64,000 nt of DNA, taken from Cellulomonas sp. Root485. GTDB taxonomy: Bacteria > Actinomycetota > Actinomycetes > Actinomycetales > Cellulomonadaceae. Made by a program: the position numbers and the translations under genes. Positions 1-64,000 of this stretch are shown piece after piece. How positions within the stretch are numbered: position 1 is the stretch's first letter; each line of letters starts with the position of its first letter. The DNA lies in contig NZ_LMFC01000001.1 in NCBI RefSeq assembly GCF_001426705.1, forward strand, positions 671,789 to 735,788. Reading direction: 5' to 3'. The notes under the pieces were generated by a model. The model was given only the letters and a program-made list of their open reading frames with translations. It had not been told where the DNA came from and searched no databases.

Positions 1-56
1 GCCTGCTCGTCCGACCCCTGGTCCTGACCACCACACTGCTGGAGCCCTTGCGATGA
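1..56 (+). CDS. possible 3' end of an upstream gene (partial)
   Basis: One frame (starting at base 3) is open from the window edge to a TGA at 54-56, which overlaps the hemQ start as ATGA. The 17 visible residues end in TLLEPLR and are leucine-rich, which would suit the end of a membrane protein. The 4-nt overlap is the arrangement used by many gene pairs in this window and is the main reason to believe the frame. Nothing can be said about function. Confidence 0.3.
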
Positions 57-745
57 CGCACGACGCCGAGACCCTCAACGCCACCGTCCGCTACACGATG
101 TGGACGGTCTTCGCGCTGGAAGAGGTGCTGCCCGAGGACGACGACGAGCGCGCCGAGCTCATCGCCGCGGCCCAGGCGGCCGTCGCCGACGACGGCCTGG
201 TGGTGCGCGGCTGGTACGACGTCGCGGGCCTGCGCGCCGACGCGGACCTCATGGTCTGGTGGCACGCGGAGACGATCGAGGAGGTGCAGGGCGCCTACCA
301 GCGGTTGCGCGCCAGCGACCTCGGCCGGCACCTGCTGCCCGTCTGGTCCGTCGTGGGCCTGCACCGGCCGGCGGAGTTCAACCGGTCGCACGTCCCGGCC
401 TTCCTGGCGGGGGAGCCCGCAGGCGACTACATGACGGTGTACCCGTTCGTGCGTTCCTACGACTGGTACGTGCTGCCCGAGGACGACCGCCGCCGGATGC
501 TCGTCGAGCACGGCCAGGCCGCGCGCGGGTACGCCGACGTGCGCGCGAACACCGTCTCCGCCTTCGCGCTCGGCGACTACGAGTGGATCCTCGCGTTCGA
601 GGCGCAGGAGCTGCACCGGATCGTCGACCTGATGCGGGACCTGCGCGCCACCGACGCCCGCCTGCACGTGCGCGAGGAGGTGCCGTTCTACACCGGCCCG
701 CGCGTGACGCTGGAGACGTGGGCGGACCGCCAGCCCCGCGGCTGA
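53..745 (+). CDS. hemQ: coproheme decarboxylase HemQ/ChdC
   Basis: This 230-residue protein belongs to the chlorite-dismutase-like HemQ/ChdC family, which performs the last step of the coproporphyrin-dependent haem pathway: peroxide-driven decarboxylation of two propionates of coproheme III to give haem b in the cytosol. Residues match the studied Corynebacterium diphtheriae enzyme with a constant offset of five. They are distal His113, catalytic Tyr130 in the [10 protein letters not shown] segment, Trp138, and proximal haem ligand His153 in VEHGQ. Length is normal for the family. The ATG overlaps the end of an upstream frame (ATGA), which suggests translational coupling. The assignment rests on motif and residue-spacing agreement and is firm. 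Confidence 0.95.
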
Positions 746-766
746 CACCCGTGCCATGATCGACCG

Positions 767-1123
767 ATGGTCGATCTCGCGGGTACCTGGCGGTTCACGG
801 CGCTCGAGGGCGCCGAGCTCGACGGGGCGGAGCGCTCGACCCCGTTCCTGACGTTCGACGGTGACGGACAGGTGTTCGGCCTGGCCGGCGTGAACCGCGT
901 CCGGGGCACCTGGCGGCTGGACGGCCCGACGCTCACGTTCGGCCCGGTCGTGTCCACGCTCATGGCCGGACCGCCGGACGCGATGACGCGAGAGCACCAG
1001 GTGCTCCGCCTCCTCGGCGAGCCGGTGCAGGTCTCGGCACCCGACGGCGACACCCTCGAGCTCGACGGCGTCGTGCACGCGAGCCTCGTCCGCGACCCGC
1101 ACGCCGACGGCGACCCGTCGTAG
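767..1123 (+). CDS. META/HslJ-domain protein
   Basis: This 118-residue protein has the META (HslJ-like) pattern: LAGTWRF near the N-terminus, LTFDGDGQVFGLAGVNR in the middle, then LTFGPVVSTLMAGPP and a conserved acidic/hydrophobic helix. META domains are small beta-barrels found in heat-shock protein HslJ and in many secreted proteins; their biochemical role is poorly known. Two points are unusual. No signal peptide is visible, so the protein appears cytosolic, and the common GCN motif reads GVN, so the usual cysteine is absent. It starts 21 nt after hemQ on the same strand and ends 2 nt before the next gene, so the three probably form one transcript. Confidence 0.75.
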   Translation: MVDLAGTWRFTALEGAELDGAERSTPFLTFDGDGQVFGLAGVNRVRGTWRLDGPTLTFGPVVSTLMAGPPDAMTREHQVLRLLGEPVQVSAPDGDTLELDGVVHASLVRDPHADGDPS

Positions 1124-1125
1124 GG

Positions 1126-1623
1126 ATGCCCGGGGGAGCCTCGGTCGTCGTCCGGGACGCCGGCACGGACGACGTCCCGGCGATCTGCGCGTTCGGGGCC
1201 ACGCACGTCCCGCCCCACTACGCGCCCCTCATCGGGGTGCAGGCCGCCCACGCGCAGGTGTCCCGGTGGTGGACCGAGGAGCAGATCCGTCCCGCGGTGT
1301 CCGCCGGACTGGTCGTCGTCGCCGAAGCCGGGAGCGGCATCGTGGGCGTCGGACAGCGCGGGTGGGACGGCGCCGACCACGTCATCTACAAGCTCTACGT
1401 CGACCCGCGTCACCGGGGCGGAGGGCTCGGACCCCGGCTGATCGAGGCTCTCGAGCACCGGCTGCCGCCCGACGCGGTCCGGCTGTGCGTCGAGCACTTC
1501 GCGGGCAACGCGCGGGCGGGGGCGTTCTACGAGCGCGAGGGCTTCACCGTGGAACGGACCGTTCCGAGTGCCGACGGCGACGACACGCTCGACGTGGTGT
1601 GGCGCGTCCGGCTGCGCACCTAG
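1126..1623 (+). CDS. GNAT family N-acetyltransferase
   Basis: This 165-residue GNAT protein should transfer an acetyl group from acetyl-CoA to an amine of an unidentified substrate. The acetyl-CoA pyrophosphate-binding motif A is clear as YVDPRHRGGGLG (R-x-x-G-x-G type), preceded by the beta-strand VIYKLYV. The late motif with N and the aromatic FYEREGF is also in place. It begins 2 nt after the META gene stop, so translation is probably coupled. No substrate can be inferred from the neighbours. Confidence 0.88.
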   Translation: MPGGASVVVRDAGTDDVPAICAFGATHVPPHYAPLIGVQAAHAQVSRWWTEEQIRPAVSAGLVVVAEAGSGIVGVGQRGWDGADHVIYKLYVDPRHRGGGLGPRLIEALEHRLPPDAVRLCVEHFAGNARAGAFYEREGFTVERTVPSADGDDTLDVVWRVRLRT

Positions 1624-2676
1624 TCAGGCGGCGACCACGTCCGACGGCCACCGCGCCGCGACCTGCTCGAGGGTGTGCACGCGCGTCGCGACGTCGAACG
1701 CCGTGCCGGTGATCATCAGCTCGTCGGCGCCCGTGCGCTCGATCAGGGCGGCGAGCTCCTCGACCGCGCGGTCGGCGGTGGTCGCCACCTGGGTCCCGGG
1801 CACGCGCGCGAAGAAGTCGGCCGCCGCCGCGGGATCGAGGGCACCGAGCTCGCCGGCGGCGTCCTCGGGGGACACGATCGGCCCGAGCGGGCGGCCGGTC
1901 CGCAGCGACAGCGCCATCACGCGGCTGGGTCCGGCCAGGTAGTGCGCCTCCTCGTCGGAGTCCGCCACGAGGACGGACGCCGACACCATCAGCCGCGGCG
2001 CGTCGAGCACGGGCGACGGGCGGAAGGCGCGCCGGTAGGCGTCCGCGGCCTGCAGGGTGTGGCCGGTGTTGAAGTGATGGGCGTAGCTGAACGGCAGCCC
2101 CAGGGCGCCGGCGAGCTCGGCGCTGAACGTGCTGGAGCCCAGCAGCCAGACCTGCGGCGACGAGGTCGCGACCGGGGTCGCGGACAGCCGGGAGGCCCGC
2201 AGCGACGGCGCGCGGCCGGGCAGGTCCTGGCCCAGCAGCGCGAGGACGTCGATGACCTCCGCGGGGAAGTCGTCGGCCCCCAGACCCTCCACGGTGCGGC
2301 GCAGCGCCGCCGCGGTCATGGGGTCCGCCCCGGGGGCCCGGCCGATGCCCAGGTCGATGCGGCCGGGGTGCAGCGCCTCCAGCATCGCGAACTGCTCCGC
2401 GACGACCAGCGTGGGGTGGTTCGGCAGCATGACGCCACCGGACCCGAGCCGGATGCGCTCCGTCGACGCCGCGAGGTGCGCCAGGAGGACACCGGGGGAC
2501 GTCGAGGCGACCGCCGGCATCGCGTGGTGCTCGGCCACCCAGAACCGGGCGTAGCCGGCCGCGTCGGCGACGCGGGCCAGCGCGGTCGTCGCGGCGAGGG
2601 CGTCGCCGGAGGTCTGCCCGACGGCGACGGGTGAGGTGTCGAGCACGGACAGGGGCACGGAGTTACGACGGGTCAC
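1624..2676 (-). CDS. luciferase-like flavin-dependent oxidoreductase
   Basis: A 350-residue bacterial-luciferase-like (LLM) protein with the expected TIM-barrel motifs. These are PLSVLDTSPV at the N-terminus, FWVAEHHAMP with the conserved His pair, IRLGSGGVMLPNHP, and LGIGRAPGADP. This arrangement is that of the MsnO8-type LLM subfamily, flavin-dependent monooxygenases that use reduced FMN (or F420) and oxygen; the substrate is not predictable. The start is GTG. It lies 42 nt downstream of the glutamate dehydrogenase stop, on the same strand. Its 3' end abuts the GNAT gene tail to tail with no space (1623/1624). Confidence 0.88.
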   Translation of the reverse strand: MTRRNSVPLSVLDTSPVAVGQTSGDALAATTALARVADAAGYARFWVAEHHAMPAVASTSPGVLLAHLAASTERIRLGSGGVMLPNHPTLVVAEQFAMLEALHPGRIDLGIGRAPGADPMTAAALRRTVEGLGADDFPAEVIDVLALLGQDLPGRAPSLRASRLSATPVATSSPQVWLLGSSTFSAELAGALGLPFSYAHHFNTGHTLQAADAYRRAFRPSPVLDAPRLMVSASVLVADSDEEAHYLAGPSRVMALSLRTGRPLGPIVSPEDAAGELGALDPAAAADFFARVPGTQVATTADRAVEELAALIERTGADELMITGTAFDVATRVHTLEQVAARWPSDVVAA

Positions 2677-2698
2677 CCCGTCAGCAACACCCGTGCCC

Positions 2699-2718
2699 CC
2701 GTCCGTACTCCCGGACGG
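2699..2718 (-). terminator. hairpin directly after glutamate dehydrogenase
   Basis: A 7-bp perfect stem (ccgtccg/cggacgg, 2699-2705 and 2712-2718) with a 6-nt loop sits immediately behind the gdh stop codon on the minus strand. It could act as a terminator or partial terminator before the LLM gene. There is no clear U-run, so this is a moderate call. Confidence 0.45.
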
Positions 2719-3990
2719 TCAGGGATACAGGCCGCGGATCTGGTGCGCCTCGGCGACGCGTCGCACCCCGATGGTCAGCGCCGCGTCGCGCAGCGAGATC
2801 CCCTCGGCGCTCGCCAGGGCGGCCACCGCGCGGTGGGCCGTGACCATGCGGTGCTCGAGACGGTCCTCGATCTCGCGCTCGGTCCACCAGTACGCCTGGT
2901 TCGCCTGCACCCACTCGAAGTACGACACGACCACACCGCCGGCGTTCGCCAGGATGTCCGGCACGACGACGACGCCGCGCTCAGCGAGCACGCGGTCGCC
3001 CTCGTGCGTCGTCGGACCGTTGGCGGCCTCGACCACCCACCGTGCCTTGACCCGGCCGGCCGCCTCGGCGTCCAGCACGCCCTCGACGGCCGCTGGGATG
3101 AGCAGGTCGACGTCGAGCGCGAGGAGCTCGGTGTTGTCGATCGGCTCACCGCCCTCGAAGCCGACGACGGTGCCAGTCACCGCGACGTGCCGCTCGAGCC
3201 CGGCGATGTCGAGTCCGTCGCTGTGCATGACGCCGCCCTGCTCGTCGCTCACCGCGACCACCCGGGTGCCGGCGTCGTGCAGGAAGCGGGAGGCGTGCGA
3301 GCCGACCTTGCCGAAGCCCTGCACCGCGGCGCTCACCTCACGCAGCTGCACGCCCGCGTCGCCGAGGGCTGCCGCGGCGGCGTGCACGACGCCGCGGGAG
3401 GTGGCCGTCGCGCGGCCGAGGGAGCCACCGACCGCCAGGGGCTTGCCGGTCGTGACCGCGGGGATGGTGTAGCCGAGGTTCACGGAGTACGTGTCCATGA
3501 CCCACGCCATGGTCTGCTCGTTGGTGCCGATGTCCGGCGCCATGATGTCTCGCTCGGGGCCGATGATCGGCATGATCTCGCTGGTGTAGCGGCGGGTGAC
3601 GCGCTCGAGCTCCGCCTGGCTGTACAGCCGCGGGTCGATGGTGACGCCACCCTTGGCGCCGCCGTACGGCACGTCGACGACCGCACACTTCCAGGTCATC
3701 CACATGGCGAGCGCCCGGACTTCGTCGACGTCGACGCCGGCCGAGTAGCGCAGCCCGCCCTTGCCCGGTCCGCGGGAGATGTTGTGCTGCACCCGGTACC
3801 CGGTGAAGAGCTCGATCTCGCCGTTGTCCCGACGCAGGGGGACAGCGACGTTCATCTCGCGCCGGGGTGTGGCGAGCATGAGGTGGAGCCCCTCGGTGTA
3901 GCCGAGGATCTCGACCGCACCGGCAAGCTGTGCCTTGGCGGTGGCGAGGGGCGTGGTCTGCTGCGGGGTCTCCGCTGTGAGGTCCGTCAC
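2719..3990 (-). CDS. gdh: glutamate dehydrogenase (Glu/Leu/Phe/Val family)
   Basis: A 423-residue hexameric-type glutamate dehydrogenase, interconverting glutamate and 2-oxoglutarate plus ammonia with NAD(P). The substrate-binding segment GPGKGGLRY contains Lys77, the catalytic segment PYGGAKGG contains Lys113, and APDIGTNEQ carries the conserved aspartate. The Rossmann motif AVQGFGKVG follows. Length and motifs resemble the shorter, often NAD-linked catabolic enzymes, but the cofactor cannot be fixed by eye. The start is GTG at 3990. The gene lies near putA, whose product makes glutamate, so a role in proline/glutamate breakdown is likely. Confidence 0.93.
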   Translation of the reverse strand: MTDLTAETPQQTTPLATAKAQLAGAVEILGYTEGLHLMLATPRREMNVAVPLRRDNGEIELFTGYRVQHNISRGPGKGGLRYSAGVDVDEVRALAMWMTWKCAVVDVPYGGAKGGVTIDPRLYSQAELERVTRRYTSEIMPIIGPERDIMAPDIGTNEQTMAWVMDTYSVNLGYTIPAVTTGKPLAVGGSLGRATATSRGVVHAAAAALGDAGVQLREVSAAVQGFGKVGSHASRFLHDAGTRVVAVSDEQGGVMHSDGLDIAGLERHVAVTGTVVGFEGGEPIDNTELLALDVDLLIPAAVEGVLDAEAAGRVKARWVVEAANGPTTHEGDRVLAERGVVVVPDILANAGGVVVSYFEWVQANQAYWWTEREIEDRLEHRMVTAHRAVAALASAEGISLRDAALTIGVRRVAEAHQIRGLYP

Positions 3991-4082
3991 GTGCTCACTG
4001 TCGCATCACGCGCCCGCGGAGCACGTCAGGACCGACAGGCGAGCCGGGCGTGTCCGACCAGCGAACAGCTCCGGACGGGCCG

Positions 4083-4508
4083 TCAGCAGATCTGCGCGTC
4101 GTCGACCGGCTTCACGACCGACCCGCCGAGGTGCCGGGAGTGCCGTGCGGGGACGAGGACGCAGGTGCCGAACGTCCCGTTGAGGTACACGGCCTTGACG
4201 AAGATGTCGGTCTGGCGGCAGTTGTAGACCCGCACCGTGTAGTACGTCGGGTGGTTGACGTAGACCCCGGTCAGCCATCGGCAGAACTCCTCCTCGCCCT
4301 CGATCGTGGCGTAGGGCTGCACGACACCGCCGGTACCCCGCTGTGCGTCCAGCAGCGCGGGGTCGAGCCGCTGCTGCGTCCCGAGCAGCACCGGGTCGAG
4401 GCCGTCGGCGGCGACGGACGGCGTGGCGGCGACGAGGCCGCCGACGAGGAGGGCCGCAGCGCTCAGGACGGACGCGAGGACGCGGCGGGTGCGGGCAGGT
4501 GCGGGCAT
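4083..4508 (-). CDS. small secreted Cys-containing protein, unknown
   Basis: This 141-residue protein is not a family I recognise. It has a clear Sec signal peptide: the charged MPAPARTRRV is followed by a hydrophobic core and an Ala-rich cleavage site around residue 34 (SVAADG). The mature part has four cysteines (76, 97, 116 and the terminal residue 141), enough for two disulfide bonds, plus an aromatic stretch around residues 78-92. The frame stays open far upstream into putA antisense, but the ATG at 4508 is the credible start because it gives the signal peptide. It is encoded divergently from putA. Confidence 0.72.
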   Translation of the reverse strand: MPAPARTRRVLASVLSAAALLVGGLVAATPSVAADGLDPVLLGTQQRLDPALLDAQRGTGGVVQPYATIEGEEEFCRWLTGVYVNHPTYYTVRVYNCRQTDIFVKAVYLNGTFGTCVLVPARHSRHLGGSVVKPVDDAQIC

Positions 4509-4727
4509 GGGACTTCCCTCGGGACGACGGCGGCGTCGGCTCAGCTGCGCGACGGAGGACGGATCGGGTTCACCCTGACGACTGCCGTACGAGTGGTCAA
4601 CCGGCATCCGGGCGACGGACGTCGCACAGAAGGCCCTTGACAGCCAGACTGGGCCCAGGCCGGACCCGGCCGACGAGCACAGTGTGGTGCGGCCGCGACC
4701 CGGCCGGCCCGCAGACGAAGGAGCAGC

Positions 4728-7700
4728 ATGTCGACGACTGACGACGTCACCGAGGACGCGACCCGGCTCGCCCGGTCCTGGCTCTCGGCGACGGCGGAGG
4801 GCCAGACGGCCAAGGAACGACGCACCACGGGGCGGTTGGCGGCACTCGTCGCGGACCCGGCGGGTCTCGAGCTCGCGGTGCGGTTCGTGGACCGCGTGGC
4901 TCGCCCGCAGGACGTCCGCGTCGCCGCCCGGGAGCTCGCCGGGCTCACGTCGGGCGCGGCGGCGGGCTTCCTGGGTCCGCTCGACCGGGCGATGCTCGGG
5001 GTCGGAGCGCTCGTCGCGCCCGTGCTCCCCGACGTCGTGGTGCCCGCTGCCCGGCTGCGTCTGCGCAGCCTCGTCGGCCACCTCGTCGCCGACGACGGCC
5101 CCGGCCTGGCCGCGCACCTGGCGGCCACGCGCGCGGAGGGCTTCCGGCTGAACCTCAACCTGCTCGGTGAGGCCGTGCTGGGGGAGCGCGAGGCGGCCGC
5201 CCGGCTGGCGCGCGTGACGGCCCTCGTCGAGCGGCCCGACGTGGACTACGTGTCCGTCAAGGTCTCCGCGGTGGCCAGCCAGCTGTCCACGTGGGACACC
5301 GACGGCAGCGTGGAGCGCGTGGTCGAGCGGCTGCGCCCGCTGTACCTGACCGCAGCGCGGCACGGCACCTTCCTCAACCTCGACATGGAGGAGTACCGCG
5401 ATCTCGCCCTCACGGTGCGGGTGTTCGAGCGCCTGGTCTCGGACCCCGAGCTCCTGGGCGCCGAGGCGGGCATCGTGCTGCAGGCCTACCTGCCGGACGC
5501 GGCCGACGCCCTCGAGGAGCTGACGGCCATCGCCGGGTCCCGCCGCGCTGCCGGGGGCGCCCGGCTGAAGGTCCGCCTGGTCAAGGGCGCCAACCTGGCG
5601 ATGGAGCAGGTGGAGGCCGAGCTGCACGGGTGGCCGCAGGCTCCCTACGGCTCGAAGGCGGAGGTCGACGCGGCCTACCTGCGGCTGGTCGACCGGGCCC
5701 TCGACCCGGCTCGGACGGCCGCGTTGCGGGTGGGCGTCGCCAGCCACAACCTGTTCCACGTCGCCGCGGCCCACCTGCTGGCCCAGCGGCGGGGTGTCAG
5801 CGAGGCGCTCGACGTGGAGATGCTCCAGGGCATGGCACCCGCCCAGGCGCGTGCGGTGCGTGACGAGGTTGGCGCGGTGCTCCTGTACACACCGGTCGTC
5901 GCGCGCCACGACTTCGACGTCGCGATCTCCTACCTGGTGCGGCGCCTGGAGGAGAACTCCGCGAGCCAGAACTTCCTGCACGCCCTGTTCGCGGAGGGCG
6001 CCGCGATGGACGCTCAGGAGGAGGCGTTCCGCATCGCCTTCCGCGAGCGCGACGAGCCGTCGACCGCGGCCCGGCGCACCGCGCGCCCGTACGCCGACGC
6101 ACCCGGGACCGGCCCGTTCGCCAACACCCCGGACACCGACCCGGCCGTCGCGGTGGCCCGCGTCTGGGCCCAGAGCCTCGTGGACCGGGACGTGCCGGTC
6201 CCGCCCGGCGCGGTCACGGTGTCCACCACCGACGAGGTCGACGCCGTCGTCGCGCGGGCCGTTGCCGCACAGCCTGCCTGGGCCGCGACACCGCCCGCAG
6301 ACCGTGCCCGGGCCCTGCACGCCGTCGCGGCCGCGCTGGAGGACGCGCGGGCCGATCTCGTCGCCACCATGGTCCACGAGACCGGCAAGACCGTCGCCGA
6401 GGCCGACCCCGAGGTGAGCGAGGCCGTCGACTTCGCGCGCTACTACGCCGACCGTGCGGCCGAGCTGGCGGACGGAGTCGTCCCCGGCGCCGTGCACCGG
6501 CCAGCCGGGCTCACGGTGGTCACACCGCCGTGGAACTTCCCCGTCGCGATCCCGGTCGGCTCGGTCCTCGCCTCGCTCGCCGCGGGCAGCCCGGTGCTGG
6601 TCAAGCCCGCACCGCAGGCACCCCGGTGCGGGCAGGTCGCGATGGCGGCGATCCAGCGCGGGCTCGACCAGGCCGGTGCGCCAGGCGGCATCCTCACGGT
6701 CGTCCTGAGCCCCGAGGGGGACGTCGGACGCCGGCTCGTCACCCACCCGGAGGTCGCCCGCGTCATCCTCACCGGCTCCATCGAGACCGCGCAGCTGTTC
6801 GCCGGCTGGCGGGCCGACCTCGACGTCCTCGCGGAGACCTCCGGCAAGAACGCCCTGGTCATCACGCCGTCCGCGGACGTGGACCTCGCCGTCGCCGACC
6901 TGGTGCGGTCCGCGTTCGGGCACGCCGGGCAGAAGTGCTCCGCGGCGTCGCTCGCGATCCTCGTCGGCTCCGCGGGCCGCTCCGACCGGCTGCGCCGCCA
7001 GCTCGCCGACGCCGTCGCGTCCCTGCGCGTCGGTCGCGCGACCGACCTGGGCACGGCCGTCGGTCCGCTGGCCGAGCCGGCGTCCGGCAAGCTCCTGCGC
7101 GCCCTGACCACGCTCGACCCGGGGGAGTCGTGGCTGGTCGCCCCGCGGCAGCTCGACGACGAGGGCCGGCTGTGGACCCCCGGGGTGAAGTTCGGGGTCG
7201 CACCCGGGTCGTGGTTCCACACCACCGAGTGCTTCGGCCCCGTGCTCGGGATCATGCGGGTCGAGACCCTCGACGAGGCGATCGACCTGCAGAACGCCGT
7301 CGCGTTCGGGCTCACCGGCGGGCTGCACTCGCTCGACGAGGCCGAGATCGAGCACTGGCTGGACCGCGTCGAGGTCGGCAACGCGTACGTCAACCGGCAC
7401 ATCACCGGGGCGATCGTGCAGCGCCAGCCGTTCGGTGGCTGGAAGGCGTCGACAGTCGGACCCGGTGCCAAGGCCGGCGGCCCGCACTACGTGGCGCAGA
7501 TCGGCGACTGGCACGACTCGGCCGACGTGCCGCAGGACGACGACGCGTGGCTCGCCTGGGCGCAGGCCGACGACGTCCGCGTGTGGGCCGACGAGCTCTC
7601 GCGCGAGCACGACCCGTCAGGGCTGCGCGTCGAGGCCAACGTCCTGCGCTACCGGCCGGTGCCGCAGCTCACCGTCCGGACCGGCTCCGACGCGCCCGCA

Positions 7701-8009
7701 CGGGAGGTCGACCGGGTGTGTCACGCCGCCCGGACCGCCGGGATCCGCGTGACCCTGAGCGACGTGTCGGGCGAGTCCCACGAGGCGTTCGCCGCGCGCG
7801 TCCGGTCCGGCGAGGTGACCGGCCGGGTGCGGGTGATCGGGTCCGCCCCCGGACTGCGCGAGGCGGCCACCAGCCGCGTCGGCGCGGTCACCGTCCTCGA
7901 CGGGCCCGTGCTCGCCAGCGGCGCGCGTGAGCTGCTCACCGTCGTGCGCGAGCAGGCCGTGAGCCGCACGCTGCACCGGTTCGGTCACGTCCCGCCGCCG
8001 ACGGACTGA
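4728..8009 (+). CDS. putA: bifunctional proline dehydrogenase / glutamate-semialdehyde dehydrogenase
   Basis: A 1093-residue PutA that oxidises proline to pyrroline-5-carboxylate (FAD-dependent) and then to glutamate (NAD-dependent). The proline dehydrogenase barrel spans about residues 130-440 and includes RLVKGANLAMEQ, ASHNLFH, EMLQGMAP and the late RRLEEN motif. The aldehyde dehydrogenase module (about 480-930) has Asn603 in TPPWNF, general base Glu703 in ETSGKN and catalytic Cys737 in GQKCSAAS. A C-terminal tail of about 160 residues follows. No N-terminal ribbon-helix-helix DNA-binding domain is visible, so it should be an enzyme only. A TTGACA box lies at 4637-4642, but I see no matching -10 element. 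Confidence 0.95.
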   Translation: MSTTDDVTEDATRLARSWLSATAEGQTAKERRTTGRLAALVADPAGLELAVRFVDRVARPQDVRVAARELAGLTSGAAAGFLGPLDRAMLGVGALVAPVLPDVVVPAARLRLRSLVGHLVADDGPGLAAHLAATRAEGFRLNLNLLGEAVLGEREAAARLARVTALVERPDVDYVSVKVSAVASQLSTWDTDGSVERVVERLRPLYLTAARHGTFLNLDMEEYRDLALTVRVFERLVSDPELLGAEAGIVLQAYLPDAADALEELTAIAGSRRAAGGARLKVRLVKGANLAMEQVEAELHGWPQAPYGSKAEVDAAYLRLVDRALDPARTAALRVGVASHNLFHVAAAHLLAQRRGVSEALDVEMLQGMAPAQARAVRDEVGAVLLYTPVVARHDFDVAISYLVRRLEENSASQNFLHALFAEGAAMDAQEEAFRIAFRERDEPSTAARRTARPYADAPGTGPFANTPDTDPAVAVARVWAQSLVDRDVPVPPGAVTVSTTDEVDAVVARAVAAQPAWAATPPADRARALHAVAAALEDARADLVATMVHETGKTVAEADPEVSEAVDFARYYADRAAELADGVVPGAVHRPAGLTVVTPPWNFPVAIPVGSVLASLAAGSPVLVKPAPQAPRCGQVAMAAIQRGLDQAGAPGGILTVVLSPEGDVGRRLVTHPEVARVILTGSIETAQLFAGWRADLDVLAETSGKNALVITPSADVDLAVADLVRSAFGHAGQKCSAASLAILVGSAGRSDRLRRQLADAVASLRVGRATDLGTAVGPLAEPASGKLLRALTTLDPGESWLVAPRQLDDEGRLWTPGVKFGVAPGSWFHTTECFGPVLGIMRVETLDEAIDLQNAVAFGLTGGLHSLDEAEIEHWLDRVEVGNAYVNRHITGAIVQRQPFGGWKASTVGPGAKAGGPHYVAQIGDWHDSADVPQDDDAWLAWAQADDVRVWADELSREHDPSGLRVEANVLRYRPVPQLTVRTGSDAPAREVDRVCHAARTAGIRVTLSDVSGESHEAFAARVRSGEVTGRVRVIGSAPGLREAATSRVGAVTVLDGPVLASGARELLTVVREQAVSRTLHRFGHVPPPTD

Positions 8010-8016
8010 CGCGCGC

Positions 8017-8062
8017 CGTGCGGAAGGGCCCGACGGGACGTCCCGTCGGGCCCTTCCGCACG
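8017..8062. terminator. bidirectional terminator, 23-bp perfect palindrome
   Basis: The 46 nt between putA and the lacI-family gene form a complete inverted repeat: each 23-nt half is the exact reverse complement of the other. As RNA it would fold into a long GC-rich hairpin with a tiny loop. It serves two convergent genes, so it most likely terminates both transcripts. No strong U-run is present on either side. Confidence 0.85.
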
Positions 8063-8073
8063 TGCGGTCCGAG

Positions 8074-9114
8074 CTACGCGGACTCGCGGATCACCAGCTC
8101 GGGCGCGAAGATCAGCGGCGGCGACGGCGGTGCCCCGTTCAGCTGGTCCAGCAGGCGAGCGCCCGCGGCACGGGCCATCGCCACGACCGGCTGGATCACG
8201 CTGGTCAGCGGGGGAGTGGTCGACGCCGCGACCCCGAGGTTGTCGTAACCGACCACGGCGATGTCCCGCGGGACGTCCTTGCCGTGCTCCGCCAGCACGC
8301 TGAGCGCACCGGCCGCCATCAGGTCGGAGGCGATGAAGATGCCGTCGACGTCGGGGAACCGCGCGAGCAGCTCGCGGATCGCGATCGTGCCCGACGCCAT
8401 GGTGAAGTCCCCGCGCACCACCGCGTCGTCCGACATCCCGGCGGCGTGGATCGCGTTGCGCCAGCCGGAGAGCCGGTCGATGCCGGCGGACATGTCCGCC
8501 GGACCGGCGATCGTCGCGATGCGTCGGCAGCCCCGGTCGATGAGGTGCTGGGTCGCCAGCCGGCCACCCTCGACGTTGTCGGTGTCCACGTACTGCACGT
8601 CCCGCTCGTCGGCCGACAGCGGCCGCCCGACGAACACGTTCGGCACGTGGGACAGCTGCAACGCCCGGTCGAGCTCGTCGTTCGCGTGGTGCGAGACGAC
8701 GATCGCGCCGTCGACGTGACCGTTGCGCAGGTAGCGGACGGTGCGCTCGCTCTCGCCGGGTCGGGCGATGACGAGCACCACCTGCATGTCCGAGTCAGCG
8801 AGCGAGGAGCTCAGGCCGTTCAGGGTGCCCGCGAAGAACGGGTCGGACAGGACACGCTCGTCGGGCTCGGGCACCACGAGGGCGATCGAGTCCGTGCGCT
8901 TGGTGACCAGCGAGCGTGCAGCGCGGTTCGGGGTGTACCCGAGGTCGGTCACCGCGGCCTCGACCGAGGCGAGAGCCTCGGGAGACACGCGCAGACCGCC
9001 GTTGATGGCGCGGGAGGCCGTTGAGCGTGAGACACCTGCGCGCTCGGCGACCTGCTCGAGCGTCGGCGCGGCAGGCCGCGCGGGGTCCACGTGGACCGGG
9101 ATGTTGTCGACCAC
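8074..9114 (-). CDS. LacI-family transcriptional regulator
   Basis: A 346-residue LacI/GalR repressor. The N-terminal helix-turn-helix and hinge read LEQVAERAGVSRSTASRAIN and LGYTPNRAARSL, followed by a periplasmic-binding-protein-like sugar domain. I chose the GTG at 9114 because an AGGAGGG ribosome site lies about 10 nt upstream; the longer frame would start before this site. It sits just downstream of the sugar ABC operon on the same strand but behind a terminator, as for CebR/CelR of cellulolytic actinobacteria. With the operator at 12722-12735, it is the natural candidate for a beta-glucan oligosaccharide-responsive repressor. The ligand is inferred. Confidence 0.92.
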   Translation of the reverse strand: MVDNIPVHVDPARPAAPTLEQVAERAGVSRSTASRAINGGLRVSPEALASVEAAVTDLGYTPNRAARSLVTKRTDSIALVVPEPDERVLSDPFFAGTLNGLSSSLADSDMQVVLVIARPGESERTVRYLRNGHVDGAIVVSHHANDELDRALQLSHVPNVFVGRPLSADERDVQYVDTDNVEGGRLATQHLIDRGCRRIATIAGPADMSAGIDRLSGWRNAIHAAGMSDDAVVRGDFTMASGTIAIRELLARFPDVDGIFIASDLMAAGALSVLAEHGKDVPRDIAVVGYDNLGVAASTTPPLTSVIQPVVAMARAAGARLLDQLNGAPPSPPLIFAPELVIRESA

Positions 9115-9171
9115 CGTTGGTCTTCCCTCCTGTGGCTGCCGAAGCAGCGATGACGAGCTGGTGATGGGAAA

Positions 9172-9198
9172 GGCGGGGTGCTCGGGGAGCACCCCGCC
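9172..9198 (-). terminator. intrinsic terminator of the sugar ABC operon
   Basis: A 12-bp perfect stem (9172-9183 with 9187-9198) with a 3-nt loop lies between the last permease gene and the lacI gene. On the minus strand it is followed by TTTCCC, a short U-run. It should separate ABC-operon transcription from the regulator gene. Confidence 0.75.
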
Positions 9199-9275
9199 CA
9201 TCCATCGACCGGGCTGGTGTCACGGTCAGGACGACCATGACCGCCCGGGGCGTGCCACGAACCAGTGTGCGCGGG

Positions 9276-10190
9276 TCAGCCCTTGACAGCACCCTGCATG
9301 ATGCCGGCGACGAGCTGACGGCCCGCGATGAAGAACAGGATGATGAGCGGGATCGTGGAGACGGTGACGCCCGCCATGATCAGCGACATGTCCTTGAAGT
9401 ACGACGCCTGGAGCAGCTGGATGGCCACCGGCAGCGTCGGGTTCTGCGGTCCGAGGACGATGAACGGCCAGAAGAAGTTCGTCCACGAGGCGACGAACGT
9501 GAACAGGCCGAGCATGACGGCCGCCGGGCGCGCCGCCGGGAGGGCGATGTGCCAGAACGTCCGGATCATCGACGCTCCGTCGACGCGGGCGGCCTCGACG
9601 AGCTCGTACGGCAGAGCCGACTCGAGGTACTGCGTCATCCAGAAGACGCCGAACGCGGTGACCAGACCCGGGACGATGACGGCGACGAGCTTGCCGGTCC
9701 ACCCGAGCTGGGACATCACGATGAACAGCGGGACGATGCCGAGCTGCGTCGGCACGGCCGTCGTGGCGATGACGAACACGAGCAGGGCGTTGCGGCCCTT
9801 GAAGCGCAGCTTGGAGAACGAGAACCCGGCCAGCGTGGAGAAGAGCACCACGGACAGCGCCGTGATCGTCCCGACGATGATCGAGTTGCCCAGCGCCTTC
9901 CAGAACTGGATCTCGCCGTTCAGCACCTTGCCGACGTTCGTGAAGAACTCGCCCTGCGGGATGAGCGACGGGATCGGGTTCTGCGCGATGTACGCCGAGT
10001 TCGACGACGCGAGCAGGAACGCGTAGTACAGCGGTGCGATCGCCAGGACGATCGCGACCCCGAGCAGCGTGTACGTGACCCAGCCCGGGCGACGGTCGGA
10101 ACCGGCGGCCGTCGAGCGGCTGCGTCCGGCGGCGCGGGCCGCGCCACGGCCGGCGGTCTGCCGGATGACCGGCAGCGAGGGGGCGCTCAT
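9276..10190 (-). CDS. sugar ABC transporter permease (MalG/CebG type)
   Basis: A 304-residue inner-membrane permease of the carbohydrate uptake-1 (CUT1) family. The conserved cytoplasmic EAA loop is VEAARVDGASMIRTFWHIALP, cut here to its recognisable core EAARVDGAS, which contacts the ATPase. Six membrane segments are expected, the first near residues 38-60. The frame stays open far upstream, but the ATG at 10190 overlaps the stop of the preceding permease as ATGA and is the credible start. A poly-charged N-terminal extension of about 35 residues precedes the first membrane helix. It should pair with the 10187-11194 product to form the channel. Confidence 0.92.
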   Translation of the reverse strand: MSAPSLPVIRQTAGRGAARAAGRSRSTAAGSDRRPGWVTYTLLGVAIVLAIAPLYYAFLLASSNSAYIAQNPIPSLIPQGEFFTNVGKVLNGEIQFWKALGNSIIVGTITALSVVLFSTLAGFSFSKLRFKGRNALLVFVIATTAVPTQLGIVPLFIVMSQLGWTGKLVAVIVPGLVTAFGVFWMTQYLESALPYELVEAARVDGASMIRTFWHIALPAARPAAVMLGLFTFVASWTNFFWPFIVLGPQNPTLPVAIQLLQASYFKDMSLIMAGVTVSTIPLIILFFIAGRQLVAGIMQGAVKG

Positions 10191-11194
10191 CGGGAAACCT
10201 TCTTCCGCTTGGTCGTCGACGAGTCGGACGAGATCTTGCGCGTGATCGAGAAGTTGATCAGGCCGATGATCACGATGATGAGGAACAGGATCCAGGCGAC
10301 CGCGGACGCACGTCCGAAGCTCTTCTGGTTGCCCCAGCCCAGCTCGTAGATGTACATGGTGGCCGTCATCCACTGGCGGCTCGGGCCGCCCTGACCGGTC
10401 TGGTCGAACAGACGCGGCTCGTCGAAGATCTGCAGGCCACCGATCGTGGAGGTGATGACCACGAAGATGATCGTCGGGCGCAGCATCGGCACGGTGACGG
10501 AGAAGAACTGCCGCACGCGGGTGGCGCCGTCCAGGACGGCTGCCTCGTACAGGTCCTTCGGGATGGCCTGCATCGCCGCGAGAAGGATCAGCGTGTTGTA
10601 GCCGGTCCACCGGAAGTCGACCATCGTCGCGATCGCGATGTGGCTGGGCAGGATCTGCGCGTGCCAGCCGATCGGGTCGATCCCGACGTAGCCGAGCACC
10701 GTGTTGATGAGGCCGGACTTGTCGGCGAACAGCTTGCCGAAGATGAGGCTGACCGCGACGGGCGCGACGACGTAGGGCAGCAGCACGCCCATGCGCCAGA
10801 AGGTGCGCGCGCGCAGGTTCGCGTCGAGGAGCGCCGCGAGCACGATCGCGATGATCAGCTGGGGGACCGTCGACAGGAAGAAGATGCTGAAGGTGTTGCG
10901 CAGGCTCTTCCAGAAGTTGGGCTCCTGGACGACGAACAGGTAGTTCTCGAAGCCGACGAAGGCACCCTTGCCACCGATCAGGTTCCAGTCGTGCACGGAC
11001 ACGTAGGCCGTGTACACGAGGGGGAACAGACCCGTGAGCGCGAAGAGGAGGAAGAACGGCGAGATGTAGAGGTAGGGCGAGACCTTGACGTCCCAGCGAC
11101 CGAGGGTCTGGCTGAAGCCGACCCGGCGCACGGCACGCTCGGGGTCCCGCTGCCGACCGCTGTCGAGCTGGGGTGGGGTGGTGGAGGTAGCCAT
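10187..11194 (-). CDS. sugar ABC transporter permease (MalF/CebF type)
   Basis: A 335-residue CUT1 permease, partner of the MalG-type protein. The EAA loop YEAAVLDGATRVRQFF lies in the second half. Membrane helices include YISPFFLLFALTGLFPLVY near residue 45 and a C-terminal helix around 300-320. The gene follows the binding-protein gene after an 88-nt gap containing a strong hairpin, and overlaps the next permease by 4 nt. No ATP-binding subunit is encoded nearby, so a shared ATPase such as MsiK elsewhere in the genome is presumably used; that part is inference. Confidence 0.92.
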   Translation of the reverse strand: MATSTTPPQLDSGRQRDPERAVRRVGFSQTLGRWDVKVSPYLYISPFFLLFALTGLFPLVYTAYVSVHDWNLIGGKGAFVGFENYLFVVQEPNFWKSLRNTFSIFFLSTVPQLIIAIVLAALLDANLRARTFWRMGVLLPYVVAPVAVSLIFGKLFADKSGLINTVLGYVGIDPIGWHAQILPSHIAIATMVDFRWTGYNTLILLAAMQAIPKDLYEAAVLDGATRVRQFFSVTVPMLRPTIIFVVITSTIGGLQIFDEPRLFDQTGQGGPSRQWMTATMYIYELGWGNQKSFGRASAVAWILFLIIVIIGLINFSITRKISSDSSTTKRKKVSR

Positions 11195-11235
11195 CAGGTG
11201 TCCTTCGTGGCGGTGGTCAGGAGCCTACGCGGGCA

Positions 11236-11271
11236 GGGCCGGGCCGATGGATTGACCCATCGGCCCGGCCC
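11236..11271 (-). other. strong intercistronic hairpin between binding-protein and permease genes
   Basis: A 15-bp perfect GC-rich stem (11236-11250 with 11257-11271) with a 6-nt loop lies between the solute-binding-protein stop and the first permease start. No U-run follows on the minus strand. The position suits an mRNA stabiliser or partial terminator that lets the binding protein be made in excess over the permeases, as known for malE-malF intergenic hairpins. Confidence 0.7.
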
Positions 11272-11282
11272 CGTGGCGTGCG

Positions 11283-12584
11283 TCAGCCGAGTGCGTTGAC
11301 CGCGGAGACGAACGTGTCCCACTGTGCAGCGGCGTCACCACCGTTGACGTCGACCTCGGTCAGAGCCGACTGCATCGCGTCGTTGACGGCGAAGTAGTTC
11401 GGGCCCTTGAACGGGGCGACGATGCCGACGGCACGGTTGGCCAGGATCTGGCCGGCCGGGGCGTCGTTGAAGAACGGGTTGACCGACGAGAGCAGCTCGT
11501 CCGAGGCGAGCGCCTCGACCTGGCTCGGGAACGTGCCCTTGCTCTTGTAGGCCGCGATCTGCTGCTCCGGCGCAGTCAGCCAGGCGGCCAGCTTCTTGGC
11601 CTCCTCAGCGTGCTTGCTCTGCGCGGGGACGGTCAGGAACGAGCCGCCCCAGTTGCCGGCGCCGCCGGGGAAGACGTCCGCGATGTCCCAGCCGGTCACG
11701 CCGGCCGAGTTGCCCTCGATGACACCGAGCATCCAGCCCGGGGCCAGCATGGTCGCGAAGCCGTCCGTCTGGAACGAGGCGGTCCAGTCGTCGCTCCACT
11801 GGCCGAGGTGCGCCGACAGGTTGTCGGTGACGGAGGCCGTGGTGACGGAGTCGTAGATGTCCTTCACCTCGGGGTTCGTGGCGGCGATGATCGTGCCGTC
11901 GTTGTCCTCGTAGGCGTTCTCGACCTGGTTGATCATGCCCTGGTAGATGGCACCAGCAGCGTCGAAGAAGGGCTTGCCCGTGGCCTCGGTGTACTGCTTG
12001 CCGAAGGCGAAGTAGTCGTCCCACGTGGCGTCGGCGCCACCGAGAGCAGCAGCGACCTCCTCACGGGTGGACGGCAGGCCGGCGGCGGCGAGCAGGTCAC
12101 CGCGGAACGCGATGGCCTCCGGGCCGATGTCCGTGCCGTAGCCCAGCAGGACGCCGTCGGGCGTCGTGGCCTGCGCGACCTTCCAGTCGAGCCAGCGGCC
12201 GTCGAGGGCCGGGTCCGTCAGGTCGGTGAACTTCTCCGGGTACTGCATGAGCTCGGGGAGCCAGTCGATCTCGATCATCTCGATGTCCGAGGCGCCCGAA
12301 CCCGACGCGAGGCGCGTGTTCAGGTTGTCGCGGGCCTCGTTCGAGGTCGCGGCCTTCTTGTTCTCGATGGTGATGCCCGGGTTCGCGGCCTCGTACTCCG
12401 CGAACATCTCGTCCGTGTAGCCGGGCTCGTTGAACGTGCCGAGCGTCAGGGTGATGTTCTCGGAACCGGCGTCGGAACCCTCGTCGCTGGGCGTCTCCGC
12501 GTTGCCGGAGCAGGCGGTGGCGAGGAGGGCGATGCCCGTGACCCCCGCCGCGGCTGCCCACATCTTGCTGGTGGTCTTGCGCAC
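11283..12584 (-). CDS. sugar ABC transporter solute-binding lipoprotein
   Basis: A 433-residue extracellular family 1 binding protein. The N-terminus is a lipoprotein signal peptide (MRKTTSKMW, hydrophobic core, lipobox LLATAC, Cys at residue 25) followed by a Ser/Glu/Asp-rich linker. The fold-typical pattern continues with LTLGTFNEPGYTDEMFAEYE and a C-terminal FKGPNYFAVNDAMQ. The start is GTG with AGGGAG 6 nt upstream. It is the first gene of the operon and is preceded by a LacI-type operator resembling the CebR/CelR box, so cello-oligosaccharides or cellobiose are the likely substrate. That substrate is inferred from the operator, not from binding residues. Confidence 0.9.
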   Translation of the reverse strand: MRKTTSKMWAAAAGVTGIALLATACSGNAETPSDEGSDAGSENITLTLGTFNEPGYTDEMFAEYEAANPGITIENKKAATSNEARDNLNTRLASGSGASDIEMIEIDWLPELMQYPEKFTDLTDPALDGRWLDWKVAQATTPDGVLLGYGTDIGPEAIAFRGDLLAAAGLPSTREEVAAALGGADATWDDYFAFGKQYTEATGKPFFDAAGAIYQGMINQVENAYEDNDGTIIAATNPEVKDIYDSVTTASVTDNLSAHLGQWSDDWTASFQTDGFATMLAPGWMLGVIEGNSAGVTGWDIADVFPGGAGNWGGSFLTVPAQSKHAEEAKKLAAWLTAPEQQIAAYKSKGTFPSQVEALASDELLSSVNPFFNDAPAGQILANRAVGIVAPFKGPNYFAVNDAMQSALTEVDVNGGDAAAQWDTFVSAVNALG

Positions 12585-12721
12585 TGTGACTCCCTTGTCA
12601 GTCGGACGGCGTCCTCGCCGTACCCCTAGGGCACCCGTCGTCCGCGCGCCGAAGGGGGCGATACGGACATCGGGTTGGGCCGTGTGGACCCGGCGCGGTC
12701 ACGTTCCCTTCCGCAGTGATG

Positions 12722-12735
12722 CGGGAGCGTTCCCA
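12722..12735 (-). promoter_or_regulatory. CebR/CelR-like operator of the sugar ABC operon
   Basis: The minus strand reads TGGGAACGCTCCCG. This differs at two positions from TGGGAGCGCTCCCA, the known operator of the cellobiose repressors CebR (Streptomyces) and CelR (Thermobifida). It lies about 140 nt upstream of the binding-protein start and just downstream of a TTGACA box (12777-12772 on the minus strand), so a bound repressor would block transcription near +1. Confidence 0.72.
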
Positions 12736-12748
12736 CGCGCTGCGGAGT

Positions 12749-12777
12749 ACTGTCGTCGGCGCCTCAGCGAGTGTCAA
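12749..12777 (-). promoter_or_regulatory. probable promoter of the sugar ABC operon
   Basis: A perfect -35 hexamer TTGACA occupies 12777-12772 on the minus strand. With 17-nt spacing the -10 position would be GACAGT (12754-12749), a weak match. The rest of the 12585-12871 gap is the 5' leader and operator region; I see no gene there. Confidence 0.5.
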
Positions 12778-12871
12778 GGACGCCGAGTGGTGTAAATGCC
12801 GTGGTAGCGATCCCACACCAACGTTTCTGCAGGTCAGAGCGATATGGACATCGGTCCGTGTTACCGAATCG

Positions 12872-13402
12872 TTACGGCTGCGGCGCCTGTCCGTGACCAT
12901 CGGCGTGGTCGTCGATCCATCGGCGTGCCACGACCTGCTCAACCTCCAGCGCGGACCGGATCGCCCCGGCGGTCGCCTGCTCGATCGCGGACGCGAAGAG
13001 GGGCACCGTCGCGCGCAGGTCGCCGTCGTAGGTGACCGTCGTGGCACCTGTACCGGTAGGGGTCAGAGCCGTCCGCCCGCTCAGCCGCACCGGGGCACCG
13101 GCGATCTCGACGACGACGGTCCCGACGCGTGAGCCGTCGGCAGCAGGTGCCTCCCACGCCTCGACCTGCCGGACGTCGATCTGGCTCCCGACGAGGCTCC
13201 GCAGGTGCGCCGGGATCTGGTCGGTGGGCAGCGCGCGGCGCGTCGTCACGGTGAACGCGTCGTCCGGGTCGCCCGTCACGTCCACGTGCTGCTCGAGCGC
13301 GCCGCTGGCGCGGACCTTCTGGTGCACGTACTCCGGGTCCGCCAGGAGCTGCGCCGCGGCGCGTGCGTCCGTCGGGAGGTCGAGCGTCACGCTCAGTCGC
13401 AC
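12872..13402 (-). CDS. DUF2505 family protein
   Basis: A 176-residue protein matching the actinobacterial DUF2505 family, which is SRPBCC/START-like: a lipid- or hydrophobe-binding helix-grip fold of unknown function. Typical features are the opening beta-strand LSVTLDLPTDA, the segment DPEYVHQKV, the central TVTTRRALPTDQIP, and the final amphipathic helix. The GTG at 13402 is preferred because GAAGGA stands 7 nt upstream and because it begins at the domain boundary; the frame extends further upstream without similarity. It is divergent from pdtaS across a gap of about 100 nt. Confidence 0.82.
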   Translation of the reverse strand: MRLSVTLDLPTDARAAAQLLADPEYVHQKVRASGALEQHVDVTGDPDDAFTVTTRRALPTDQIPAHLRSLVGSQIDVRQVEAWEAPAADGSRVGTVVVEIAGAPVRLSGRTALTPTGTGATTVTYDGDLRATVPLFASAIEQATAGAIRSALEVEQVVARRWIDDHADGHGQAPQP

Positions 13403-13489
13403 GATGGGTCCTTCGGTGATCGAGTTCGGTGGGTCGAGGCTAGCCGCCCACGTCCTGGCCGTCCTGCCCACCGCCCCTCCGGCGCGACC

Positions 13490-13495
13490 TACCCT
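13490..13495 (+). promoter_or_regulatory. -10 element of leaderless pdtaS
   Basis: TACCCT fits the actinobacterial TAnnnT -10 pattern and ends 7 nt before the GTG start of pdtaS. The transcript would therefore begin at or next to the start codon. Confidence 0.55.
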
Positions 13496-13502
13496 GGTGC
13501 CC

Positions 13503-14984
13503 GTGTCCACGCTGAGCACCCTCGCCGCTCGATACGCCGCGCTCGATGCTCACGACCTCGAGTGGCTGCACCTGCTGGTCGGAGACTGGCAGGTCCTGTC
13601 CGACCTCGCGTTCGCCGACCTGGTGCTGTGGCTCCCGACGACGGGCGGCGACTTCGTCGCGATCGCCCAGGCGCGCCCGTCGACCGGCGCGACCGTCCAC
13701 TACGACGACGTGGTCGGGTCGAGCGCGCCCGAGGGTCAGCGTCCGCAGCTGCAGCGCTCCCTGGACGAGCGCGCGGCACAGCGCTCCCGCGAGCCGCGCT
13801 GGTTCGGCTCCTACGCCGTGCGCGAGGAGGCCGTCCCGGTGGTCCGGCGCGGCAAGGCGATCGCCGTGCTCGCCCGTCAGACCAACCTCGGGGGCGCTCG
13901 GACACCCAGCCGCCTCGAGCTCAACTACGTCGAGGCGGCCGACGACGTCTTCGCGATGGTCGGTCGTGGCGAGTTCCCGGCACCCGACGCCCCGACCGGC
14001 CCACGCCGCGGCGCCCCGCGCGTCGGGGACGGGCTCGTGCGCCTCAACTCCGAGGGCGAGGTCCTCTACGCGAGCCCCAACGCCCTGTCGTGCTTCCACC
14101 GGCTCGGCGTGGTCGGTGACCTCGTCGGTCGCTCGCTGGTCGAGGTCACCGCCGAGCTGATCGAGCAGCACGACACGGTCGACGAGTCGATGCCGCTCGT
14201 CCTCATGGGGCGCGCCCCCTGGCGGGTCGACGTCGAGGCCCGCGGGGTCGCGCTCTCCCTGCGGGCGGTGCCCCTCACCGAGCACGGCCAGCGCGTCGGG
14301 GCCGTGCTGCTGTGCCGCGACGTCTCGGAGCTGCGGCGCCGCGAGCGCGAGCTCATCACCAAGGACGCCACGATCCGCGAGATCCACCACCGCGTGAAGA
14401 ACAACCTCCAGACCGTCGCGGCCCTGCTGCGGCTCCAGTCCCGGCGCGTGGCCTCGCCCGAGGCCAAGGAGGCGCTCGGCGAGGCGATGCGCCGCGTCGC
14501 CACGATCGCGCTCGTGCACGAGACGCTGTCCCAGACGCTGGACGAGAGCGTCCCGTTCGACGACCTCGTCGGGCGCAGCCTGCGGCTCGCCGCGGACGTG
14601 GCCACGGAAGGTGCGCACGTGCGCACGCTGGTGCGCGGGTCGTTCGGGTCGATCCCTGCGGAGGACGCCACGGCTCTCGCGCTCATCCTGACCGAGCTGG
14701 TGACCAACGCGGTCGAGCACGGGTTCGAGGGGCGGGAGTCCGGGACGGTCGAGGTCATCGTCGAACGGTCGGACGACGCGCTGCGGGTCGAGGTGGCCGA
14801 CGACGGTTCCGGGCTACCCACCGAGCGCGGCGCCGGCACCGGCCTCGGCACCCAGATCGTGTCGACCCTGGTGACCAACGAGATGCGCGGCACCATCGAG
14901 TGGGCGAGCCGGGAGGGCGGCGGGACGTCCGTCGTCATCGAGGCCCGGTTGCGTGGACCGAGGGACGCCGCCGCGCTGATCTGA
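13503..14984 (+). CDS. pdtaS: sensor histidine kinase PdtaS
   Basis: A 493-residue soluble histidine kinase matching mycobacterial PdtaS along its length. It has an N-terminal GAF-like region (WLHLLVGDWQVLSDLAFAD), a PAS region (GDGLVRLNSEGEVLYASPNALS), then the HisKA_2 dimerisation segment IREIHHRVKNNLQTVAALLRLQ with the phospho-acceptor at His295/296. An HWE/HATPase domain follows (LILTELVTNAVEHGF, DDGSGLP, GTGLGTQIV). In mycobacteria it phosphorylates PdtaR, an ANTAR antiterminator that binds RNA; that partner is not in this window. The GTG at 13503 matches the MSTL start of the mycobacterial protein, and a GTG two codons upstream is the alternative. Confidence 0.93.
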   Translation: MSTLSTLAARYAALDAHDLEWLHLLVGDWQVLSDLAFADLVLWLPTTGGDFVAIAQARPSTGATVHYDDVVGSSAPEGQRPQLQRSLDERAAQRSREPRWFGSYAVREEAVPVVRRGKAIAVLARQTNLGGARTPSRLELNYVEAADDVFAMVGRGEFPAPDAPTGPRRGAPRVGDGLVRLNSEGEVLYASPNALSCFHRLGVVGDLVGRSLVEVTAELIEQHDTVDESMPLVLMGRAPWRVDVEARGVALSLRAVPLTEHGQRVGAVLLCRDVSELRRRERELITKDATIREIHHRVKNNLQTVAALLRLQSRRVASPEAKEALGEAMRRVATIALVHETLSQTLDESVPFDDLVGRSLRLAADVATEGAHVRTLVRGSFGSIPAEDATALALILTELVTNAVEHGFEGRESGTVEVIVERSDDALRVEVADDGSGLPTERGAGTGLGTQIVSTLVTNEMRGTIEWASREGGGTSVVIEARLRGPRDAAALI

Positions 14985-15080
14985 CGGCGACCTCGGGCCA
15001 GAGCGTCCCGACGAGCGCTGTGGCTTCGGCGCGGCGAGCGCTGCCGGCTGACGGGGAACCGGCCGGTGCCGGACGTGACG

Positions 15081-15111
15081 CGGCCCCGCCGCGCGGTGCG
15101 CAGCGGGGCCG
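15081..15111. terminator. terminator between convergent pdtaS and whiB1
   Basis: A 9-bp perfect stem (cggccccgc at 15081-15089 with gcggggccg at 15103-15111) and a 13-nt loop lie between the ends of the two convergent genes. It probably stops both transcripts. Confidence 0.6.
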
Positions 15112-15141
15112 GGTTCGTCGTGGGACGAGGTGGCGGTGAGG

Positions 15142-15390
15142 TCAGCCGGCGCGACGCTGGCGCGCGGTGCGACGCTTGAGCGCGCGGCGCTCGTCCTCGG
15201 AGAGCCCGCCCCAGACGCCCGCGTCCTGACCGGTCTCGATGGCCCACTTCAGGCACGTGTCGACGACGGGGCAGCGGCGGCAGACGGCCTTCGCCTCGTC
15301 GATCTGGAGCAGCGCGGGGCCGGTGTTCCCGATGGGGAAGAACAGCTCCGGGTCCTCGTCGAGACACGCTGCGCGGTGGCGCCAATCCAT
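15142..15390 (-). CDS. whiB1: WhiB1-type iron-sulfur transcriptional regulator
   Basis: An 82-residue Wbl protein. Four cysteines (9, 37, 40, 46) in the C...CxxCxxxxxC pattern bind a [4Fe-4S] cluster. The GVWGGLSEDERRALKRR turn and basic tail form the sigma-factor and DNA-contacting part. MDWRHRA, DPELFFPIGNTGPAL and TGQDAGVWGG match mycobacterial WhiB1, an essential, nitric-oxide-sensitive partner of the housekeeping sigma factor. The ATG has an AGGAGAG site upstream. A 396-nt gene-free region with an inverted repeat lies upstream, pointing to complex regulation. Confidence 0.95.
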   Translation of the reverse strand: MDWRHRAACLDEDPELFFPIGNTGPALLQIDEAKAVCRRCPVVDTCLKWAIETGQDAGVWGGLSEDERRALKRRTARQRRAG

Positions 15391-15786
15391 GAGTTCTCTC
15401 CTAGGCACACGTCGAGAGGCGCCCGGGGTCAGGGCGCGCGAGTCTGGACGCGAGATCGGGGGTGGGGGACGTACTGCATCAAGGCTCGCACCGGTCCGGG
15501 AACTCCACAAGGGTTACGGGGAGGTTTCATATCCGTAACGACTGAGGCGTTCGTCACACCTGTGCACGGGCTGTGCCCGGAGGCGTCCCGCATGTTGCCG
15601 CAGGTGAGGGCAATAGTCGGACAAACGTCCAGTACCTGACCGGTCTCCGACGCGGTGATCAGGGTCACGAGGTGGCGTGAGTCACCGTAGATCCGTGGTA
15701 TCGGGGAGTGAGCGTCGGTGCAGGTCAGGTGCTCGCCGACGCCCGACGGCGACGGACCGCACCCGCGGGTGCCTAGGCTCCTTGCT
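15391..15786. promoter_or_regulatory. 396-nt gene-free region upstream of whiB1
   Basis: The region separates whiB1 (minus) from a divergent small membrane protein (plus) and I see no credible gene in it. It contains the inverted repeat GTTACGG-N13-CCGTAAC (15513-15539), about 125-150 nt before the whiB1 start, and the -10 box TAGGCT (15774-15779) of the plus-strand gene. I could not place the whiB1 promoter with confidence. Confidence 0.5.
15774..15779 (+). promoter_or_regulatory. -10 element of the leaderless gene at 15787
   Basis: TAGGCT fits TAnnnT and ends 7 nt before the GTG at 15787. This is the same geometry as at several other genes in the window. Confidence 0.55.
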
Positions 15787-16182
15787 GTGACCGACCGCCG
15801 TCCTCCCGTGCTGCTCGTCGTCTGCCTGCTCGTCACCGTCGAGGCCGCCGCGTTCGTCGGCCTGGGTGTCGCGTGGACCGCCGACGTCGTGCGCGGCGCC
15901 GCGACCATGCCGGGCGCGAGCCTGTTCCTCGCTGCCTTCGGCGTCGGTGTGGCGCTGCTGCTCCTGCTCGCCGCCCGAGGGCTGTGGCGCGGCAAGCGGT
16001 GGGCCCGATCCCCGGTGATCATGTGGCAGATCCTGCTCGTGGTGCTCTCGATCGGCTGGCTCACCGTGGAGCCGACCGCCTGGGCCGGCGTCGTGCTCGT
16101 CGTCGCGGTGCTGATCGGCGTCGGGCTCCTGCTGCCGTCGGCCGTCGCCGCGACCGCCCGCCATCAGGACCCGCCCGCATAG
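15787..16182 (+). CDS. small four-helix membrane protein, unknown
   Basis: This 131-residue protein has four predicted membrane helices, around residues 8-30 (VLLVVCLLV), 45-66 (LFLAAFGVGVALLLLL), 76-93 (VIMWQILLVVLS) and 98-118 (WAGVVLVVAVLIGVGLLLP), with a basic loop RGLWRGKRWARS between the second and third. Similar small proteins are common and uncharacterised in actinobacteria. The GTG start is supported by a TAGGCT box 7 nt upstream. Its end overlaps the convergent EssC-like gene by 19 nt. Confidence 0.75.
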   Translation: MTDRRPPVLLVVCLLVTVEAAAFVGLGVAWTADVVRGAATMPGASLFLAAFGVGVALLLLLAARGLWRGKRWARSPVIMWQILLVVLSIGWLTVEPTAWAGVVLVVAVLIGVGLLLPSAVAATARHQDPPA

Positions 16183-19100
16183 ACCTGCACGACGATCGCG
16201 GCCCGTCCCGTCAGCAGGACCCCTCGTCCGGCGGGCCGACGGGACGGGTCCACGCACCACGCCGCGCGCGGCCCCACCAGCTCGGCCGACGCGTGGTCGT
16301 GCGCGTCCAGCACGAGCACGCGACGGCGCCGGACGAGCGTCGCGACCGTGCCGCGGAACGCCTGGGCCGCTGACGACGACGTGACGCCGGCGACCAGGCT
16401 CACCGTCGGTGGGATCAGCTCGTCGAGGCCCGGGTGGGCCCGTTGGAGATCGTCCAGGTCGTCGACGAGCAGCACCGCGCCGTCGGCACCGCACGCCACC
16501 CCCACGTCCGCCGGGCCCACGTCCTGCACGCCGGCCAGCGCGGGGACCGGGAGCCCGGCAGGGTCGACCACCCGCAGCACGCGCACCCCGCCCCGCACGA
16601 GCGTGCGGGCCACCACGCTCAGCGCCGTGCTGCGGCCCGACCCCGGAGGTCCCGCGACCAGCAGACCCTGGCTCACGTCCACCCGCACGACGCTCGCGTC
16701 GTCGCCGCCCAGCCCCAGCGGCACCTCGAGGCGGCCCGGCCCGGCGCCGAGTCCCGGGGGCAGGTCCGCGCGTTCCGGCAGGGGTCGCACGAGCACCACC
16801 GCCGGGTCCCGGTGCCGTTCGGCGGGCCCGGCAGCCAACCCCGAGGCGTACTCCTCGGCGGACCTCGCGACCACACCCGCGGCGGGCGGCTCGGGCAGGA
16901 CCACCTGGCAGAGCTCCGCGCCCGTCGCGTGGAGGTGCACAGCCCTGCCCGGGGTGGTCCGGCGACCGGCGAGGGCCGCGGGGACCCCTGCGAGCGCGTC
17001 GAGCGCCGCGTCGGCGAGCGGGAGCACCAGCCGGTGCGCGAACGCACCGGCGTGCTGCATCGCGGCGGCGCCGGCGTCGGCCCCGGCGACGAGCGCGGTG
17101 GCGGCGGTGCTGCTGCGCCACAGGGTGGTCAGCCGGTCGACGCCCGCGCCGCGAGCGAGCCGGCCGAGCGAGTCCAGCAGGAGGTCGAGGCGGTCGACGA
17201 GGAGCAGCACCTGCGGGCGTCCCGTGGTCGTGAGGAGCTCGAGGAGGCGGGCGACCGCGCGCGCGTCGTCGGTCTCCAGCGTGCTGCCCAGCCGTCTGTG
17301 CCGGTCGCCGGCACGCAGCCGGTGCACCGCGGCTGGGGGCAGGCCGACGGCGTGCACGGACCACCCGTGGTCGAGGGCCTCGAGCCCGGCGGCGACCAGC
17401 GTGGTCGTCCGGCCCGAGCGCGGGCCGCCCAGCACGAGCAGCGGACCGTCGGCGGGATCCCACCGCACCGCGCCCCGGCGCTGCTCGTCGGGCACGTCCG
17501 CGACCGCGAGCGCCAGGCCTGGCCCGTCGTCGACGTCCGCCGCCCGGGCGACGGCCGGCAGTGCGGGGAGCCACGGGCAGCCGCCCCCCGCGGGTCGGCG
17601 GGTCGCCGCCTGTGCGGCAGCGCGCAGCCAGGCCGGGCGGAGGTCGTCGTCGTGCGGTCCGGCGGACGGTGCCGGTGACCAGGCGGTGCCCGCGTCGGAC
17701 CACGCGCGTGCGAGGCGCACGGGCGGCACGGCGGCGGCCGCGACCGCACGAGCGACCTGGACCGGCTCGAGCGGCCGGGTCCCGCGCCGCACCCACGCGC
17801 GGCCGGGTGTCGCCGGGTCGAGCCGGGCGGCGTCCGGGGCGTCCAGCACGTCGGTCGAGTCGGCCGGGTCGGTCACCCGCAGCGCGATCCGCAGCGCGAC
17901 GTTGGCACGCAGGTCGGCGCCGACCGCGCCCGCAGGTCGCTGGGTGGCCAGGACCAGGTGCACGCCGAGCGCCCGTCCCTGGGCGGCGATCCGGGTGAGC
18001 GCCGCGGAGGCGTCGGTGACGTCCTCGGTGAGCGCTCGCAGCTCGTCGACGACGACGAGCAGCCGGGGAGGTGTCGTGGGGTCGGCGGGGTCGAGCTCGA
18101 GCAGGTCCCGAGCGCCGGCCGCGGCGAGGATCGCCTCGCGCCGCCGCAGCTCCGCGCGCAAGGACGCCAGGACACGCCGGGCGTGCGCGGCGTCGAGGTC
18201 GGTGACGTGCTCCAGCACGTGCGGGAGCCCGGCGACCGGGCCGAGGCCGGTGCCGCCCTTGAAGTCGACCAGCAGGATCGCGAGCCGGTCCGGCGGGTGG
18301 GTCAGCGCGAGCGCGAGCACGACAGTGGTGAGCAGCTCCGACTTCCCGGCGCCGGTGGTCCCTGCCACCAGTGCGTGCGGTCCGTCGGCGACGAGGTCGA
18401 CCGAGACGGTCCGGCCGCCAGGCCCGACCCCGAGCGCGACCACCAGTCCGCGACGGGGGGTCGCCCAGGAGCGGCTCACCTGGTCCGGCGCGGGGATGCC
18501 GTCGAGGCCGGCCAGCGACGCCCGGACGGGCAGTGCCGTGTCGTGGACGGCGACGGCCAGCGCGCGCGCCGACGCCGCCGCGCGGACCTGCGTCAGGGCG
18601 AGCTCGGCGCCGGCGGCCTGCCGGGGGAGCTCGAGAACCTTCCCGTCGGCCCCGTGCAGCCGTACGGACCGCGCACCCACCTCGATCCGCGCCCGGCACC
18701 ACGCGGGGACCGCCGCGCCGGAGTCCGCCAGGAGCAGCAGGCGCTGGGACGCGGGGGAGGACGACCTCCACCGGGCGAGCGCCGCCGGGTCGGGCGGGTC
18801 GTCCGCGACGACGAGGCCGTCGGCCGGACCGAGCGGCAGCGGGGCGTCGGGGGCGGTCGCCCAGACGCACCATGTCCAGTCGTCGGTCCACCGGGTGCGG
18901 ACCGCGAGGGCGGCGGTCAGGTGGGTGCCGAGCGCGCCCAGGGCGATGGCGCGCGCGACGGGCAGCGCCAGGGCGCGGGGGCCGACGACCGCCAGGGAGC
19001 CGCCGGGGTCCCAGGGTTGGTCGAGCACGACGGGCTCGGTCGTGGAGACGCCGGCGCGGGCGGTCGCCGCGACCAGGGCGGCCAGGTCTCGCAGGCACGG

Positions 19101-19844
19101 GTCCCCGCTGCTGCGGCGGCGAAGGCGCAGCCGCGCGACCGCGTCCGTGGCGAGCGCGACGAGCGGGACGGCGAGACCCACGAGCAGCAGGACCGGCTGA
19201 CGCAGCGCGACCGCGAGGGCGACCGAGCCGAGGAGCGGAGCCAGCCACGTCGCGGGTCGGGACGCGTAGCCCGGTTCCGGGGCGCGGGCCCCCGCTGCCG
19301 AGCCGTCTGCGGGGCCACGCAGCGCGAGGGTCGTGGTGCCGAGGTCGAGGGTGCGGTGGGATCGCCAGCGGCGCCACCGCAGACCCTCACCCACGCGCAC
19401 GCTCACCTTGTCGCCGCGGCGGCGCCTGATCTGCACGCGCGGGAGGGCGGCGTCGTGGACGGTCAGAGCAGCGGCACCCGCGTCCGGGCCGACGGTCAGC
19501 GTCCCGTCCGTGGGCACCGCCGCGAGCCCGCCACTGTCCGGACCTGCGACGACGGCGACGTGCCAGTCGGCTCGGACGGCGAGCTCCGAGCCTGTGCGGC
19601 TCCCGGGGCCGACGCGCAGGACGCATCCCTCGACCAGGGGCGGCTGGCCGACGACGTGGTGCTCGTCGAGCACCGCGTCGGCGACGGCGGCGCGGACACC
19701 GGCGCTCGCCCACCCCGCGTACCCGCTCACGCGGGCGAGCCCGGGGCGCAGGACGGACAAGGCGGTGCCGACGTCCGCCTCGACGTCGGTCGGGACCAGT
19801 CCGTGGCCGCGGGACGGGTCGGGATGGAGCAGGGTGAAGCGCAC
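16164..19844 (-). CDS. EssC/EccC-like FtsK/SpoIIIE-family ATPase
   Basis: A 1226-residue protein with the layout of type VII secretion motor ATPases. It has an N-terminal part with FHA-like strands (about 1-190), a membrane hairpin (about 203-240), and three FtsK/SpoIIIE ATPase modules. Module 1 is intact: Walker A GTTGAGKS with Lys501 and Walker B VVVDEL with Asp600/Glu601. Modules 2 and 3 have arginine in place of the Walker A lysine (GGPRSGRT at Arg812, GPPGSGRS at Arg1071), as expected for substrate-gating rather than hydrolysing modules. The GTG at 19844 has GGAAGG upstream; the frame remains open far beyond it but loses similarity. No WXG100 protein or other ESX components are nearby. 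Confidence 0.85.
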   Translation of the reverse strand: MRFTLLHPDPSRGHGLVPTDVEADVGTALSVLRPGLARVSGYAGWASAGVRAAVADAVLDEHHVVGQPPLVEGCVLRVGPGSRTGSELAVRADWHVAVVAGPDSGGLAAVPTDGTLTVGPDAGAAALTVHDAALPRVQIRRRRGDKVSVRVGEGLRWRRWRSHRTLDLGTTTLALRGPADGSAAGARAPEPGYASRPATWLAPLLGSVALAVALRQPVLLLVGLAVPLVALATDAVARLRLRRRSSGDPCLRDLAALVAATARAGVSTTEPVVLDQPWDPGGSLAVVGPRALALPVARAIALGALGTHLTAALAVRTRWTDDWTWCVWATAPDAPLPLGPADGLVVADDPPDPAALARWRSSSPASQRLLLLADSGAAVPAWCRARIEVGARSVRLHGADGKVLELPRQAAGAELALTQVRAAASARALAVAVHDTALPVRASLAGLDGIPAPDQVSRSWATPRRGLVVALGVGPGGRTVSVDLVADGPHALVAGTTGAGKSELLTTVVLALALTHPPDRLAILLVDFKGGTGLGPVAGLPHVLEHVTDLDAAHARRVLASLRAELRRREAILAAAGARDLLELDPADPTTPPRLLVVVDELRALTEDVTDASAALTRIAAQGRALGVHLVLATQRPAGAVGADLRANVALRIALRVTDPADSTDVLDAPDAARLDPATPGRAWVRRGTRPLEPVQVARAVAAAAVPPVRLARAWSDAGTAWSPAPSAGPHDDDLRPAWLRAAAQAATRRPAGGGCPWLPALPAVARAADVDDGPGLALAVADVPDEQRRGAVRWDPADGPLLVLGGPRSGRTTTLVAAGLEALDHGWSVHAVGLPPAAVHRLRAGDRHRRLGSTLETDDARAVARLLELLTTTGRPQVLLLVDRLDLLLDSLGRLARGAGVDRLTTLWRSSTAATALVAGADAGAAAMQHAGAFAHRLVLPLADAALDALAGVPAALAGRRTTPGRAVHLHATGAELCQVVLPEPPAAGVVARSAEEYASGLAAGPAERHRDPAVVLVRPLPERADLPPGLGAGPGRLEVPLGLGGDDASVVRVDVSQGLLVAGPPGSGRSTALSVVARTLVRGGVRVLRVVDPAGLPVPALAGVQDVGPADVGVACGADGAVLLVDDLDDLQRAHPGLDELIPPTVSLVAGVTSSSAAQAFRGTVATLVRRRRVLVLDAHDHASAELVGPRAAWCVDPSRRPAGRGVLLTGRAAIVVQVYAGGS

Positions 19845-19870
19845 CGCCCGAGCCTTCCGCGACCGAGACG

Positions 19871-19914
19871 ACGGGCCGGCCCGCCCCCCGGGTTCGGGGG
19901 ACGGGCCGGTCCGT
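19871..19914 (-). terminator. long hairpin after the FtsX-type permease
   Basis: An arm of about 20 bp (19871-19890 with 19895-19914, one G-U pair and one mismatch) around the loop ggtt lies in the 110-nt gap between the permease and EssC-like genes on the same strand. It probably terminates the ABC transcript. Some read-through into the downstream gene is possible. Confidence 0.65.
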
Positions 19915-19954
19915 CCACAGGTCCGCCGGTCGGCTCGGTGGGTGCGGCGGGACG

Positions 19955-22546
19955 TCAGTCGACGGCGAGCGCCGCCACGGGCGACGTGCGGGCGGCGGCC
20001 CGACCCGGCAGCACCGAGGCGAGCAGCCCCGCGGCGAGGGCCACGACGAGCAGCAGCGCCAGGTCGGTCCACGGGATCACGAGGATGACGTCCCCGATCT
20101 CCCCGAAGGTGATGACCGCCCCCGCCCAGCCGTAGAGGAGCCCGAGCGCAGCCCCGAGGACCGCCCCGACGCCGGCGATGAGCATCCCCTCGACGGCGAG
20201 CATCACGCGCAGCTGTCGACGGGACAGCCCGATCGCCCGCAGGGTCGCGGACTCCCGGCGACGTTCGAGGACCGAGAGCGAGAGCGTGTTGGCCACACCG
20301 ATCAGCGCGATCACGACGGCCACGCCGAGCAGCCCGACGACGATCGCGAGGAGCGTGTTGATGACGAGCTCGTTGCTGGCCCGCTCCGCACCGGCGCTGC
20401 TCACCTCGGCCGGGGTGTCGGGCAGTGCCGCCCGGACGTCCTGGAGCACCAGAGCCGCGTCGGCACCCGGGTCGAGCGCGACCCAGAGCATCGAGACGGG
20501 AGCCTGCGGTGCGAGCTGCTCGAGGGTCGTCAGGGTGGTCAGTGCGTAGAGCCCGCCCAGGTCGGTCGCCACGGTCCGGAGCGGGACCTCGGACCCGCCG
20601 GGTGCCGGTTCGGTGTCGTCCCAGGGCGTGGCGTACGCCGTGACGGGGGTGGCCACGTCGGTCGCCTGCTCGGCGAGGAGCTTCGGGAGCAGCAGCGTGC
20701 CGTCGCTCAGGCCGTCCGCCGTGCGAGGGTCGCGCAGCACGGCCGTCGTGGAGCCGTCGACGGGCGCGACGACCGTGATCCAGTCGTCGCCCAGCAGCAC
20801 CGGAGCGGTCCGCATCTCGAGCACCGTGCCGACTCCGGTCACCGCGGCGACGGCGTCGGCCACGTCGGACGCCAGGCTCGCACCGTCGCCCTGCACCGTG
20901 CCGTCGACCATGAGGTCGACCGGGTAGTGCTCGTCGAGCTCCTGCGCGAGGGACACGCGGGCGCTCGCGGCCCCGGTGCTCATCATGGCGACCAGCGTCG
21001 CTCCGATCAGCAGGGCCGCACTCGTCGCTGCCGTCCGGCGCGGGTTGCGCACGGTGTTGGCCGCCGCGAGCCGCGCACTGGTCCCCGTCCCGGCCAGCGC
21101 GCGCCCCACGAACGAGACGACCTTCGGCACCCAGAACACCGCACCGACCAGCACGCCGACGAACGACAGCCCGCCCGCGAGCGCCCCGACGCCCAGCAGC
21201 AGGGTGGGGTCGGCGCGGCCGGAGCTGGACAGCACCGTCGCGAGCAGCATGACCCCGACACCGCCGAGCGTGAGCAGGAGCGACAGCGCGAACCGGACGC
21301 GCCCGCCGCGGGCGCCGACCGCCGGGGCGTCGGCCGGACGCAGTGCCGCGATCGGCGACACCCGCGTGGCCTCGCGGGCCGGCACCAGGGAGGCCAGCAC
21401 CGTGACCACGGTGCCCACCAGCAGCGGGAGCAGCACGACGGGCAGGGTCACCGCGATGGTGGACGGCAGCGGCACGCCGAGATCGAGGTTGCCCAGCACG
21501 AAGAGGGCGCCCTGGCCGAGCACGAGCCCGAGGACCAGCCCCGCGACCGAGGCGACGGCCCCGAGGATCGCCGCCTCCACCAGCACGGAGCGACGCAGCT
21601 GCCCCTTGCCCGCGCCGACGCAGCGCAGCAGGGCCAACGTGCGGGTGCGCTGCGCGACGAGCACCTGGAACGTGTTGGCGATGACGAGGGCGGCGACGAG
21701 CAGCGCCACGGCGGCGAACCCGAGGACGATCGTGATCAGCACGTTGCCACCGTCGGAGAACGCCTCGATCGACTTCGCTGCTGCCTCGTCCCTGGTGAGG
21801 GCCTCGGCATCGGGGACGAGCGGGGCGACGGCGTCCCGCAGCGCCTCTGCGCCGGTGCCGGGCCGAGCCACCACGAGGGTGCTCGAGGCGAGCTCCGTGA
21901 CCGACTCGGCGTCGCTCCAGCGCAGGAGGTCGTCGGCGTTGACCAGACCGGCGCCGCCGCTCTGCGACCACGCGGACGCGGGGTCGGTGGCGATACCGGT
22001 CACCACGACGTCGTCGTCGACCGTTCGCCAGACCTCCTCCGACGGGTCCGTGGACGCCGTGGCGTCGGCGCTGGGGGTCTCGGCGGGCTCGGACGTGGTC
22101 CAGCGGACCTGCACGTGGTCACCGACCTGCACCCCGAAGGCCTCCGCGGTGGCGGCGGGCAGGGCGATCTCACCGGTCCGGGTGGGCGCCGCACCGTCCT
22201 CGACCACCAGCGAGCTCAGCCGCGGGTCGTCGGACGTCGGCAGCATGATCTGCCAGCGGCTGGTGCCGCCCTTGCGGACCTCGAGGCCGATGGGGGCGAG
22301 GACGTCGGCGGACTGGACGTCCGGCAGGGCGCGCACCGCCTCGAGCTGGTTGTCGGTGACGTCGCCGGCGACGACGATGTCGGCGTCGGCGTACGTGGCG
22401 GTGACCGCGTCGTACCCCGTGCGGGTCATGACGTTCCCGGCGATCAGGGTGGTGGCGAGGAACGCCGTCCCGATCGCGATGGCGACGGCGGCTGCGGTCA
22501 GCCGGCCGAGACTGCGGCGCATCTGCGCGAGGGTGAGACGCAGCAT
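19955..22546 (-). CDS. MacB/FtsX-type ABC transporter permease
   Basis: An 863-residue permease with two FtsX domains, each preceded by a MacB-like extracytoplasmic domain. Its first membrane helix is near residues 18-40. A central membrane block follows at about 255-500 (starting ITIVLGFAAVALLVAALVI) and a final one at about 735-860 (LGVAVVIALIGVANTLSLSVLERRRE and GVGAVLGAALGLLYGWAG). The LALLRCVGAGKGQLRRS and ATLRAIGLSRRQLR segments are the conserved coupling regions. Proteins of this kind act in export or mechanotransmission (lipoprotein, peptide or antibiotic extrusion) rather than import. It overlaps the ATPase stop by 1 nt (TGATG). Confidence 0.92.
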   Translation of the reverse strand: MLRLTLAQMRRSLGRLTAAAVAIAIGTAFLATTLIAGNVMTRTGYDAVTATYADADIVVAGDVTDNQLEAVRALPDVQSADVLAPIGLEVRKGGTSRWQIMLPTSDDPRLSSLVVEDGAAPTRTGEIALPAATAEAFGVQVGDHVQVRWTTSEPAETPSADATASTDPSEEVWRTVDDDVVVTGIATDPASAWSQSGGAGLVNADDLLRWSDAESVTELASSTLVVARPGTGAEALRDAVAPLVPDAEALTRDEAAAKSIEAFSDGGNVLITIVLGFAAVALLVAALVIANTFQVLVAQRTRTLALLRCVGAGKGQLRRSVLVEAAILGAVASVAGLVLGLVLGQGALFVLGNLDLGVPLPSTIAVTLPVVLLPLLVGTVVTVLASLVPAREATRVSPIAALRPADAPAVGARGGRVRFALSLLLTLGGVGVMLLATVLSSSGRADPTLLLGVGALAGGLSFVGVLVGAVFWVPKVVSFVGRALAGTGTSARLAAANTVRNPRRTAATSAALLIGATLVAMMSTGAASARVSLAQELDEHYPVDLMVDGTVQGDGASLASDVADAVAAVTGVGTVLEMRTAPVLLGDDWITVVAPVDGSTTAVLRDPRTADGLSDGTLLLPKLLAEQATDVATPVTAYATPWDDTEPAPGGSEVPLRTVATDLGGLYALTTLTTLEQLAPQAPVSMLWVALDPGADAALVLQDVRAALPDTPAEVSSAGAERASNELVINTLLAIVVGLLGVAVVIALIGVANTLSLSVLERRRESATLRAIGLSRRQLRVMLAVEGMLIAGVGAVLGAALGLLYGWAGAVITFGEIGDVILVIPWTDLALLLVVALAAGLLASVLPGRAAARTSPVAALAVD

Positions 22547-23346
22547 CAGAGGGCCGCCTGGTCGAGCGTGCGCAGGGCCTCCAGGCCGGTCAGCACGGAC
22601 TCGGGGGTCGGGTCCGCGATGTCGCCGGCGATCCGTCCGTCGGCGAGCAGGACCACGCGGTCCGCGTAGGCGGCGGCCGTCGGGTCGTGCGTGACCATGA
22701 TGATCGTGCGGCCCAGCTCACGCACCGACCGGCGCAGGAAGCTCAGCACCTCGGCGCCCGACCGGGAGTCGAGGTTGCCGGTGGGCTCGTCGGCGAAGAC
22801 CACCTCGGGCTTCGCGATGAGCGCGCGGGCGATCGCCACCCGCTGCTGCTGCCCGCCGGACAGCTCGGACGGGCGGTGCGTGAGGCGCTGACCGAGCCCC
22901 AGGGTCGAGACGAGGGTGTCGAACCACGCGCGGTCCACTGTCGTGCCGGCCAGCTCGAGCGGCAGCAGGATGTTCTGCTCGGCGGTGAACATCGGCAGCA
23001 GGTTGAAGCTCTGGAAGACGAAGCCGACACGGTCGCGGCGCAGGCGGGTCAGTGCTCCGTCGTCGAGCGCGGTGATCTCCGTGGCGCCCAGCCGAGCCCT
23101 GCCCGACGTGGCCTGGTCCAGCCCGGCCAGGACGTGCATCAACGTCGACTTGCCGGAACCGGAGGGCCCCATGATCGCCGTGAACGCACCGGCCGCGAAG
23201 TCGACGTCGACCCCGTCGAGCGCGCGGACCTCGGCAGCTCCCTGGCCGTAGACCTTGGTGAGCGACCGGGCGCTGACGGCGACCGGTGAGCCACCCGGCA
23301 CGCGCGGCTGGTCCTCGTCGATCGGGCGGAAGACGGTGGTGTCCAC
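22546..23346 (-). CDS. ABC transporter ATP-binding protein (LolD/MacB type)
   Basis: A 266-residue ATPase with Walker [11 protein letters not shown]-loop VFQSFNLLP, signature [15 protein letters not shown], Walker [13 protein letters not shown] and H-loop VTHDP. The FNLLP and [11 protein letters not shown] wording is that of the LolD/MacB/FtsE class that partners FtsX-type permeases. Its only plausible partner is the overlapping 863-residue permease. It begins 104 nt after the NarL-type response-regulator gene on the same strand, so the sensor, regulator and exporter may form a stress-response module. Confidence 0.93.
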
Positions 23347-23450
23347 GAGGGGGGCTCCTTCGGTGCGGTGATGACGTCCTCGACGCTACGGACCGGCCCG
23401 TGCGCGGCACATCAGGCCGCGGGCTGGTCGTCCGTCATCCCGTGGTCCGA

Positions 23451-24167
23451 CTAGGAGCCGGGCCGCACCAGACCCGTCTCGTACGCGAGCACGACGGCCT
23501 GCACCCGGTCGCGGACGCGGAGCTTGGCGAGGATGCGGCCGACGTGCGTCTTGACGGTCGCCTCGGCGACGAACAGGTCGGCACCGATCTCGGTGTTCGA
23601 CCTGCCGCGCGCCATGAGGACCAGCACCTCGCGCTCGCGGTCGGTGAGGTCGGCGATGGCGAGGCGCGCGGGGTCGGTGGGGCCGCCCGGCTCGTCGGGG
23701 GGCAGCGCGGTCACGAGGTGCTCCAGGAGCCGCTTGGTGCTCGACGGCGCGATGACCGCGTCGCCGCGGTGCACGGTGCGGATGGCGGCGAGCATCTCCT
23801 CCGGCGGTGCGTCCTTGAGCAGGAACCCGCTGGCACCCGCGCGGATGGCCGACAGCACGTACTCGTCGAGGTCGAACGTGGTCAGGACGATCACGCGGGG
23901 GGCCGGAGCGTCCTGCGTCGCGCGCGCGGTGATCTGCGCGGTCGCGGTCAGGCCGTCCATCGTCGGCATGCGGACGTCCATCAGCACGACGTCGACCGGA
24001 CCGGTGGCGGTCCGCGCCGCGGGATCGAGGGCACGCACGGCCTGCGCCCCGTCGCCCGCCTCGAGCACGACCTCGAGGTCGGCCTGCGAGTCGATGACCA
24101 TCCGGAACCCCGCGCGGACGAGCTGCTGGTCGTCGACGAGCGCGACGTGGATCGTGTCGTCGCTCAT
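23451..24167 (-). CDS. NarL/LuxR-type response regulator
   Basis: A 238-residue response regulator. The receiver domain has Asp11/12, the phospho-acceptor Asp64 in VVLMDVRMP and the conserved Lys in GFLLKDA. The C-terminal LuxR-type helix-turn-helix reads LTDREREVLVLMARGRSNTEIG and ATVKTHVGRILAKLRVRDR. The ATG at 24167 overlaps the kinase stop as ATGA. It should be activated by the cognate kinase and is likely to control the ABC genes downstream; this target is inferred from gene order. Confidence 0.93.
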   Translation of the reverse strand: MSDDTIHVALVDDQQLVRAGFRMVIDSQADLEVVLEAGDGAQAVRALDPAARTATGPVDVVLMDVRMPTMDGLTATAQITARATQDAPAPRVIVLTTFDLDEYVLSAIRAGASGFLLKDAPPEEMLAAIRTVHRGDAVIAPSSTKRLLEHLVTALPPDEPGGPTDPARLAIADLTDREREVLVLMARGRSNTEIGADLFVAEATVKTHVGRILAKLRVRDRVQAVVLAYETGLVRPGS

Positions 24168-25498
24168 CGGGTGGCCTCGTCCTGGCTGCTCGGCACGGGG
24201 GTGGTCCTCTCGTCGGGGGAGGTGCTGGGGGTCGGTGCGTGGGTCGGTGTGTCGGACGGGGTGGGCAGCTGGGCGCGCACCCGGAAGCCGCCTCCGGGGC
24301 GGGGGCCGGCACTGACGGTCCCCCCGAACATGGTGGCCCGCTCGCGCATCCCGACCAGCCCCTGCCCGAGTCCGTCCGTGTCGGCCGACGCGCCGCGGCC
24401 GTCGTCGCTGACCTCGACCACGATGGCGTCGGGCAGCCACTGGACGAGCACGGTGACCTTGGGGTCCGGGCCGGCGTGCTTGAGCACGTTGGTCAGCGAC
24501 TCCTGGGCGATCCGGTAGACCGTCAGACCTGCACCGGGCGGAAGGTTGCGTGGCTCGCCCATCCGCACGAGCGAGGCGCGCAGGCCGCTCGCCCGGACCT
24601 GCTCGACCAGCGCGCCGATGTCGGACTCGGCCGGCTGCGGGGCGAACCCCTGGCTCGTGCCGTGGCTCAGCCCGCCCGGGCCGGGGAGCACGGGCACCGC
24701 GCCGGTGGCGATGGGCGGTTCGGAGCCCTCCCGCAGCACGCCGAGCAGACGCCGCATGTCCGTGAGCGCCGCTCGCCCGGTCTCGGCGATGGTGCCGAGC
24801 GCCCGGGTCGCCGCAGCGGGGTCGGCGTCGGCTGCGTACCGGCCGCCGTCGGCCTGCGCGATCATCACGGTGAGCGAGTGGGCGACGATGTCGTGCATCT
24901 CCCGGGCGATCCGGGCCCGTTCAGCGGCGGTCGCGATCTGGGACTGCTGGTCCCGCTCGACCTCGAGCCGCTCGGCGCGGTCCACCAGGGCCTCGATCGT
25001 CTCCCGCCGCGAGCGCCGGACCAGGCCGAACGCCCAGACGGACAGGGCGAAGAGGCCGGTGAAGATCGCGGTGGACGCGGCGCCGGGCGCGTCGAACCAG
25101 CCGTTCATCGAGACGCCGAGCAGGACCGAGCCGACGAGCGCGCCGACGATCGCCACGCGGTGCGCCCACCGGGGTCCGTGCACGGTGACGGAGTACAGGG
25201 AGAGCAGGACGGCGAAGTCGGCGGGCACGACCAGCGGGGCGAAGAACGCGAGCTGGAGGAGGGCGAACGAGTAGACCGCGACCGCGGAGGCGGTCGGGCG
25301 CACACGGCGCCACGCCAGGGGGGCGACGACCGCGAAGGAGATCAGCGGGGTGGCGAACGACCGCGAGGCGTTGGCCGTCGCGCTCGTGATGTCCGTCGAC
25401 GTCGCGACCATGAGCAGCAGCAGGAACCCGGTGCCGGTCGCGTCGACCGCGAACCGGTGCGCCTCCTCCCACCGCAGCAGGCGTTCCCATCTCGTCAC
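24164..25498 (-). CDS. NarL-family sensor histidine kinase
   Basis: A 444-residue HisKA_3 kinase. A membrane region covers about residues 20-165, with several helices and almost no extracytoplasmic loop, so it probably senses membrane or intramembrane signals. The phospho-acceptor is His202 in RIAREMHDIVAHSLTV. A HATPase domain follows (YRIAQESLTNVLKHAG, DDGRG, GLGQGLVGMRERA). The Pro/Thr/Ser-rich tail after residue about 410 is low complexity. The start is GTG. It forms an overlapping pair with the response regulator. Confidence 0.92.
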   Translation of the reverse strand: MTRWERLLRWEEAHRFAVDATGTGFLLLLMVATSTDITSATANASRSFATPLISFAVVAPLAWRRVRPTASAVAVYSFALLQLAFFAPLVVPADFAVLLSLYSVTVHGPRWAHRVAIVGALVGSVLLGVSMNGWFDAPGAASTAIFTGLFALSVWAFGLVRRSRRETIEALVDRAERLEVERDQQSQIATAAERARIAREMHDIVAHSLTVMIAQADGGRYAADADPAAATRALGTIAETGRAALTDMRRLLGVLREGSEPPIATGAVPVLPGPGGLSHGTSQGFAPQPAESDIGALVEQVRASGLRASLVRMGEPRNLPPGAGLTVYRIAQESLTNVLKHAGPDPKVTVLVQWLPDAIVVEVSDDGRGASADTDGLGQGLVGMRERATMFGGTVSAGPRPGGGFRVRAQLPTPSDTPTHAPTPSTSPDERTTPVPSSQDEATR

Positions 25499-25640
25499 CC
25501 CACGAGGGTAGGCGCGGGGACCCCCGGCGGCGTGCCCCCGCAGGACGACGCAGACCCCTCCCCGGGTCCGCCCGCAGGTGCAGCTGGTTCACGTGAACAT
25601 GTGCGCGCGCCCCTATGGCGGTCAAGACCGTCCCATGACC

Positions 25641-25646
25641 TAGCAT
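25641..25646 (+). promoter_or_regulatory. -10 element of the leaderless OmpR-type regulator
   Basis: TAGCAT ends 6 nt before the ATG at 25653, consistent with a leaderless transcript for the two-gene operon. Confidence 0.5.
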
Positions 25647-25652
25647 GGGCGA

Positions 25653-26351
25653 ATGACCCAGGTGCTGCTGGCCGAGGACGATCCCGCGATTGCCGAGCCT
25701 TTGGCCCGCGCCCTCGGGCGTGAAGGTTACGACGTGCGCGTGCAAGGTACTGGTCAAGGTGCGATCGACGGCGCAGCGGCGGCTGACCTGGTCGTCCTCG
25801 ACCTCGGCCTGCCGGACATGGACGGCCTCGACGTCGCCCGCGCCATCCGCAACCTGGGCCTGACCACCCCGCTGCTCGTCCTGACCGCGCGCGCCGACGA
25901 GGTGGACCTCGTGGTGGGCCTCGACGCCGGTGCTGACGACTACGTGACCAAGCCGTTCCGGCTGGCCGAGCTGCTGGCACGCGTCCGGGCGCTGCTGCGC
26001 CGCAGCGTGGGGGACCCGGGCGACGAGGACGAGTTGCACGCGCAGAACGTCCGCGTCGACGTCGCCGCCCACCGCGCGTTCCAGGGCGAGCGGGAGCTGC
26101 ACCTGACCGCCAAGGAGTTCGACCTGCTGCGCGTCCTCGTCGGGGCGGCCGGCACCGTCGTCGCACGCGAGACGCTCATGCGTGAGGTCTGGGGGTCGGA
26201 CCCGACGGGATCGACCAAGACGCTGGACATGCACGTCTCCTGGTTGCGCCGCAAGCTCGGCGACGACGCCAACGCCCCGCGCTACGTCACCACCGTGCGG
26301 GGCATGGGCTTCCGGTTCGAGACGGGCGGCGCGAGCGCCGAGCGGGTCTGA
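25653..26351 (+). CDS. OmpR-type response regulator
   Basis: A 232-residue response regulator with receiver residues Asp9/10, phospho-acceptor Asp50 in LVVLDLGLP and Lys100 in DYVTKP. A winged-helix trans_reg_C domain follows (LTAKEFDLLRVLVGAAGTVV, SWLRRKLGDD, RGMGFRFE). It is followed after 3 nt by a histidine kinase gene. The target genes are not evident from the window. Confidence 0.93.
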   Translation: MTQVLLAEDDPAIAEPLARALGREGYDVRVQGTGQGAIDGAAAADLVVLDLGLPDMDGLDVARAIRNLGLTTPLLVLTARADEVDLVVGLDAGADDYVTKPFRLAELLARVRALLRRSVGDPGDEDELHAQNVRVDVAAHRAFQGERELHLTAKEFDLLRVLVGAAGTVVARETLMREVWGSDPTGSTKTLDMHVSWLRRKLGDDANAPRYVTTVRGMGFRFETGGASAERV

Positions 26352-26354
26352 GCC

Positions 26355-27677
26355 TTGCGCCGTCGCGTCCTGCAGGCGACCATTGCGGCGGTCACCGTCG
26401 CGGTCGTCCTGCTCGGCTTCCCCCTCGCGTTCCTCGGCGCGCAGCTGGTCCGCGAGAACGAGATGCAGGCGCTGTCCGCGCGTGCGGAGTCCGCCGCGCG
26501 GGCGGTCGACTTCCGCGTCGAGCAGGACATCGCCCTGACCGACCGGATGCTCGAGAACTACACGGGCGACGTGGGGGAGGTCTCGGCCTCCGTGATCGTC
26601 CGGACCCCCGACGGTGAGCTGTACCAGGCCGGCGAGCGGATCCAGGGCCGCAGCCTGTCGGTGGAGGTCGACTCCGACACCGGCGCGACCGTCACGCTGT
26701 ACGTGTCGTGGTGGGACGTGTTCTGGCTCAGCGCCCGCGTCATCGCGCTCGTCGTGGTCGCCGCCGTGGTCGCGTTCGCGGCCGGCATCGCGATGGCCAT
26801 CTGGCAGGCCAACCGCCTGACCGCCCCGCTGGTCTACCTGGCCGCGTCGGCCGAGCAGCTCGGTGCCGGTCAGGTGCGTCCGCGCCTTGAACCGTCGGGC
26901 GTCGAGGAGATCGACCTGGTCGCCGCCGAGCTCGCGCGCAGCGCGGACCGGATGGCCGCGCGGCTGGCGGCCGAACGGCAGTTCGCCTCCGACGCCTCCC
27001 ACCAGCTGCGCACGCCGCTCACCGCGCTGTCCATGCGGCTCGAGGAGATCATGGTCGCCACGGACGACCCGGACGTGAGCGAGGAGGCGCGGATCTCGCT
27101 CGAGCAGGTCGAACGGCTCGTACGCGTCGTCGACGACCTGCTGGCGAGCTCCCGCCGGCTGCAGGGTGGCACCACCGAGGCGGTCCGGCTGCTGGAGGTC
27201 GTGCACCAGCAGGAGGAGGAGTGGCAGCCGACGTTCCTCGCGACCGGCCGCCGGCTCGTCGTCGAGGTCGACCGCACCACGCAGGTGCTCGCGACGCCGG
27301 GGGCGCTCGCCCAGGTGATCGCCACGCTCATCGAGAACTCCCTGCGGCACGGCGCCGGCACGACGACCATCCGCTCCCGGCCGAGCGGCCCGTCGGGCGC
27401 GGTCGTCGTCGAGGTGGCCGACGAGGGTGCGGGGGTGCCCGACGACCTCGCGCCCCGCATCTTCGAGCGTGAGGTGACGTCCGGCAAGGGCACCGGTCTC
27501 GGGCTCGCGCTGGCCCGCGACCTGGCGTCCGCCGACGGTGGCCGGCTGGAGCTGGCGCAGCGGCGGCCCGCGGTGTTCGCGCTGTTCCTGTCCGGGGTGC
27601 CGGCCTCGATGCGGCCCGACGTCGTGCTGCCGCTGGGTGCGGTGGTCTCGGCGCGGATGGACCGTCGCCGGCGGTGA
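26355..27677 (+). CDS. EnvZ/CpxA-type sensor histidine kinase
   Basis: A 440-residue transmembrane kinase. It has two membrane helices (about 8-33 and 125-153) flanking a sensor loop of about 90 residues, a HAMP-like linker (QANRLTAPLVYLAASAEQLG), and the HisKA box FASDASHQLRTPLTAL with His216. An ATPase domain follows with LIENSLRHG, DEGAGVP and GKGTGLGLALARDLA. The first codon is TTG, 3 nt after the regulator stop; no ATG or GTG in frame would preserve the first helix. The tail after the ATPase domain is short and basic. Confidence 0.92.
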   Translation: MRRRVLQATIAAVTVAVVLLGFPLAFLGAQLVRENEMQALSARAESAARAVDFRVEQDIALTDRMLENYTGDVGEVSASVIVRTPDGELYQAGERIQGRSLSVEVDSDTGATVTLYVSWWDVFWLSARVIALVVVAAVVAFAAGIAMAIWQANRLTAPLVYLAASAEQLGAGQVRPRLEPSGVEEIDLVAAELARSADRMAARLAAERQFASDASHQLRTPLTALSMRLEEIMVATDDPDVSEEARISLEQVERLVRVVDDLLASSRRLQGGTTEAVRLLEVVHQQEEEWQPTFLATGRRLVVEVDRTTQVLATPGALAQVIATLIENSLRHGAGTTTIRSRPSGPSGAVVVEVADEGAGVPDDLAPRIFEREVTSGKGTGLGLALARDLASADGGRLELAQRRPAVFALFLSGVPASMRPDVVLPLGAVVSARMDRRRR

Positions 27678-27681
27678 CCGG

Positions 27682-28191
27682 TCAGGCCGGCGGGGGAGTG
27701 GCCCTGCCGGTGAACACCCAGCGCTTGTACCCGAGGTAGCGCAGGACCGTCCCGATCCCGATCCCGATGACCGTGGCGACGTTGTCCGCGAGCGGGGTGG
27801 TCAGCCCGAGCGTGTAGTGGGAGAACGCCAGGGTCAGCAGCGGGATCCCGGCGCAGACGATGTTGATCGTCGCGAAGACCGCGAGCTCACGGGTGCGCCT
27901 CTCGGTGCGCTGCCGGGAGAACGTCCAGTGCCGGTTGCCCAGCCAGGACACCAGCGTCGCGGCGATGACGGAGATGACCTTCGCGGTGAGTGGCTTGTGC
28001 CCGAGCACCTCGCCGGGACCGAACCGGAGCAGGTTGAACAGGCCGAGGTCGACGACGAAGGCGATGCCGCCCACCGAGAGGAACCGGGCGATCTCGTAGG
28101 TGCGGGCCCGCAGGGCGGCGGCGCGGACGGCCGGGGCGACGGGCGGCACGCTGACGACCCGGTTGTCGGTCAGCTCGTCGCTGGCGCTCAC
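27682..28191 (-). CDS. GtrA family membrane protein
   Basis: A 169-residue GtrA-like protein with four membrane helices. It shows the family pattern IARFLSVGGIAFVVDLGLFNLLR, KVISVIAATLVSWLGNRHWTF and a final IGIGTVLRYLGYKRWVF. GtrA proteins are thought to help flip lipid-linked sugars for modification of surface polysaccharides. The start is GTG with GAGGAG upstream, and a TATCCT -10 box is at 28232-28227 on the minus strand. It is convergent with the kinase gene and divergent from purK. Confidence 0.9.
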   Translation of the reverse strand: MSASDELTDNRVVSVPPVAPAVRAAALRARTYEIARFLSVGGIAFVVDLGLFNLLRFGPGEVLGHKPLTAKVISVIAATLVSWLGNRHWTFSRQRTERRTRELAVFATINIVCAGIPLLTLAFSHYTLGLTTPLADNVATVIGIGIGTVLRYLGYKRWVFTGRATPPPA

Positions 28192-28226
28192 GGAGCTCCT
28201 CGGGGGTCGGACACAGCGGTCTGGAG

Positions 28227-28232
28227 AGGATA
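28227..28232 (-). promoter_or_regulatory. -10 element for the GtrA gene
   Basis: TATCCT on the minus strand lies 35 nt upstream of the GTG start at 28191, giving a short leader with a GAGGAG ribosome site. Confidence 0.45.
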
Positions 28233-28300
28233 GCCCGGCGATCTGTGCGGTATCGGACCGAGCGGGGTGCGAAGCGTTTCGGCGTCGTGCGGCGCTCGGC

Positions 28301-28306
28301 TAGTGT
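28301..28306 (+). promoter_or_regulatory. -10 element of leaderless purK
   Basis: TAGTGT ends 8 nt before the purK GTG at 28315, a geometry that implies a leaderless mRNA. Confidence 0.5.
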
Positions 28307-28314
28307 CGTCGCCC

Positions 28315-29481
28315 GTGACGGCACCCGTGGTGGCAGTGGTCGGTGGCGGGCAGCTGGCTCGCATGATGGCGCCCGCGGCGACCGCGCTGGGGTTGCACCT
28401 GCGGGTGCTCGTCGAGAACGCGACGTCGTCGGCCGCGCAGGTCGTCGTCGACGCCCCCGTCGGGGCGGCGTCCGACGAGGCGGCGATCACGCGGCTGGTC
28501 GACGGTGCCGATGCGCTCACCTTCGAGCACGAGCACGTCCCCAACGCGCTGCTCGACCGCCTGGAGGGCGCAGGCGTCGCGGTCCACCCGGACGCGGCCG
28601 CGCTGGTGCACGCGCAGGACAAGATCGTCATGCGGACCCGGCTGACGGCGCTCGGCATCCCGGTCCCGGCGTGGGCGGTCCTCCCGTCCGCCGCGGAGCT
28701 CACCACCTTCCTCGCCGACCACGAGGGCGTCGCGGTGGTCAAGACGTCCCGCGGCGGCTACGACGGAAAGGGCGTGCGCGTGGTGCGCGGCGCCGACGAC
28801 GTCGCGGACTGGTTCGCCGCCGCGGCGGCGGGCACCGGGACGCCGCTGCTCGCGGAGGAGAAGGTGCCGTTCACCCGCGAGCTCGCGGTCCTGGTCGCGC
28901 GTCGACCGAGCGGCGAGATGCGCACGTGGCCGGTGGTCGAGTCGGTGCAGCGCGACGGCGTGTGCGCCGAGGTGGTCGCCCCCGCCCCGGACCTCCACGA
29001 GGCGACGCGCGCGGAGGCCGTCGAGGTGGCCACCCGGATCGCCGACGGGCTCGGCGTCACCGGCGTGCTCGCCGTCGAGCTGTTCGAGGTCGCGGACGCT
29101 GCCGGCGGTGCGCCGCGCGTCCTGGTCAACGAGCTCGCCATGCGCCCCCACAACTCCGGCCACTGGACCATCGACGGTGCGGTCACCAGCCAGTTCGAGC
29201 AGCACCTGCGCGCGGTCCTGGACCTGCCGCTCGGGGAGACCTCGGCACGCTCGCGATGGACCGTGATGGCGAACGTCCTGGGCAGCACGCTGGCGGACCC
29301 GACCGAGGCCCTGGCGGACGTCGCCCGGCTCGACCCGGCGGCGAAGGTGCACCTGTACGGCAAGGAGGTCCGGGCGGGGCGCAAGCTCGGGCACGTCAAC
29401 GTCAGCGGCGACGACCTCGACGACGTCCGCGGCCGCGCGGTCGCCGCTGCGGCCCTCCTGCAGGGCGACGCGTCCGCCTGA
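28315..29481 (+). CDS. purK: N5-carboxyaminoimidazole ribonucleotide synthase PurK
   Basis: A 388-residue ATP-grasp enzyme of de novo purine synthesis, converting AIR, bicarbonate and ATP into N5-CAIR. Motifs include the N-terminal GGGQLARMM, the FEHEHVP segment, the ATP-binding VVKTSRGGYDGKGV (glycine-rich loop) and the metal/ATP site VNELAMRPHNSGHWT. The GTG at 28315 is chosen because of the -10 box just upstream and because it starts right at the Rossmann-like strand. It is followed by purE, the next enzyme in the pathway. Confidence 0.95.
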   Translation: MTAPVVAVVGGGQLARMMAPAATALGLHLRVLVENATSSAAQVVVDAPVGAASDEAAITRLVDGADALTFEHEHVPNALLDRLEGAGVAVHPDAAALVHAQDKIVMRTRLTALGIPVPAWAVLPSAAELTTFLADHEGVAVVKTSRGGYDGKGVRVVRGADDVADWFAAAAAGTGTPLLAEEKVPFTRELAVLVARRPSGEMRTWPVVESVQRDGVCAEVVAPAPDLHEATRAEAVEVATRIADGLGVTGVLAVELFEVADAAGGAPRVLVNELAMRPHNSGHWTIDGAVTSQFEQHLRAVLDLPLGETSARSRWTVMANVLGSTLADPTEALADVARLDPAAKVHLYGKEVRAGRKLGHVNVSGDDLDDVRGRAVAAAALLQGDASA

Positions 29482-29572
29482 CGTGAACATCGCCCCGGAG
29501 CGGGAGCGCGTCGGGACATGATGGGCGCGGCGTCGCGGTCGCGAGGCCTCGGTACAGGTGGAGGAGACGGCG

Positions 29573-30112
29573 ATGGCAGCGCAGGCCCTGGTGGGGATCG
29601 TCATGGGCTCGGACTCGGACTGGCCCGTCATGAAGGCTGCCGCGGAGGCGCTCGCCGAGTTCGACGTCCCCGTCGAGGTCGACGTGGTCTCGGCCCACCG
29701 TCAGCCCGAGAAGATGATCGCGTACGGGCGCAGCGCGGCGGACCGAGGGCTGAAGGTCGTGATCGCCGGCGCGGGCGGTGCGGCGCACCTGCCCGGCATG
29801 CTCGCCGCCGTGACCACGCTCCCCGTGGTCGGTGTGCCCGTGCCCCTCGCCTACCTCGACGGCATGGACTCGCTCCTCTCGATCGTGCAGATGCCTGCCG
29901 GCGTCCCCGTGGCCACGGTGTCCATCGGGGGAGCTCGCAACGCCGGCCTGCTCGCCGTCCGGATCCTCGCGTCGGGCGACGGCGAGCAGGCGACGCGCCT
30001 GCGTGCCGCGATGGCCGCGTTCCAGGAGGATCTGCACGGTCAGGCGGACGGCAAGGGCGAGCGGCTGCGTGCCCAGACCAGCGCGCGACCGAGCGTGGGG
30101 TTCAGCGTCTGA
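29573..30112 (+). CDS. purE: N5-CAIR mutase PurE
   Basis: A 179-residue class I PurE that rearranges N5-CAIR to CAIR. Diagnostic motifs are [20 protein letters not shown] with the catalytic His, [12 protein letters not shown], and [16 protein letters not shown]. The ATG at 29573 is preceded by a strong GGAGGAG site 7 nt away; a GTG five codons earlier overlaps that site and is unlikely to be used. The C-terminal 20 residues are low-complexity and probably disordered. It pairs with purK 91 nt upstream. Confidence 0.95.
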
Positions 30113-30170
30113 CCGTGTGAAGGCTGCGTGAGAGCCCGCCGCTCGGCGTGCAGGCGTCGTGGGGCGCACC

Positions 30171-30176
30171 TAGCGT
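30171..30176 (+). promoter_or_regulatory. -10 element of the leaderless acyltransferase gene
   Basis: TAGCGT ends 7 nt before the ATG at 30184, the same spacing as for the other leaderless candidates here. Confidence 0.45.
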
Positions 30177-30183
30177 CGATCGG

Positions 30184-31305
30184 ATGAGTCCCCGCCCGCG
30201 CCTCGCCGCGCTCGACGCGCTCCGCTTCGTGGCGGCTGCGGCCGTGGTGCTCTACCACTTCACCGGTCGCACGAGCTCGGCCTGGGGCGACGGGCAGACG
30301 GAGCGGCTCGGCGGGGTGGGCAGGTGGACGGGCTTCGGGTCGCTCGGCCCGGAGCTGTTCTTCGTGATCAGCGGCTTCGTCATCCTCATGACGGCGTGGG
30401 GGCGCCCGACGGCCCAGGTGGTCGCGTCCCGGGTGGCGCGCCTGTACCCGGCGTACTGGGTCGCGGTCCTCGCGACCGGCGCGCTCCTGCTGGTGGTCTG
30501 GCCGGAGGGCAAGGAGGTCACACCGCACCAGGTCCTGGTGAACCTCACGATGCTCCAGTCCGCCGTGGGCGTCGACCACGTGGACGGCGTGTACTGGACC
30601 CTGTGGACCGAGCTGCGGTTCTACCTGCTGCTCGGCGTGCTCTCGCTGGTCGGCATCACGCGTCGTCGGGTCGTCGGCGTCGCGATCCTCTGGCCGTGGG
30701 TCGCGCTGCTCGCGGAGCACGCCGGCGCGACCGCGCTCGCCACGCTGCTGATCGCCGACTACGCACCGCTGTTCGCCGCCGGGATGGCGCTGTTCGTGCT
30801 CACCCGCGATCGTGCGGCCACGGAGAGGCGGCTCCTGCCGTGGGTGGCGGTCGGCGTGAACACCGGCCTCGCCGTCGCGCTGGTGGTCCCGTCGCGTACC
30901 GCCGTGCTCGAGCGGACCACCGGGTACGTCCCCTCGGCGGCACTGCTCGGTGTCGCCGTCGTCGGGTGCGTCGCAGCCGTGGCGGTCGTCGTGCTCACCC
31001 GGGTCGCGCGCTGGGAGCACACCGGGCTCGTCGCGCTCGGTGCGCTCACCTACCCGCTGTACCTCCTGCACGAGTACTGGGGGCTGGCCGTGATCCGGGT
31101 GCTGGCCGAGCACGTACCCGCCGCTGTGGCGCTCGGGTCGGCGCTCGCGCTGGTCACCGTGATGGCCTGGGCCGTGCACCGCTGGGTCGAGGTCCCGTGC
31201 GGTCCGTGGCTGCGCCGCGTGACGCTCGCGAGGCTCGAGCAGGTCCGCGGGGTCGTGCTCGACCGCGTCATGCGCGGACCCCGCCTGGTGGCGGCGATGC
31301 GCTGA
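30184..31305 (+). CDS. acyltransferase 3 (OafA/YrhL) family membrane protein
   Basis: A 373-residue polytopic acyltransferase with about ten membrane helices. The family signature near the start is LAALDALRFVAAAAVVLYHF with the catalytic His, followed by FFVISGFVILMT and the SRVARLYPAYWVA segment. Members move acetyl or other acyl groups from the cytoplasm onto sugars of surface polysaccharides or peptidoglycan. Its place at the left edge of the polysaccharide locus fits acyl decoration of the wall polymer. It is convergent with an LCP gene 13 nt away. Confidence 0.9.
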   Translation: MSPRPRLAALDALRFVAAAAVVLYHFTGRTSSAWGDGQTERLGGVGRWTGFGSLGPELFFVISGFVILMTAWGRPTAQVVASRVARLYPAYWVAVLATGALLLVVWPEGKEVTPHQVLVNLTMLQSAVGVDHVDGVYWTLWTELRFYLLLGVLSLVGITRRRVVGVAILWPWVALLAEHAGATALATLLIADYAPLFAAGMALFVLTRDRAATERRLLPWVAVGVNTGLAVALVVPSRTAVLERTTGYVPSAALLGVAVVGCVAAVAVVVLTRVARWEHTGLVALGALTYPLYLLHEYWGLAVIRVLAEHVPAAVALGSALALVTVMAWAVHRWVEVPCGPWLRRVTLARLEQVRGVVLDRVMRGPRLVAAMR

Positions 31306-31318
31306 AGGTCACGGCCGC

Positions 31319-32713
31319 TCAGGTGCCCGGCACTCCGCCGACCGGCCCAGGGGGCAGGGACCCGTCCCGGATCGCAGCCCAGAACGCGGGGGTGGTCTCG
31401 GGGTCCAGCTGGACGGTGGAGCCGACGCCGTTCCCGGGCCGGTAGTCCATGCTGGCGATGGGGGGCGTCCCCGTGATCCCGCCCTCGCCGTTGGCCGCGC
31501 GGAACGCCAGCGCGAGCTGGGCCATGTCGATGATGCCGCTGCCGTCGCTCACGGTCAGCGCCCGGGTGCCGGCGTCGATCAGCGCGACCTGCTGGCCGGG
31601 GTGCGCGACGAGCTGGCTGGGCTTCACCTTCGACATCACGGCGCCGATCAGCTGTCGCTGCCGCAGGGCCCGGCCGACGTCGCCGGTCGGGTCGGACTTG
31701 CGCATCCGGGCGAACGCGAGCGCCTGGGTCCCGTCGACGTCGTGGCACCCGGGTGTCCACACCATCCCCGAGTCCACGTCGTTGACCTCGGCGTCGTAGC
31801 AGAGGTTGACGCCGCCGACTGCGTCGACGATCTGCTCGACGCCGGCCATGCCGATCTCGGCGTAGTGGTCGACGGTCAGGCCGGTGAGCCCCTCGACCGT
31901 CTGCACGAGCAGCGGAGCACCACCCCAGGAGAAGGCGGCGTTCAGCTTCGAGGACCCGTTCCCGGGGATCTCCACATACGTGTCACGGGGGAGCGAGATG
32001 AGCGCCGTGGGGCCGCTGTCGGGCACGTGCAGCAGGAGGATCGTGTCGGTGCGGGCGCCCTCGGTGCCGTCCTGCTCGATGCCGCCGTCCGCGCGGGAGT
32101 CCGACCCGGTGAGCAGGTAGGTGGTGCCCGGGGTGCCTGCGGCGCCGCTGAGCGCGGGGGTGTGCTGGACCTTCCCGTTCGCCCAGAGGGTCAGACCGAT
32201 CGGCCAGACGAGCAGGGCACCGAGCACCACGACGGCGACCGCGCCGATCAGGAGCCTGCGGTTGCGCCGCGTTCCCGGCGCCGCCTCCGGCGCGCTCGGC
32301 GTCCGGGGTCCCGTGGGCGTCCCGGGCGGACGAGCGGCGGCCTGGCGGGCGGCGGCCGGCCGCGTCGGCTGCGGCGGGCGGCTCGTCGCCGGCCGCGAGG
32401 TCGTCGACCTGGGCGCCGTGGCGGCCGGTACGGCCGGGCCTGCCTGCTTCGGGTCACGGCCGGAGACCTCGACGGGCTGCGCAGTGCGCGGCGGCCGGGC
32501 GGACGGTGCGGTGGGAGCGATCGTCGGGGGGCGGCCCGTGGACGCCCGGGCGTCCCCACCCGGGGCCGGCCGGGGAGTGCGCTGCGGCGCGGTGGGGCGC
32601 GAGGGGCGGCCGACCACGATCGGCTGGGCGTCCGCCGGACGGACGGGGCGCGCCGGCGTCCCGGGCGCGAAGCTCGGGGGTGGCGTTCGGGAGGTCCGCT
32701 CGTCGGCAGCCAT
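31319..32713 (-). CDS. LytR-CpsA-Psr (LCP) family ligase, first copy
   Basis: A 464-residue LCP protein. A Pro/Ala/Arg-rich cytoplasmic stretch of about 150 residues precedes one membrane helix (about 155-178). The extracytoplasmic catalytic domain follows with the SLPRDTYVEIPG arginine motif, KLNAAFSWGG and the ARMRKSDPTGDVGRALRQ region. LCP enzymes transfer lipid-linked glycopolymers (teichoic acid, rhamnan or arabinogalactan-type chains) to peptidoglycan, releasing the lipid carrier. The gene starts 3 nt after the stop of the second LCP gene, so the pair is an operon. The long proline-rich N-terminus is a common actinobacterial feature. Confidence 0.93.
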   Translation of the reverse strand: MAADERTSRTPPPSFAPGTPARPVRPADAQPIVVGRPSRPTAPQRTPRPAPGGDARASTGRPPTIAPTAPSARPPRTAQPVEVSGRDPKQAGPAVPAATAPRSTTSRPATSRPPQPTRPAAARQAAARPPGTPTGPRTPSAPEAAPGTRRNRRLLIGAVAVVVLGALLVWPIGLTLWANGKVQHTPALSGAAGTPGTTYLLTGSDSRADGGIEQDGTEGARTDTILLLHVPDSGPTALISLPRDTYVEIPGNGSSKLNAAFSWGGAPLLVQTVEGLTGLTVDHYAEIGMAGVEQIVDAVGGVNLCYDAEVNDVDSGMVWTPGCHDVDGTQALAFARMRKSDPTGDVGRALRQRQLIGAVMSKVKPSQLVAHPGQQVALIDAGTRALTVSDGSGIIDMAQLALAFRAANGEGGITGTPPIASMDYRPGNGVGSTVQLDPETTPAFWAAIRDGSLPPGPVGGVPGT

Positions 32714-32716
32714 GCC

Positions 32717-33967
32717 TCAGCAGACGTCCGTCGTGTCGTCCACGCTGAACGCCTCGTGACCGGCCTTCTTCGTCTCCACCGGGGCGGGCTCCACCGGCGT
32801 CACCGGCTCGACGGGCGTCGTGGCCGTGGCACCCGGGGCGGGCGGTTCCGTCGTCGCCGTGGGGGTCGGGGTCGGGGCCTCACCGAGGGCGGGGAGGTCG
32901 TTGACCATGTTCGACCAGACGGCGTCGGCCTCGGACGTCCACTCGACGCGGTTGGGGTCCGACTTCGCGGGAGCGAACGGGATCGTCATGAAGGTGATGT
33001 TGCCACTGCTGATGTTGCGAAGGTTGTAGGCGAGGCCGGTCATGTTGCCGAGCGTCATCTCGCTGTCCGCGGTCAGGGAGCCCGTCGCGGCGCTCAGGAA
33101 CGACAGCAGCTTCTGCGGGTTGGTCAGCACGTCACGCGAGAGCACCTCGCGGACCATGGCGGCGATGAGCTTCTGCTGGTTGCCGATGCGGTTGGTGTCG
33201 GAGCCGTCCCCGACGCCCTGCCCCTTGCGCGCACGGGCGTAGGCGAGCGCCGTCGGGCCGTCGAGCGTCTGGAAGCCGGCCGTGAGGTCGAGGCCGGCCA
33301 GGTCGGACTTCATGTCCGTCGGGATGCACATCGGCACGCCGCCGATCGAGTCGACCATCTGCTGGAACCCGGCGAAGTCGACGACGACGAAGTGGTTGAT
33401 GGTCAGACCGGTGTTCTGCTGCACCGTGTTGATCGTGCAGGCCGCGGCGGACGTCATGTCGCCGCCGTTGTCCCAGCCGGTGGCGAACGCCGAGTTGAAC
33501 ATGCCGTGGGTCGCCCGCGTGGTCTTGCCGTTCGTCATGGTGCACGACGGGATGTCGACGAGGGAGTCGCGCGGGATCGAGACCAGCTCGACGCGCGACC
33601 GGTCGGCCGAGATGTGCAGCACCATCGTCGTGTCCGAGCGCATGCCCGCGGCCTCGCCGCCGATGGAGGCGTTCACGCCGTCGCGCTGGTCCGAGCCGAG
33701 GATCAGCAGGTTGACGGCCTGGCCGGCGTTCGGGTCGTCGGGGTCCGGTTCCTTGGTCGGTGACGCCACCGGGTCGACCAGCGCCGACACGTCGACCTTG
33801 TCCATGTTGCCGTTCAGCTTGGCCGCGACCGCGGCGACGCCGCTGGCGCCGAAGACGACGACTGCCGCCACCGTGAGAGCGATCCCCCGCAGGACGCCGT
33901 GGGTCCGCAGGCGTCGGGAGTGCCGGGCGGCACGAGGGCGCTGAACAGCAGCGTGGCGGGAGGTCAC
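32717..33967 (-). CDS. LytR-CpsA-Psr (LCP) family ligase, second copy
   Basis: A 416-residue LCP protein with a basic N-terminus, a membrane helix at about 30-50 and the catalytic domain with SIPRDSLVDIPS, FNSAFATGWDNGG and LAYARARKGQGVGDGSDTNR. The tail (about 350-416) is Pro/Thr/Glu-rich, as in wall-spanning linkers, and the last residue is cysteine. It probably shares the polymer-attachment role of its neighbour with different substrate preference. The GTG start lies 6 nt after a TACGAT box on the minus strand, so the two-gene transcript is probably leaderless. Confidence 0.93.
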   Translation of the reverse strand: MTSRHAAVQRPRAARHSRRLRTHGVLRGIALTVAAVVVFGASGVAAVAAKLNGNMDKVDVSALVDPVASPTKEPDPDDPNAGQAVNLLILGSDQRDGVNASIGGEAAGMRSDTTMVLHISADRSRVELVSIPRDSLVDIPSCTMTNGKTTRATHGMFNSAFATGWDNGGDMTSAAACTINTVQQNTGLTINHFVVVDFAGFQQMVDSIGGVPMCIPTDMKSDLAGLDLTAGFQTLDGPTALAYARARKGQGVGDGSDTNRIGNQQKLIAAMVREVLSRDVLTNPQKLLSFLSAATGSLTADSEMTLGNMTGLAYNLRNISSGNITFMTIPFAPAKSDPNRVEWTSEADAVWSNMVNDLPALGEAPTPTPTATTEPPAPGATATTPVEPVTPVEPAPVETKKAGHEAFSVDDTTDVC

Positions 33968-33973
33968 GCGACG

Positions 33974-33979
33974 ATCGTA
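33974..33979 (-). promoter_or_regulatory. -10 element of the LCP operon
   Basis: TACGAT on the minus strand ends 6 nt before the GTG at 33967, predicting a leaderless start for the LCP pair. Confidence 0.5.
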
Positions 33980-34103
33980 GGAGAGCGACCCGCTCGTGCG
34001 GAGGAGCGCACGCAGGGGCGTCGTGGAGGATCTGTGCAGATCAGCGTCCTACGCGGGCGTCGACCGGCCTGGGACGCGCCGAGGGACGTCGCAGGGATCC
34101 CTG

Positions 34104-34132
34104 TAGAGTGCGGCCGCAGGCGCTCCAGCGCC
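34104..34132 (+). promoter_or_regulatory. -10 box and downstream inverted repeat before the gene at 34216
   Basis: TAGAGT (34104-34109) is a fair -10 element. The inverted repeat GGCGCT-CC-AGCGCC (34119-34132) lies just past the expected transcription start and could be an operator or a 5'-leader hairpin. The leader would be about 100 nt, and the gene has its own GAAGGGG ribosome site. Confidence 0.4.
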
Positions 34133-34215
34133 ACTGAGCGCCCGCTTCTCCCGGTGTCCGTGCATGCCCGGACCGCGGGGCGCCCGATCACCTGAACGAT
34201 TGAAGGGGACGCCCT

Positions 34216-36036
34216 GTGTCCAGCCGCGCCCGCGCCGCCCTCGCCACGCTCTCCGTCCTGGTAGCCGCCCTCCTGCACCTTCTCCTGCAGGCCGGGATGA
34301 TGCTCCGCTGGCCCGGGTGGAACCTGTCGTCGTTCCGGAACTACTTCTGGTCCGACCAGCTGGCCTACCTGTCGATCGTGCGGAACGTGTCGCAGGGGGA
34401 GGCCTGGGACGTCGAGCCGTTCACGCTGACCGGCACGAACTACTACCCCCGCGGCTGGTACCTCCTGCTGGGCACCGTCGCACGCTGGACGAACACCGAC
34501 CCGGCGACCATGTGGACGCTCGGGGGCCTCGCGGCGCAGGTTCTGCTGGTGTGCGCGATCGGCACCGCGTGCGTGCTGCTCACCCGCCGCTGGTGGACCG
34601 GGGTGCTCGGGTTCGTGCCCTTCCTGCTGGGCACCGGCAGCTGGATGCTCAGCGGCGGTGAGTCGTGGATGAACCTGCTCAGCTCGCACGCGGTGCTCTG
34701 GGGGCCGTTCGGCGTGCTGTACACGCTCAACGGCGAGACCGTCGCCCTCTCGTTCGGTGGCACGGCCCTGATCGCCCTGCTGCTGGTCGCCGCGGGTCGC
34801 GTCCCGCAGCGTGCCGTGTGGCCGGTCGCGCTGGTCGCGAGCCTGGTGGTCGGGCTCCTGGCGAACATCCAGACCTACTCGTTCCTCACCACGAGCTACA
34901 CGCTCGTCGCGGCGACGGCGGCCGTCGGGCTGGTCCGCACGCGGTCGTGGCGCGCGCTGGCACTCACCGGCGTGCTGCTCGTGCTGGTGGTCACCACCGG
35001 CCCGCTCGTCGCGGAAGCGGTCGGCCAGCTCGCGGTCCTCGTGTACGGCATGGTCCCGGCGCTGCCCGGGGTGTTCCTCGTGCTGCGCGCGACGCGCTGG
35101 CGGGCTCTGTGGTGCGTCGGCCTCGTGGCGCTCGGCGCACTGCCGCAGGTCGCCGCGACCGCGCTGGGTCTCGCCGGCGAGGACCCGTTCCTGGTGTACC
35201 GCGAGGCCTCGTCGACACAGCTCGGGGTCCCGCTCGGCGGTGGTGTGTTCGCAGCGCTCGCCGTGATCCCCGCGATCGTCCTCGTGATCGTCGCAGGCGT
35301 CCGCCGTCGACGCGTCCTCTGGGTCGCAGTGCCGTCCGCGCTCGCGGTGCTCTGGGTGTACCTGGCCGCGAACGACAAGTGGGGTGCCAACCAGGAGCCG
35401 TACCGGTTCTGGCTCGACCTCTACGTCATCATCGGCACGCTGGTCGTCCCGCTGCTCGCGTGGGTCGTCGCGGAGGCGCTCGGCTCACGTGCGGCGGAGC
35501 CGGGTCTCGCGGACCGGCCGGCCGAGCCGGAGCAGACGGCGCCCGTGCTCGGACCGTGGTCACGTCCGGGACGTCTCGCCGTGATCGGCGGTCTTGCGCT
35601 CGTCGTGGTCGTCGCGGGCGTGTGGAGCTACGACTTCCGGCTCTTCCGGTCCTCCGTCAGCGCGGCGGGGTACATCCCGCTCGACGGACCCGGCTACCAG
35701 GCCCAGGTCGACCTCGCGGACGAGACCGACGGCGGCCTGGTGCTCCCGGACGCCTGTGTGGACCCCATGATCTTCAAGTCGACGTGGGGTGGCCCGGTCG
35801 GGTACTACAACAAGGGCCTGGCGTGGCCCGACAACAAGGACGACCTCGACATCGCGATCAACGCCCGCGCGCCGGGCAACCTGGACCAGGCGGCGGCCAT
35901 GCGTGCCGGCATCCGCTGGCTCCTGGTCGACACGTCCTGCGAGACCGACCTCACCGAGGGTCTCGACGCCCACCGCGTGGCGGCGCGAGACGTCGAGGGC
36001 GCGGGCAGCTGGGAGCTGTGGAAGCTCGACGAGTAG
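34216..36036 (+). CDS. large polytopic membrane protein, possible GT-C-type glycosyltransferase
   Basis: A 606-residue protein with about twelve to thirteen membrane helices and a C-terminal soluble domain (about residues 470-606) that ends in GSWELWKLDE. An early extracytoplasmic loop carries NYYPRGWY. Large proteins of this layout are frequent in actinobacterial polysaccharide clusters (DUF6541-like) and resemble GT-C glycosyltransferases, which use lipid-phosphate sugars on the outer face. I see no decisive catalytic motif, so the activity is an inference from topology and context. The start is GTG with GAAGGGG upstream. It is convergent with rfbB across a strong terminator. Confidence 0.7.
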   Translation: MSSRARAALATLSVLVAALLHLLLQAGMMLRWPGWNLSSFRNYFWSDQLAYLSIVRNVSQGEAWDVEPFTLTGTNYYPRGWYLLLGTVARWTNTDPATMWTLGGLAAQVLLVCAIGTACVLLTRRWWTGVLGFVPFLLGTGSWMLSGGESWMNLLSSHAVLWGPFGVLYTLNGETVALSFGGTALIALLLVAAGRVPQRAVWPVALVASLVVGLLANIQTYSFLTTSYTLVAATAAVGLVRTRSWRALALTGVLLVLVVTTGPLVAEAVGQLAVLVYGMVPALPGVFLVLRATRWRALWCVGLVALGALPQVAATALGLAGEDPFLVYREASSTQLGVPLGGGVFAALAVIPAIVLVIVAGVRRRRVLWVAVPSALAVLWVYLAANDKWGANQEPYRFWLDLYVIIGTLVVPLLAWVVAEALGSRAAEPGLADRPAEPEQTAPVLGPWSRPGRLAVIGGLALVVVVAGVWSYDFRLFRSSVSAAGYIPLDGPGYQAQVDLADETDGGLVLPDACVDPMIFKSTWGGPVGYYNKGLAWPDNKDDLDIAINARAPGNLDQAAAMRAGIRWLLVDTSCETDLTEGLDAHRVAARDVEGAGSWELWKLDE

Positions 36037-36044
36037 CACGAGAA

Positions 36045-36068
36045 GGGCCCGGCCAGATGGCCGGGCCC
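36045..36068. terminator. bidirectional terminator between convergent genes
   Basis: A 10-bp perfect GC-rich stem (36045-36054 with 36059-36068) with loop agat lies between the plus-strand membrane protein and rfbB on the minus strand, with further pairing just outside. It most likely terminates both transcripts. Confidence 0.8.
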
Positions 36069-36090
36069 GTCGTCGTGCAGGGTGGGGAGG

Positions 36091-37092
<1,002 letters not shown>

Positions 37093-37123
37093 TTACCTCC
37101 GAGGCGTGGGATGACGAGCGAGT

Positions 37124-38065
37124 CTATCGGCCGGGGTTCGCCCGGGCGTATTCGCCCAGCCCCGCGAGCAGGCTCTGGGACGTGGCGTGGATGCCGTGCA
37201 CGAGGGTCGTCATCGACCGACGGTCGAGCTCGGGCCAGACCACGGAGCGCAGCCGGAGGTCGCGGGCCTGCTGGGTGGCCAGGGGCGACGAGGCCATCCG
37301 GACCAGCACCTTGCGGCCGAAGACCCGTCGGCACTCGCCCAGCAGGTGCGCGATCGACGCGGCCTGCTGCGACGCCAGGATCTTGACGACCACGCGGCCG
37401 GGCTCCTCCTGCTCGACGCGGTCCAGCGCGTCGCAGACGAGGGCGGCGCAGTCGTCCACGAACACGTAGTCGCGGATCGTGTCCAGCGAGACGTACACGC
37501 CGACGGGCTCGTGCAGCAGGTTGGACAGGCAGAGTCGCGAGATCAGGCCCTGGTTCTTGGCCAGGTCCTGGCCGGGGCCGTACAGGTTGGAGATGCGGCC
37601 GACCACCACGCGGCTGACGGCGGCCAGCCGGCCGACCTCGGCCTCGGCGCGCAGCTTCGCGTGGCCGTAGCCACCGAGGGGGACGGGCACCGAGTCCTCG
37701 GTGAACGGGGGCAGGTCGCTCCCGCTGTACACGGCGCCCGCCGACGAGGCGAAGAAGGTGCGGCGGGGCGGGGCGGACGCCAGCAGCCGGTCGACGAGCC
37801 CGGCGATCGTGGCCACCTCGGCGTCGAGGATCTCGGGCGTCGCGCCGACCACCCCGGCGCCCGCGCACCACACGAGCGACCAGTCGCCGTCGGAGTCCGC
37901 GTCGACGCGCTCGGCGGCGGAGGCGAGGGCGTCGACCGCTCGCTCCGGGTCGGACCACGGGACGAGCGGGTGCGTGACCGTCGTGCCCCGGGCCTGCAGG
38001 GCGCGCCGGACGGCCGTGCCGAGCAGACCTCCGCCGCCGACGACGAGCGCGTGCCCGGTGGTCAC
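37124..38065 (-). CDS. NAD-dependent epimerase/dehydratase family protein
   Basis: A 313-residue extended short-chain dehydrogenase with N-terminal GGGGLLG and active-site Tyr133-x3-Lys137 in GGYGHAKLRAE. The ISNLYGPGQDLAKNQGLISRL segment is typical of sugar-nucleotide epimerases. The sugar substrate cannot be read from sequence. The GTG start overlaps the glycosyltransferase stop as GTGA, so it is translated from the same mRNA. It probably makes or tailors a sugar used by the adjoining transferase. Confidence 0.85.
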   Translation of the reverse strand: MTTGHALVVGGGGLLGTAVRRALQARGTTVTHPLVPWSDPERAVDALASAAERVDADSDGDWSLVWCAGAGVVGATPEILDAEVATIAGLVDRLLASAPPRRTFFASSAGAVYSGSDLPPFTEDSVPVPLGGYGHAKLRAEAEVGRLAAVSRVVVGRISNLYGPGQDLAKNQGLISRLCLSNLLHEPVGVYVSLDTIRDYVFVDDCAALVCDALDRVEQEEPGRVVVKILASQQAASIAHLLGECRRVFGRKVLVRMASSPLATQQARDLRLRSVVWPELDRRSMTTLVHGIHATSQSLLAGLGEYARANPGR

Positions 38066-39078
38066 CGGGTCGAGGGCTGACGGCCGAGCGGGCCGGCGCC
38101 CGGGTCGCTGACCATGAGGTAGGCGGGCTTGCCCATGGCCATGTTGACGGCCACGCCGATGTACTCCGCGATCACACCCAGCGAGAACAGGATCGCGCCG
38201 GTGCCGATCAGGACCACGACGATGATCGAGGTCCACCCGGCGGGGAGGGCCTCGCCGCCCGCCAGGCGCATGACCGCGAGCCCGAGCGCGAACAGGAGGC
38301 CGACGGTGGCGAACGTCACGCCGAGAAAGCTCACGGCGCGCAGCCCGCGGGTGCCGCTGGACAGGACCATGCGCCAGAAGTGCGACAGGAGCCGCCGCGT
38401 CGAGTAGCCCGACGCGCGGCCGAGCTCCTGGCGCGACTCCACCGGGCACGTGCCGGCCTCGCCGGCGACCCAGCTGAGCGCCACGTCGAGGTAGACGCCG
38501 GCTCCGGCGAACGCCGCCGTGCTGCGTGCCACCTCGCCCAGGACCAGCCGATAGCTCTGGTACTTCGAGGTGTCCGTGCCGCCCAGGCCGATCTCGATCA
38601 GCCGCTTCGCTCCGCGGGAGGCGGCGTTCCGGAACGCGCCGTGGGGGGGCGGGTTGGTCGGCTGGGCGTAGACGACGGACGCCTGCTGACGCATCGCCGC
38701 GTCGAGGAGGTCACCGATGTACGCGGGATCGTGCTGGCCGTCCTCGTCCATGGTCAGCACCCAGTCGCCGCCGCTGGACGCCATGCCCGCGAGCGTCGCC
38801 GCGTGCTGCCCGTAGTTGCGGCTCAGCCAGATGGTGCGGACCCAGGAGTGCTTCTCGGCGAGCTCGCGCATCACCGCGGGGGACCCGTCCGGTCCGTGGT
38901 CGTGGACCAGGAGGACCTCGGCGATCACCGCTCGGTGCCCGTCCGTCGTGCCGAACTCGTCGGTGAGCGGCTCGAGCTCGGAGACCACCTCGGCGAGGGT
39001 CTGCGCGCCCTGGTACACGGGGACGACGACCGAGATCCGGTGCGTCGTCGACAGGGGGGACACGGAGGGGTTCGTCAC
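38062..39078 (-). CDS. GtrB/DPM1-type family 2 glycosyltransferase
   Basis: A 338-residue GT2 enzyme with the N-terminal fold ISVVVPVYQGAQTL, the metal/nucleotide motif TMDEDGQHDP and two C-terminal membrane helices (about 262-285 and 295-325). This is the polyprenyl-phosphate glycosyltransferase layout (GtrB, ArnC, DPM1), which loads a sugar onto undecaprenyl phosphate. A GtrA-type protein is encoded divergently from the shared palindromic promoter, so the two may act as a loading-flipping pair. The GTG at 39078 lies 7 nt after a TATAGT box, implying a leaderless transcript. Confidence 0.92.
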   Translation of the reverse strand: MTNPSVSPLSTTHRISVVVPVYQGAQTLAEVVSELEPLTDEFGTTDGHRAVIAEVLLVHDHGPDGSPAVMRELAEKHSWVRTIWLSRNYGQHAATLAGMASSGGDWVLTMDEDGQHDPAYIGDLLDAAMRQQASVVYAQPTNPPPHGAFRNAASRGAKRLIEIGLGGTDTSKYQSYRLVLGEVARSTAAFAGAGVYLDVALSWVAGEAGTCPVESRQELGRASGYSTRRLLSHFWRMVLSSGTRGLRAVSFLGVTFATVGLLFALGLAVMRLAGGEALPAGWTSIIVVVLIGTGAILFSLGVIAEYIGVAVNMAMGKPAYLMVSDPGAGPLGRQPSTR

Positions 39079-39082
39079 TGCA

Positions 39083-39096
39083 ACGACTATAGTCGT
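39083..39096. promoter_or_regulatory. palindromic bidirectional -10 element
   Basis: The 14 bp at 39083-39096 are a perfect palindrome centred on CTATAG. Each strand therefore carries a TATAGT -10 box (39088-39093 on plus, 39091-39086 on minus). The minus box stands 7 nt before the GT2 GTG (leaderless) and the plus box lies 59 nt before the GtrA-like gene. Confidence 0.65.
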
Positions 39097-39152
39097 GGGG
39101 CGTTGCGCCCAGGGACGTCCCCTCGAGCGCCGGTCCACAGGAAGAGAGCAGG

Positions 39153-39743
39153 GTGCAGGAGAACACGTCCGCAGACCCGACCGGACCGGAGACGGAACCC
39201 CCGGCGGGCATGCACGGCGACCTCGGCCCGCTGTTCCGGCTGGTCCGCGATCGCCGGGTCGCCTTCCTCATCGTCGGCGGGATCAACACGCTGATGGGCA
39301 CCGCGTGGTTCATCCTGTTCCAGTCCCTGCTGGGCGACACGTTCGGCCAGTACACCTACATGCTGAGCCTGCTGTGCGCGCACGTGTGCGCCGTGCTCAC
39401 CGCCTTCGTGCTCTACCGGCGGTTCGTCTTCCGCGTGCGGGGGCACGTGTGGCTGGACCTGTGGCGGTTCGAGCTGGTGAACCTCAGCGCGCTCGGGATC
39501 AACGCGCTCGCCCTGCCGTTCGTGGTCCAGGTGCTCGGTCTGCAGCCCATCCCGGCGCAGCTGCTGGTGACCTGCGTGACAGCGCTGATCAGCTACTTCG
39601 GGCACCGCGACTTCTCGTTCCGTCGCAAGCACGCCGCTGAGGAAGAGGCTGTCGCACCGAACCCGCCCGTCGTCCCCGGTGGCGCCCCCGGCGCCCCGAT
39701 CACCGCGCCCGAGAGCGCGTCACCTCGAGAGGGTGTGGCATGA
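39153..39743 (+). CDS. GtrA family membrane protein
   Basis: A 196-residue GtrA-like protein with four membrane helices between about residues 35 and 155 (VAFLIVGGINTLMGTAWFILF, the LLCAHVCAVLTAFVLYRRFVF segment and the last helix ending in FGHRDFSF). The N-terminal 30 residues and the C-terminal 40 are hydrophilic and Pro-rich. It probably flips a lipid-linked sugar made by a GtrB-type enzyme. The GTG at 39153 follows a GGAAGAGAGCAGG ribosome site. The next gene starts inside its stop codon (ATGA). Confidence 0.88.
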   Translation: MQENTSADPTGPETEPPAGMHGDLGPLFRLVRDRRVAFLIVGGINTLMGTAWFILFQSLLGDTFGQYTYMLSLLCAHVCAVLTAFVLYRRFVFRVRGHVWLDLWRFELVNLSALGINALALPFVVQVLGLQPIPAQLLVTCVTALISYFGHRDFSFRRKHAAEEEAVAPNPPVVPGGAPGAPITAPESASPREGVA

Positions 39744-40603
39744 CCCCCACCGTGTCCGTCGTCGTCCCGGCCTACAACAACGCGGACTTCGTCGGCGAGA
39801 CCGTGCGCTCGGTGCTCGCCCAGACGTACACCGACTTCGAGCTCATCGTCGCGGACCACGCGTCCAGCGACGCCACGTGGGACGTGCTGCAGGAGTTCGC
39901 CGACGACCCCCGGGTACGCCTGCTGCGCACCCCCGCCGGCGGGGGAGCGAAGGCCAACTGGGACGCCGTGAGCAAGGCCGCGACCGGCGAGCTCATCAAG
40001 CTCGTCTGCGGCGACGACGTGCTGTACCCGCAGATGCTCGAGCGCCAGGTCGAGCAGTTCCGCGCGCACCCCCGCGCGGAGGTCGTCGCCTCACGCCGGG
40101 ACATCGTCGACGCCCACGGGACCGTGCTGGTCAAGGGGCGCGGCCTCGGTCGCCTGCAGGGGGAGATGTCCGGCGCGAAGGCGCTGCGCAAGTCGATCCT
40201 GGCCGGCGGCAACATCTTCGGCGAGCCGATGTGCGTGATGATGCGGCGCGAGACGCTCGAGCAGGTGGGCTGGTGGGACGACCGCCAGCCGTACTACATC
40301 GACCTCGGCACCTACGCGCACGCCCTGGTGCGCGGGACGTTCGTCGCGGTGCCCGAGACGCTCGCGGGCTTCCGGGTCAGCGCCAGCCAGTGGAGCGTGC
40401 GGCTCACCGACGAGCAGAGCGGGCAGGCGGCGCAGTTCCACGCCCGGGTGCACGAGGCGCACCCCGAGGTCGTGTCACGGCTCGACGTCACCGTCGGGAA
40501 CGTCATGGCCCGGGTGGCCGCGCTGCGCCGCCGGCTCGCCTACGCGTGGCTCGGCCGGCGCATGAGCGCGCCCGCACCGAGCGCCGCGACCAGCGACGCC
40601 TGA
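39740..40603 (+). CDS. family 2 glycosyltransferase
   Basis: A 287-residue GT2 enzyme with a single Rossmann-like GT-A domain. It shows VSVVVPAYNNADFVGETVRS, LIVADHASSDATWD and the metal-binding GDDVLYP. A conserved acceptor region follows (GEPMCVMMRRETLEQVGWWDD). No membrane helices are seen, so it is probably a cytoplasmic, membrane-associated transferase acting on the growing polysaccharide. It overlaps the GtrA-like gene by 4 nt and is convergent with rfbD. Confidence 0.92.
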   Translation: MTPTVSVVVPAYNNADFVGETVRSVLAQTYTDFELIVADHASSDATWDVLQEFADDPRVRLLRTPAGGGAKANWDAVSKAATGELIKLVCGDDVLYPQMLERQVEQFRAHPRAEVVASRRDIVDAHGTVLVKGRGLGRLQGEMSGAKALRKSILAGGNIFGEPMCVMMRRETLEQVGWWDDRQPYYIDLGTYAHALVRGTFVAVPETLAGFRVSASQWSVRLTDEQSGQAAQFHARVHEAHPEVVSRLDVTVGNVMARVAALRRRLAYAWLGRRMSAPAPSAATSDA

Positions 40604-40621
40604 GTAAGCCCGACGCCTGAG

Positions 40622-41473
40622 TCAGACTGCGAGCACCGCGGCGGACGCCTGCTGCCAGCGCTCGCGCCAGTCGGCGATCGGTGCCAGGCCGGCGCTGGTG
40701 CTCGCGGCGTGGTCCAGGACCGACCAGGCGGGCCGCCGGGCTGCGCGGTCGAGCGTGCCGCTGGTGCTGGGGCTGACGATGTCGGGGTCCAGGCCGCCGG
40801 CCTCGACCACCGCGCGCGCGAACTCGTACCAGGACGCCTGCCCGGCCGACGTGGCGTGGTAGGTCCCTGACGGGACACCGTCGAGGACCGCCTGCACGGC
40901 CTGCGTGGCCACGTCGTGCGTCCAGGTGGGCTGGCCGACCTGGTCGTCGACCACCGAGAGGGCGCCGCGCTCGCGGGCGACACGCAGGATCGTCTTCGGG
41001 AAGCACGGCCCGCCGGCACCGTAGAGCCACGCGGTGCGCAGGATGAGGTGGCGGCCGGGGGCCTCGGCCCGCACGGCCCACTCCCCGGCGAGCTTGGTGC
41101 GCCCGTACGCGGACAGCGGGCGGGGCACGGCGTCCTCGGGGATGGGGTGCCCGGCGGTGCCGTCGACGACGTAGTCGGTCGAGACGTGGACGAGGGTCGC
41201 GCTGTGGATCCGCGCGGCGCGGGCGACGTAGCCCGCGGCCAGGGCGTTCGTCGCGAACGCCTCGGGCTCCCGAGCCTCGGCGTCGTCCACGGCCGTCCAG
41301 GCGGCGCAGTTCACGATCACGTCGTGACCGGAGACCGCCCGCTCGACCGCGTCGGCGTCCGTGACGTCCAGCGAGCGGCGGTCGGTCGTCGTGACGGTCT
41401 CCCCTCGAGCCGTCAGGACATCCACCACATCGGACCCGAGCATGCCGGCCGCGCCGGTCACCAGCCATCGCAC
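40622..41473 (-). CDS. rfbD: dTDP-4-dehydrorhamnose reductase
   Basis: A 283-residue RmlD/RfbD, the last step of dTDP-L-rhamnose synthesis (NAD(P)H-dependent reduction of the 4-keto group). The N-terminal TGAAGMLG motif, HVSTDYVVDG, active-site Tyr123-x3-Lys127 in SAYGRTKLAGE, and the VDDQVGQPTWTHD segment are diagnostic. The GTG at 41473 lies 6 nt after a TACTCT box on the minus strand; a second GTG two codons upstream is possible. It is about 3.5 kb from rfbB and not in the same operon. Confidence 0.95.
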   Translation of the reverse strand: MRWLVTGAAGMLGSDVVDVLTARGETVTTTDRRSLDVTDADAVERAVSGHDVIVNCAAWTAVDDAEAREPEAFATNALAAGYVARAARIHSATLVHVSTDYVVDGTAGHPIPEDAVPRPLSAYGRTKLAGEWAVRAEAPGRHLILRTAWLYGAGGPCFPKTILRVARERGALSVVDDQVGQPTWTHDVATQAVQAVLDGVPSGTYHATSAGQASWYEFARAVVEAGGLDPDIVSPSTSGTLDRAARRPAWSVLDHAASTSAGLAPIADWRERWQQASAAVLAV

Positions 41474-41479
41474 CCGCAC

Positions 41480-41485
41480 AGAGTA
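41480..41485 (-). promoter_or_regulatory. -10 element of leaderless rfbD
   Basis: TACTCT on the minus strand ends 6 nt before the preferred GTG at 41473. Confidence 0.5.
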
Positions 41486-41588
41486 CGTGCACGAGCGGGG
41501 ACCGCCCGACGGTCGCCACCGTGACCGGAGTCGGGCCTGGCGGCGCGTCGGCCTGTGCCCATGGCGGCGGACAGGTGATCCTGGACGG

Positions 41589-44500
41589 ATGCTCGCCCAG
41601 ACAGCCCGTGCCACCGTCGTCGCGCTCGCCGTGGTCGGCTGCGGGCTGCTGCCCGCGCAGACGGCGGTCGCCGCACCTGCCTCTTCCGTCGCGTCAGCAT
41701 CCTCCGTGCTCGCGGCACCAGCCCCGCCGGAGGTGTCGGTCGACGAGGTGCCGGTGGAGGTGACCACGCCGCTCCCGTCGGTCGACGCGTCGGTGGACGA
41801 GCCCGCGCGCGTCGTGAGCGACGTCATCGAGGCGGACGTCTTCCAGACCGTCGGCATCACGTGGGTCGAGGGCACCGCTGCGGCGGACGTCGACGCGCAG
41901 GTCCGGACGCGCTCGGGGGACACCTGGAGCGAGTGGATGCCGCTCGAGACGGCGGACGAGGCCCCGGACAACGGAACCGTCGAGGACCGGCGGGCCCTGC
42001 GGGACGGCACCGACTCGCTCTTCGTCGGTGATGCCGACGCGGTGCAGGTGTCGCTCGCGGCCGGCGCCGGCGACCCGGACGACCTCTCGGTCTCGCTCGT
42101 GGGCTCCGACCTCGTGGCGGCGGCGCTGCCGACCGGCGGGCGGGGAGCGTCCGCGCCGGCCGGGCAGAAGATGCTGGGCGCCGCGGTGCTCCCCACGGCG
42201 GTCTCGTCGCAGCCCGCGATCGTCAGCCGTGCCGCGTGGGGCGCGCGGGCGCCGGCCTGCACGCCCGACGTCGCCTCGCGGCTGGTCGGCGCCGTCGTGC
42301 ACCACACCGCCGACGGGGACTACGGCTCGGTCGCCGAGGCGATGCAGGCCCTGCGCAACGACCAGCGGTTCCACATCGAGTCCCGCGGCTGGTGCGACAT
42401 CGGCTACAACTTCGTCGTCGACAAGTGGGGCAACATCTACGAGGGCCGCGAGAGCTCGCTGACCCGGTCCGTGATCGGTGTCCACGCCGGCGGTTTCAAC
42501 ACCGCGACGGTGGGCATCTCGATGCTCGGCAACTACACGTCGCAGGCGCCGTCGGGCGCGATGATCGACGCGGTCGCCCGGGTCGCGGCGTGGCGGCTCG
42601 GCGCGTACGGCGTCGACCCGACCGGTCGGGTCTCCTACACGACGCTGGGTGGGGAGAACTCCCGGTACGCCGCAGGGACCACGGTGAACCTCCCGACGAT
42701 CTTCGCGCACCGGGACGTCGGGCTCACCGCGTGCCCCGGTGACATCGGCTACCAGTACATGGACCAGATCCGTGGTCTCGCGCGGAGCTACTGGGACCGG
42801 TACGGGCCCAGCGGGCTGGGCGCGAACCTGGTCAAGTCGCCGGACAACCCCGCGGTGTACCTGGTCACGGCGCACTACAAGTACAAGGTGGCGGACCCCG
42901 AGGTCCTGGCGGCGCTCTGGCCGCTGGGGCCGGTCGCGGTGGTGGGGCAGGGGGCGCTCGACGCCCGGACCACCGGGGTCGGGCTGGGGCGCTTCGTGCG
43001 CGACCAGCAGGGTGAGATCGACCTGTTCGACCGCGGCACGCTGTACCGGGCGGGGGACTGCGACGAGCTCGCCGCGTGGGGAGCCAGCTGTGCGGACTTC
43101 TCGACGATGGGGCTCCCGGACCCGATGGTCGCGCTGCTCGGACGCGGTCCGGACCTGTCCACCGCGTTCTGGACACCGACGGGCCGCCAGTTCGTGGTGT
43201 CGGCGGGCACCCGGTACGAGATCGCCGACGGCACCGCACTGCAGGCGTCACCGATCCAACCGAACGGTGCCTCCGTGCCGCTCGGCGAGACCGTCGCCGA
43301 CCGCCTGCCGCTCGGTGCCCCGATCGTGCGCACCGGGATCGTGGTCCAGGCTCGCGGGAACGGGTCCGGCGTCCTGCTCGACCGCACGTCGGGGCTGCGC
43401 ATGTCGGCGGCCTACATCTCGACGGCGCGGATCGGTCAGGCGCTGCCGCTGCGCCAGCTCGACGCCGCGAGCATCGCCCTGCTGCCCGCTCCCCGCGGCG
43501 ACCTGACGGGGGTCCTGCGCGCACCGGACGGGCGGCGCGTCGCCCTGACCATGGGCGGCTCGGTGGTGCTGGCCGCCGACCAGGTGCCGGGAGACCCGGG
43601 CATCGCGGTCGATGCGTCCCTGATCGCGGCGCTCGCACCCGGCGGACCGGTGAACCCGCTGTTCGTGCGGTCCGTCGAGTCGTCCGCGCTCTTCGTCCTG
43701 GCCGGAGGCGTCAAGCGACCGGTGCCGACGATGGAGGTCGCCTATGCCCTCGCAGCCGGCGCGCCGCTCGTCGTCGCGCTCGTGCCGCAGGCCGCCCTCG
43801 ACGCGGTGACCCCCGGTCCGTCCCTCCTGGCTCCGGCCACGCTGGTGAAGGTGGCGGGAGCGCCGTCGGTGTACGTCGTCGACGGGCTCTCGCGGCTGGT
43901 GCACCTGCCGTCCTTCGAGATGGCCCGCGCCACCGGTCTGCCGACGTCGTACAGCGAGGTGCCGTCCGCCTCGGTGACCGGGTACGCCGTCGCCTCCCAG
44001 CCGCTCGGGACGATCTGGCGCTGCGGCGCGCAGGACGCCGTCGCTCTCGACGGGAGGATGACCCCGATCCCCGCGGGAGTCGTCGCCTCGGGCGGGACGC
44101 CCGCGACCGTCATGGACCCGCTGACCTGCGCGCACACCCTCGGTGGCCCCGGGTGGACCGGGCCGGTGTTCGTCCGGGCCACGGGCTCGTCCGCGCTCTT
44201 CGTGCTCGCGGGCGGGATCAAGCGCCCGGTGCCGACGATGGACATCGCCTACGCCCTCGCCGGCTCGCGGTTCGTCCTCGCCGAGGTGCCCGCGGCGAGC
44301 CTCACGTCCGTGCCCGCGGGACAGACTCTCGTGGGCGCGCCCGGATCCCTGGTCAAGGTCGCCGGTGCCGCGCCCGTGTACGTCGTCGACGGCCTCGCCG
44401 GGCTCGTGCACCTGCCGTCGTTCGAGGTCGCGCAGGCGGTCGGCCTGCCGACGACGTTCACGGAGGTCCCCGCGTCGGCGATCACTGGCTACACGGTGGC

Positions 44501-44843
44501 CGCCCGGCCGCTGGGCACCCTGTGGCGCAGCTCGGGGCAGGACTACGTGGCGATCGGAGGGCGGATGTCGCCGGTCGCGGCGGGCCTGGTCACCTCGGCG
44601 GGTGCGCCGGCCAGCGCGGTCGACGCCCTGACGCTGGCCCGGGCACCGCGCGGCGGAGCGTGGGGTGGGCCGGTGTTCGTGCGCTCGACCACCTCCGCGG
44701 CGCTCTACTGGCTCACGGGCGGGACGCGTCGGCCGGTGGCGACCATGGACCGCGTGTACGCGATCGCCGCGGGGGCGGGGGTCGTCGTGGCCGTCGTGCC
44801 GCAGGCAGCGCTCGACCTCGTGCCTGTGGGGGCCACCGCCTGA
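41589..44843 (+). CDS. secreted PGRP-type N-acetylmuramoyl-L-alanine amidase with repeat module
   Basis: A 1084-residue exported protein. A signal peptide (about 1-29, ending TAVAAPA) is followed by a low-complexity region and a beta-rich segment. A PGRP/amidase_2 domain spans about 205-400, with zinc ligands in VVHHTA (His238/239), His374 in FAHRDVG and Cys382 in TACPGD; the His-Cys spacing of eight is that of catalytic PGRPs. It should cleave the muramoyl-alanine bond of peptidoglycan. From about residue 411 a long repeated beta-rich module follows. The last part contains two full 169-residue units and a partial third, starting at 43662, 44169 and 44676. The same module ends the protein encoded at 47320-50652. 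The ATG at 41589 gives the signal peptide. Confidence 0.9.
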   Translation: MLAQTARATVVALAVVGCGLLPAQTAVAAPASSVASASSVLAAPAPPEVSVDEVPVEVTTPLPSVDASVDEPARVVSDVIEADVFQTVGITWVEGTAAADVDAQVRTRSGDTWSEWMPLETADEAPDNGTVEDRRALRDGTDSLFVGDADAVQVSLAAGAGDPDDLSVSLVGSDLVAAALPTGGRGASAPAGQKMLGAAVLPTAVSSQPAIVSRAAWGARAPACTPDVASRLVGAVVHHTADGDYGSVAEAMQALRNDQRFHIESRGWCDIGYNFVVDKWGNIYEGRESSLTRSVIGVHAGGFNTATVGISMLGNYTSQAPSGAMIDAVARVAAWRLGAYGVDPTGRVSYTTLGGENSRYAAGTTVNLPTIFAHRDVGLTACPGDIGYQYMDQIRGLARSYWDRYGPSGLGANLVKSPDNPAVYLVTAHYKYKVADPEVLAALWPLGPVAVVGQGALDARTTGVGLGRFVRDQQGEIDLFDRGTLYRAGDCDELAAWGASCADFSTMGLPDPMVALLGRGPDLSTAFWTPTGRQFVVSAGTRYEIADGTALQASPIQPNGASVPLGETVADRLPLGAPIVRTGIVVQARGNGSGVLLDRTSGLRMSAAYISTARIGQALPLRQLDAASIALLPAPRGDLTGVLRAPDGRRVALTMGGSVVLAADQVPGDPGIAVDASLIAALAPGGPVNPLFVRSVESSALFVLAGGVKRPVPTMEVAYALAAGAPLVVALVPQAALDAVTPGPSLLAPATLVKVAGAPSVYVVDGLSRLVHLPSFEMARATGLPTSYSEVPSASVTGYAVASQPLGTIWRCGAQDAVALDGRMTPIPAGVVASGGTPATVMDPLTCAHTLGGPGWTGPVFVRATGSSALFVLAGGIKRPVPTMDIAYALAGSRFVLAEVPAASLTSVPAGQTLVGAPGSLVKVAGAAPVYVVDGLAGLVHLPSFEVAQAVGLPTTFTEVPASAITGYTVAARPLGTLWRSSGQDYVAIGGRMSPVAAGLVTSAGAPASAVDALTLARAPRGGAWGGPVFVRSTTSAALYWLTGGTRRPVATMDRVYAIAAGAGVVVAVVPQAALDLVPVGATA
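43662..44843 (+). repeat. tandem 507-bp coding repeats (amidase C-terminus)
   Basis: The codon for Phe in the conserved LFVR/VFVR phrase recurs at 43662, 44169 and 44676, exactly 507 nt (169 codons) apart. Each full unit holds three related sub-blocks of about 56 residues. The landmarks are ALFVLAGG.KRPVPTM, VYVVDGL...HLPSFE and LGT.WR. The final copy stops after about 56 residues. Confidence 0.9.
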
Positions 44844-44891
44844 CGCCCGGTCGGAGGACGACCCGAGGCACGGGAGCCCGGGGCCGGACGG

Positions 44892-44897
44892 TACGCT
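44892..44897 (+). promoter_or_regulatory. possible -10 element upstream of the gene at 44938
   Basis: TACGCT lies 40 nt before the GTG at 44938, which has its own GGAG ribosome site, giving a short leader. Confidence 0.4.
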
Positions 44898-44937
44898 CGC
44901 ACCTGCTCGTCACCGGATCGCTTGGAGTGAGGCTGTC

Positions 44938-47208
44938 GTGTCCACCGTTCACAACGTCGAGGTGAGCGGTCCCGCAGGTGCCGCGCTCGTCGACGCGCCG
45001 CCGCGCCGCAGCTGGTGGCTCGGCGACCGTGGACGCAGCGTCCTGGCCTACCTCGCGGCCGTGGTGGGCACCATCGGCTTCACCGCCTGGGCGCAGCGCC
45101 TGTGGCTGGCGGACCTGCACGTGCCCTTCCGGTACTACGGCGACGCGATCGCGGTGTCCGCGCACGTCAAGACCACGTTGGGCACCGGGTGGTACGAGCA
45201 CGAGCCGCTGCTCGGTGCACCGGCGGGGCAGAGCTATCACGACTACCCGGCGGCCGACAACCTGCACCTGCTCATCATGAAGATGATGGGCTGGGTGCTC
45301 CAGGACTGGGCCGTCACGCTCAACGTCTACTTCCTGCTGGGCTTCCCGCTGGCAGCGCTGACCGCCATGGTGTTCTTCCGCACCGTCCGCCTCGGCCGGA
45401 TCTCGTCGGCCGGGATGGCCATCCTGTTCGCCCTGGCGCCGTACCACTTCATGCGCGGCGAGGACCACCTGTTCCTCGCGTCGTACTACCCGGTGCCGCT
45501 CGGTCTGATCCTCGTGGTGCGGGTGCTGCGCGGCCAGCCCCTGTGGACCCTGAACCGGGGGAGCGTGCGCGCGGTCGTCACCAGCCCGGCCGTCGCGACG
45601 GTCGCCATCGCCGCGCTCGTGTCGTCCGGCGCCTCGTACTACGGCGTGTTCACCGTCGTGCTCCTGGGCGTCTGCGGGATCGCGGCCTTCGTGCACCGCC
45701 GGCAGTGGCGCCGGCTGGTCGGCGCGGTGGCGGCGGGCGTCGCGTTCCTGGGGTTCATGGTCGCGAACATGCTGCCGGACCTCGTCTGGGCCGCGACGCA
45801 CGGGGAGAGCGTGGGGTCGCTGGTCCGTCCGGCGGGCGACGCGGAGTTCTACGCGCTCAAGATCACCTCGCTCCTCCTGCCTCAGCCCGGTCACGCGGTC
45901 CCCTTCCTGGCGTCCGTGCGCGACTGGTACGACGCGAACTACCCGCTGGCGTCGGAGCAGCCGGTCCTGGGTGCCGTCGGTGCTGCCGGCCTCGTGGCGC
46001 TCCTCGCGATCGCGGTGCTGGCGGTGCTGCGGCCCAGGGACAGCGTCGTGCGTGTCGGCTGGCGGCTCACCACCCTGGTCGAGCTGGCCGGCATCACCCT
46101 GATCGCTCTGCTCTTCTCCACGGTCGGAGGGCTCGCGACCCTCATCTCCTTCCTCTCGCCCGCGGTGCGCGGGTGGAACCGGATGGCGATCGTCATCTCC
46201 CTGCTGACGCTCGCCGCCGTGGGCCTCATGCTCGACGGCGCCCGCGAGTGGCTCGCCCGCCGCTCCGGCGCGCGGACCGCGACCGTCGTCGCGGCGGTCG
46301 TCACCGGTCTCGTCGTGCTCGTCGGGGTCGTCGACCAGGTCGCTCCGATCCGCCGTCCTGACCACGCGGCCAACCAGGCGGCCTTCGCTGCCGACGCGGC
46401 CTGGGTCGCGGACGTCGAGGCCGAGCTCGGTCCCGGGGCGATGGTCGCGCAGCTGCCGCGTGCGGGCTTCCCCGAGACACCACCGGTCAACGGCGTCCTC
46501 GACTCCGACCAGCTGCGCCCGTTCCTGCACTCGGACACGCTGCGCTGGACCGGGGGCGGGATCAAGGGCCGCGCCGTCAGCGACTGGATGGTCGCGGTCG
46601 ACCCGCAGGACGCGTCGTCGTCGGCCGTGCAGCTCGCGGCAGCCGACGCGGCAGGGGTCGTGCTCGACCGCCAGGCGCTCGGCGAGACGGCGGCCGACGT
46701 GTCGGACGCGTGGCGCACGGTCGTCGGTGAGCCCGCGGTCGTCAGTGCCGACGGGCGCTACGAGATGTACGACCTGCGCCCCCTGCGGGCCGAGCTCGTC
46801 GCCCGCGACGGTCAGGAGACCGTCGACCAGGCCGCGGACGGCATCCTGCGCCCGACGCTCCCGTACCCCGGCGAGAAGGTCCAGGTCGGCACCGCTGGCG
46901 ACCGCAACCTCTGGGTGGGCCCCGGGGGAACCCTCGACATCCTGCTCGACAACGCGCGGGACTCGACGGCGCGCGTCCGGCTCACGTTCACGGTCGCACC
47001 GGAGGGTGCCCCCGTGCGGGTGACGTGGGACGGCGAGTCTGTCGAGGCCGGTCCGGGCGAGCTCGTCGACGTGACCATCGAGGCCCCGTCCGGCGCCTCG
47101 ACCGTGCACGTGGAGCACGTGGACCCGCAGGACACCTCACCGGTCCAGCTGCTCGGGGTGAGCGCGACCCTGCTCGACCGTCCCGTCCTGGCGCCGCCCG
47201 CCGGCTGA
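44938..47208 (+). CDS. large polytopic membrane protein with extracytoplasmic C-terminus
   Basis: A 756-residue protein. About eleven membrane helices cover residues about 33-480; the remaining 275 residues are soluble and include a beta-sandwich-like end (VRLTFTVAPEGAPVRVTWDG). The first outer loop carries GDAIAVSAHVKTTL and YHDYPAADN, a pattern seen in putative sugar translocases or GT-C transferases of polysaccharide clusters. No family can be named with certainty. The GTG start has GGAG about 10 nt upstream. It lies between the two genes that share the 169-residue repeat module and is on the same strand. Confidence 0.7.
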   Translation: MSTVHNVEVSGPAGAALVDAPPRRSWWLGDRGRSVLAYLAAVVGTIGFTAWAQRLWLADLHVPFRYYGDAIAVSAHVKTTLGTGWYEHEPLLGAPAGQSYHDYPAADNLHLLIMKMMGWVLQDWAVTLNVYFLLGFPLAALTAMVFFRTVRLGRISSAGMAILFALAPYHFMRGEDHLFLASYYPVPLGLILVVRVLRGQPLWTLNRGSVRAVVTSPAVATVAIAALVSSGASYYGVFTVVLLGVCGIAAFVHRRQWRRLVGAVAAGVAFLGFMVANMLPDLVWAATHGESVGSLVRPAGDAEFYALKITSLLLPQPGHAVPFLASVRDWYDANYPLASEQPVLGAVGAAGLVALLAIAVLAVLRPRDSVVRVGWRLTTLVELAGITLIALLFSTVGGLATLISFLSPAVRGWNRMAIVISLLTLAAVGLMLDGAREWLARRSGARTATVVAAVVTGLVVLVGVVDQVAPIRRPDHAANQAAFAADAAWVADVEAELGPGAMVAQLPRAGFPETPPVNGVLDSDQLRPFLHSDTLRWTGGGIKGRAVSDWMVAVDPQDASSSAVQLAAADAAGVVLDRQALGETAADVSDAWRTVVGEPAVVSADGRYEMYDLRPLRAELVARDGQETVDQAADGILRPTLPYPGEKVQVGTAGDRNLWVGPGGTLDILLDNARDSTARVRLTFTVAPEGAPVRVTWDGESVEAGPGELVDVTIEAPSGASTVHVEHVDPQDTSPVQLLGVSATLLDRPVLAPPAG

Positions 47209-47261
47209 GGCCACGCCGACCCGCCTGACCCGGGGTCCTGGGTGCGCTGTTGCTTTCGGGG

Positions 47262-47267
47262 TAGCCT
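47262..47267 (+). promoter_or_regulatory. possible -10 element upstream of the gene at 47320
   Basis: TAGCCT is a fair TAnnnT match 52 nt before the ATG at 47320, which has a GGAGG site 8 nt upstream. Confidence 0.4.
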
Positions 47268-47319
47268 GCCTGCGCACCGGCGCACGCCCGGGGGCGTGGG
47301 CGCGACGGAGGTCTCGAAG

Positions 47320-50300
47320 ATGGCGCGGGGTTCGTGGTGGACAGCGACGGCCGTCGTCGTCGCCCTGCTCACCGGCGGGCTCGTGGCGGCCGACGTCGCC
47401 ACCGCGCCACCGTCCGCCGCCGCGGCGGCGAGCGACTTCCGGCCCGGGAACATCATCAGCGACGCGCTCTTCTTCGACGGCGCCGCCATGAGCGAGGGCG
47501 ACGTCCAGGCGTTCCTCAACATCAAGCGGCCGACGTGCACCGCGGGCTACACCTGCCTGAAGGACTACGTCACCGCGACGACGGACCAGCCCGCGGAGGC
47601 CAACCTCTGCAACGCCTACTCGGGCCGTGCGCAGGAGACGGCGGCGCAGGTCATCGCGCGCGTGGGTGCGGCCTGCGGGATCAGCCAGAAGGTGCTGCTC
47701 GTCCTCCTGCAGAAGGAGCAGGGCCTGGTCACCGCGACGGCACCCACGGACGCGCGCTACCGGTCCGCGACGGGCTTCGCGTGCCCGGACACCGCGCCGT
47801 GCGACGCCCAGTACTACGGCTTCTTCAACCAGGTCTACCGCGCAGCGCGGCAGTTCAAGCGCTACGCCGCGAACCCGCAGAACTACACCTACCGCGTCGG
47901 ACGCACCGTCAACGTCCTCTTCCACCCGGACTCCGCGCGGTGCGGCAGCAGCCCCGTCTACATCGAGAACCAGGCGACGGCGGGCCTCTACACGTACACG
48001 CCGTACCAGCCCAACGGCTCGGCGCTGGCGAACATGTACACCACCGGCGACTCGTGCTCGTCGTACGGCAACCGCAACTTCTTCCGCGAGTACAGCGACT
48101 GGTTCGGGTCGACGCAGTTCGGCGCCAACCTGGTCAAGGCGGCGAACGACCCGACGGTCTACCTGCTCACCGTCGACGGCAAGCACCAGGTGCAGAACCC
48201 GGTGATCCTCGAGTCGCTGAGCGACCTGGGCGGCATCGCCGTCGTCTCCCAGTCCGTGCTCGACATGCGGCCCACGGGCGTCGCTCTCGGCAGGTTCATC
48301 CGTGACCGCAACGGGGCGATCTCCCTGTTCGACCGCGGATGGCTCTTCTCGGTGCCCGACTGCGCGATGCTCGTGGACTGGGGGACGTCGTGCGCCAACT
48401 ACGGCTCCCTCGTGCTCTCCGACTCCCAGATGTCGCGCTTCCGGCCGGGCGGCGTGCTCTCGCAGTCGTACACGACGGTCGAGGGCTCCTGGTTCTACGT
48501 GCACGACGGCAAGCGCCGCGAGGTCTTCGACGCGGCCTCCCTGGCGCTCGCACCCGTCGCGCCGACGACGCCCACCACGCACCTCAACGACGCCGCCGGC
48601 GCTGACCTGCCGATCGACGCGCCGCTGGTCCGGCCGGGTGTGCTGGTGCGCAACGGGTCGACGGGTGCCGGCGTCCTCGTCGACGCCGCCGGGTCCACCC
48701 CGGTCAGCGCCGCGATGCTCGCGGCGACCGCCCTGACCCGGGTCCTGCCCACGCGGACGTTCGACACCCGCAGCGTCGCCGCGATCGCCACCAGCGGTAC
48801 CCCGCTGCCCGGCGTCGTGCGCGGCGCGGACGGCACCCGGTACGGGCTCACGGGGACGGGTGCGGTACGCCTGGGCACGGAGCTGCCGACCTCGGTCACG
48901 GGACCGGTGGTCTCGGCCCCGGTCCTGTCCGCGCTCGCGCCGACGACCACGACCGGGCCGATCTTCGTCCGCTCCGCGCAGTCGTCTGCGCTCTTCTACG
49001 CGACCGCCGGCACCCGCCGGCCCGTCGCCAGCATGGAGACCGTGTACGCCCTCGCGGCGGGGGCGCCCGTGACTGTCGTGGTCCTCGAGCAGTCCGTGCT
49101 CGACGCCGTCCCGCAGGGTGCACCCGTGCTCACCCCGGGCAAGGTGGTGAAGTCGACGACGGCCCCCGACCTGTATCTCGTCGACGGGCTCGGCTCGCGC
49201 CGGCACGTCCCGTCGTTCTCGGTGATGTCCGAGCTCGGCGTCGGCGGGTACACCGAGGTGCCTGCCGCGTCGCTCACCGGGTACGCCGTCGCGGCGGGCG
49301 AGCTCGGCACGCTGTGGTCGTGCGGGTCCCAGAACTATGTGGGGATCGGCGGCGCGCTGCGGCCGATCTCCAGCGCCGCCGCCACCGCCAGCGGCCTGCC
49401 GTTCGTCCCCACGGACGCGCTGACGTGCGCGGCGCTCCCGCGCTCGACCGCGGAGATCACGGGACCGGTCTTCGTGCGCTCGGCACAGTCGCCCGAGCTC
49501 TTCTGGGCCTCGGGCGGCAAGCGCCGCGCGGTGAGCAGCATGACCACCGTCTACGGCCTGGCGGCCGGTGCGCCGGTGGTCGTCGCGACGCTCGAGCCGG
49601 CCGCGCTCGCCGCCCTCCCGCTCGGTGCACCGGTGCTCGAACCGGGCAGGGCCGTGAAGTCGAGCGCAGCATCCGACATCTACCTCGTCGACGGGCCGGG
49701 CACGCTCCGGCACGTGCCGTCGTTCGCCGTGCTCACGGAGCTGGGCGTCTCGGGGTACACCGAGGTGCCCGCGGCGTCCCTGTCGGGCTACACGGTTGCG
49801 ACCGGCCAGCTCGGCACGCTCTGGGCGTGTGGTGCCCAGCGGTACGTCGGTGCCGGTGGCGCGCTGCGACCGCTGTCGTCCGCCGCCGCCGACGCCACCG
49901 GGCTGCCGTTCGTGACGATGGACCCCATGACGTGCGCTGCCGTGCCGCGCTCGACGGCGACGTTGACCGGCCCGCTGTTCGTCCGCTCCGCGCAGTCCCC
50001 GGCCCTGTACCTCGCGGCAGGCGGCCAGCGCCGTCCGATCACGAGCATGGACACCGTCTACACGCTCGCCGCCGGCGGTCCGGTCGTCATCGCGACCGTC
50101 GAGCAGTCCGTGCTCGACGCGCTGCCCGAAGGGTCGGCGGTCCTCACGCCCGGTCGAGTCGTGAAGTCGGTGGCCGGTCCGGACCTGTACCTCGTGGACG
50201 GTGCGTCGACGCTCCGGCACGTGCCCTCGTTCACGGTGCTCGCCGAGCTCGGTGCGGGTGCCTACGCCGAGGTGCCCGCGGCGTCGCTCACGGGCTACAC

Positions 50301-50652
50301 CACCGCCTCGGGCCAGCTCGGCACGCTGTGGTCGTGCGGTGGGCAGGCCTACGTCGGGACGGGCGGCTCCCTGCGGCCGCTGTCCGCGGGCGCCGCGGCC
50401 GCGACCGGTCTGCCGTTCGTGGTCACCGACCCGTCGACCTGCGCGGGGCTGCCGCGGACGGCCGCGATGCACACCGGGCCGCTGTTCGTCCGGTCCCCGG
50501 GGTCGGCGACGATCTACCTGGCCTCGGGTGGGCAGCGCCGACCGGTGACCAGCATGAGCACCGTGTACGCGTTGGCCGGAGGCGGCCCGGTCGTCATCGC
50601 CACGCTCGAGCAGGCCGTGCTGGACACCCTGCCGCTGGGTGCAGCGGTCTGA
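47320..50652 (+). CDS. secreted protein with lysozyme-like head and 169-residue repeats
   Basis: An 1110-residue exported protein with a signal peptide at about 1-36 (MARGSWWTA, then a hydrophobic core). Residues about 40-265 form a Cys-containing domain beginning FRPGNIISDALFFDG, with SMSxxxVQxFLN-like spacing. It includes LLQKEQGLVT around Glu133, reminiscent of the catalytic glutamate of lysozyme/transglycosylase folds. I infer a muramidase-like role, not proven. From residue 268 (GANLVK) the sequence aligns with the C-terminal half of the amidase at 41589. Three full 169-residue units and a partial fourth finish the protein. The ATG has GGAGG upstream. It is convergent with the gene ending at 50660. 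Confidence 0.82.
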   Translation: MARGSWWTATAVVVALLTGGLVAADVATAPPSAAAAASDFRPGNIISDALFFDGAAMSEGDVQAFLNIKRPTCTAGYTCLKDYVTATTDQPAEANLCNAYSGRAQETAAQVIARVGAACGISQKVLLVLLQKEQGLVTATAPTDARYRSATGFACPDTAPCDAQYYGFFNQVYRAARQFKRYAANPQNYTYRVGRTVNVLFHPDSARCGSSPVYIENQATAGLYTYTPYQPNGSALANMYTTGDSCSSYGNRNFFREYSDWFGSTQFGANLVKAANDPTVYLLTVDGKHQVQNPVILESLSDLGGIAVVSQSVLDMRPTGVALGRFIRDRNGAISLFDRGWLFSVPDCAMLVDWGTSCANYGSLVLSDSQMSRFRPGGVLSQSYTTVEGSWFYVHDGKRREVFDAASLALAPVAPTTPTTHLNDAAGADLPIDAPLVRPGVLVRNGSTGAGVLVDAAGSTPVSAAMLAATALTRVLPTRTFDTRSVAAIATSGTPLPGVVRGADGTRYGLTGTGAVRLGTELPTSVTGPVVSAPVLSALAPTTTTGPIFVRSAQSSALFYATAGTRRPVASMETVYALAAGAPVTVVVLEQSVLDAVPQGAPVLTPGKVVKSTTAPDLYLVDGLGSRRHVPSFSVMSELGVGGYTEVPAASLTGYAVAAGELGTLWSCGSQNYVGIGGALRPISSAAATASGLPFVPTDALTCAALPRSTAEITGPVFVRSAQSPELFWASGGKRRAVSSMTTVYGLAAGAPVVVATLEPAALAALPLGAPVLEPGRAVKSSAASDIYLVDGPGTLRHVPSFAVLTELGVSGYTEVPAASLSGYTVATGQLGTLWACGAQRYVGAGGALRPLSSAAADATGLPFVTMDPMTCAAVPRSTATLTGPLFVRSAQSPALYLAAGGQRRPITSMDTVYTLAAGGPVVIATVEQSVLDALPEGSAVLTPGRVVKSVAGPDLYLVDGASTLRHVPSFTVLAELGAGAYAEVPAASLTGYTTASGQLGTLWSCGGQAYVGTGGSLRPLSAGAAAATGLPFVVTDPSTCAGLPRTAAMHTGPLFVRSPGSATIYLASGGQRRPVTSMSTVYALAGGGPVVIATLEQAVLDTLPLGAAV
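48955..50652 (+). repeat. tandem 507-bp coding repeats (three full, one partial)
   Basis: Units start at 48955, 49462, 49969 and 50476 with an exact 507-nt period. Each contains FVRSAQS.AL, RRPV.SM.TVY, YLVDG...RHVPSF, EVPAASL.GY, GTLW.CG and GGALRP landmarks. Copies differ at scattered codons, so they are old or diversified. The last unit ends after about 58 residues, at almost the same phase as in the amidase gene. Confidence 0.93.
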
Positions 50653-50659
50653 TCGAGGT

Positions 50660-52000
50660 TCAGCCGATCGCGACGACGGCGGAGCGCGCGATGGTGATGC
50701 TCTCGGCGAGGGTCGCCGCGCAGAGGAGTACCAGCACGGCGGACCCGACGACGAGCAGCACGGCACGCGTACGTGACGGGCGGTCGAGGTGGAGCTTGGC
50801 GAGCGCCGACCAGGCGCTCGTGGCCAGCAGGGCGAGGCCCACGTAGCCCCACGCGACGCTGACGTAGCCCTGGCCGGGTGGGAGCTCGTTCTGCCAGCCG
50901 AGGCTGATGGCCACGAGCACGGGAGGCGCCAGCCAGAGCGCCGCGCCGAGGAAGGCGACCACGACGAGCGAGGGCCAGGTCAGTACAGGCCGTGCCCGCA
51001 CGACGCACAGGAGGAGCACCGCCGCGGGGATCCCGACCACTACCACCATGAGCAGCGTCAGGTACGGGTCGAACGACGGAGGAGCCACGGCCCCGGGGTA
51101 CCAGACCTGCGACAGGGGGAGCGAGCTGCTGGCCTGCTTGACGTAGGTGACCAGCACCCGCCAGGGCTCGAGGTTGATCACGTAGGCGTTGCCGACGGGC
51201 GTCTCCACCCGGCTCCGCAGCACCGCGACGACCGCACCCACGACAGCCGTCGGCCAGAGCAGTGCGGTGGCGCGGCTCCAGGACCGACGGCTCCACCACA
51301 CCACCAGGCACAGCACCGGGGTGAAGGTGATCACGACCTCGTAGGTCATCAGCGCGTACGCCCACATGGCGATGGCGACCGCGATCGACGGCCACCCCGT
51401 GCCGCGCAGGAGGAGCAGCGTGGCGCCCAGGGCGAGACAGATGCTCAGGATCACCACGCCCGAGAACGAGTCGAGGGGGTCGAACCACGCCCGCATCGTG
51501 ACCGTCGAGCCGAGGGCGACCACGGCGACGGGCACCACGAGGGCGTTGCGGGTCAGCACGGCGGCGACGAGGGCGGTCAGGGCAAGCATCGTCAGGCACA
51601 GCAGGGCGATGAAGACCTTGTAGGACGCGAGCGTGGGGAAGACGGTGAAGACGGTGAAGGTCCAGAGCGTGGACCCCGGGAAGAAGCGCCCTTCGTGGGT
51701 GATCCACCAGCTCATGGTCTCGCGGAACACGCGGTAGTACCCCTGCAGCGTGTCCAGGGCGGTGTCGCCGGCCACCTCGCTCGGGATCAGGTGGTTCGTC
51801 TTGTCGTCGGAGCGGTACGGCGACGTCGCCACCGGAGCGACCGTGATCAGCGCGATCCACAACGTCGCGGTCGCCAGCACGGCGGTGCGCTGCGCGTCGA
51901 GGAAGGCCAGCGCCGCGCGGGTGCGTGAGCGGTGCGGGTCCTGCGGGGGCGCGCCCTGGTCGAGCGCCGGGTCGACCGTCGCCTGTCGCTCCGGAGTCAC
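50660..52000 (-). CDS. polytopic membrane protein, possible GT-C/GtrII-like transferase
   Basis: A 446-residue membrane protein with about eleven helices. The first outer loop, between a helix at about 38-56 and the next, contains SPYRSDDK and EGRFFPGSTLW. This acidic first-loop arrangement is typical of GT-C glycosyltransferases and GtrII-like glucosyltransferases, where an Asp pair binds the metal or lipid phosphate. The substrate is unknown. The GTG at 52000 overlaps the upstream lipoprotein stop as GTGA. It is the last gene of a five-gene operon linked by 4-nt overlaps. Confidence 0.72.
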   Translation of the reverse strand: MTPERQATVDPALDQGAPPQDPHRSRTRAALAFLDAQRTAVLATATLWIALITVAPVATSPYRSDDKTNHLIPSEVAGDTALDTLQGYYRVFRETMSWWITHEGRFFPGSTLWTFTVFTVFPTLASYKVFIALLCLTMLALTALVAAVLTRNALVVPVAVVALGSTVTMRAWFDPLDSFSGVVILSICLALGATLLLLRGTGWPSIAVAIAMWAYALMTYEVVITFTPVLCLVVWWSRRSWSRATALLWPTAVVGAVVAVLRSRVETPVGNAYVINLEPWRVLVTYVKQASSSLPLSQVWYPGAVAPPSFDPYLTLLMVVVVGIPAAVLLLCVVRARPVLTWPSLVVVAFLGAALWLAPPVLVAISLGWQNELPPGQGYVSVAWGYVGLALLATSAWSALAKLHLDRPSRTRAVLLVVGSAVLVLLCAATLAESITIARSAVVAIG

Positions 52001-52488
52001 GGGATCGTGACGGTGAGCGGCTGCGATGCCTCCGACTCCCACACGAGGCGCGCCTCGTAGGTGCCGGGTGCGAGGTCCGCGGCCGAGATCGTTCCCCACG
52101 GGCAGGTGGTGACGCTCGCGTCGGCCAGCGAGCGCGTGGTGACGCTCGTGGTGCCGCCGGGACCGGTGAGCTCGTAGCGGCAGGTGCCGTCGTCGACGAT
52201 CACGCCCTGGACGTACCCGGACATCTCCACGCCGTCCGCCTCGAGGGACGCGGCGGCCAGGACGGGGACGGCGCTCGGGTCGGCCGGCGGGTCGGAGGCG
52301 TCCGGCTCGGTGGGCGTGCTCGACGGCTCCGGGCCCGGGTCGGTGGTCTCTCCGGGCTGCGCGGTCGACGAGGCGCTCGGGGCGGTGCTGCTGGGCGTGC
52401 TCGTGGGGTCTCCGGCCGTGCAGGCTCCCACGACGGCGACGAGGACGCCGGCGAGCACCAGCGCGGCCGTCCCGCGGTGCGCGTTCAG
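51997..52488 (-). CDS. small lipoprotein with beta-sandwich domain, unknown
   Basis: A 163-residue protein, translated from an inferred CTG. The signal peptide NAHRGTAALVLAG ends in lipobox VVGAC (Cys23), followed by a Ser/Thr/Pro linker of about 55 residues. A small domain with two cysteines (CRYELTGPGGTT and TTCPWGTISAADLAPGTYEARLVWES) resembles Ig-like carbohydrate-binding or adhesion modules, though I cannot name one. No ATG, GTG or TTG in frame leaves a usable charged N-terminus. The CTG sits in a CTGA overlap with the methyltransferase stop, matching the ATGA/GTGA overlaps of its operon neighbours. Confidence 0.68.
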   Translation of the reverse strand: MNAHRGTAALVLAGVLVAVVGACTAGDPTSTPSSTAPSASSTAQPGETTDPGPEPSSTPTEPDASDPPADPSAVPVLAAASLEADGVEMSGYVQGVIVDDGTCRYELTGPGGTTSVTTRSLADASVTTCPWGTISAADLAPGTYEARLVWESEASQPLTVTIP

Positions 52489-53804
52489 CTTGCGGCCTTG
52501 GTGGCGACGATCGTGTAGTCCTGCGGCCCGAAGAGCACGTCGTTCAGGCGGCTGAAGCCCTCGTTCACGACGCGGGCCAGGTCGCCGAGCTGCGGCTCCG
52601 CCTTGGGCAGGTGGTACCCCGTCGCCGGGGCGTGGAACGCGAGGTGGATGTCGCGGAAGCCGGCGCTCTCGCACAGGAAGGACGTGAGCGACGGGTGCAG
52701 GGGCCACACGTGCGTCGGGTCGAGGATGTAGCTGTTGCCGAGCACGATGAGCGACGCCGGGTTCGGGGTCTCCGCGACGAACACGCCGCCGGGCCGGAGG
52801 CGGGACAGCGACAGCTGGATGAACTCGAGCAGGTAGTCGAGCTCGAGGTGCTCGAGCACGTGCGCGGAGAACACCGCACCGAGCGAGTCGGGCTCCTGCG
52901 CGCGGAGGAAGCCCAGGGCGTCCGTCTGCTCGACGACGAGCCCGCGCGCGCGTGCCTCGGCGGCCATCCCGGGCTCGGGCTCGACCCCGATGCCGTCGAT
53001 GCCGGCCTCGCGCAGTGCGTCGAGGAGCTCGCCGCGCCCGCACCCGATGTCCACGACCGGGCCGTGGCCGGTGAGGATCGGGATGTAGCGCTCGCGCTGG
53101 ACACGCAGGATCTCGTCGGGCTCGCCGCGGAAGCGTCCCTCGAAGCCGACGTAGTCGAACCCGGCCGAGTGCTTCTCGACGTCGGGTGCGGCCACCGCGG
53201 GCTCGACGCTGGTGGTGACGGCGGGTGTCGCAGCGGGTGCTGCGGTGGGCAGAGGGGGAGCGCCCTGCGGCGCGACGAGCGCGGTGTTCACGCGCGAGTC
53301 GAGCACGCGCAGCCGGCGGTCGAGCGAGTGCAGCTGCTCGCGCTGCTCGGCCAGGCGGACGGCGGCGGCGTCGATGCCCGCACCGGGCGCGATCGCGGCG
53401 CCGAGCGCCTCGAACCGGCGGAGCACGTCGCCGAAGTCGGCCTTCTGCAGCGTCTGGTTGATCTCGTTCGACTCCAGCCGCTGCTGCATGAGCGCCAGGT
53501 CGACCCGCTGCCCTGCCTGGTCGAAGAGCCGTCGCTCCAGCTCGTCGATGCGCCGGTTCGCCGCGTCGAGAGCGTGCCGCTGGGTCTCGGTGCCGCGCTG
53601 GGCGCGCTCGATCACCGGCCCGATCTTGTTCAGGGCCGGACGCGCGACGCGCCCGACGGAGGAGCGCACGCGGCGCTTGATCGACTGGCGGGCGGTCGGC
53701 GTGGGTGCTGTGACCGGACGGGGGTCAGCGACGGGCTGCTGGTCGGCTGCTGCGGGACGCAGCACCTGCGTCGCGTCGGAACGGAGCTCGGGGGGGAGCG
53801 TCAT
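52485..53804 (-). CDS. coiled-coil SAM-dependent methyltransferase
   Basis: A 439-residue cytoplasmic protein. Residues about 1-40 are disordered, 62-175 form a predicted helical/coiled-coil region (heptad-like RRIDELERRLFDQAG and REQLHSLDRRLRVLDSR), and 180-210 are a Pro/Ala linker. A class I methyltransferase domain covers about 215-439, with SAM motif VDIGCGRGE at 251-259, acidic GVEPEPG and the FSAHVLEHLE motif. It probably methylates a sugar at the end of or within the exported polymer. The N-terminal FDYVGFEGRFRG of the catalytic part and its place next to Wzm/Wzt point to a chain-end function. The ATG overlaps the upstream stop (ATGA) and has AGGAG. Confidence 0.85.
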   Translation of the reverse strand: MTLPPELRSDATQVLRPAAADQQPVADPRPVTAPTPTARQSIKRRVRSSVGRVARPALNKIGPVIERAQRGTETQRHALDAANRRIDELERRLFDQAGQRVDLALMQQRLESNEINQTLQKADFGDVLRRFEALGAAIAPGAGIDAAAVRLAEQREQLHSLDRRLRVLDSRVNTALVAPQGAPPLPTAAPAATPAVTTSVEPAVAAPDVEKHSAGFDYVGFEGRFRGEPDEILRVQRERYIPILTGHGPVVDIGCGRGELLDALREAGIDGIGVEPEPGMAAEARARGLVVEQTDALGFLRAQEPDSLGAVFSAHVLEHLELDYLLEFIQLSLSRLRPGGVFVAETPNPASLIVLGNSYILDPTHVWPLHPSLTSFLCESAGFRDIHLAFHAPATGYHLPKAEPQLGDLARVVNEGFSRLNDVLFGPQDYTIVATKAAS

Positions 53805-54661
53805 GACGGACTCCTGAGGGTGTCGAGCACACCGCTCGCGCGGAGCCGGACAGCACTGTCCGTGGGTGTGCCGAGGAGATCGAGGGGTTGGGCGAAGCCG
53901 TCCCGCGGCCGGTGCCGACCTGCGGAGCCGAGGATCTCCTCGAGCTGCAGGACGGCCCGGTCCGGGCTGTGCTCGCGCGCGTACAGCGCGTGACAGCCCT
54001 GGGCGTGCCGGGCGAGCGCGGCGGGGTCGGCCAGCAGCCGCTCCGCCTCCTCGTCCGGGGTGGCTGACGCTCTCTCCTTCGGGAGGGGAAGGTCGAGCTC
54101 GCGAGCGAGCTCCACCGGGGCCACGACGGGAGCCCCCCATGCCGCGCCGAGCACGGCTGTCGTGGCGTCGTCCGTCACGAGGACGCTGGCGAGAGCCGCG
54201 GCGGAACCCGCCGCGCTCTCGTCGACCGGCTGGTGGTCCCAGGACCACTGACCGGCGACGTGTCGGGCGACCGCGGTCGCGTCCTGCAGCCCACGCGCGC
54301 GACGGATCCGCGAGCGCGTGAACGGGGCGACGGGGCGGGCGCTGGTGTGGGCCTCCTGCGGCCCGAGCGCGAGGACGGGTGCCGTGACGCGGGTCCGCAC
54401 CTCGCGGGCGACGGCCGGCGCCGCGAGGACGACCACGGCCGCCGCGACGGCGGGTGCGGTCAGGTCCGTGTCGGCGTCGACCCAGACGGTCGTGCGCTCG
54501 CCGTAGGGTCCGGGCGCCTCGGCGGTCCGGACCACGGTGTCGAACCGGCCACCGTCCACCACGGCCCTGACATCGGCACGTTCCGCGAGCCGGGTGAGGG
54601 CGGCCCGCAGGTCGTCACCGACCGGAGCACGGGTGGCGATACCGATACGGAGTCGGTTCAT
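53801..54661 (-). CDS. conserved hypothetical, degenerate glycosyltransferase-like
   Basis: A 286-residue protein I cannot place firmly. It begins with a Rossmann-like strand MNRLRIGIATRAP. The segment WGAPVVAPVELARELDLP followed by EEAERLLADPAALARHAQGCHALY resembles the C-terminal domain of GT-B glycosyltransferases, where a displaced subfamily keeps the fold but loses the donor-binding EX7E motif. It is rich in Ala and Val. The ATG at 54661 overlaps the GT4 stop as ATGA and its own stop overlaps the methyltransferase start, so it is co-translated with both. It might be a partner subunit of the neighbouring transferase; that is speculation. Confidence 0.65.
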   Translation of the reverse strand: MNRLRIGIATRAPVGDDLRAALTRLAERADVRAVVDGGRFDTVVRTAEAPGPYGERTTVWVDADTDLTAPAVAAAVVVLAAPAVAREVRTRVTAPVLALGPQEAHTSARPVAPFTRSRIRRARGLQDATAVARHVAGQWSWDHQPVDESAAGSAAALASVLVTDDATTAVLGAAWGAPVVAPVELARELDLPLPKERASATPDEEAERLLADPAALARHAQGCHALYAREHSPDRAVLQLEEILGSAGRHRPRDGFAQPLDLLGTPTDSAVRLRASGVLDTLRSPS

Positions 54662-55668
54662 GCGAGGAGCTGCTCGACGACGGACGGCCAGGACAGCTGG
54701 GCGACCCGCCGCCGACCTTCCATGCCCATCTCCGCGGCTGCCGCCTTGTCGGACGCCAGCCTGTCGATCGCGTCGGCGAGGCCCTGCGGGGTGCCGTCGG
54801 TCACGATGCCGGTGACGCCGTCCTCGACCCACTCGAGGACTCCGCCGGCGTCGTGCGAGGTGATGACGGGCTTGCCGGCGAGGAACGCCTGCAGCGTGAC
54901 GTAGCCGTAGTCCTCGTCGTGGGGGTCGTAGATGACCCCGAGCGAGTCCGCGAAGAGGTCGACGAGCGCGTCGTCGGGCACGAAGCCCGGCAGCTCGACG
55001 CGGTCGGCCAGGTCGTCGCGCTCGACCGCCTTGTGCAGCTCCGCCGACATCGAGCCACGGCCGGCGACGATCGCACGGATGCCGGAGCTCACGTGGGGCA
55101 TCGCGGCGACGATCCGCTCGGGGCGCTTGTTGGCCTCGAGCCGGGTGGGCGTGAACACGTAGTCGCCGTACTCGCCGACCCGGAGCTCGTCCGAGAGGGG
55201 CGGGGGGTGGTAGAGCGTGGTGCCCGTGAGGCCGTTGTACCGGGCGAGACGGTCCGCGACCACGTCGGAGATGGTGTGGATCCGCTGCGCCTCGAGCAGC
55301 GCGTTCGTGTCCCACTCGGTCAGCTGCCGCTGGATCTCGAGCGACTCGTCGTCCAGGCCCATGTCCGACCAGGCGGCGTCGGCACCGTCGTAGGCGCCAC
55401 GGTGCTGGTGGAAGAGCCACACGATCTTGCGGTGGTGGCGCGCGTAGTACGAGGGGAAGTTCGTGGCGATGACAGCGTCCGCGTCGAGCGGCAGCATCCG
55501 CCACGCGAGCGGGGCGTCGAACACGCGCTCCTTCTCCCACGCCGTCGGGAGGTGGACCAGCTCGGCGCGGTGCCCGTTCTCCTGCAGCGCGCGGACGAGG
55601 TTCGCTGTGGCCAGCTCAGCCCCTCCGCGCACGAAGGGCACCTGGGCGCCGCACACGATCACATCCAT
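54658..55668 (-). CDS. family 4 glycosyltransferase
   Basis: A 336-residue GT-B enzyme. The N-terminal acceptor domain opens MDVIVCGAQVPFVRGGAE. The C-terminal donor domain has VFTPTRLEANKRPERI, VELPGFVPDDALVDLFADS and a late EDYGYVTLQAFLAGKPVITSHDAGG, the place of the GT4 EX7E motif; here it reads DYGYVTLQA, so the first Glu is replaced by Asp/Gly. It should transfer a sugar from a nucleotide donor to the polysaccharide. It is the first gene of the five-gene minus-strand operon, with GAGGAA upstream. Confidence 0.9.
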   Translation of the reverse strand: MDVIVCGAQVPFVRGGAELATANLVRALQENGHRAELVHLPTAWEKERVFDAPLAWRMLPLDADAVIATNFPSYYARHHRKIVWLFHQHRGAYDGADAAWSDMGLDDESLEIQRQLTEWDTNALLEAQRIHTISDVVADRLARYNGLTGTTLYHPPPLSDELRVGEYGDYVFTPTRLEANKRPERIVAAMPHVSSGIRAIVAGRGSMSAELHKAVERDDLADRVELPGFVPDDALVDLFADSLGVIYDPHDEDYGYVTLQAFLAGKPVITSHDAGGVLEWVEDGVTGIVTDGTPQGLADAIDRLASDKAAAAEMGMEGRRRVAQLSWPSVVEQLLA

Positions 55669-55710
55669 CGGGGTGGTTCCTCGTTCCGGTCGGGGGTGGC
55701 GGCGCGCTAC

Positions 55711-55716
55711 ATGCTA
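55711..55716 (-). promoter_or_regulatory. -10 element of the minus-strand five-gene operon
   Basis: TAGCAT on the minus strand lies about 42 nt before the ATG at 55668, giving a short leader with a GAGGAA site. Confidence 0.45.
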
Positions 55717-55763
55717 GCCGTCCCGCGAGCGGTCGCCCGGAGCCGTGACCGCGGCGGTCCCGG

Positions 55764-55769
55764 TACGCT
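55764..55769 (+). promoter_or_regulatory. -10 element of the Wzm/Wzt operon
   Basis: TACGCT on the plus strand lies 32 nt before the ATG at 55802. It is about 50 nt from the divergent minus-strand box, so the two operons share one control region. Confidence 0.45.
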
Positions 55770-55801
55770 CTGACGTTCGTGAGCAACTGCAGGAACGCGC
55801 G

Positions 55802-56755
55802 ATGAGCGGACTCGAGCAGGCGTTGGGTGCCGACGCCGCGCCGGAGGACCAGCGCCGGCACGTGACCGGTGAGATGACGCGGGTGTTCTCGCAGGCGCGC
55901 TGGTTCCACGGCTTCTGGGCGGACGTCAGGGAGGTCGTGCAGTACCGCGAGCTCCTGGGCAACCTGGTCCGCAAGGAGCTCAAGGTCAAGTACAAGGACT
56001 CGTTCCTCGGCTTCTTCTGGACCCTCGTCCGCCCGCTGCTGCAGCTGCTCGTGTACTCGGTCGCGATCGGCTTCTTCCTCGGCTCCGGCAAGGTGATCCC
56101 CGAGTTCGGCGTCTACCTCTTCACCGGCCTGCTGGCGTGGTCCCTGTTCACCGACATCATCGGCGGGTCGACCGGCTCGATCATCAGCAACGCGGGCCTG
56201 GTCAAGAAGGTGTACATGCCGCGCGAGCTGTTCCCGCTCTCGGTGGTGGGCGCCTCCTCGGTGAACTTCGCGGTCCAGCTGGTGGTCCTGCTGGGCGCCT
56301 ACGTGGTGACCGGCTCCTGGCCGGCACCGAGCAACCTGCTCCTCGTCCCGCTCGCGCTGATCACCCTGATCCTGTTCGCGACGGCGCTCGGCCTCATGCT
56401 CGCCGCGGCGAACGTGTTCCTGCGCGACGTGCAGTACCTGGTCGAGGTCGGCCTGCTCCTGTGGTTCTGGATGACGCCGATCGTCTACGACTGGACGAAG
56501 GTGCAGTCCACGCTGACCGACGCCGGCGTCCCGTGGCTCTTCGACGTGTACATGCTCAACCCGATGGCGAACGTGGTGCTCGCGTTCCAGCGGGCGCTGT
56601 GGCCGGGCGGGCTGACCGAGCAGGGTGCACCGTTCTACTACGACGGTCCGCTGGCGCTGCGGCTCGTGATCATCAGCGCCGTCAGCCTCCTCCTCCTGTG
56701 GTTCGCCCAGCGCGTGTTCGCTCGGGCCCAGGGCAACTTCGCACAGGAGCTGTGA
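55802..56755 (+). CDS. polysaccharide ABC exporter permease (Wzm/TagG type)
   Basis: A 317-residue ABC-2-type permease with an N-terminal amphipathic segment, then about six helices. The opening RELLGNLVRKELKVKYKDSFLGFFWTLV is the hallmark of the Wzm/TagG/RfbD family, as is the PLLQLLVYSVAIGFFLGSG helix. It exports lipid-linked polysaccharide across the membrane together with the ATPase encoded downstream. I start it at ATG 55802 with AGGAA upstream; the frame is open a further 19 codons. It overlaps the ATPase gene (GTGA). Confidence 0.93.
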   Translation: MSGLEQALGADAAPEDQRRHVTGEMTRVFSQARWFHGFWADVREVVQYRELLGNLVRKELKVKYKDSFLGFFWTLVRPLLQLLVYSVAIGFFLGSGKVIPEFGVYLFTGLLAWSLFTDIIGGSTGSIISNAGLVKKVYMPRELFPLSVVGASSVNFAVQLVVLLGAYVVTGSWPAPSNLLLVPLALITLILFATALGLMLAAANVFLRDVQYLVEVGLLLWFWMTPIVYDWTKVQSTLTDAGVPWLFDVYMLNPMANVVLAFQRALWPGGLTEQGAPFYYDGPLALRLVIISAVSLLLLWFAQRVFARAQGNFAQEL

Positions 56756-57936
56756 CCGTGAGCGACATCATCCGCCTGCAGGGCGTCTCCAAGCAGTTCC
56801 GGCTGCGCAACGACAAGAGCCTCAAGGAGCGGCTGGTCAACCGGCGCGCCTCGAAGGACAACGAGACCAGCTTCTGGGCGCTCAAGGACATCGACCTCAC
56901 GGTGGCCGAGGGGTCGACCATCGGCCTGGTCGGGCACAACGGCTCCGGCAAGAGCACGCTCCTGAAGGTCATCGGCGGCGTGCTGACGCCGTCGGCGGGC
57001 ATCGTCGAGCGGCGCGGCCGGCTCGCGGCACTGCTCGAGCTGGGAGCGGGCTTCCACGGCGACCTCACCGGTCGCGAGAACGTGTTCCTCAACGCCTCCC
57101 TGCTCGGCCTGACGAAGAAGCAGACGGAGCAGTACTTCGACGCGATCGTCGACTTCTCCGGCATCGAGGAGTTCATCGACACCCAGGTGAAGTTCTACTC
57201 GAGCGGCATGTACGTCCGGCTCGCGTTCGCCGTCGCGGTGCACGTCGACCCTGACATCCTGCTGGTGGACGAGGTTCTCGCGGTCGGCGACGAGCCGTTC
57301 CAGCGCAAGTGCATCGAGCGGATCCGGCAGTTCCAGGGGGAGGGGCGCACCATCGTGCTGGTCACCCACTCGCTGGACCAGGTGCGCGAGATGTGCGACC
57401 ACGCCGTCATGCTCGACCACGGCCACTCGATCCTGCAGGGCACGTCCGTCGAGATCATCCGGGCGTTCCGGGACGCGAACGACGAGGTCGCCGCCGAGCT
57501 CCTCGACGACGCGACCGAGAGCCCCGCGAGCATCACCGACGTGCAGGTGACGGACCCCGACGGTGCGCCGCTCCTGGCCATCGGCCCGGACCAGCCCGTC
57601 CGGTTCCGCATCGGCATCGAGGCACACGAACCCATCGACGACTACGTGGTGGGACTCGCGCTCACCGACAACATGGAGCGGCTGGTGTACGGCACGAACA
57701 CGCACATGCTCGGGATCACGGTCCCGCCCGCGAACGGCAAGCACTGGGTCGAGTTCGCAGTCGACCGGCTGCCGGTGGTCGAGGGCCAGTACTACGTGAC
57801 CGCCGCGGTGCACCCGCAGCGGGGGGCGGAGTGGCACCGCGTCGACCGTGCCGCGGTCGTCCGGGTGCGCACGACGGCCTCCGAGGTGGGCGTCGTCCAC
57901 CTCGCCCCGCGGTTCTCCGCCGGGGCGGCGTCATGA
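56752..57936 (+). CDS. polysaccharide ABC exporter ATPase with sugar-binding tail (Wzt type)
   Basis: A 394-residue ATPase. Walker A GHNGSGKS is at residues 61-68, the signature reads YSSGMYVRLAFAVA (the SSGM form of Wzt/TagH), Walker B is ILLVDEVLAVGD, and the H-loop is VTHSL. After the nucleotide-binding domain (about 1-250) a second domain of about 140 residues (255-394) matches the Wzt C-terminal type: a beta-sandwich that recognises the finished end of the polymer in O-antigen systems. The GTG at 56752 overlaps the permease stop; GTG at 56758 is an alternative. The GT4 gene behind it overlaps by 4 nt. Confidence 0.93.
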   Translation: MTVSDIIRLQGVSKQFRLRNDKSLKERLVNRRASKDNETSFWALKDIDLTVAEGSTIGLVGHNGSGKSTLLKVIGGVLTPSAGIVERRGRLAALLELGAGFHGDLTGRENVFLNASLLGLTKKQTEQYFDAIVDFSGIEEFIDTQVKFYSSGMYVRLAFAVAVHVDPDILLVDEVLAVGDEPFQRKCIERIRQFQGEGRTIVLVTHSLDQVREMCDHAVMLDHGHSILQGTSVEIIRAFRDANDEVAAELLDDATESPASITDVQVTDPDGAPLLAIGPDQPVRFRIGIEAHEPIDDYVVGLALTDNMERLVYGTNTHMLGITVPPANGKHWVEFAVDRLPVVEGQYYVTAAVHPQRGAEWHRVDRAAVVRVRTTASEVGVVHLAPRFSAGAAS

Positions 57937-59129
57937 GCCGCCGGCAGGGCAAGGTCGCGTTCGTCCCGGCGCGCTACGGCGACCGGATCGTCGGCGGCGC
58001 GGAGATCGTGCTGCGCCACATGGCGTTCGGTCTGCAGAAGCGCGGCTGGGACGTCGAGATCCTCACGACGACGGCCCTCGACCACCACACGTGGAAGAAC
58101 GAGACCGAGCCCGGCGTCACCGTCGAGGACGGCATGCCGGTGCGCCGGTTCACGGTGGACGGCGACGCCCTGCCCGAGCGAGGAGCCCTGGAGCACCGGA
58201 TCCTCACGGGTGACCCGCTGACCATCTCCGAGCAGCAGCGCTGGATGAACTCCGGCATGCGGGCCCCCGACCTGTACCACTACATCCTCGACAGCTCGGA
58301 CGAGTACCGGGCGTTCGTGTTCACGCCCTACCCGTTCTGGGTGACGTTCGCGTGCTCGCAGATCGTGCCGCACAAGAGCGTGCTGTGGACGTGCCTGCAC
58401 GACGAGCCCTACGCGTATCTCGAGCTGTTCCAGCCGGTCTTCACGGGGAGCGCGGGACTGCTGTTCCAGTCCGACCCCGAGCAGGACCTCGCCGAGCGCA
58501 TCACGTCGAAGCTGGCCCCGCACAAGGTGGTCGGCTGCGGCGTCGAGGTGCCGGCGTCGTACGACCCGGAGGGCTTCCGCGAGCGCTACGGCATCGAGGG
58601 CCGGTTCCTCCTGTACGCCGGCCGTCGCGAGGGCGCGAAGGGCTGGGACGAGCTGCTCGAGATCCTCGCGGACATCGATGCGCGCGGGCAGTTCCCGTTC
58701 ACGCTGGTCACGATGGGTGGCGGCGAGGTCCGGCCGCCGGCCGGGTTCGAGGGCAAGGTGATCGACGTCGGCTTCCTCGACGACGACGAGCGCGACAACG
58801 CGTTCGCGGCCGCGGACGCCTACATCCAGCCCAGCCGGTTCGAGGCGTTCTCGCGCACGATCATGGAGGCCTGGCTGGCGGGCACGCCCGTCATCGCCAA
58901 CGGGGGCAGCGACGTCGTGAAGTGGCACTGCGAGCGCTCCGGCGCGGGTCTGACGTACGACGACGCCCTCGAGCTCGAGGAGGCGCTGCGCTTCGTCGCC
59001 GAGGCTCCCGAGGAGGCCGCGGCCCTGGCCGTCAGCGGCCGTGAGTACGTGCTGTCCCACTACCAGTGGGAGACCGTGCTCGACGCGGTCGAGGCGCAGA
59101 TCGAGGCGTGGACGGGGGTCGACGCATGA
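57933..59129 (+). CDS. family 4 glycosyltransferase
   Basis: A 398-residue GT-B enzyme. The acceptor domain begins KVAFVPARYGDRIVGGAEIV, and the donor domain has LLYAGRREGAKGWDELLEIL, IDVGFLDDDERDNAF and FEAFSRTIMEAWLAGTPVIA, the last being the GT4 catalytic EX7E region (Glu of FEAF and Glu of IMEA). It uses a nucleotide sugar to extend the glycan. It overlaps the Wzt gene (ATGA) and is followed by another GT4 gene (ATGA), so exporter and transferases are co-translated. Confidence 0.92.
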   Translation: MSRRQGKVAFVPARYGDRIVGGAEIVLRHMAFGLQKRGWDVEILTTTALDHHTWKNETEPGVTVEDGMPVRRFTVDGDALPERGALEHRILTGDPLTISEQQRWMNSGMRAPDLYHYILDSSDEYRAFVFTPYPFWVTFACSQIVPHKSVLWTCLHDEPYAYLELFQPVFTGSAGLLFQSDPEQDLAERITSKLAPHKVVGCGVEVPASYDPEGFRERYGIEGRFLLYAGRREGAKGWDELLEILADIDARGQFPFTLVTMGGGEVRPPAGFEGKVIDVGFLDDDERDNAFAAADAYIQPSRFEAFSRTIMEAWLAGTPVIANGGSDVVKWHCERSGAGLTYDDALELEEALRFVAEAPEEAAALAVSGREYVLSHYQWETVLDAVEAQIEAWTGVDA

Positions 59130-60517
59130 GGATCCTGATGGTCTCGCCCTACCCGCCGCTGCGCGACGGCATCGCCGCGTACGCGCAGCAACAGGTGGCT
59201 GCGCTGCGCCGCGAGGGCCACGACGTCGAGGTGCTCTCGCCGGGCCCGTCGGCCGCGCACTACCACCTCGACCTGGTCGGGCCGCGAGGGGCGCTGGCGC
59301 TGGCCAAGCGCGTCGTCGGCTACGACCTCGTGATCGTGCAGTTCCACCCGGACTTCTTCTACCCGCCGGGCGCCGGGCAGTCGGACCGCGCCGCAGTCGG
59401 GCTGGCCCTGAGCGCCGCGTTCGCCCGTGCCAAGCGGGTCGAGGTCGTCGTGCACGAGGTCGACTACCGGTACGGCCGCGGCACCAGCCCGGCGGCCCTG
59501 ATCACGCGTCAGCTGTGGCGGCGGGTCGACCAGATCAGCGTGCACTCCCAGAGCGAGGTCGACTCGTTCCGCGAGGCGTTCGGCGTGCAGTCCTCCCACA
59601 TCCGGGTGGTCGACCCCGGCGCCACGTTCGTCCCGCACACCCCGCTCGACCAGGCGCAGGCCCGGGCGAGCCTCGGCATCGCGCAGGACGCCACGGTGTT
59701 CCTGTCGATCGGCTTCATCCAGCCGCACAAGGGCTTCGACCGCGCCGTCCGGGCGTTCTCGGGCATGGGGCGCGGCGGCGTGCGGCTCGACGTCGTCGGC
59801 TCGGTGCGCGTCGAGGACCCCGCGTTCGTCCGCTACGCCGATGACCTCGAGGGTCTCGCGGCCCGCATCCCCGGCGCGCACGTGCACCTGGGCTTCGTCA
59901 GCGACGAGCTGTTCGACCGCTGGATCGTCGCGTCCGACGTCGTGGTCCTGCCGTACCGCGAGATCTGGTCCTCCAGCGTCATGGAGCGGGCCCTGCTGTT
60001 CGGCCGGCGCGTCATCGCCACCCGGGTCGGTGCCCTGGTCGAGCAGGCGCACGAGGAGGACGGTGTCACGATCGTCGACGACGACGCCGGCCTGCGTGCG
60101 GCGATGCGCCGCGAGGCGGGCGGCGGTGCCGAGGCCGTGGTCGAGGTGCAGCCGTGGCCCACGGCGGCCGCCGGGCGCACCGCGATCCAGGAGCAGGTGG
60201 TGCTCCGTGCGGCCCGTCGTCGGGGGCACGCCGTGCCGATGGGGGACCACCACGAGGTCTCGACGGTCGTGGGCACGGGTGCGGTCTCCGCGCCGCTGCG
60301 CCGGCTGGGCGACGTCCACCTGCCCGACCCGGGGCACGGTCGTGGCCTGCGCGTGCTCGTGCGCAAGGTCGTGCGGAAGGTGACGGCGTGGCAGGTGCAG
60401 CCGGTGGTGGACCAGCTCAACGCGGTGCGTCGCGCGTCCGTCGAGTCGGTCGAGCGCGCCTCGGAGGCCGGCCAGGACGGTCCGACGCCGGCGCCGGAGA
60501 GCCGGCCGGGTGGCTGA
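59126..60517 (+). CDS. family 4 glycosyltransferase with C-terminal extension
   Basis: A 463-residue GT-B enzyme starting MRILMVSPYPPLRDGIAAY. The donor domain includes FLSIGFIQPHKGFDRAVRAF and the segment WSSSVMERALLFGRRVIAT in the place of the catalytic EX7E motif, with only one of the two glutamates evident. After about residue 360 there is a 100-residue extension, rich in charged residues and ending in an amphipathic helix (VRKVTAWQVQPVVDQLN), that could anchor it to the membrane or to a partner. The ATG overlaps the previous stop; the next gene starts 8 nt before its end. Confidence 0.9.
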   Translation: MRILMVSPYPPLRDGIAAYAQQQVAALRREGHDVEVLSPGPSAAHYHLDLVGPRGALALAKRVVGYDLVIVQFHPDFFYPPGAGQSDRAAVGLALSAAFARAKRVEVVVHEVDYRYGRGTSPAALITRQLWRRVDQISVHSQSEVDSFREAFGVQSSHIRVVDPGATFVPHTPLDQAQARASLGIAQDATVFLSIGFIQPHKGFDRAVRAFSGMGRGGVRLDVVGSVRVEDPAFVRYADDLEGLAARIPGAHVHLGFVSDELFDRWIVASDVVVLPYREIWSSSVMERALLFGRRVIATRVGALVEQAHEEDGVTIVDDDAGLRAAMRREAGGGAEAVVEVQPWPTAAAGRTAIQEQVVLRAARRRGHAVPMGDHHEVSTVVGTGAVSAPLRRLGDVHLPDPGHGRGLRVLVRKVVRKVTAWQVQPVVDQLNAVRRASVESVERASEAGQDGPTPAPESRPGG

Positions 60518-61589
60518 TCCGCTGCGGGTCGGCCTCGACGCCACCCCGCTGGTCGGGGCGCGCACCGGGGTGGGCACGTACGTCCACCATGTCGTGGCGG
60601 GTCTTGCCGAGCGCGCGGACGTGCAGCTGGACCTGACGGCGTTCTCCGGGCGCGCGCGACGTCCGGAGGGTCTTCCGTCTGCCGTCGGGTGGCGCCACCG
60701 CGCGGTCCCCGCCCGGCTGCTGCGGGCCTCGTGGCTCCGCACGCCCGTGCCGAGGGTCGAGTGGCTCGCCGGGCGGCACGACGTCTTCCACGGCACCAAC
60801 TTCGTCATGCCTCCGACGGGTGCGGCGGGCGTCGTGATGATCCACGACCTCAGCTACGAGCGGTTCCCGGAGCTGGTCGCGGCCGCGTCCCGCCAGTACC
60901 GGAGCCTCGTCCCGCGCGGGCTGCGGTACGCGGACGTCGTCGTCACGCCGTCGGCCGCGGTCCGTGACGAGGTGGTCGAGCACTATCGCGTCGCCCCCGA
61001 CCGGGTGGTGGTGACACCCCTGGGGGTCGCGCGCGAGTGGTTCGACGCCGCGCCGCTGGACCCGGTGCGGGCCCGTGCGCTCGGCCTGCCGGACGAGTAC
61101 GTCGTCTTCGTCGGCACCCGGGAGCCGCGCAAGAACCTCTCGACGCTGCTCGCGGCGTTCTCCGCCTACCGCGCGGCCGGGGGCACGCTCGGGCTCGTCC
61201 TGGTCGGCGCGTCGGGCTGGGACGACCTGTCGCCCGGCCCCGGCACCGTGGTGCTCCCGCACCTGTCCGGCGCCGAGGTGCGCGGTCTGGTCGCCGGCGC
61301 CCGCGCGCTCGCGATGCCGTCCCTGTACGAGGGCTTCGGTCTGCCGGTGCTGGAGGCGCTCGCGGCGGGTACGCCCGTCGTCTGCAGCGACATCGCCGTG
61401 CTGCGCGAGGTCGGCGGCGACCACGTCCGGCCCGTCCCGCCGACCGACGTCGACGCCTGGGCGCACGCGCTCGGCACGATCGCAGCACACGACCCCGCGG
61501 CGGGCCGGCGGTGGGCGACGACGTTCACCTGGGACCGCTGCGTCGACGCGACCGTCGGGGCCTACCGTCAGGCCGTCGCCGCCCGCTGA
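60510..61589 (+). CDS. family 4 glycosyltransferase
   Basis: A 359-residue GT4 enzyme of the mannosyl/rhamnosyltransferase kind. The opening is LRVGLDATPLVGARTGVGTY, the hinge reads YVVFVGTREPRKNLSTLLAAF, and the catalytic region YEGFGLPVLEALAAGTPVV has an intact EX7E. The VFHGTNFVMPP segment is common in transferases acting on GDP- or dTDP-sugars. The GTG start overlaps the previous gene by 8 nt. Its 3' end overlaps the convergent GT4 gene by 22 nt. Confidence 0.93.
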   Translation: MADPLRVGLDATPLVGARTGVGTYVHHVVAGLAERADVQLDLTAFSGRARRPEGLPSAVGWRHRAVPARLLRASWLRTPVPRVEWLAGRHDVFHGTNFVMPPTGAAGVVMIHDLSYERFPELVAAASRQYRSLVPRGLRYADVVVTPSAAVRDEVVEHYRVAPDRVVVTPLGVAREWFDAAPLDPVRARALGLPDEYVVFVGTREPRKNLSTLLAAFSAYRAAGGTLGLVLVGASGWDDLSPGPGTVVLPHLSGAEVRGLVAGARALAMPSLYEGFGLPVLEALAAGTPVVCSDIAVLREVGGDHVRPVPPTDVDAWAHALGTIAAHDPAAGRRWATTFTWDRCVDATVGAYRQAVAAR

Positions 61590-62683
61590 CGGTCCGCCAC
61601 GCTCCGGTACACCTCGAGCGTCTGCTCGGCGGTCGCCGTCCAGGAGAACTCGGCCGCCCGCGCCCGTGAGGCCGCCGCGAGCCCTGGCCCGGCGGGTCCG
61701 CAGGCAGTCTCGAGCGCTGCGGCGAGTGCCTGGTGGTCGCGCGGGTCGACGAGGAGCCCCGCGTCCCCGGCGACCTCGGCGCACGACGTGCCCGCCGACG
61801 TCACGACCGGCACGCCGACCGACATGGCCTCGAGCACGGGCAGGCCGAAGCCCTCGCGCAGGGACGGGAAGCAGAACACCGCGGCTCCGGCGTAGGCCCG
61901 CGCCAGGTCGACGCGCGACAGCATCCCCAGGCGGTGCACCGATGCGCCGGTGGGGACGTCGACGTCCCCCCACCCGCTCGGGCCCACCAGCACCAGGTCG
62001 ACGTCGGGCCGGGTACGTCGCAGCAGTGCGTAGCCCGCGAGCACCGCGGGGAGGTTCTTGCGGGGCTCGACCGTCCCGGTCCACAGGACGTAGGGCCTGT
62101 CGAGGCCGTGCCGGGTCCGGAAGTCGGCGACGTCCTGCGGGCTCGTGGCGGGCAGCCGGCTCCCGAGCGGGACCACGTGCAGCCGCTCGGCGGGGATGCC
62201 GACCTCGATGCATGCGTCACGCGTGTGCGTGGACGGGACCAGGACGGCGTCGGCCCGTCGGCGCACGTGCTCCAGGGCTCGGGTGAAGAAGCCGACGCCC
62301 CGCGCGGTGAAGTGGTCCGGCTCGGCCAGGAACGCGAGGTCGTGCACGCTCACGACGAGCGGTCTCGCGGTCGGCGGCACGGCCCACGTCGTGGCGTGCA
62401 CGAGGTCGACGGCACCGGCCGTCCACTCGATGCGCGGGAGCCGGACACGCTGCCACGCCTCGTACAGCGCGACCCGGGGCAGCGGTACCCGCCGGAGCCG
62501 TCCTGACGGCGCCCAGTCGGGGGGTGCCGGCGCACGGTGCCACGCGGAGACCCCCGTCAGGTCCACCCGCTCCGCGAGCTCCCGCGACATCTCGGCGACA
62601 TACGTCCCGGACCCGCCGGGGACCGGTTGCCAGGCCTGCTCGACCGTCATGGCGACGCGCAACGGCGAGGGAGCGGACGGCAT
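61568..62683 (-). CDS. family 4 glycosyltransferase
   Basis: A 371-residue GT4 enzyme on the opposite strand. It begins LRVAMTVEQAWQPVPGGSGTYV, has VLWTGTVEPRKNLPAVLAGY and the intact EX7E motif in REGFGLPVLEAMSVGVPVV. It resembles its two neighbours (60510 and 62756) closely in order of motifs, so the three may be related by duplication. It is divergent from the gene at 62756 over a short gap and overlaps the end of the gene at 60510 tail to tail. Confidence 0.93.
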   Translation of the reverse strand: MPSAPSPLRVAMTVEQAWQPVPGGSGTYVAEMSRELAERVDLTGVSAWHRAPAPPDWAPSGRLRRVPLPRVALYEAWQRVRLPRIEWTAGAVDLVHATTWAVPPTARPLVVSVHDLAFLAEPDHFTARGVGFFTRALEHVRRRADAVLVPSTHTRDACIEVGIPAERLHVVPLGSRLPATSPQDVADFRTRHGLDRPYVLWTGTVEPRKNLPAVLAGYALLRRTRPDVDLVLVGPSGWGDVDVPTGASVHRLGMLSRVDLARAYAGAAVFCFPSLREGFGLPVLEAMSVGVPVVTSAGTSCAEVAGDAGLLVDPRDHQALAAALETACGPAGPGLAAASRARAAEFSWTATAEQTLEVYRSVADRQRAATA

Positions 62684-62755
62684 GGTGAGAGACTACGGCG
62701 TGCCCATGACCCGGACGTCCGTGCCCGCCACGCCGCCCGGAGGGGGTCCGGTCCG

Positions 62756-63910
62756 GTGACGCAGCACGTGCTCCTCGACGCCACCGCGGTACCGGCCGAC
62801 CGGGGAGGAGTGGGCCGGTACGTGGACGAGCTGGCGCCCGCGCTCGTCCGCGCCGGCGTCGACCTCACGATCGTGTGCCAGGCCCGCGACGTCCCCGTGT
62901 ACGAGCCGAGCGGGGCCCGGGTGGTGGCTGCTCCCGGCTGGATCGCCCGGCGACCTGCGCGGATGGTGTGGGAGCAGGTCGGTCTGCCGCTGCTGGCCCG
63001 CCGGGTGCGGGCCGACGTGCTGCACAGCCCGCACTACACGATGCCGGTCGCGTCGCCCGTGCCCACGGTGGTCACCCTGCACGACGCGACGTTCTTCACC
63101 GCTCCGCAGTGGCACCTGCGCAGCAAGGCCGTGTTCTTCCGCGCCGCCACCCGGCTGGCCGTCCGCCGCGCCCGCGCGCTCGTGGTGCCGTCGGCGGCGA
63201 CGCGCGACGAGGTGCTCCGTGAGGCCGGGGGAGACCCGTCCCGGTTCCACGTCGCCTACCACGGGGTCGACGCGGCGGTGTTCCGTCCTGTCGACGCCGC
63301 CGAGAGCCGTCGGGTGGCCGACGGTCTCGGCGTCCAGGGCAGCTACGTCGCATTCCTAGGCACCCTCGAGCCGCGCAAGAACGTGGGTGCGCTGGTGGAC
63401 GGCTGGGTCGCGGCCGTCGCCGACGACCCCACCCCGCCCGCGCTCGTGCTGGCCGGAGCCCGCGGGTGGGACGCGGAGCTCGACGCCGTCCTGGCCCGGG
63501 TTCCCGACGGCCTGCGCGTCGTCGTGCCGGGGTACCTCCCCCTCGAGGACCTGGCCGGTCTGCTGGCCGGGGCGGACGTCGTCGCCTACCCGAGTCTCGG
63601 CGAGGGGTTCGGGCTCCCGGTCCTCGAGGCGATGGCCTGCGGCTCCACGGTCCTGACGACGCGCCGCCTGTCGCTGCCCGAGGTCGGCGGTGACGCCGTC
63701 GAGTACTGCGAGACGGGCGCCGCCGACATCGCGACCGCGCTGCGTGCCCTCCTCGACGACCCCGCCCGGCGCGCCGAGCTGGGATCGGCGGCCGCTCGCC
63801 GCGCGGCCGGGTTCACGTGGGACGCGGCCGCGGCGGTGCACGTCGAGGCCTATGCACAGGCGCGCTCGCGGACCGGTCGCACGTCCCGGACGGTCCGCGG
63901 GCGACGATAA
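62756..63910 (+). CDS. family 4 glycosyltransferase
   Basis: A 384-residue GT4 enzyme with TQHVLLDATAVPADRGGVGRY at the start, VAFLGTLEPRKNVGALVDGW in the hinge and GEGFGLPVLEAMACGSTVL with an intact EX7E motif. The ADVLHSPHYTMP segment corresponds to DVFHGTNFVMPP of the transferase at 60510. It is followed after 10 nt by gmd, so it may use a GDP-6-deoxyhexose. That link is an inference from gene order. The GTG start has GGAGG about 12 nt upstream. Confidence 0.92.
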   Translation: MTQHVLLDATAVPADRGGVGRYVDELAPALVRAGVDLTIVCQARDVPVYEPSGARVVAAPGWIARRPARMVWEQVGLPLLARRVRADVLHSPHYTMPVASPVPTVVTLHDATFFTAPQWHLRSKAVFFRAATRLAVRRARALVVPSAATRDEVLREAGGDPSRFHVAYHGVDAAVFRPVDAAESRRVADGLGVQGSYVAFLGTLEPRKNVGALVDGWVAAVADDPTPPALVLAGARGWDAELDAVLARVPDGLRVVVPGYLPLEDLAGLLAGADVVAYPSLGEGFGLPVLEAMACGSTVLTTRRLSLPEVGGDAVEYCETGAADIATALRALLDDPARRAELGSAAARRAAGFTWDAAAAVHVEAYAQARSRTGRTSRTVRGRR

Positions 63911-63913
63911 GGT
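63908..63913 (+). promoter_or_regulatory. -10 element of gmd
   Basis: TAAGGT ends 7 nt before the gmd ATG and overlaps the stop codon of the previous gene, suggesting a separate leaderless gmd transcript. Confidence 0.5.
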
Positions 63914-63920
63914 GGTCGGC

Positions 63921-64000
63921 ATGCCAAGCGCTCTCATCACCGGGATCACCGGTCAGGACGGCCTGTACCTCGCCGAGCTGCTGCTCGCCAAGGGGTATGA
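63921..64000 (+). CDS. gmd: GDP-mannose 4,6-dehydratase (partial, runs off the edge)
   Basis: Only the first 26 residues are present. They read MPSALITGITGQDG followed by LYLAELLLAKGY, which is the N-terminal NAD(P)-binding signature of GDP-mannose 4,6-dehydratase, including the distinctive TGITGQDG. The enzyme makes GDP-4-keto-6-deoxymannose, the precursor of GDP-fucose, GDP-rhamnose or GDP-perosamine. Its presence suggests that the polysaccharide locus continues to the right and draws on a second deoxysugar besides dTDP-rhamnose. Confidence 0.88.
   Translation, partial: MPSALITGITGQDGLYLAELLLAKGY

Follow-up and report, generated by a model that had tools for sequence, protein, structure and literature searches.

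A predicted EccB-type repeat array shared by two putative wall hydrolases beside polysaccharide genes in Cellulomonas sp. Root485

Introduction

In a polysaccharide locus of Cellulomonas sp. Root485, two putative cell-wall hydrolases with different catalytic heads end in the same long repeat tail, which raises the question of what this tail is and to what it might direct the two enzymes. The locus was analysed in a window of 64,000 nucleotides (contig NZ_LMFC01000001.1, positions 671,789 to 735,788 of the forward strand), and all coordinates below refer to this window. A preliminary description, made from the letters alone, had noticed the common tail and proposed that it is a targeting scaffold for the wall polymer made at the locus. 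Among the titles and abstract openings listed by literature searches, none describes the module or the lysozyme-like head on hydrolases.

Results

Two unrelated heads and one common tail

The reading frames of the amidase and the lysozyme-like protein are both open at the coordinates given in Table 1. BLASTP aligned residues 395-1082 of the amidase with residues 252-939 of the lysozyme-like protein (286 identities in 690 columns, 41%, with 4 gaps; E 3e-152), and further alignments at shifted offsets revealed internal repeats. No significant match was obtained between the two heads. The preliminary description was thus right that the proteins are unrelated up to the phrase GANLVK and similar from there onward, and its positions for this phrase (residues 411 and 268) are exact. 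In the genome, no third locus matched the lysozyme-like protein at E≤0.001, leaving only these two genes. The amidase head belongs to Amidase_2 by its Pfam match, and the motifs VVHHTAD, FAHRDV and TACPGD were located from residues 236, 372 and 380, respectively; they presumably provide the zinc ligands, as is their role in this family. The large membrane protein encoded between the two hydrolases had no Pfam match at E≤0.01.

Table 1. Features of the two hydrolase genes and of the surrounding polysaccharide genes
Feature	Coordinates	Strand	Size or basis
Two adjacent LytR-CpsA-Psr genes	31319-32713, 32717-33967	-	Pfam E 8.9e-42, 2e-42
RmlB-like dehydratase, named by resemblance	36091..37086	-	Pfam GDP_Man_Dehyd and Epimerase
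Glycosyltransferase family 2	38062..39138	-	Pfam E 4.1e-18
GtrA-type membrane protein	39153..39743	+	Pfam E 1.1e-19
Glycosyltransferase 2-like	39740..40603	+	Open frame, named by eye
RmlD, dTDP-rhamnose synthesis	40622..41518	-	Pfam E 7e-83
Secreted Amidase_2/PGRP-type N-acetylmuramoyl-L-alanine amidase with predicted 12-unit EccB-like tail	41589..44843	+	1084 aa; signal peptide by eye
Amidase_2 catalytic domain, residues 234-385	42288..42743	+	Pfam E 4.5e-17
Amidase tail, 12 units of ~55 aa (5 + abc + abc + a)	42816..44840	+	Unit HMM; 1-2 units weak
Large membrane protein between both hydrolases	44905..47208	+	By eye; start uncertain
Secreted lysozyme-like protein with predicted 15-unit EccB-like tail	47320..50652	+	1110 aa; signal peptide by eye
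Lysozyme-like head, unnamed family	47410..48117	+	Model pLDDT 96
Invariant Glu133 (QKEQG), candidate catalytic acid	47716..47718	+	Head alignments
Tail of lysozyme-like protein, 15 units of ~55 aa (5 + 3 x abc + a)	48118..50649	+	Unit HMM, model
ABC-2 transporter permease	55745-56755		Scan of window proteins
Five glycosyltransferase group 1/4 proteins	54658, 57309, 59129, 60510, 61568 (region 54658..62683)		

The lysozyme-like head

The lysozyme-like head of the window matched no Pfam or NCBIfam family above its cut-off, and 65 head sequences searched against both libraries gave scattered weak matches only, the best at E 0.0086. The predicted structure of the head (pLDDT 96) had no Foldseek match in the PDB at E≤0.001, and a profile of the head alignment gave chance-level matches only among PDB sequences. 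Among the top 20 Foldseek matches, all of them weak, 16 were wall or chitin hydrolases, namely LytB (probability 0.60, TMq 0.44), SltB1, goose-type lysozymes, a chitinase and a wall hydrolase from a clostridium. Glu133 was invariant in all 10 rows of alignment A2 and all 65 rows of alignment A4, which joins the window head to 64 out of 82 heads, and sits on a helix in the model; several cysteines were also invariant. These results point with moderate confidence to a glycosidase of the lysozyme superfamily.

The tail is an array of ~55-residue units with a predicted EccB fold

The preliminary description had divided the tail into units of 169 residues. This period is real (in the longer tail, it begins anew at residues 280, 449, 618 and 787), but it corresponds to one abc triplet. 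Each triplet consists of three units of ~55 residues, which makes the basic repeat shorter than had been proposed. A hidden Markov model (HMM) of the ~55-residue unit divided the amidase tail into 12 units and the tail of the lysozyme-like protein into 15; it gave 9 for G058, the only other genome of the same genus whose lysozyme-like protein shares this tail class. A few of the units received scores close to zero or negative ones, and some of their boundaries were set by hand. The units follow a fixed order: five N-terminal units, one to three abc triplets and one closing a-type unit. Across 510 units from all sources, the common pattern runs from [FL]V[RK] through a VYLV strand, GG, a basic stretch and a V-x-S turn to a helix.

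The tail matched none of the Pfam and NCBIfam families above their cut-offs. The preliminary description had not recognised the module as LGFP, CW_binding, ChW or SH3 repeats, and the window tails indeed gave no Pfam match to LGFP (PF08310), CWB2 (PF04122), SH3 or choline-binding repeats. The tail of 15 units was modelled with AlphaFold2 from 36 sequences, at a pLDDT of 91.1 and a pTM of 0.64; the structure alignment, A3, held tails from 34 of 47 loci and the two window tails. A typical unit in the model runs strand-strand-strand-helix-strand-helix, that is, four strands and two helices. Foldseek found 12 matches to the model in the PDB at E≤1e-3. The first 11 were chains of EccB, a periplasmic protein with repeats that belongs to type VII secretion: some are titled EccB1 or EccB3, and the others are B chains of ESX-5 complexes, which we take to be EccB5. 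The best was 5ebc (E 1.2e-7, probability 1.00). The twelfth was a sensor domain (probability 0.38), presumably the first propeller protein in the ranking. Global TM-scores to the EccB structures were at most 0.17, with an rmsd of about 30, as expected of long arrays, which bend differently overall and do not superimpose in full; we read the match as a likeness at the level of the unit. The suggestion of a beta-propeller-like family was rejected on account of the helices in the modelled units and of the top rank of EccB. EccB1 has four repeats of 51-57 residues, in each of which two helices accompany a sheet of four strands, as described in PMC4769845, and by the model and the Foldseek matches the tail is predicted to have this repeat fold. 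The claim of an undescribed family therefore held in part: the module is not a described wall-binding family, but its predicted fold is a known one.

Kinship with EccB at the sequence level was examined with several profiles. The window tails gave no match to the EccB family PF05108 at its curated cut-off, and at E≤1 two of 36 tail rows matched (best E 4.8e-4). A three-row profile of the tail (A1) did not find EccB in the PDB; the profile of A3 found EccB1 at 8e-4, ranked under LysM matches, which arose because some rows contain LysM domains (11 of 36 rows at E≤1, best E 4.4e-47). Comparison with EccB by hhalign gave E 8e-6 (84%). With a broad unit HMM, 10 of 20 EccB proteins beat all 120 reversed or shuffled controls and the other 10 did not, whereas a first, narrower HMM had placed only 4 of the 20 above the best control (13.1 bits); the proteins came from 20 of 21 EccB loci, L223 being omitted. 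In the EccB of locus L216, the matches fell on stretches that we read by eye as R1 to R4, all four repeats. Sequence comparison thus lends modest support to a kinship of the tail with EccB. The setting differs from that of EccB, which has a transmembrane helix, a core domain and neighbouring genes of the type VII secretion system (T7SS): the tail sits behind a secreted hydrolase head, no T7SS family was found among the window proteins scanned, and the source genome had no EccB match at E≤1e-10.

Distribution and exchange of the tail

Of 394 genomes of the class, that of the window included, a profile of the tail located the module in at least 12, which represent at least 6 of 138 genera; the genome count is a lower bound because only three candidates were scored per genome. 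A scan of named genomes with two search patterns, both lying in the lysozyme-like head, confirmed at least 567 stretches, of which the best 80 were kept. Among these, 50 of 82 head frames carried at least two tail units, a proportion biased towards this tail because the query contained it. The module was found on four kinds of head, namely lysozyme-like, Amidase_2 (G412), GH25 (L138) and a reprolysin-like metalloprotease (L130). Genome G336 has it as three weak units on an amidase head 45% identical by BLAST to that of the window, and Cellulosimicrobium cellulans MP1 encodes a three-unit amidase ~10 kb from a tail-bearing lysozyme-like protein.

In a tree of 37 chosen tails, those of the window pair were sisters (100/100), as were the GH25 and lysozyme-like tails of L138 despite their different heads (100/99); the three module-bearing tails in the Aeromicrobium genome G412 were not sisters. 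Tails therefore seem, from this tree, to have been copied between heads inside one genome, though not always. Matches in G412 and in the genome of Aeromicrobium sp. Leaf350, the source of L150, lie at identical coordinates.

The two heads also occur with other tails. Among 98 genomes (own included), the lysozyme-like head was present in 41 (E≤1e-6) and the amidase head in 78 (E≤1e-20). At E≤1e-5, 64 other tails of the lysozyme-like head comprised 11 LGFP, 7 FG-GAP_3, 3 CWB2, 3 CBM_4_9 and 1 DUF4214; many of the remaining ones were an Ig-like repeat with the motif GWxxDPDT, for which one tested tail had no Pfam match at E≤1e-3. We classified the tails on both genes by single-linkage BLAST clustering in 27 genomes of the same genus, including that of the window; G016 and G051 have two amidase matches each, of which one was classified per genome. 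The two genes, which lie within 25 kb of each other in 24 of the 27 genomes (counted by hand from coordinates), had the same tail class in 20 and differing classes in 7. Shuffling gave 13.4 same-class pairs on average and reached 20 once in 100,000 trials, although it ignores the kinship of the 27 related genomes. Without Ig/Ig pairs, 4 of 11 genomes had the same class against 0.8 expected (p 0.0016). The Ig class accompanies amidase heads only 38-43% identical to that of the window, and shared ancestry may therefore account for some of the coupling. In G027, both tails are of the DUF4214 type and 100% identical over 208 residues, which is a recent copy.

A phage or plasmid origin of the proteins was considered and rejected, since by tblastn neither tail nor head matched phage records and the head did not match plasmid records. 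A scan of viral contigs gave two stretches that matched a pattern and no confirmed relative. In a viral structure library, an Orpheovirus protein ranked first (probability 0.25), followed by a protein of a Rhodococcus phage (probability 1.00).

Polysaccharide genes around the hydrolases

Pfam matches in the same window bear out the preliminary assignment to a polysaccharide locus (Table 1). LytR-CpsA-Psr proteins join glycopolymers to peptidoglycan, and the gene set of the window is the one expected for a glycopolymer joined in this way. We searched for homologs of 22 polysaccharide proteins of the window (E≤1e-15; some RmlB matches have 26-29% identity and may be other epimerases) near the hydrolase genes of relatives. 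They were present in 31 of 40 hydrolase regions of the same genus (32 genomes, 449 kb) and in none of 40 control regions (640 kb, same genus, places picked by hand; Fisher p 4e-14), as well as in 58 of 80 named loci, the best 80 of at least 567. The glycosyltransferase 2-like gene upstream of the hydrolases is among those with homologs near the hydrolase genes of relatives. A link between the trio of two family 2 glycosyltransferases and GtrA and this particular tail class was not supported (6 of 49 named loci against 2 of 31, again among the best 80 of at least 567; p 0.47).

Discussion

Function of the tail

The tail is probably an EccB-type wall-binding array that holds the two hydrolases on the cell's own wall, most likely via a wall glycopolymer. 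Repeated weak contacts with the glycopolymer would keep the amidase and the lysozyme-like glycosidase on the wall, and both would act on the wall of the producing cell. Plausibly, the ligand would be a rhamnose-containing polymer that the surrounding genes make and attach to peptidoglycan. The common module, its predicted EccB-like fold, the exchange with known wall-binding tails, the four kinds of head and the nearby polysaccharide genes speak for this reading; the modest sequence kinship with EccB, the seven genomes with differing tail classes and the non-sister tails of G412 speak against it. Repeat 1 of EccB1 is similar to PlyCB, the subunit with which a phage lysin binds the wall (described in PMC4769845), and PlyCB recognises streptococcal polyrhamnose (PMC13059722). 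In Clostridioides difficile, the genes for CWB2 proteins lie beside the likely locus of the polymer that these proteins bind (PMC4973711). A ligand made by neighbouring genes thus has precedent. If tails are copied between the hydrolases of one genome, several enzymes would share one address.

Alternatively, the tail could bind peptidoglycan itself, its location reflecting a general cluster of cell-envelope genes, which we consider possible but rather unlikely. The rows that also match LysM, a peptidoglycan binder, fit this explanation, and so do the FG-GAP, DUF4214 and Ig-like tails that occupy the same slot, none of which is a known polymer reader. The authors of the EccB1 study suggested peptidoglycan binding for that protein (PMC4769845). 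However, CWB2, which holds the slot in 3 of the 64 other tails, reads the polymer PSII and not peptidoglycan (as reported in PMC4973711), and the tail class varies among species of one genus more strongly than would be expected of a peptidoglycan binder.

It is improbable that the tail is a spacer or a protein-protein scaffold, for example of a hydrolase complex. EccB is part of ESX membrane complexes according to the titles of PDB entries 7nps, 7np7 and 6sgy, and FG-GAP and Ig-like tails could themselves be spacers, but the exchange with LGFP and CWB2, the company of LysM and the four unrelated heads fit targeting better. Least probable is that the proteins, like endolysins and bacteriolysins, are weapons whose tails read the wall of a competitor: modular exchange of heads and tails and weak Foldseek likenesses of single tail units to some phage lysins and amidases (E 0.4-1.7) would agree with it, but in 31 of the 40 same-genus regions the hydrolase genes have polysaccharide genes of the cell itself close by, and tblastn of tail and head against phage records, and of the head against plasmid records, gave no match.

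Returning to an array that binds the glycopolymer of its own wall, one might extend it tentatively, and with some doubt, to EccB-type repeats in general: they could be a general actinobacterial reader of wall glycans, their arrays, copied among the hydrolases of a genome, serving as a species-specific address for the polymer made next door, and EccB could likewise fix the T7SS in the wall. That modular hydrolases exchange their wall-binding tails is well known, whereas the lysozyme-like head and an EccB-type array as such a tail are absent from the family libraries searched. The locus adds two uncatalogued families: one of repeats that probably bind the wall, and one of lysozyme-like enzymes, which is common among actinomycetes (at least 567 confirmed stretches). 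The occurrence of the same predicted fold on wall hydrolases, at the position that known wall binders take in relatives, makes the suggestion that EccB grips the wall testable, and the occurrence of one tail on several hydrolases beside polymer genes offers a route to the polymer that each tail reads.

Comparison with known systems

The head has a weak fold likeness to lysozyme-superfamily glycosidases of families GH73 and GH23, and an invariant Glu on a helix; it differs in having several invariant cysteines, in belonging to an unnamed family and in the lack of a match at E≤0.001. EccB (PF05108; EccB1 in PDB entries 4kk7, 3x3m and 5cyu) gave the best structural match to the tail, and its repeats, 51-57 residues long, have the four strands and two helices that are predicted for a typical unit of the tail. 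However, its four repeats are grouped round a core domain that follows a transmembrane helix, as part of a secretion machine, whereas the window tails comprise 12-15 repeats behind a secreted hydrolase. PlyCB of the streptococcal phage lysin PlyC would be connected to the tail via EccB only and, unlike the tail, forms an eight-membered ring of separate subunits. LGFP and CWB2 repeats occupy the same C-terminal slot on the lysozyme-like head in relatives, but they are other sequence families, unmatched by the window tails. The CWB2 system of Clostridioides difficile, as described in PMC4973711, uses another repeat in another phylum, with a ligand shown experimentally, and, as is proposed for the locus described here, it places wall-binding repeats common to several surface proteins beside the likely locus of their ligand.

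Tail classes of the amidases and lysozyme-like proteins

An Ig-like repeat of ~105 residues, with the pattern GWALDPDTxxPIxVHVYVDG, was found at locus L101 and in many same-genus tails. It formed the most frequent class among the tails clustered by BLAST (41 of 79), and the one tail scanned gave no Pfam match at E ≤ 1e-3. A further class of amidase tails (cluster 2, VNPSLSxTSV...) comprised the tail at L082 and 11 others; the only Pfam match of the one member tested was a weak one to FlgD Ig. In genome G027, the amidase and the lysozyme-like protein both carried DUF4214 tails, which were identical over 208 residues, indicating a recent tail copy. Two loci, L174 and L196, each contained two genes with lysozyme-like heads; in L196, one head had a CWB2 tail and the other an Ig-like tail, the latter judged by eye. 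A Pfam scan of the large membrane protein of the window returned no match.

Coordinates of the features (L, locus of a relative)
Feature	Coordinates	Context
Large membrane protein	window 44905-47208	between amidase and lysozyme-like genes
Ig-like tail	L101:4069-5622	
VNPSLSxTSV... tail	L082:15039-16472	amidase
DUF4214 tail pair	L094:5476-8284	G027
GH25 muramidase	L138:14355-17030	EccB-like tail
Reprolysin-like metalloprotease	L130:1-2682	Aeromicrobium (G412/G616)

EccB-like tails on other enzymes and fold matches in phages

The EccB-like tail was also borne by a GH25 muramidase, with a sister tail on a lysozyme-like protein ~4 kb away, and a tail of this kind was present on a reprolysin-like metalloprotease. 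Separately, EccB-like units and LysM-like stretches occurred together in single tails at L140, L142, L144, L154, L159, L162, L177 and L189, mostly from Microbacteriaceae-type MAGs.

In the viral structure library BFVD, two phage proteins matched the tail by fold: A0A1I9SA71 of Rhodococcus phage Weasels2 (115 aa; 118 columns, E of 1.6e-4, probability of 1.00) and A0A345MGB2 of Streptomyces phage LukeCage (102 aa; 64 columns, E of 0.12, probability of 1.00).
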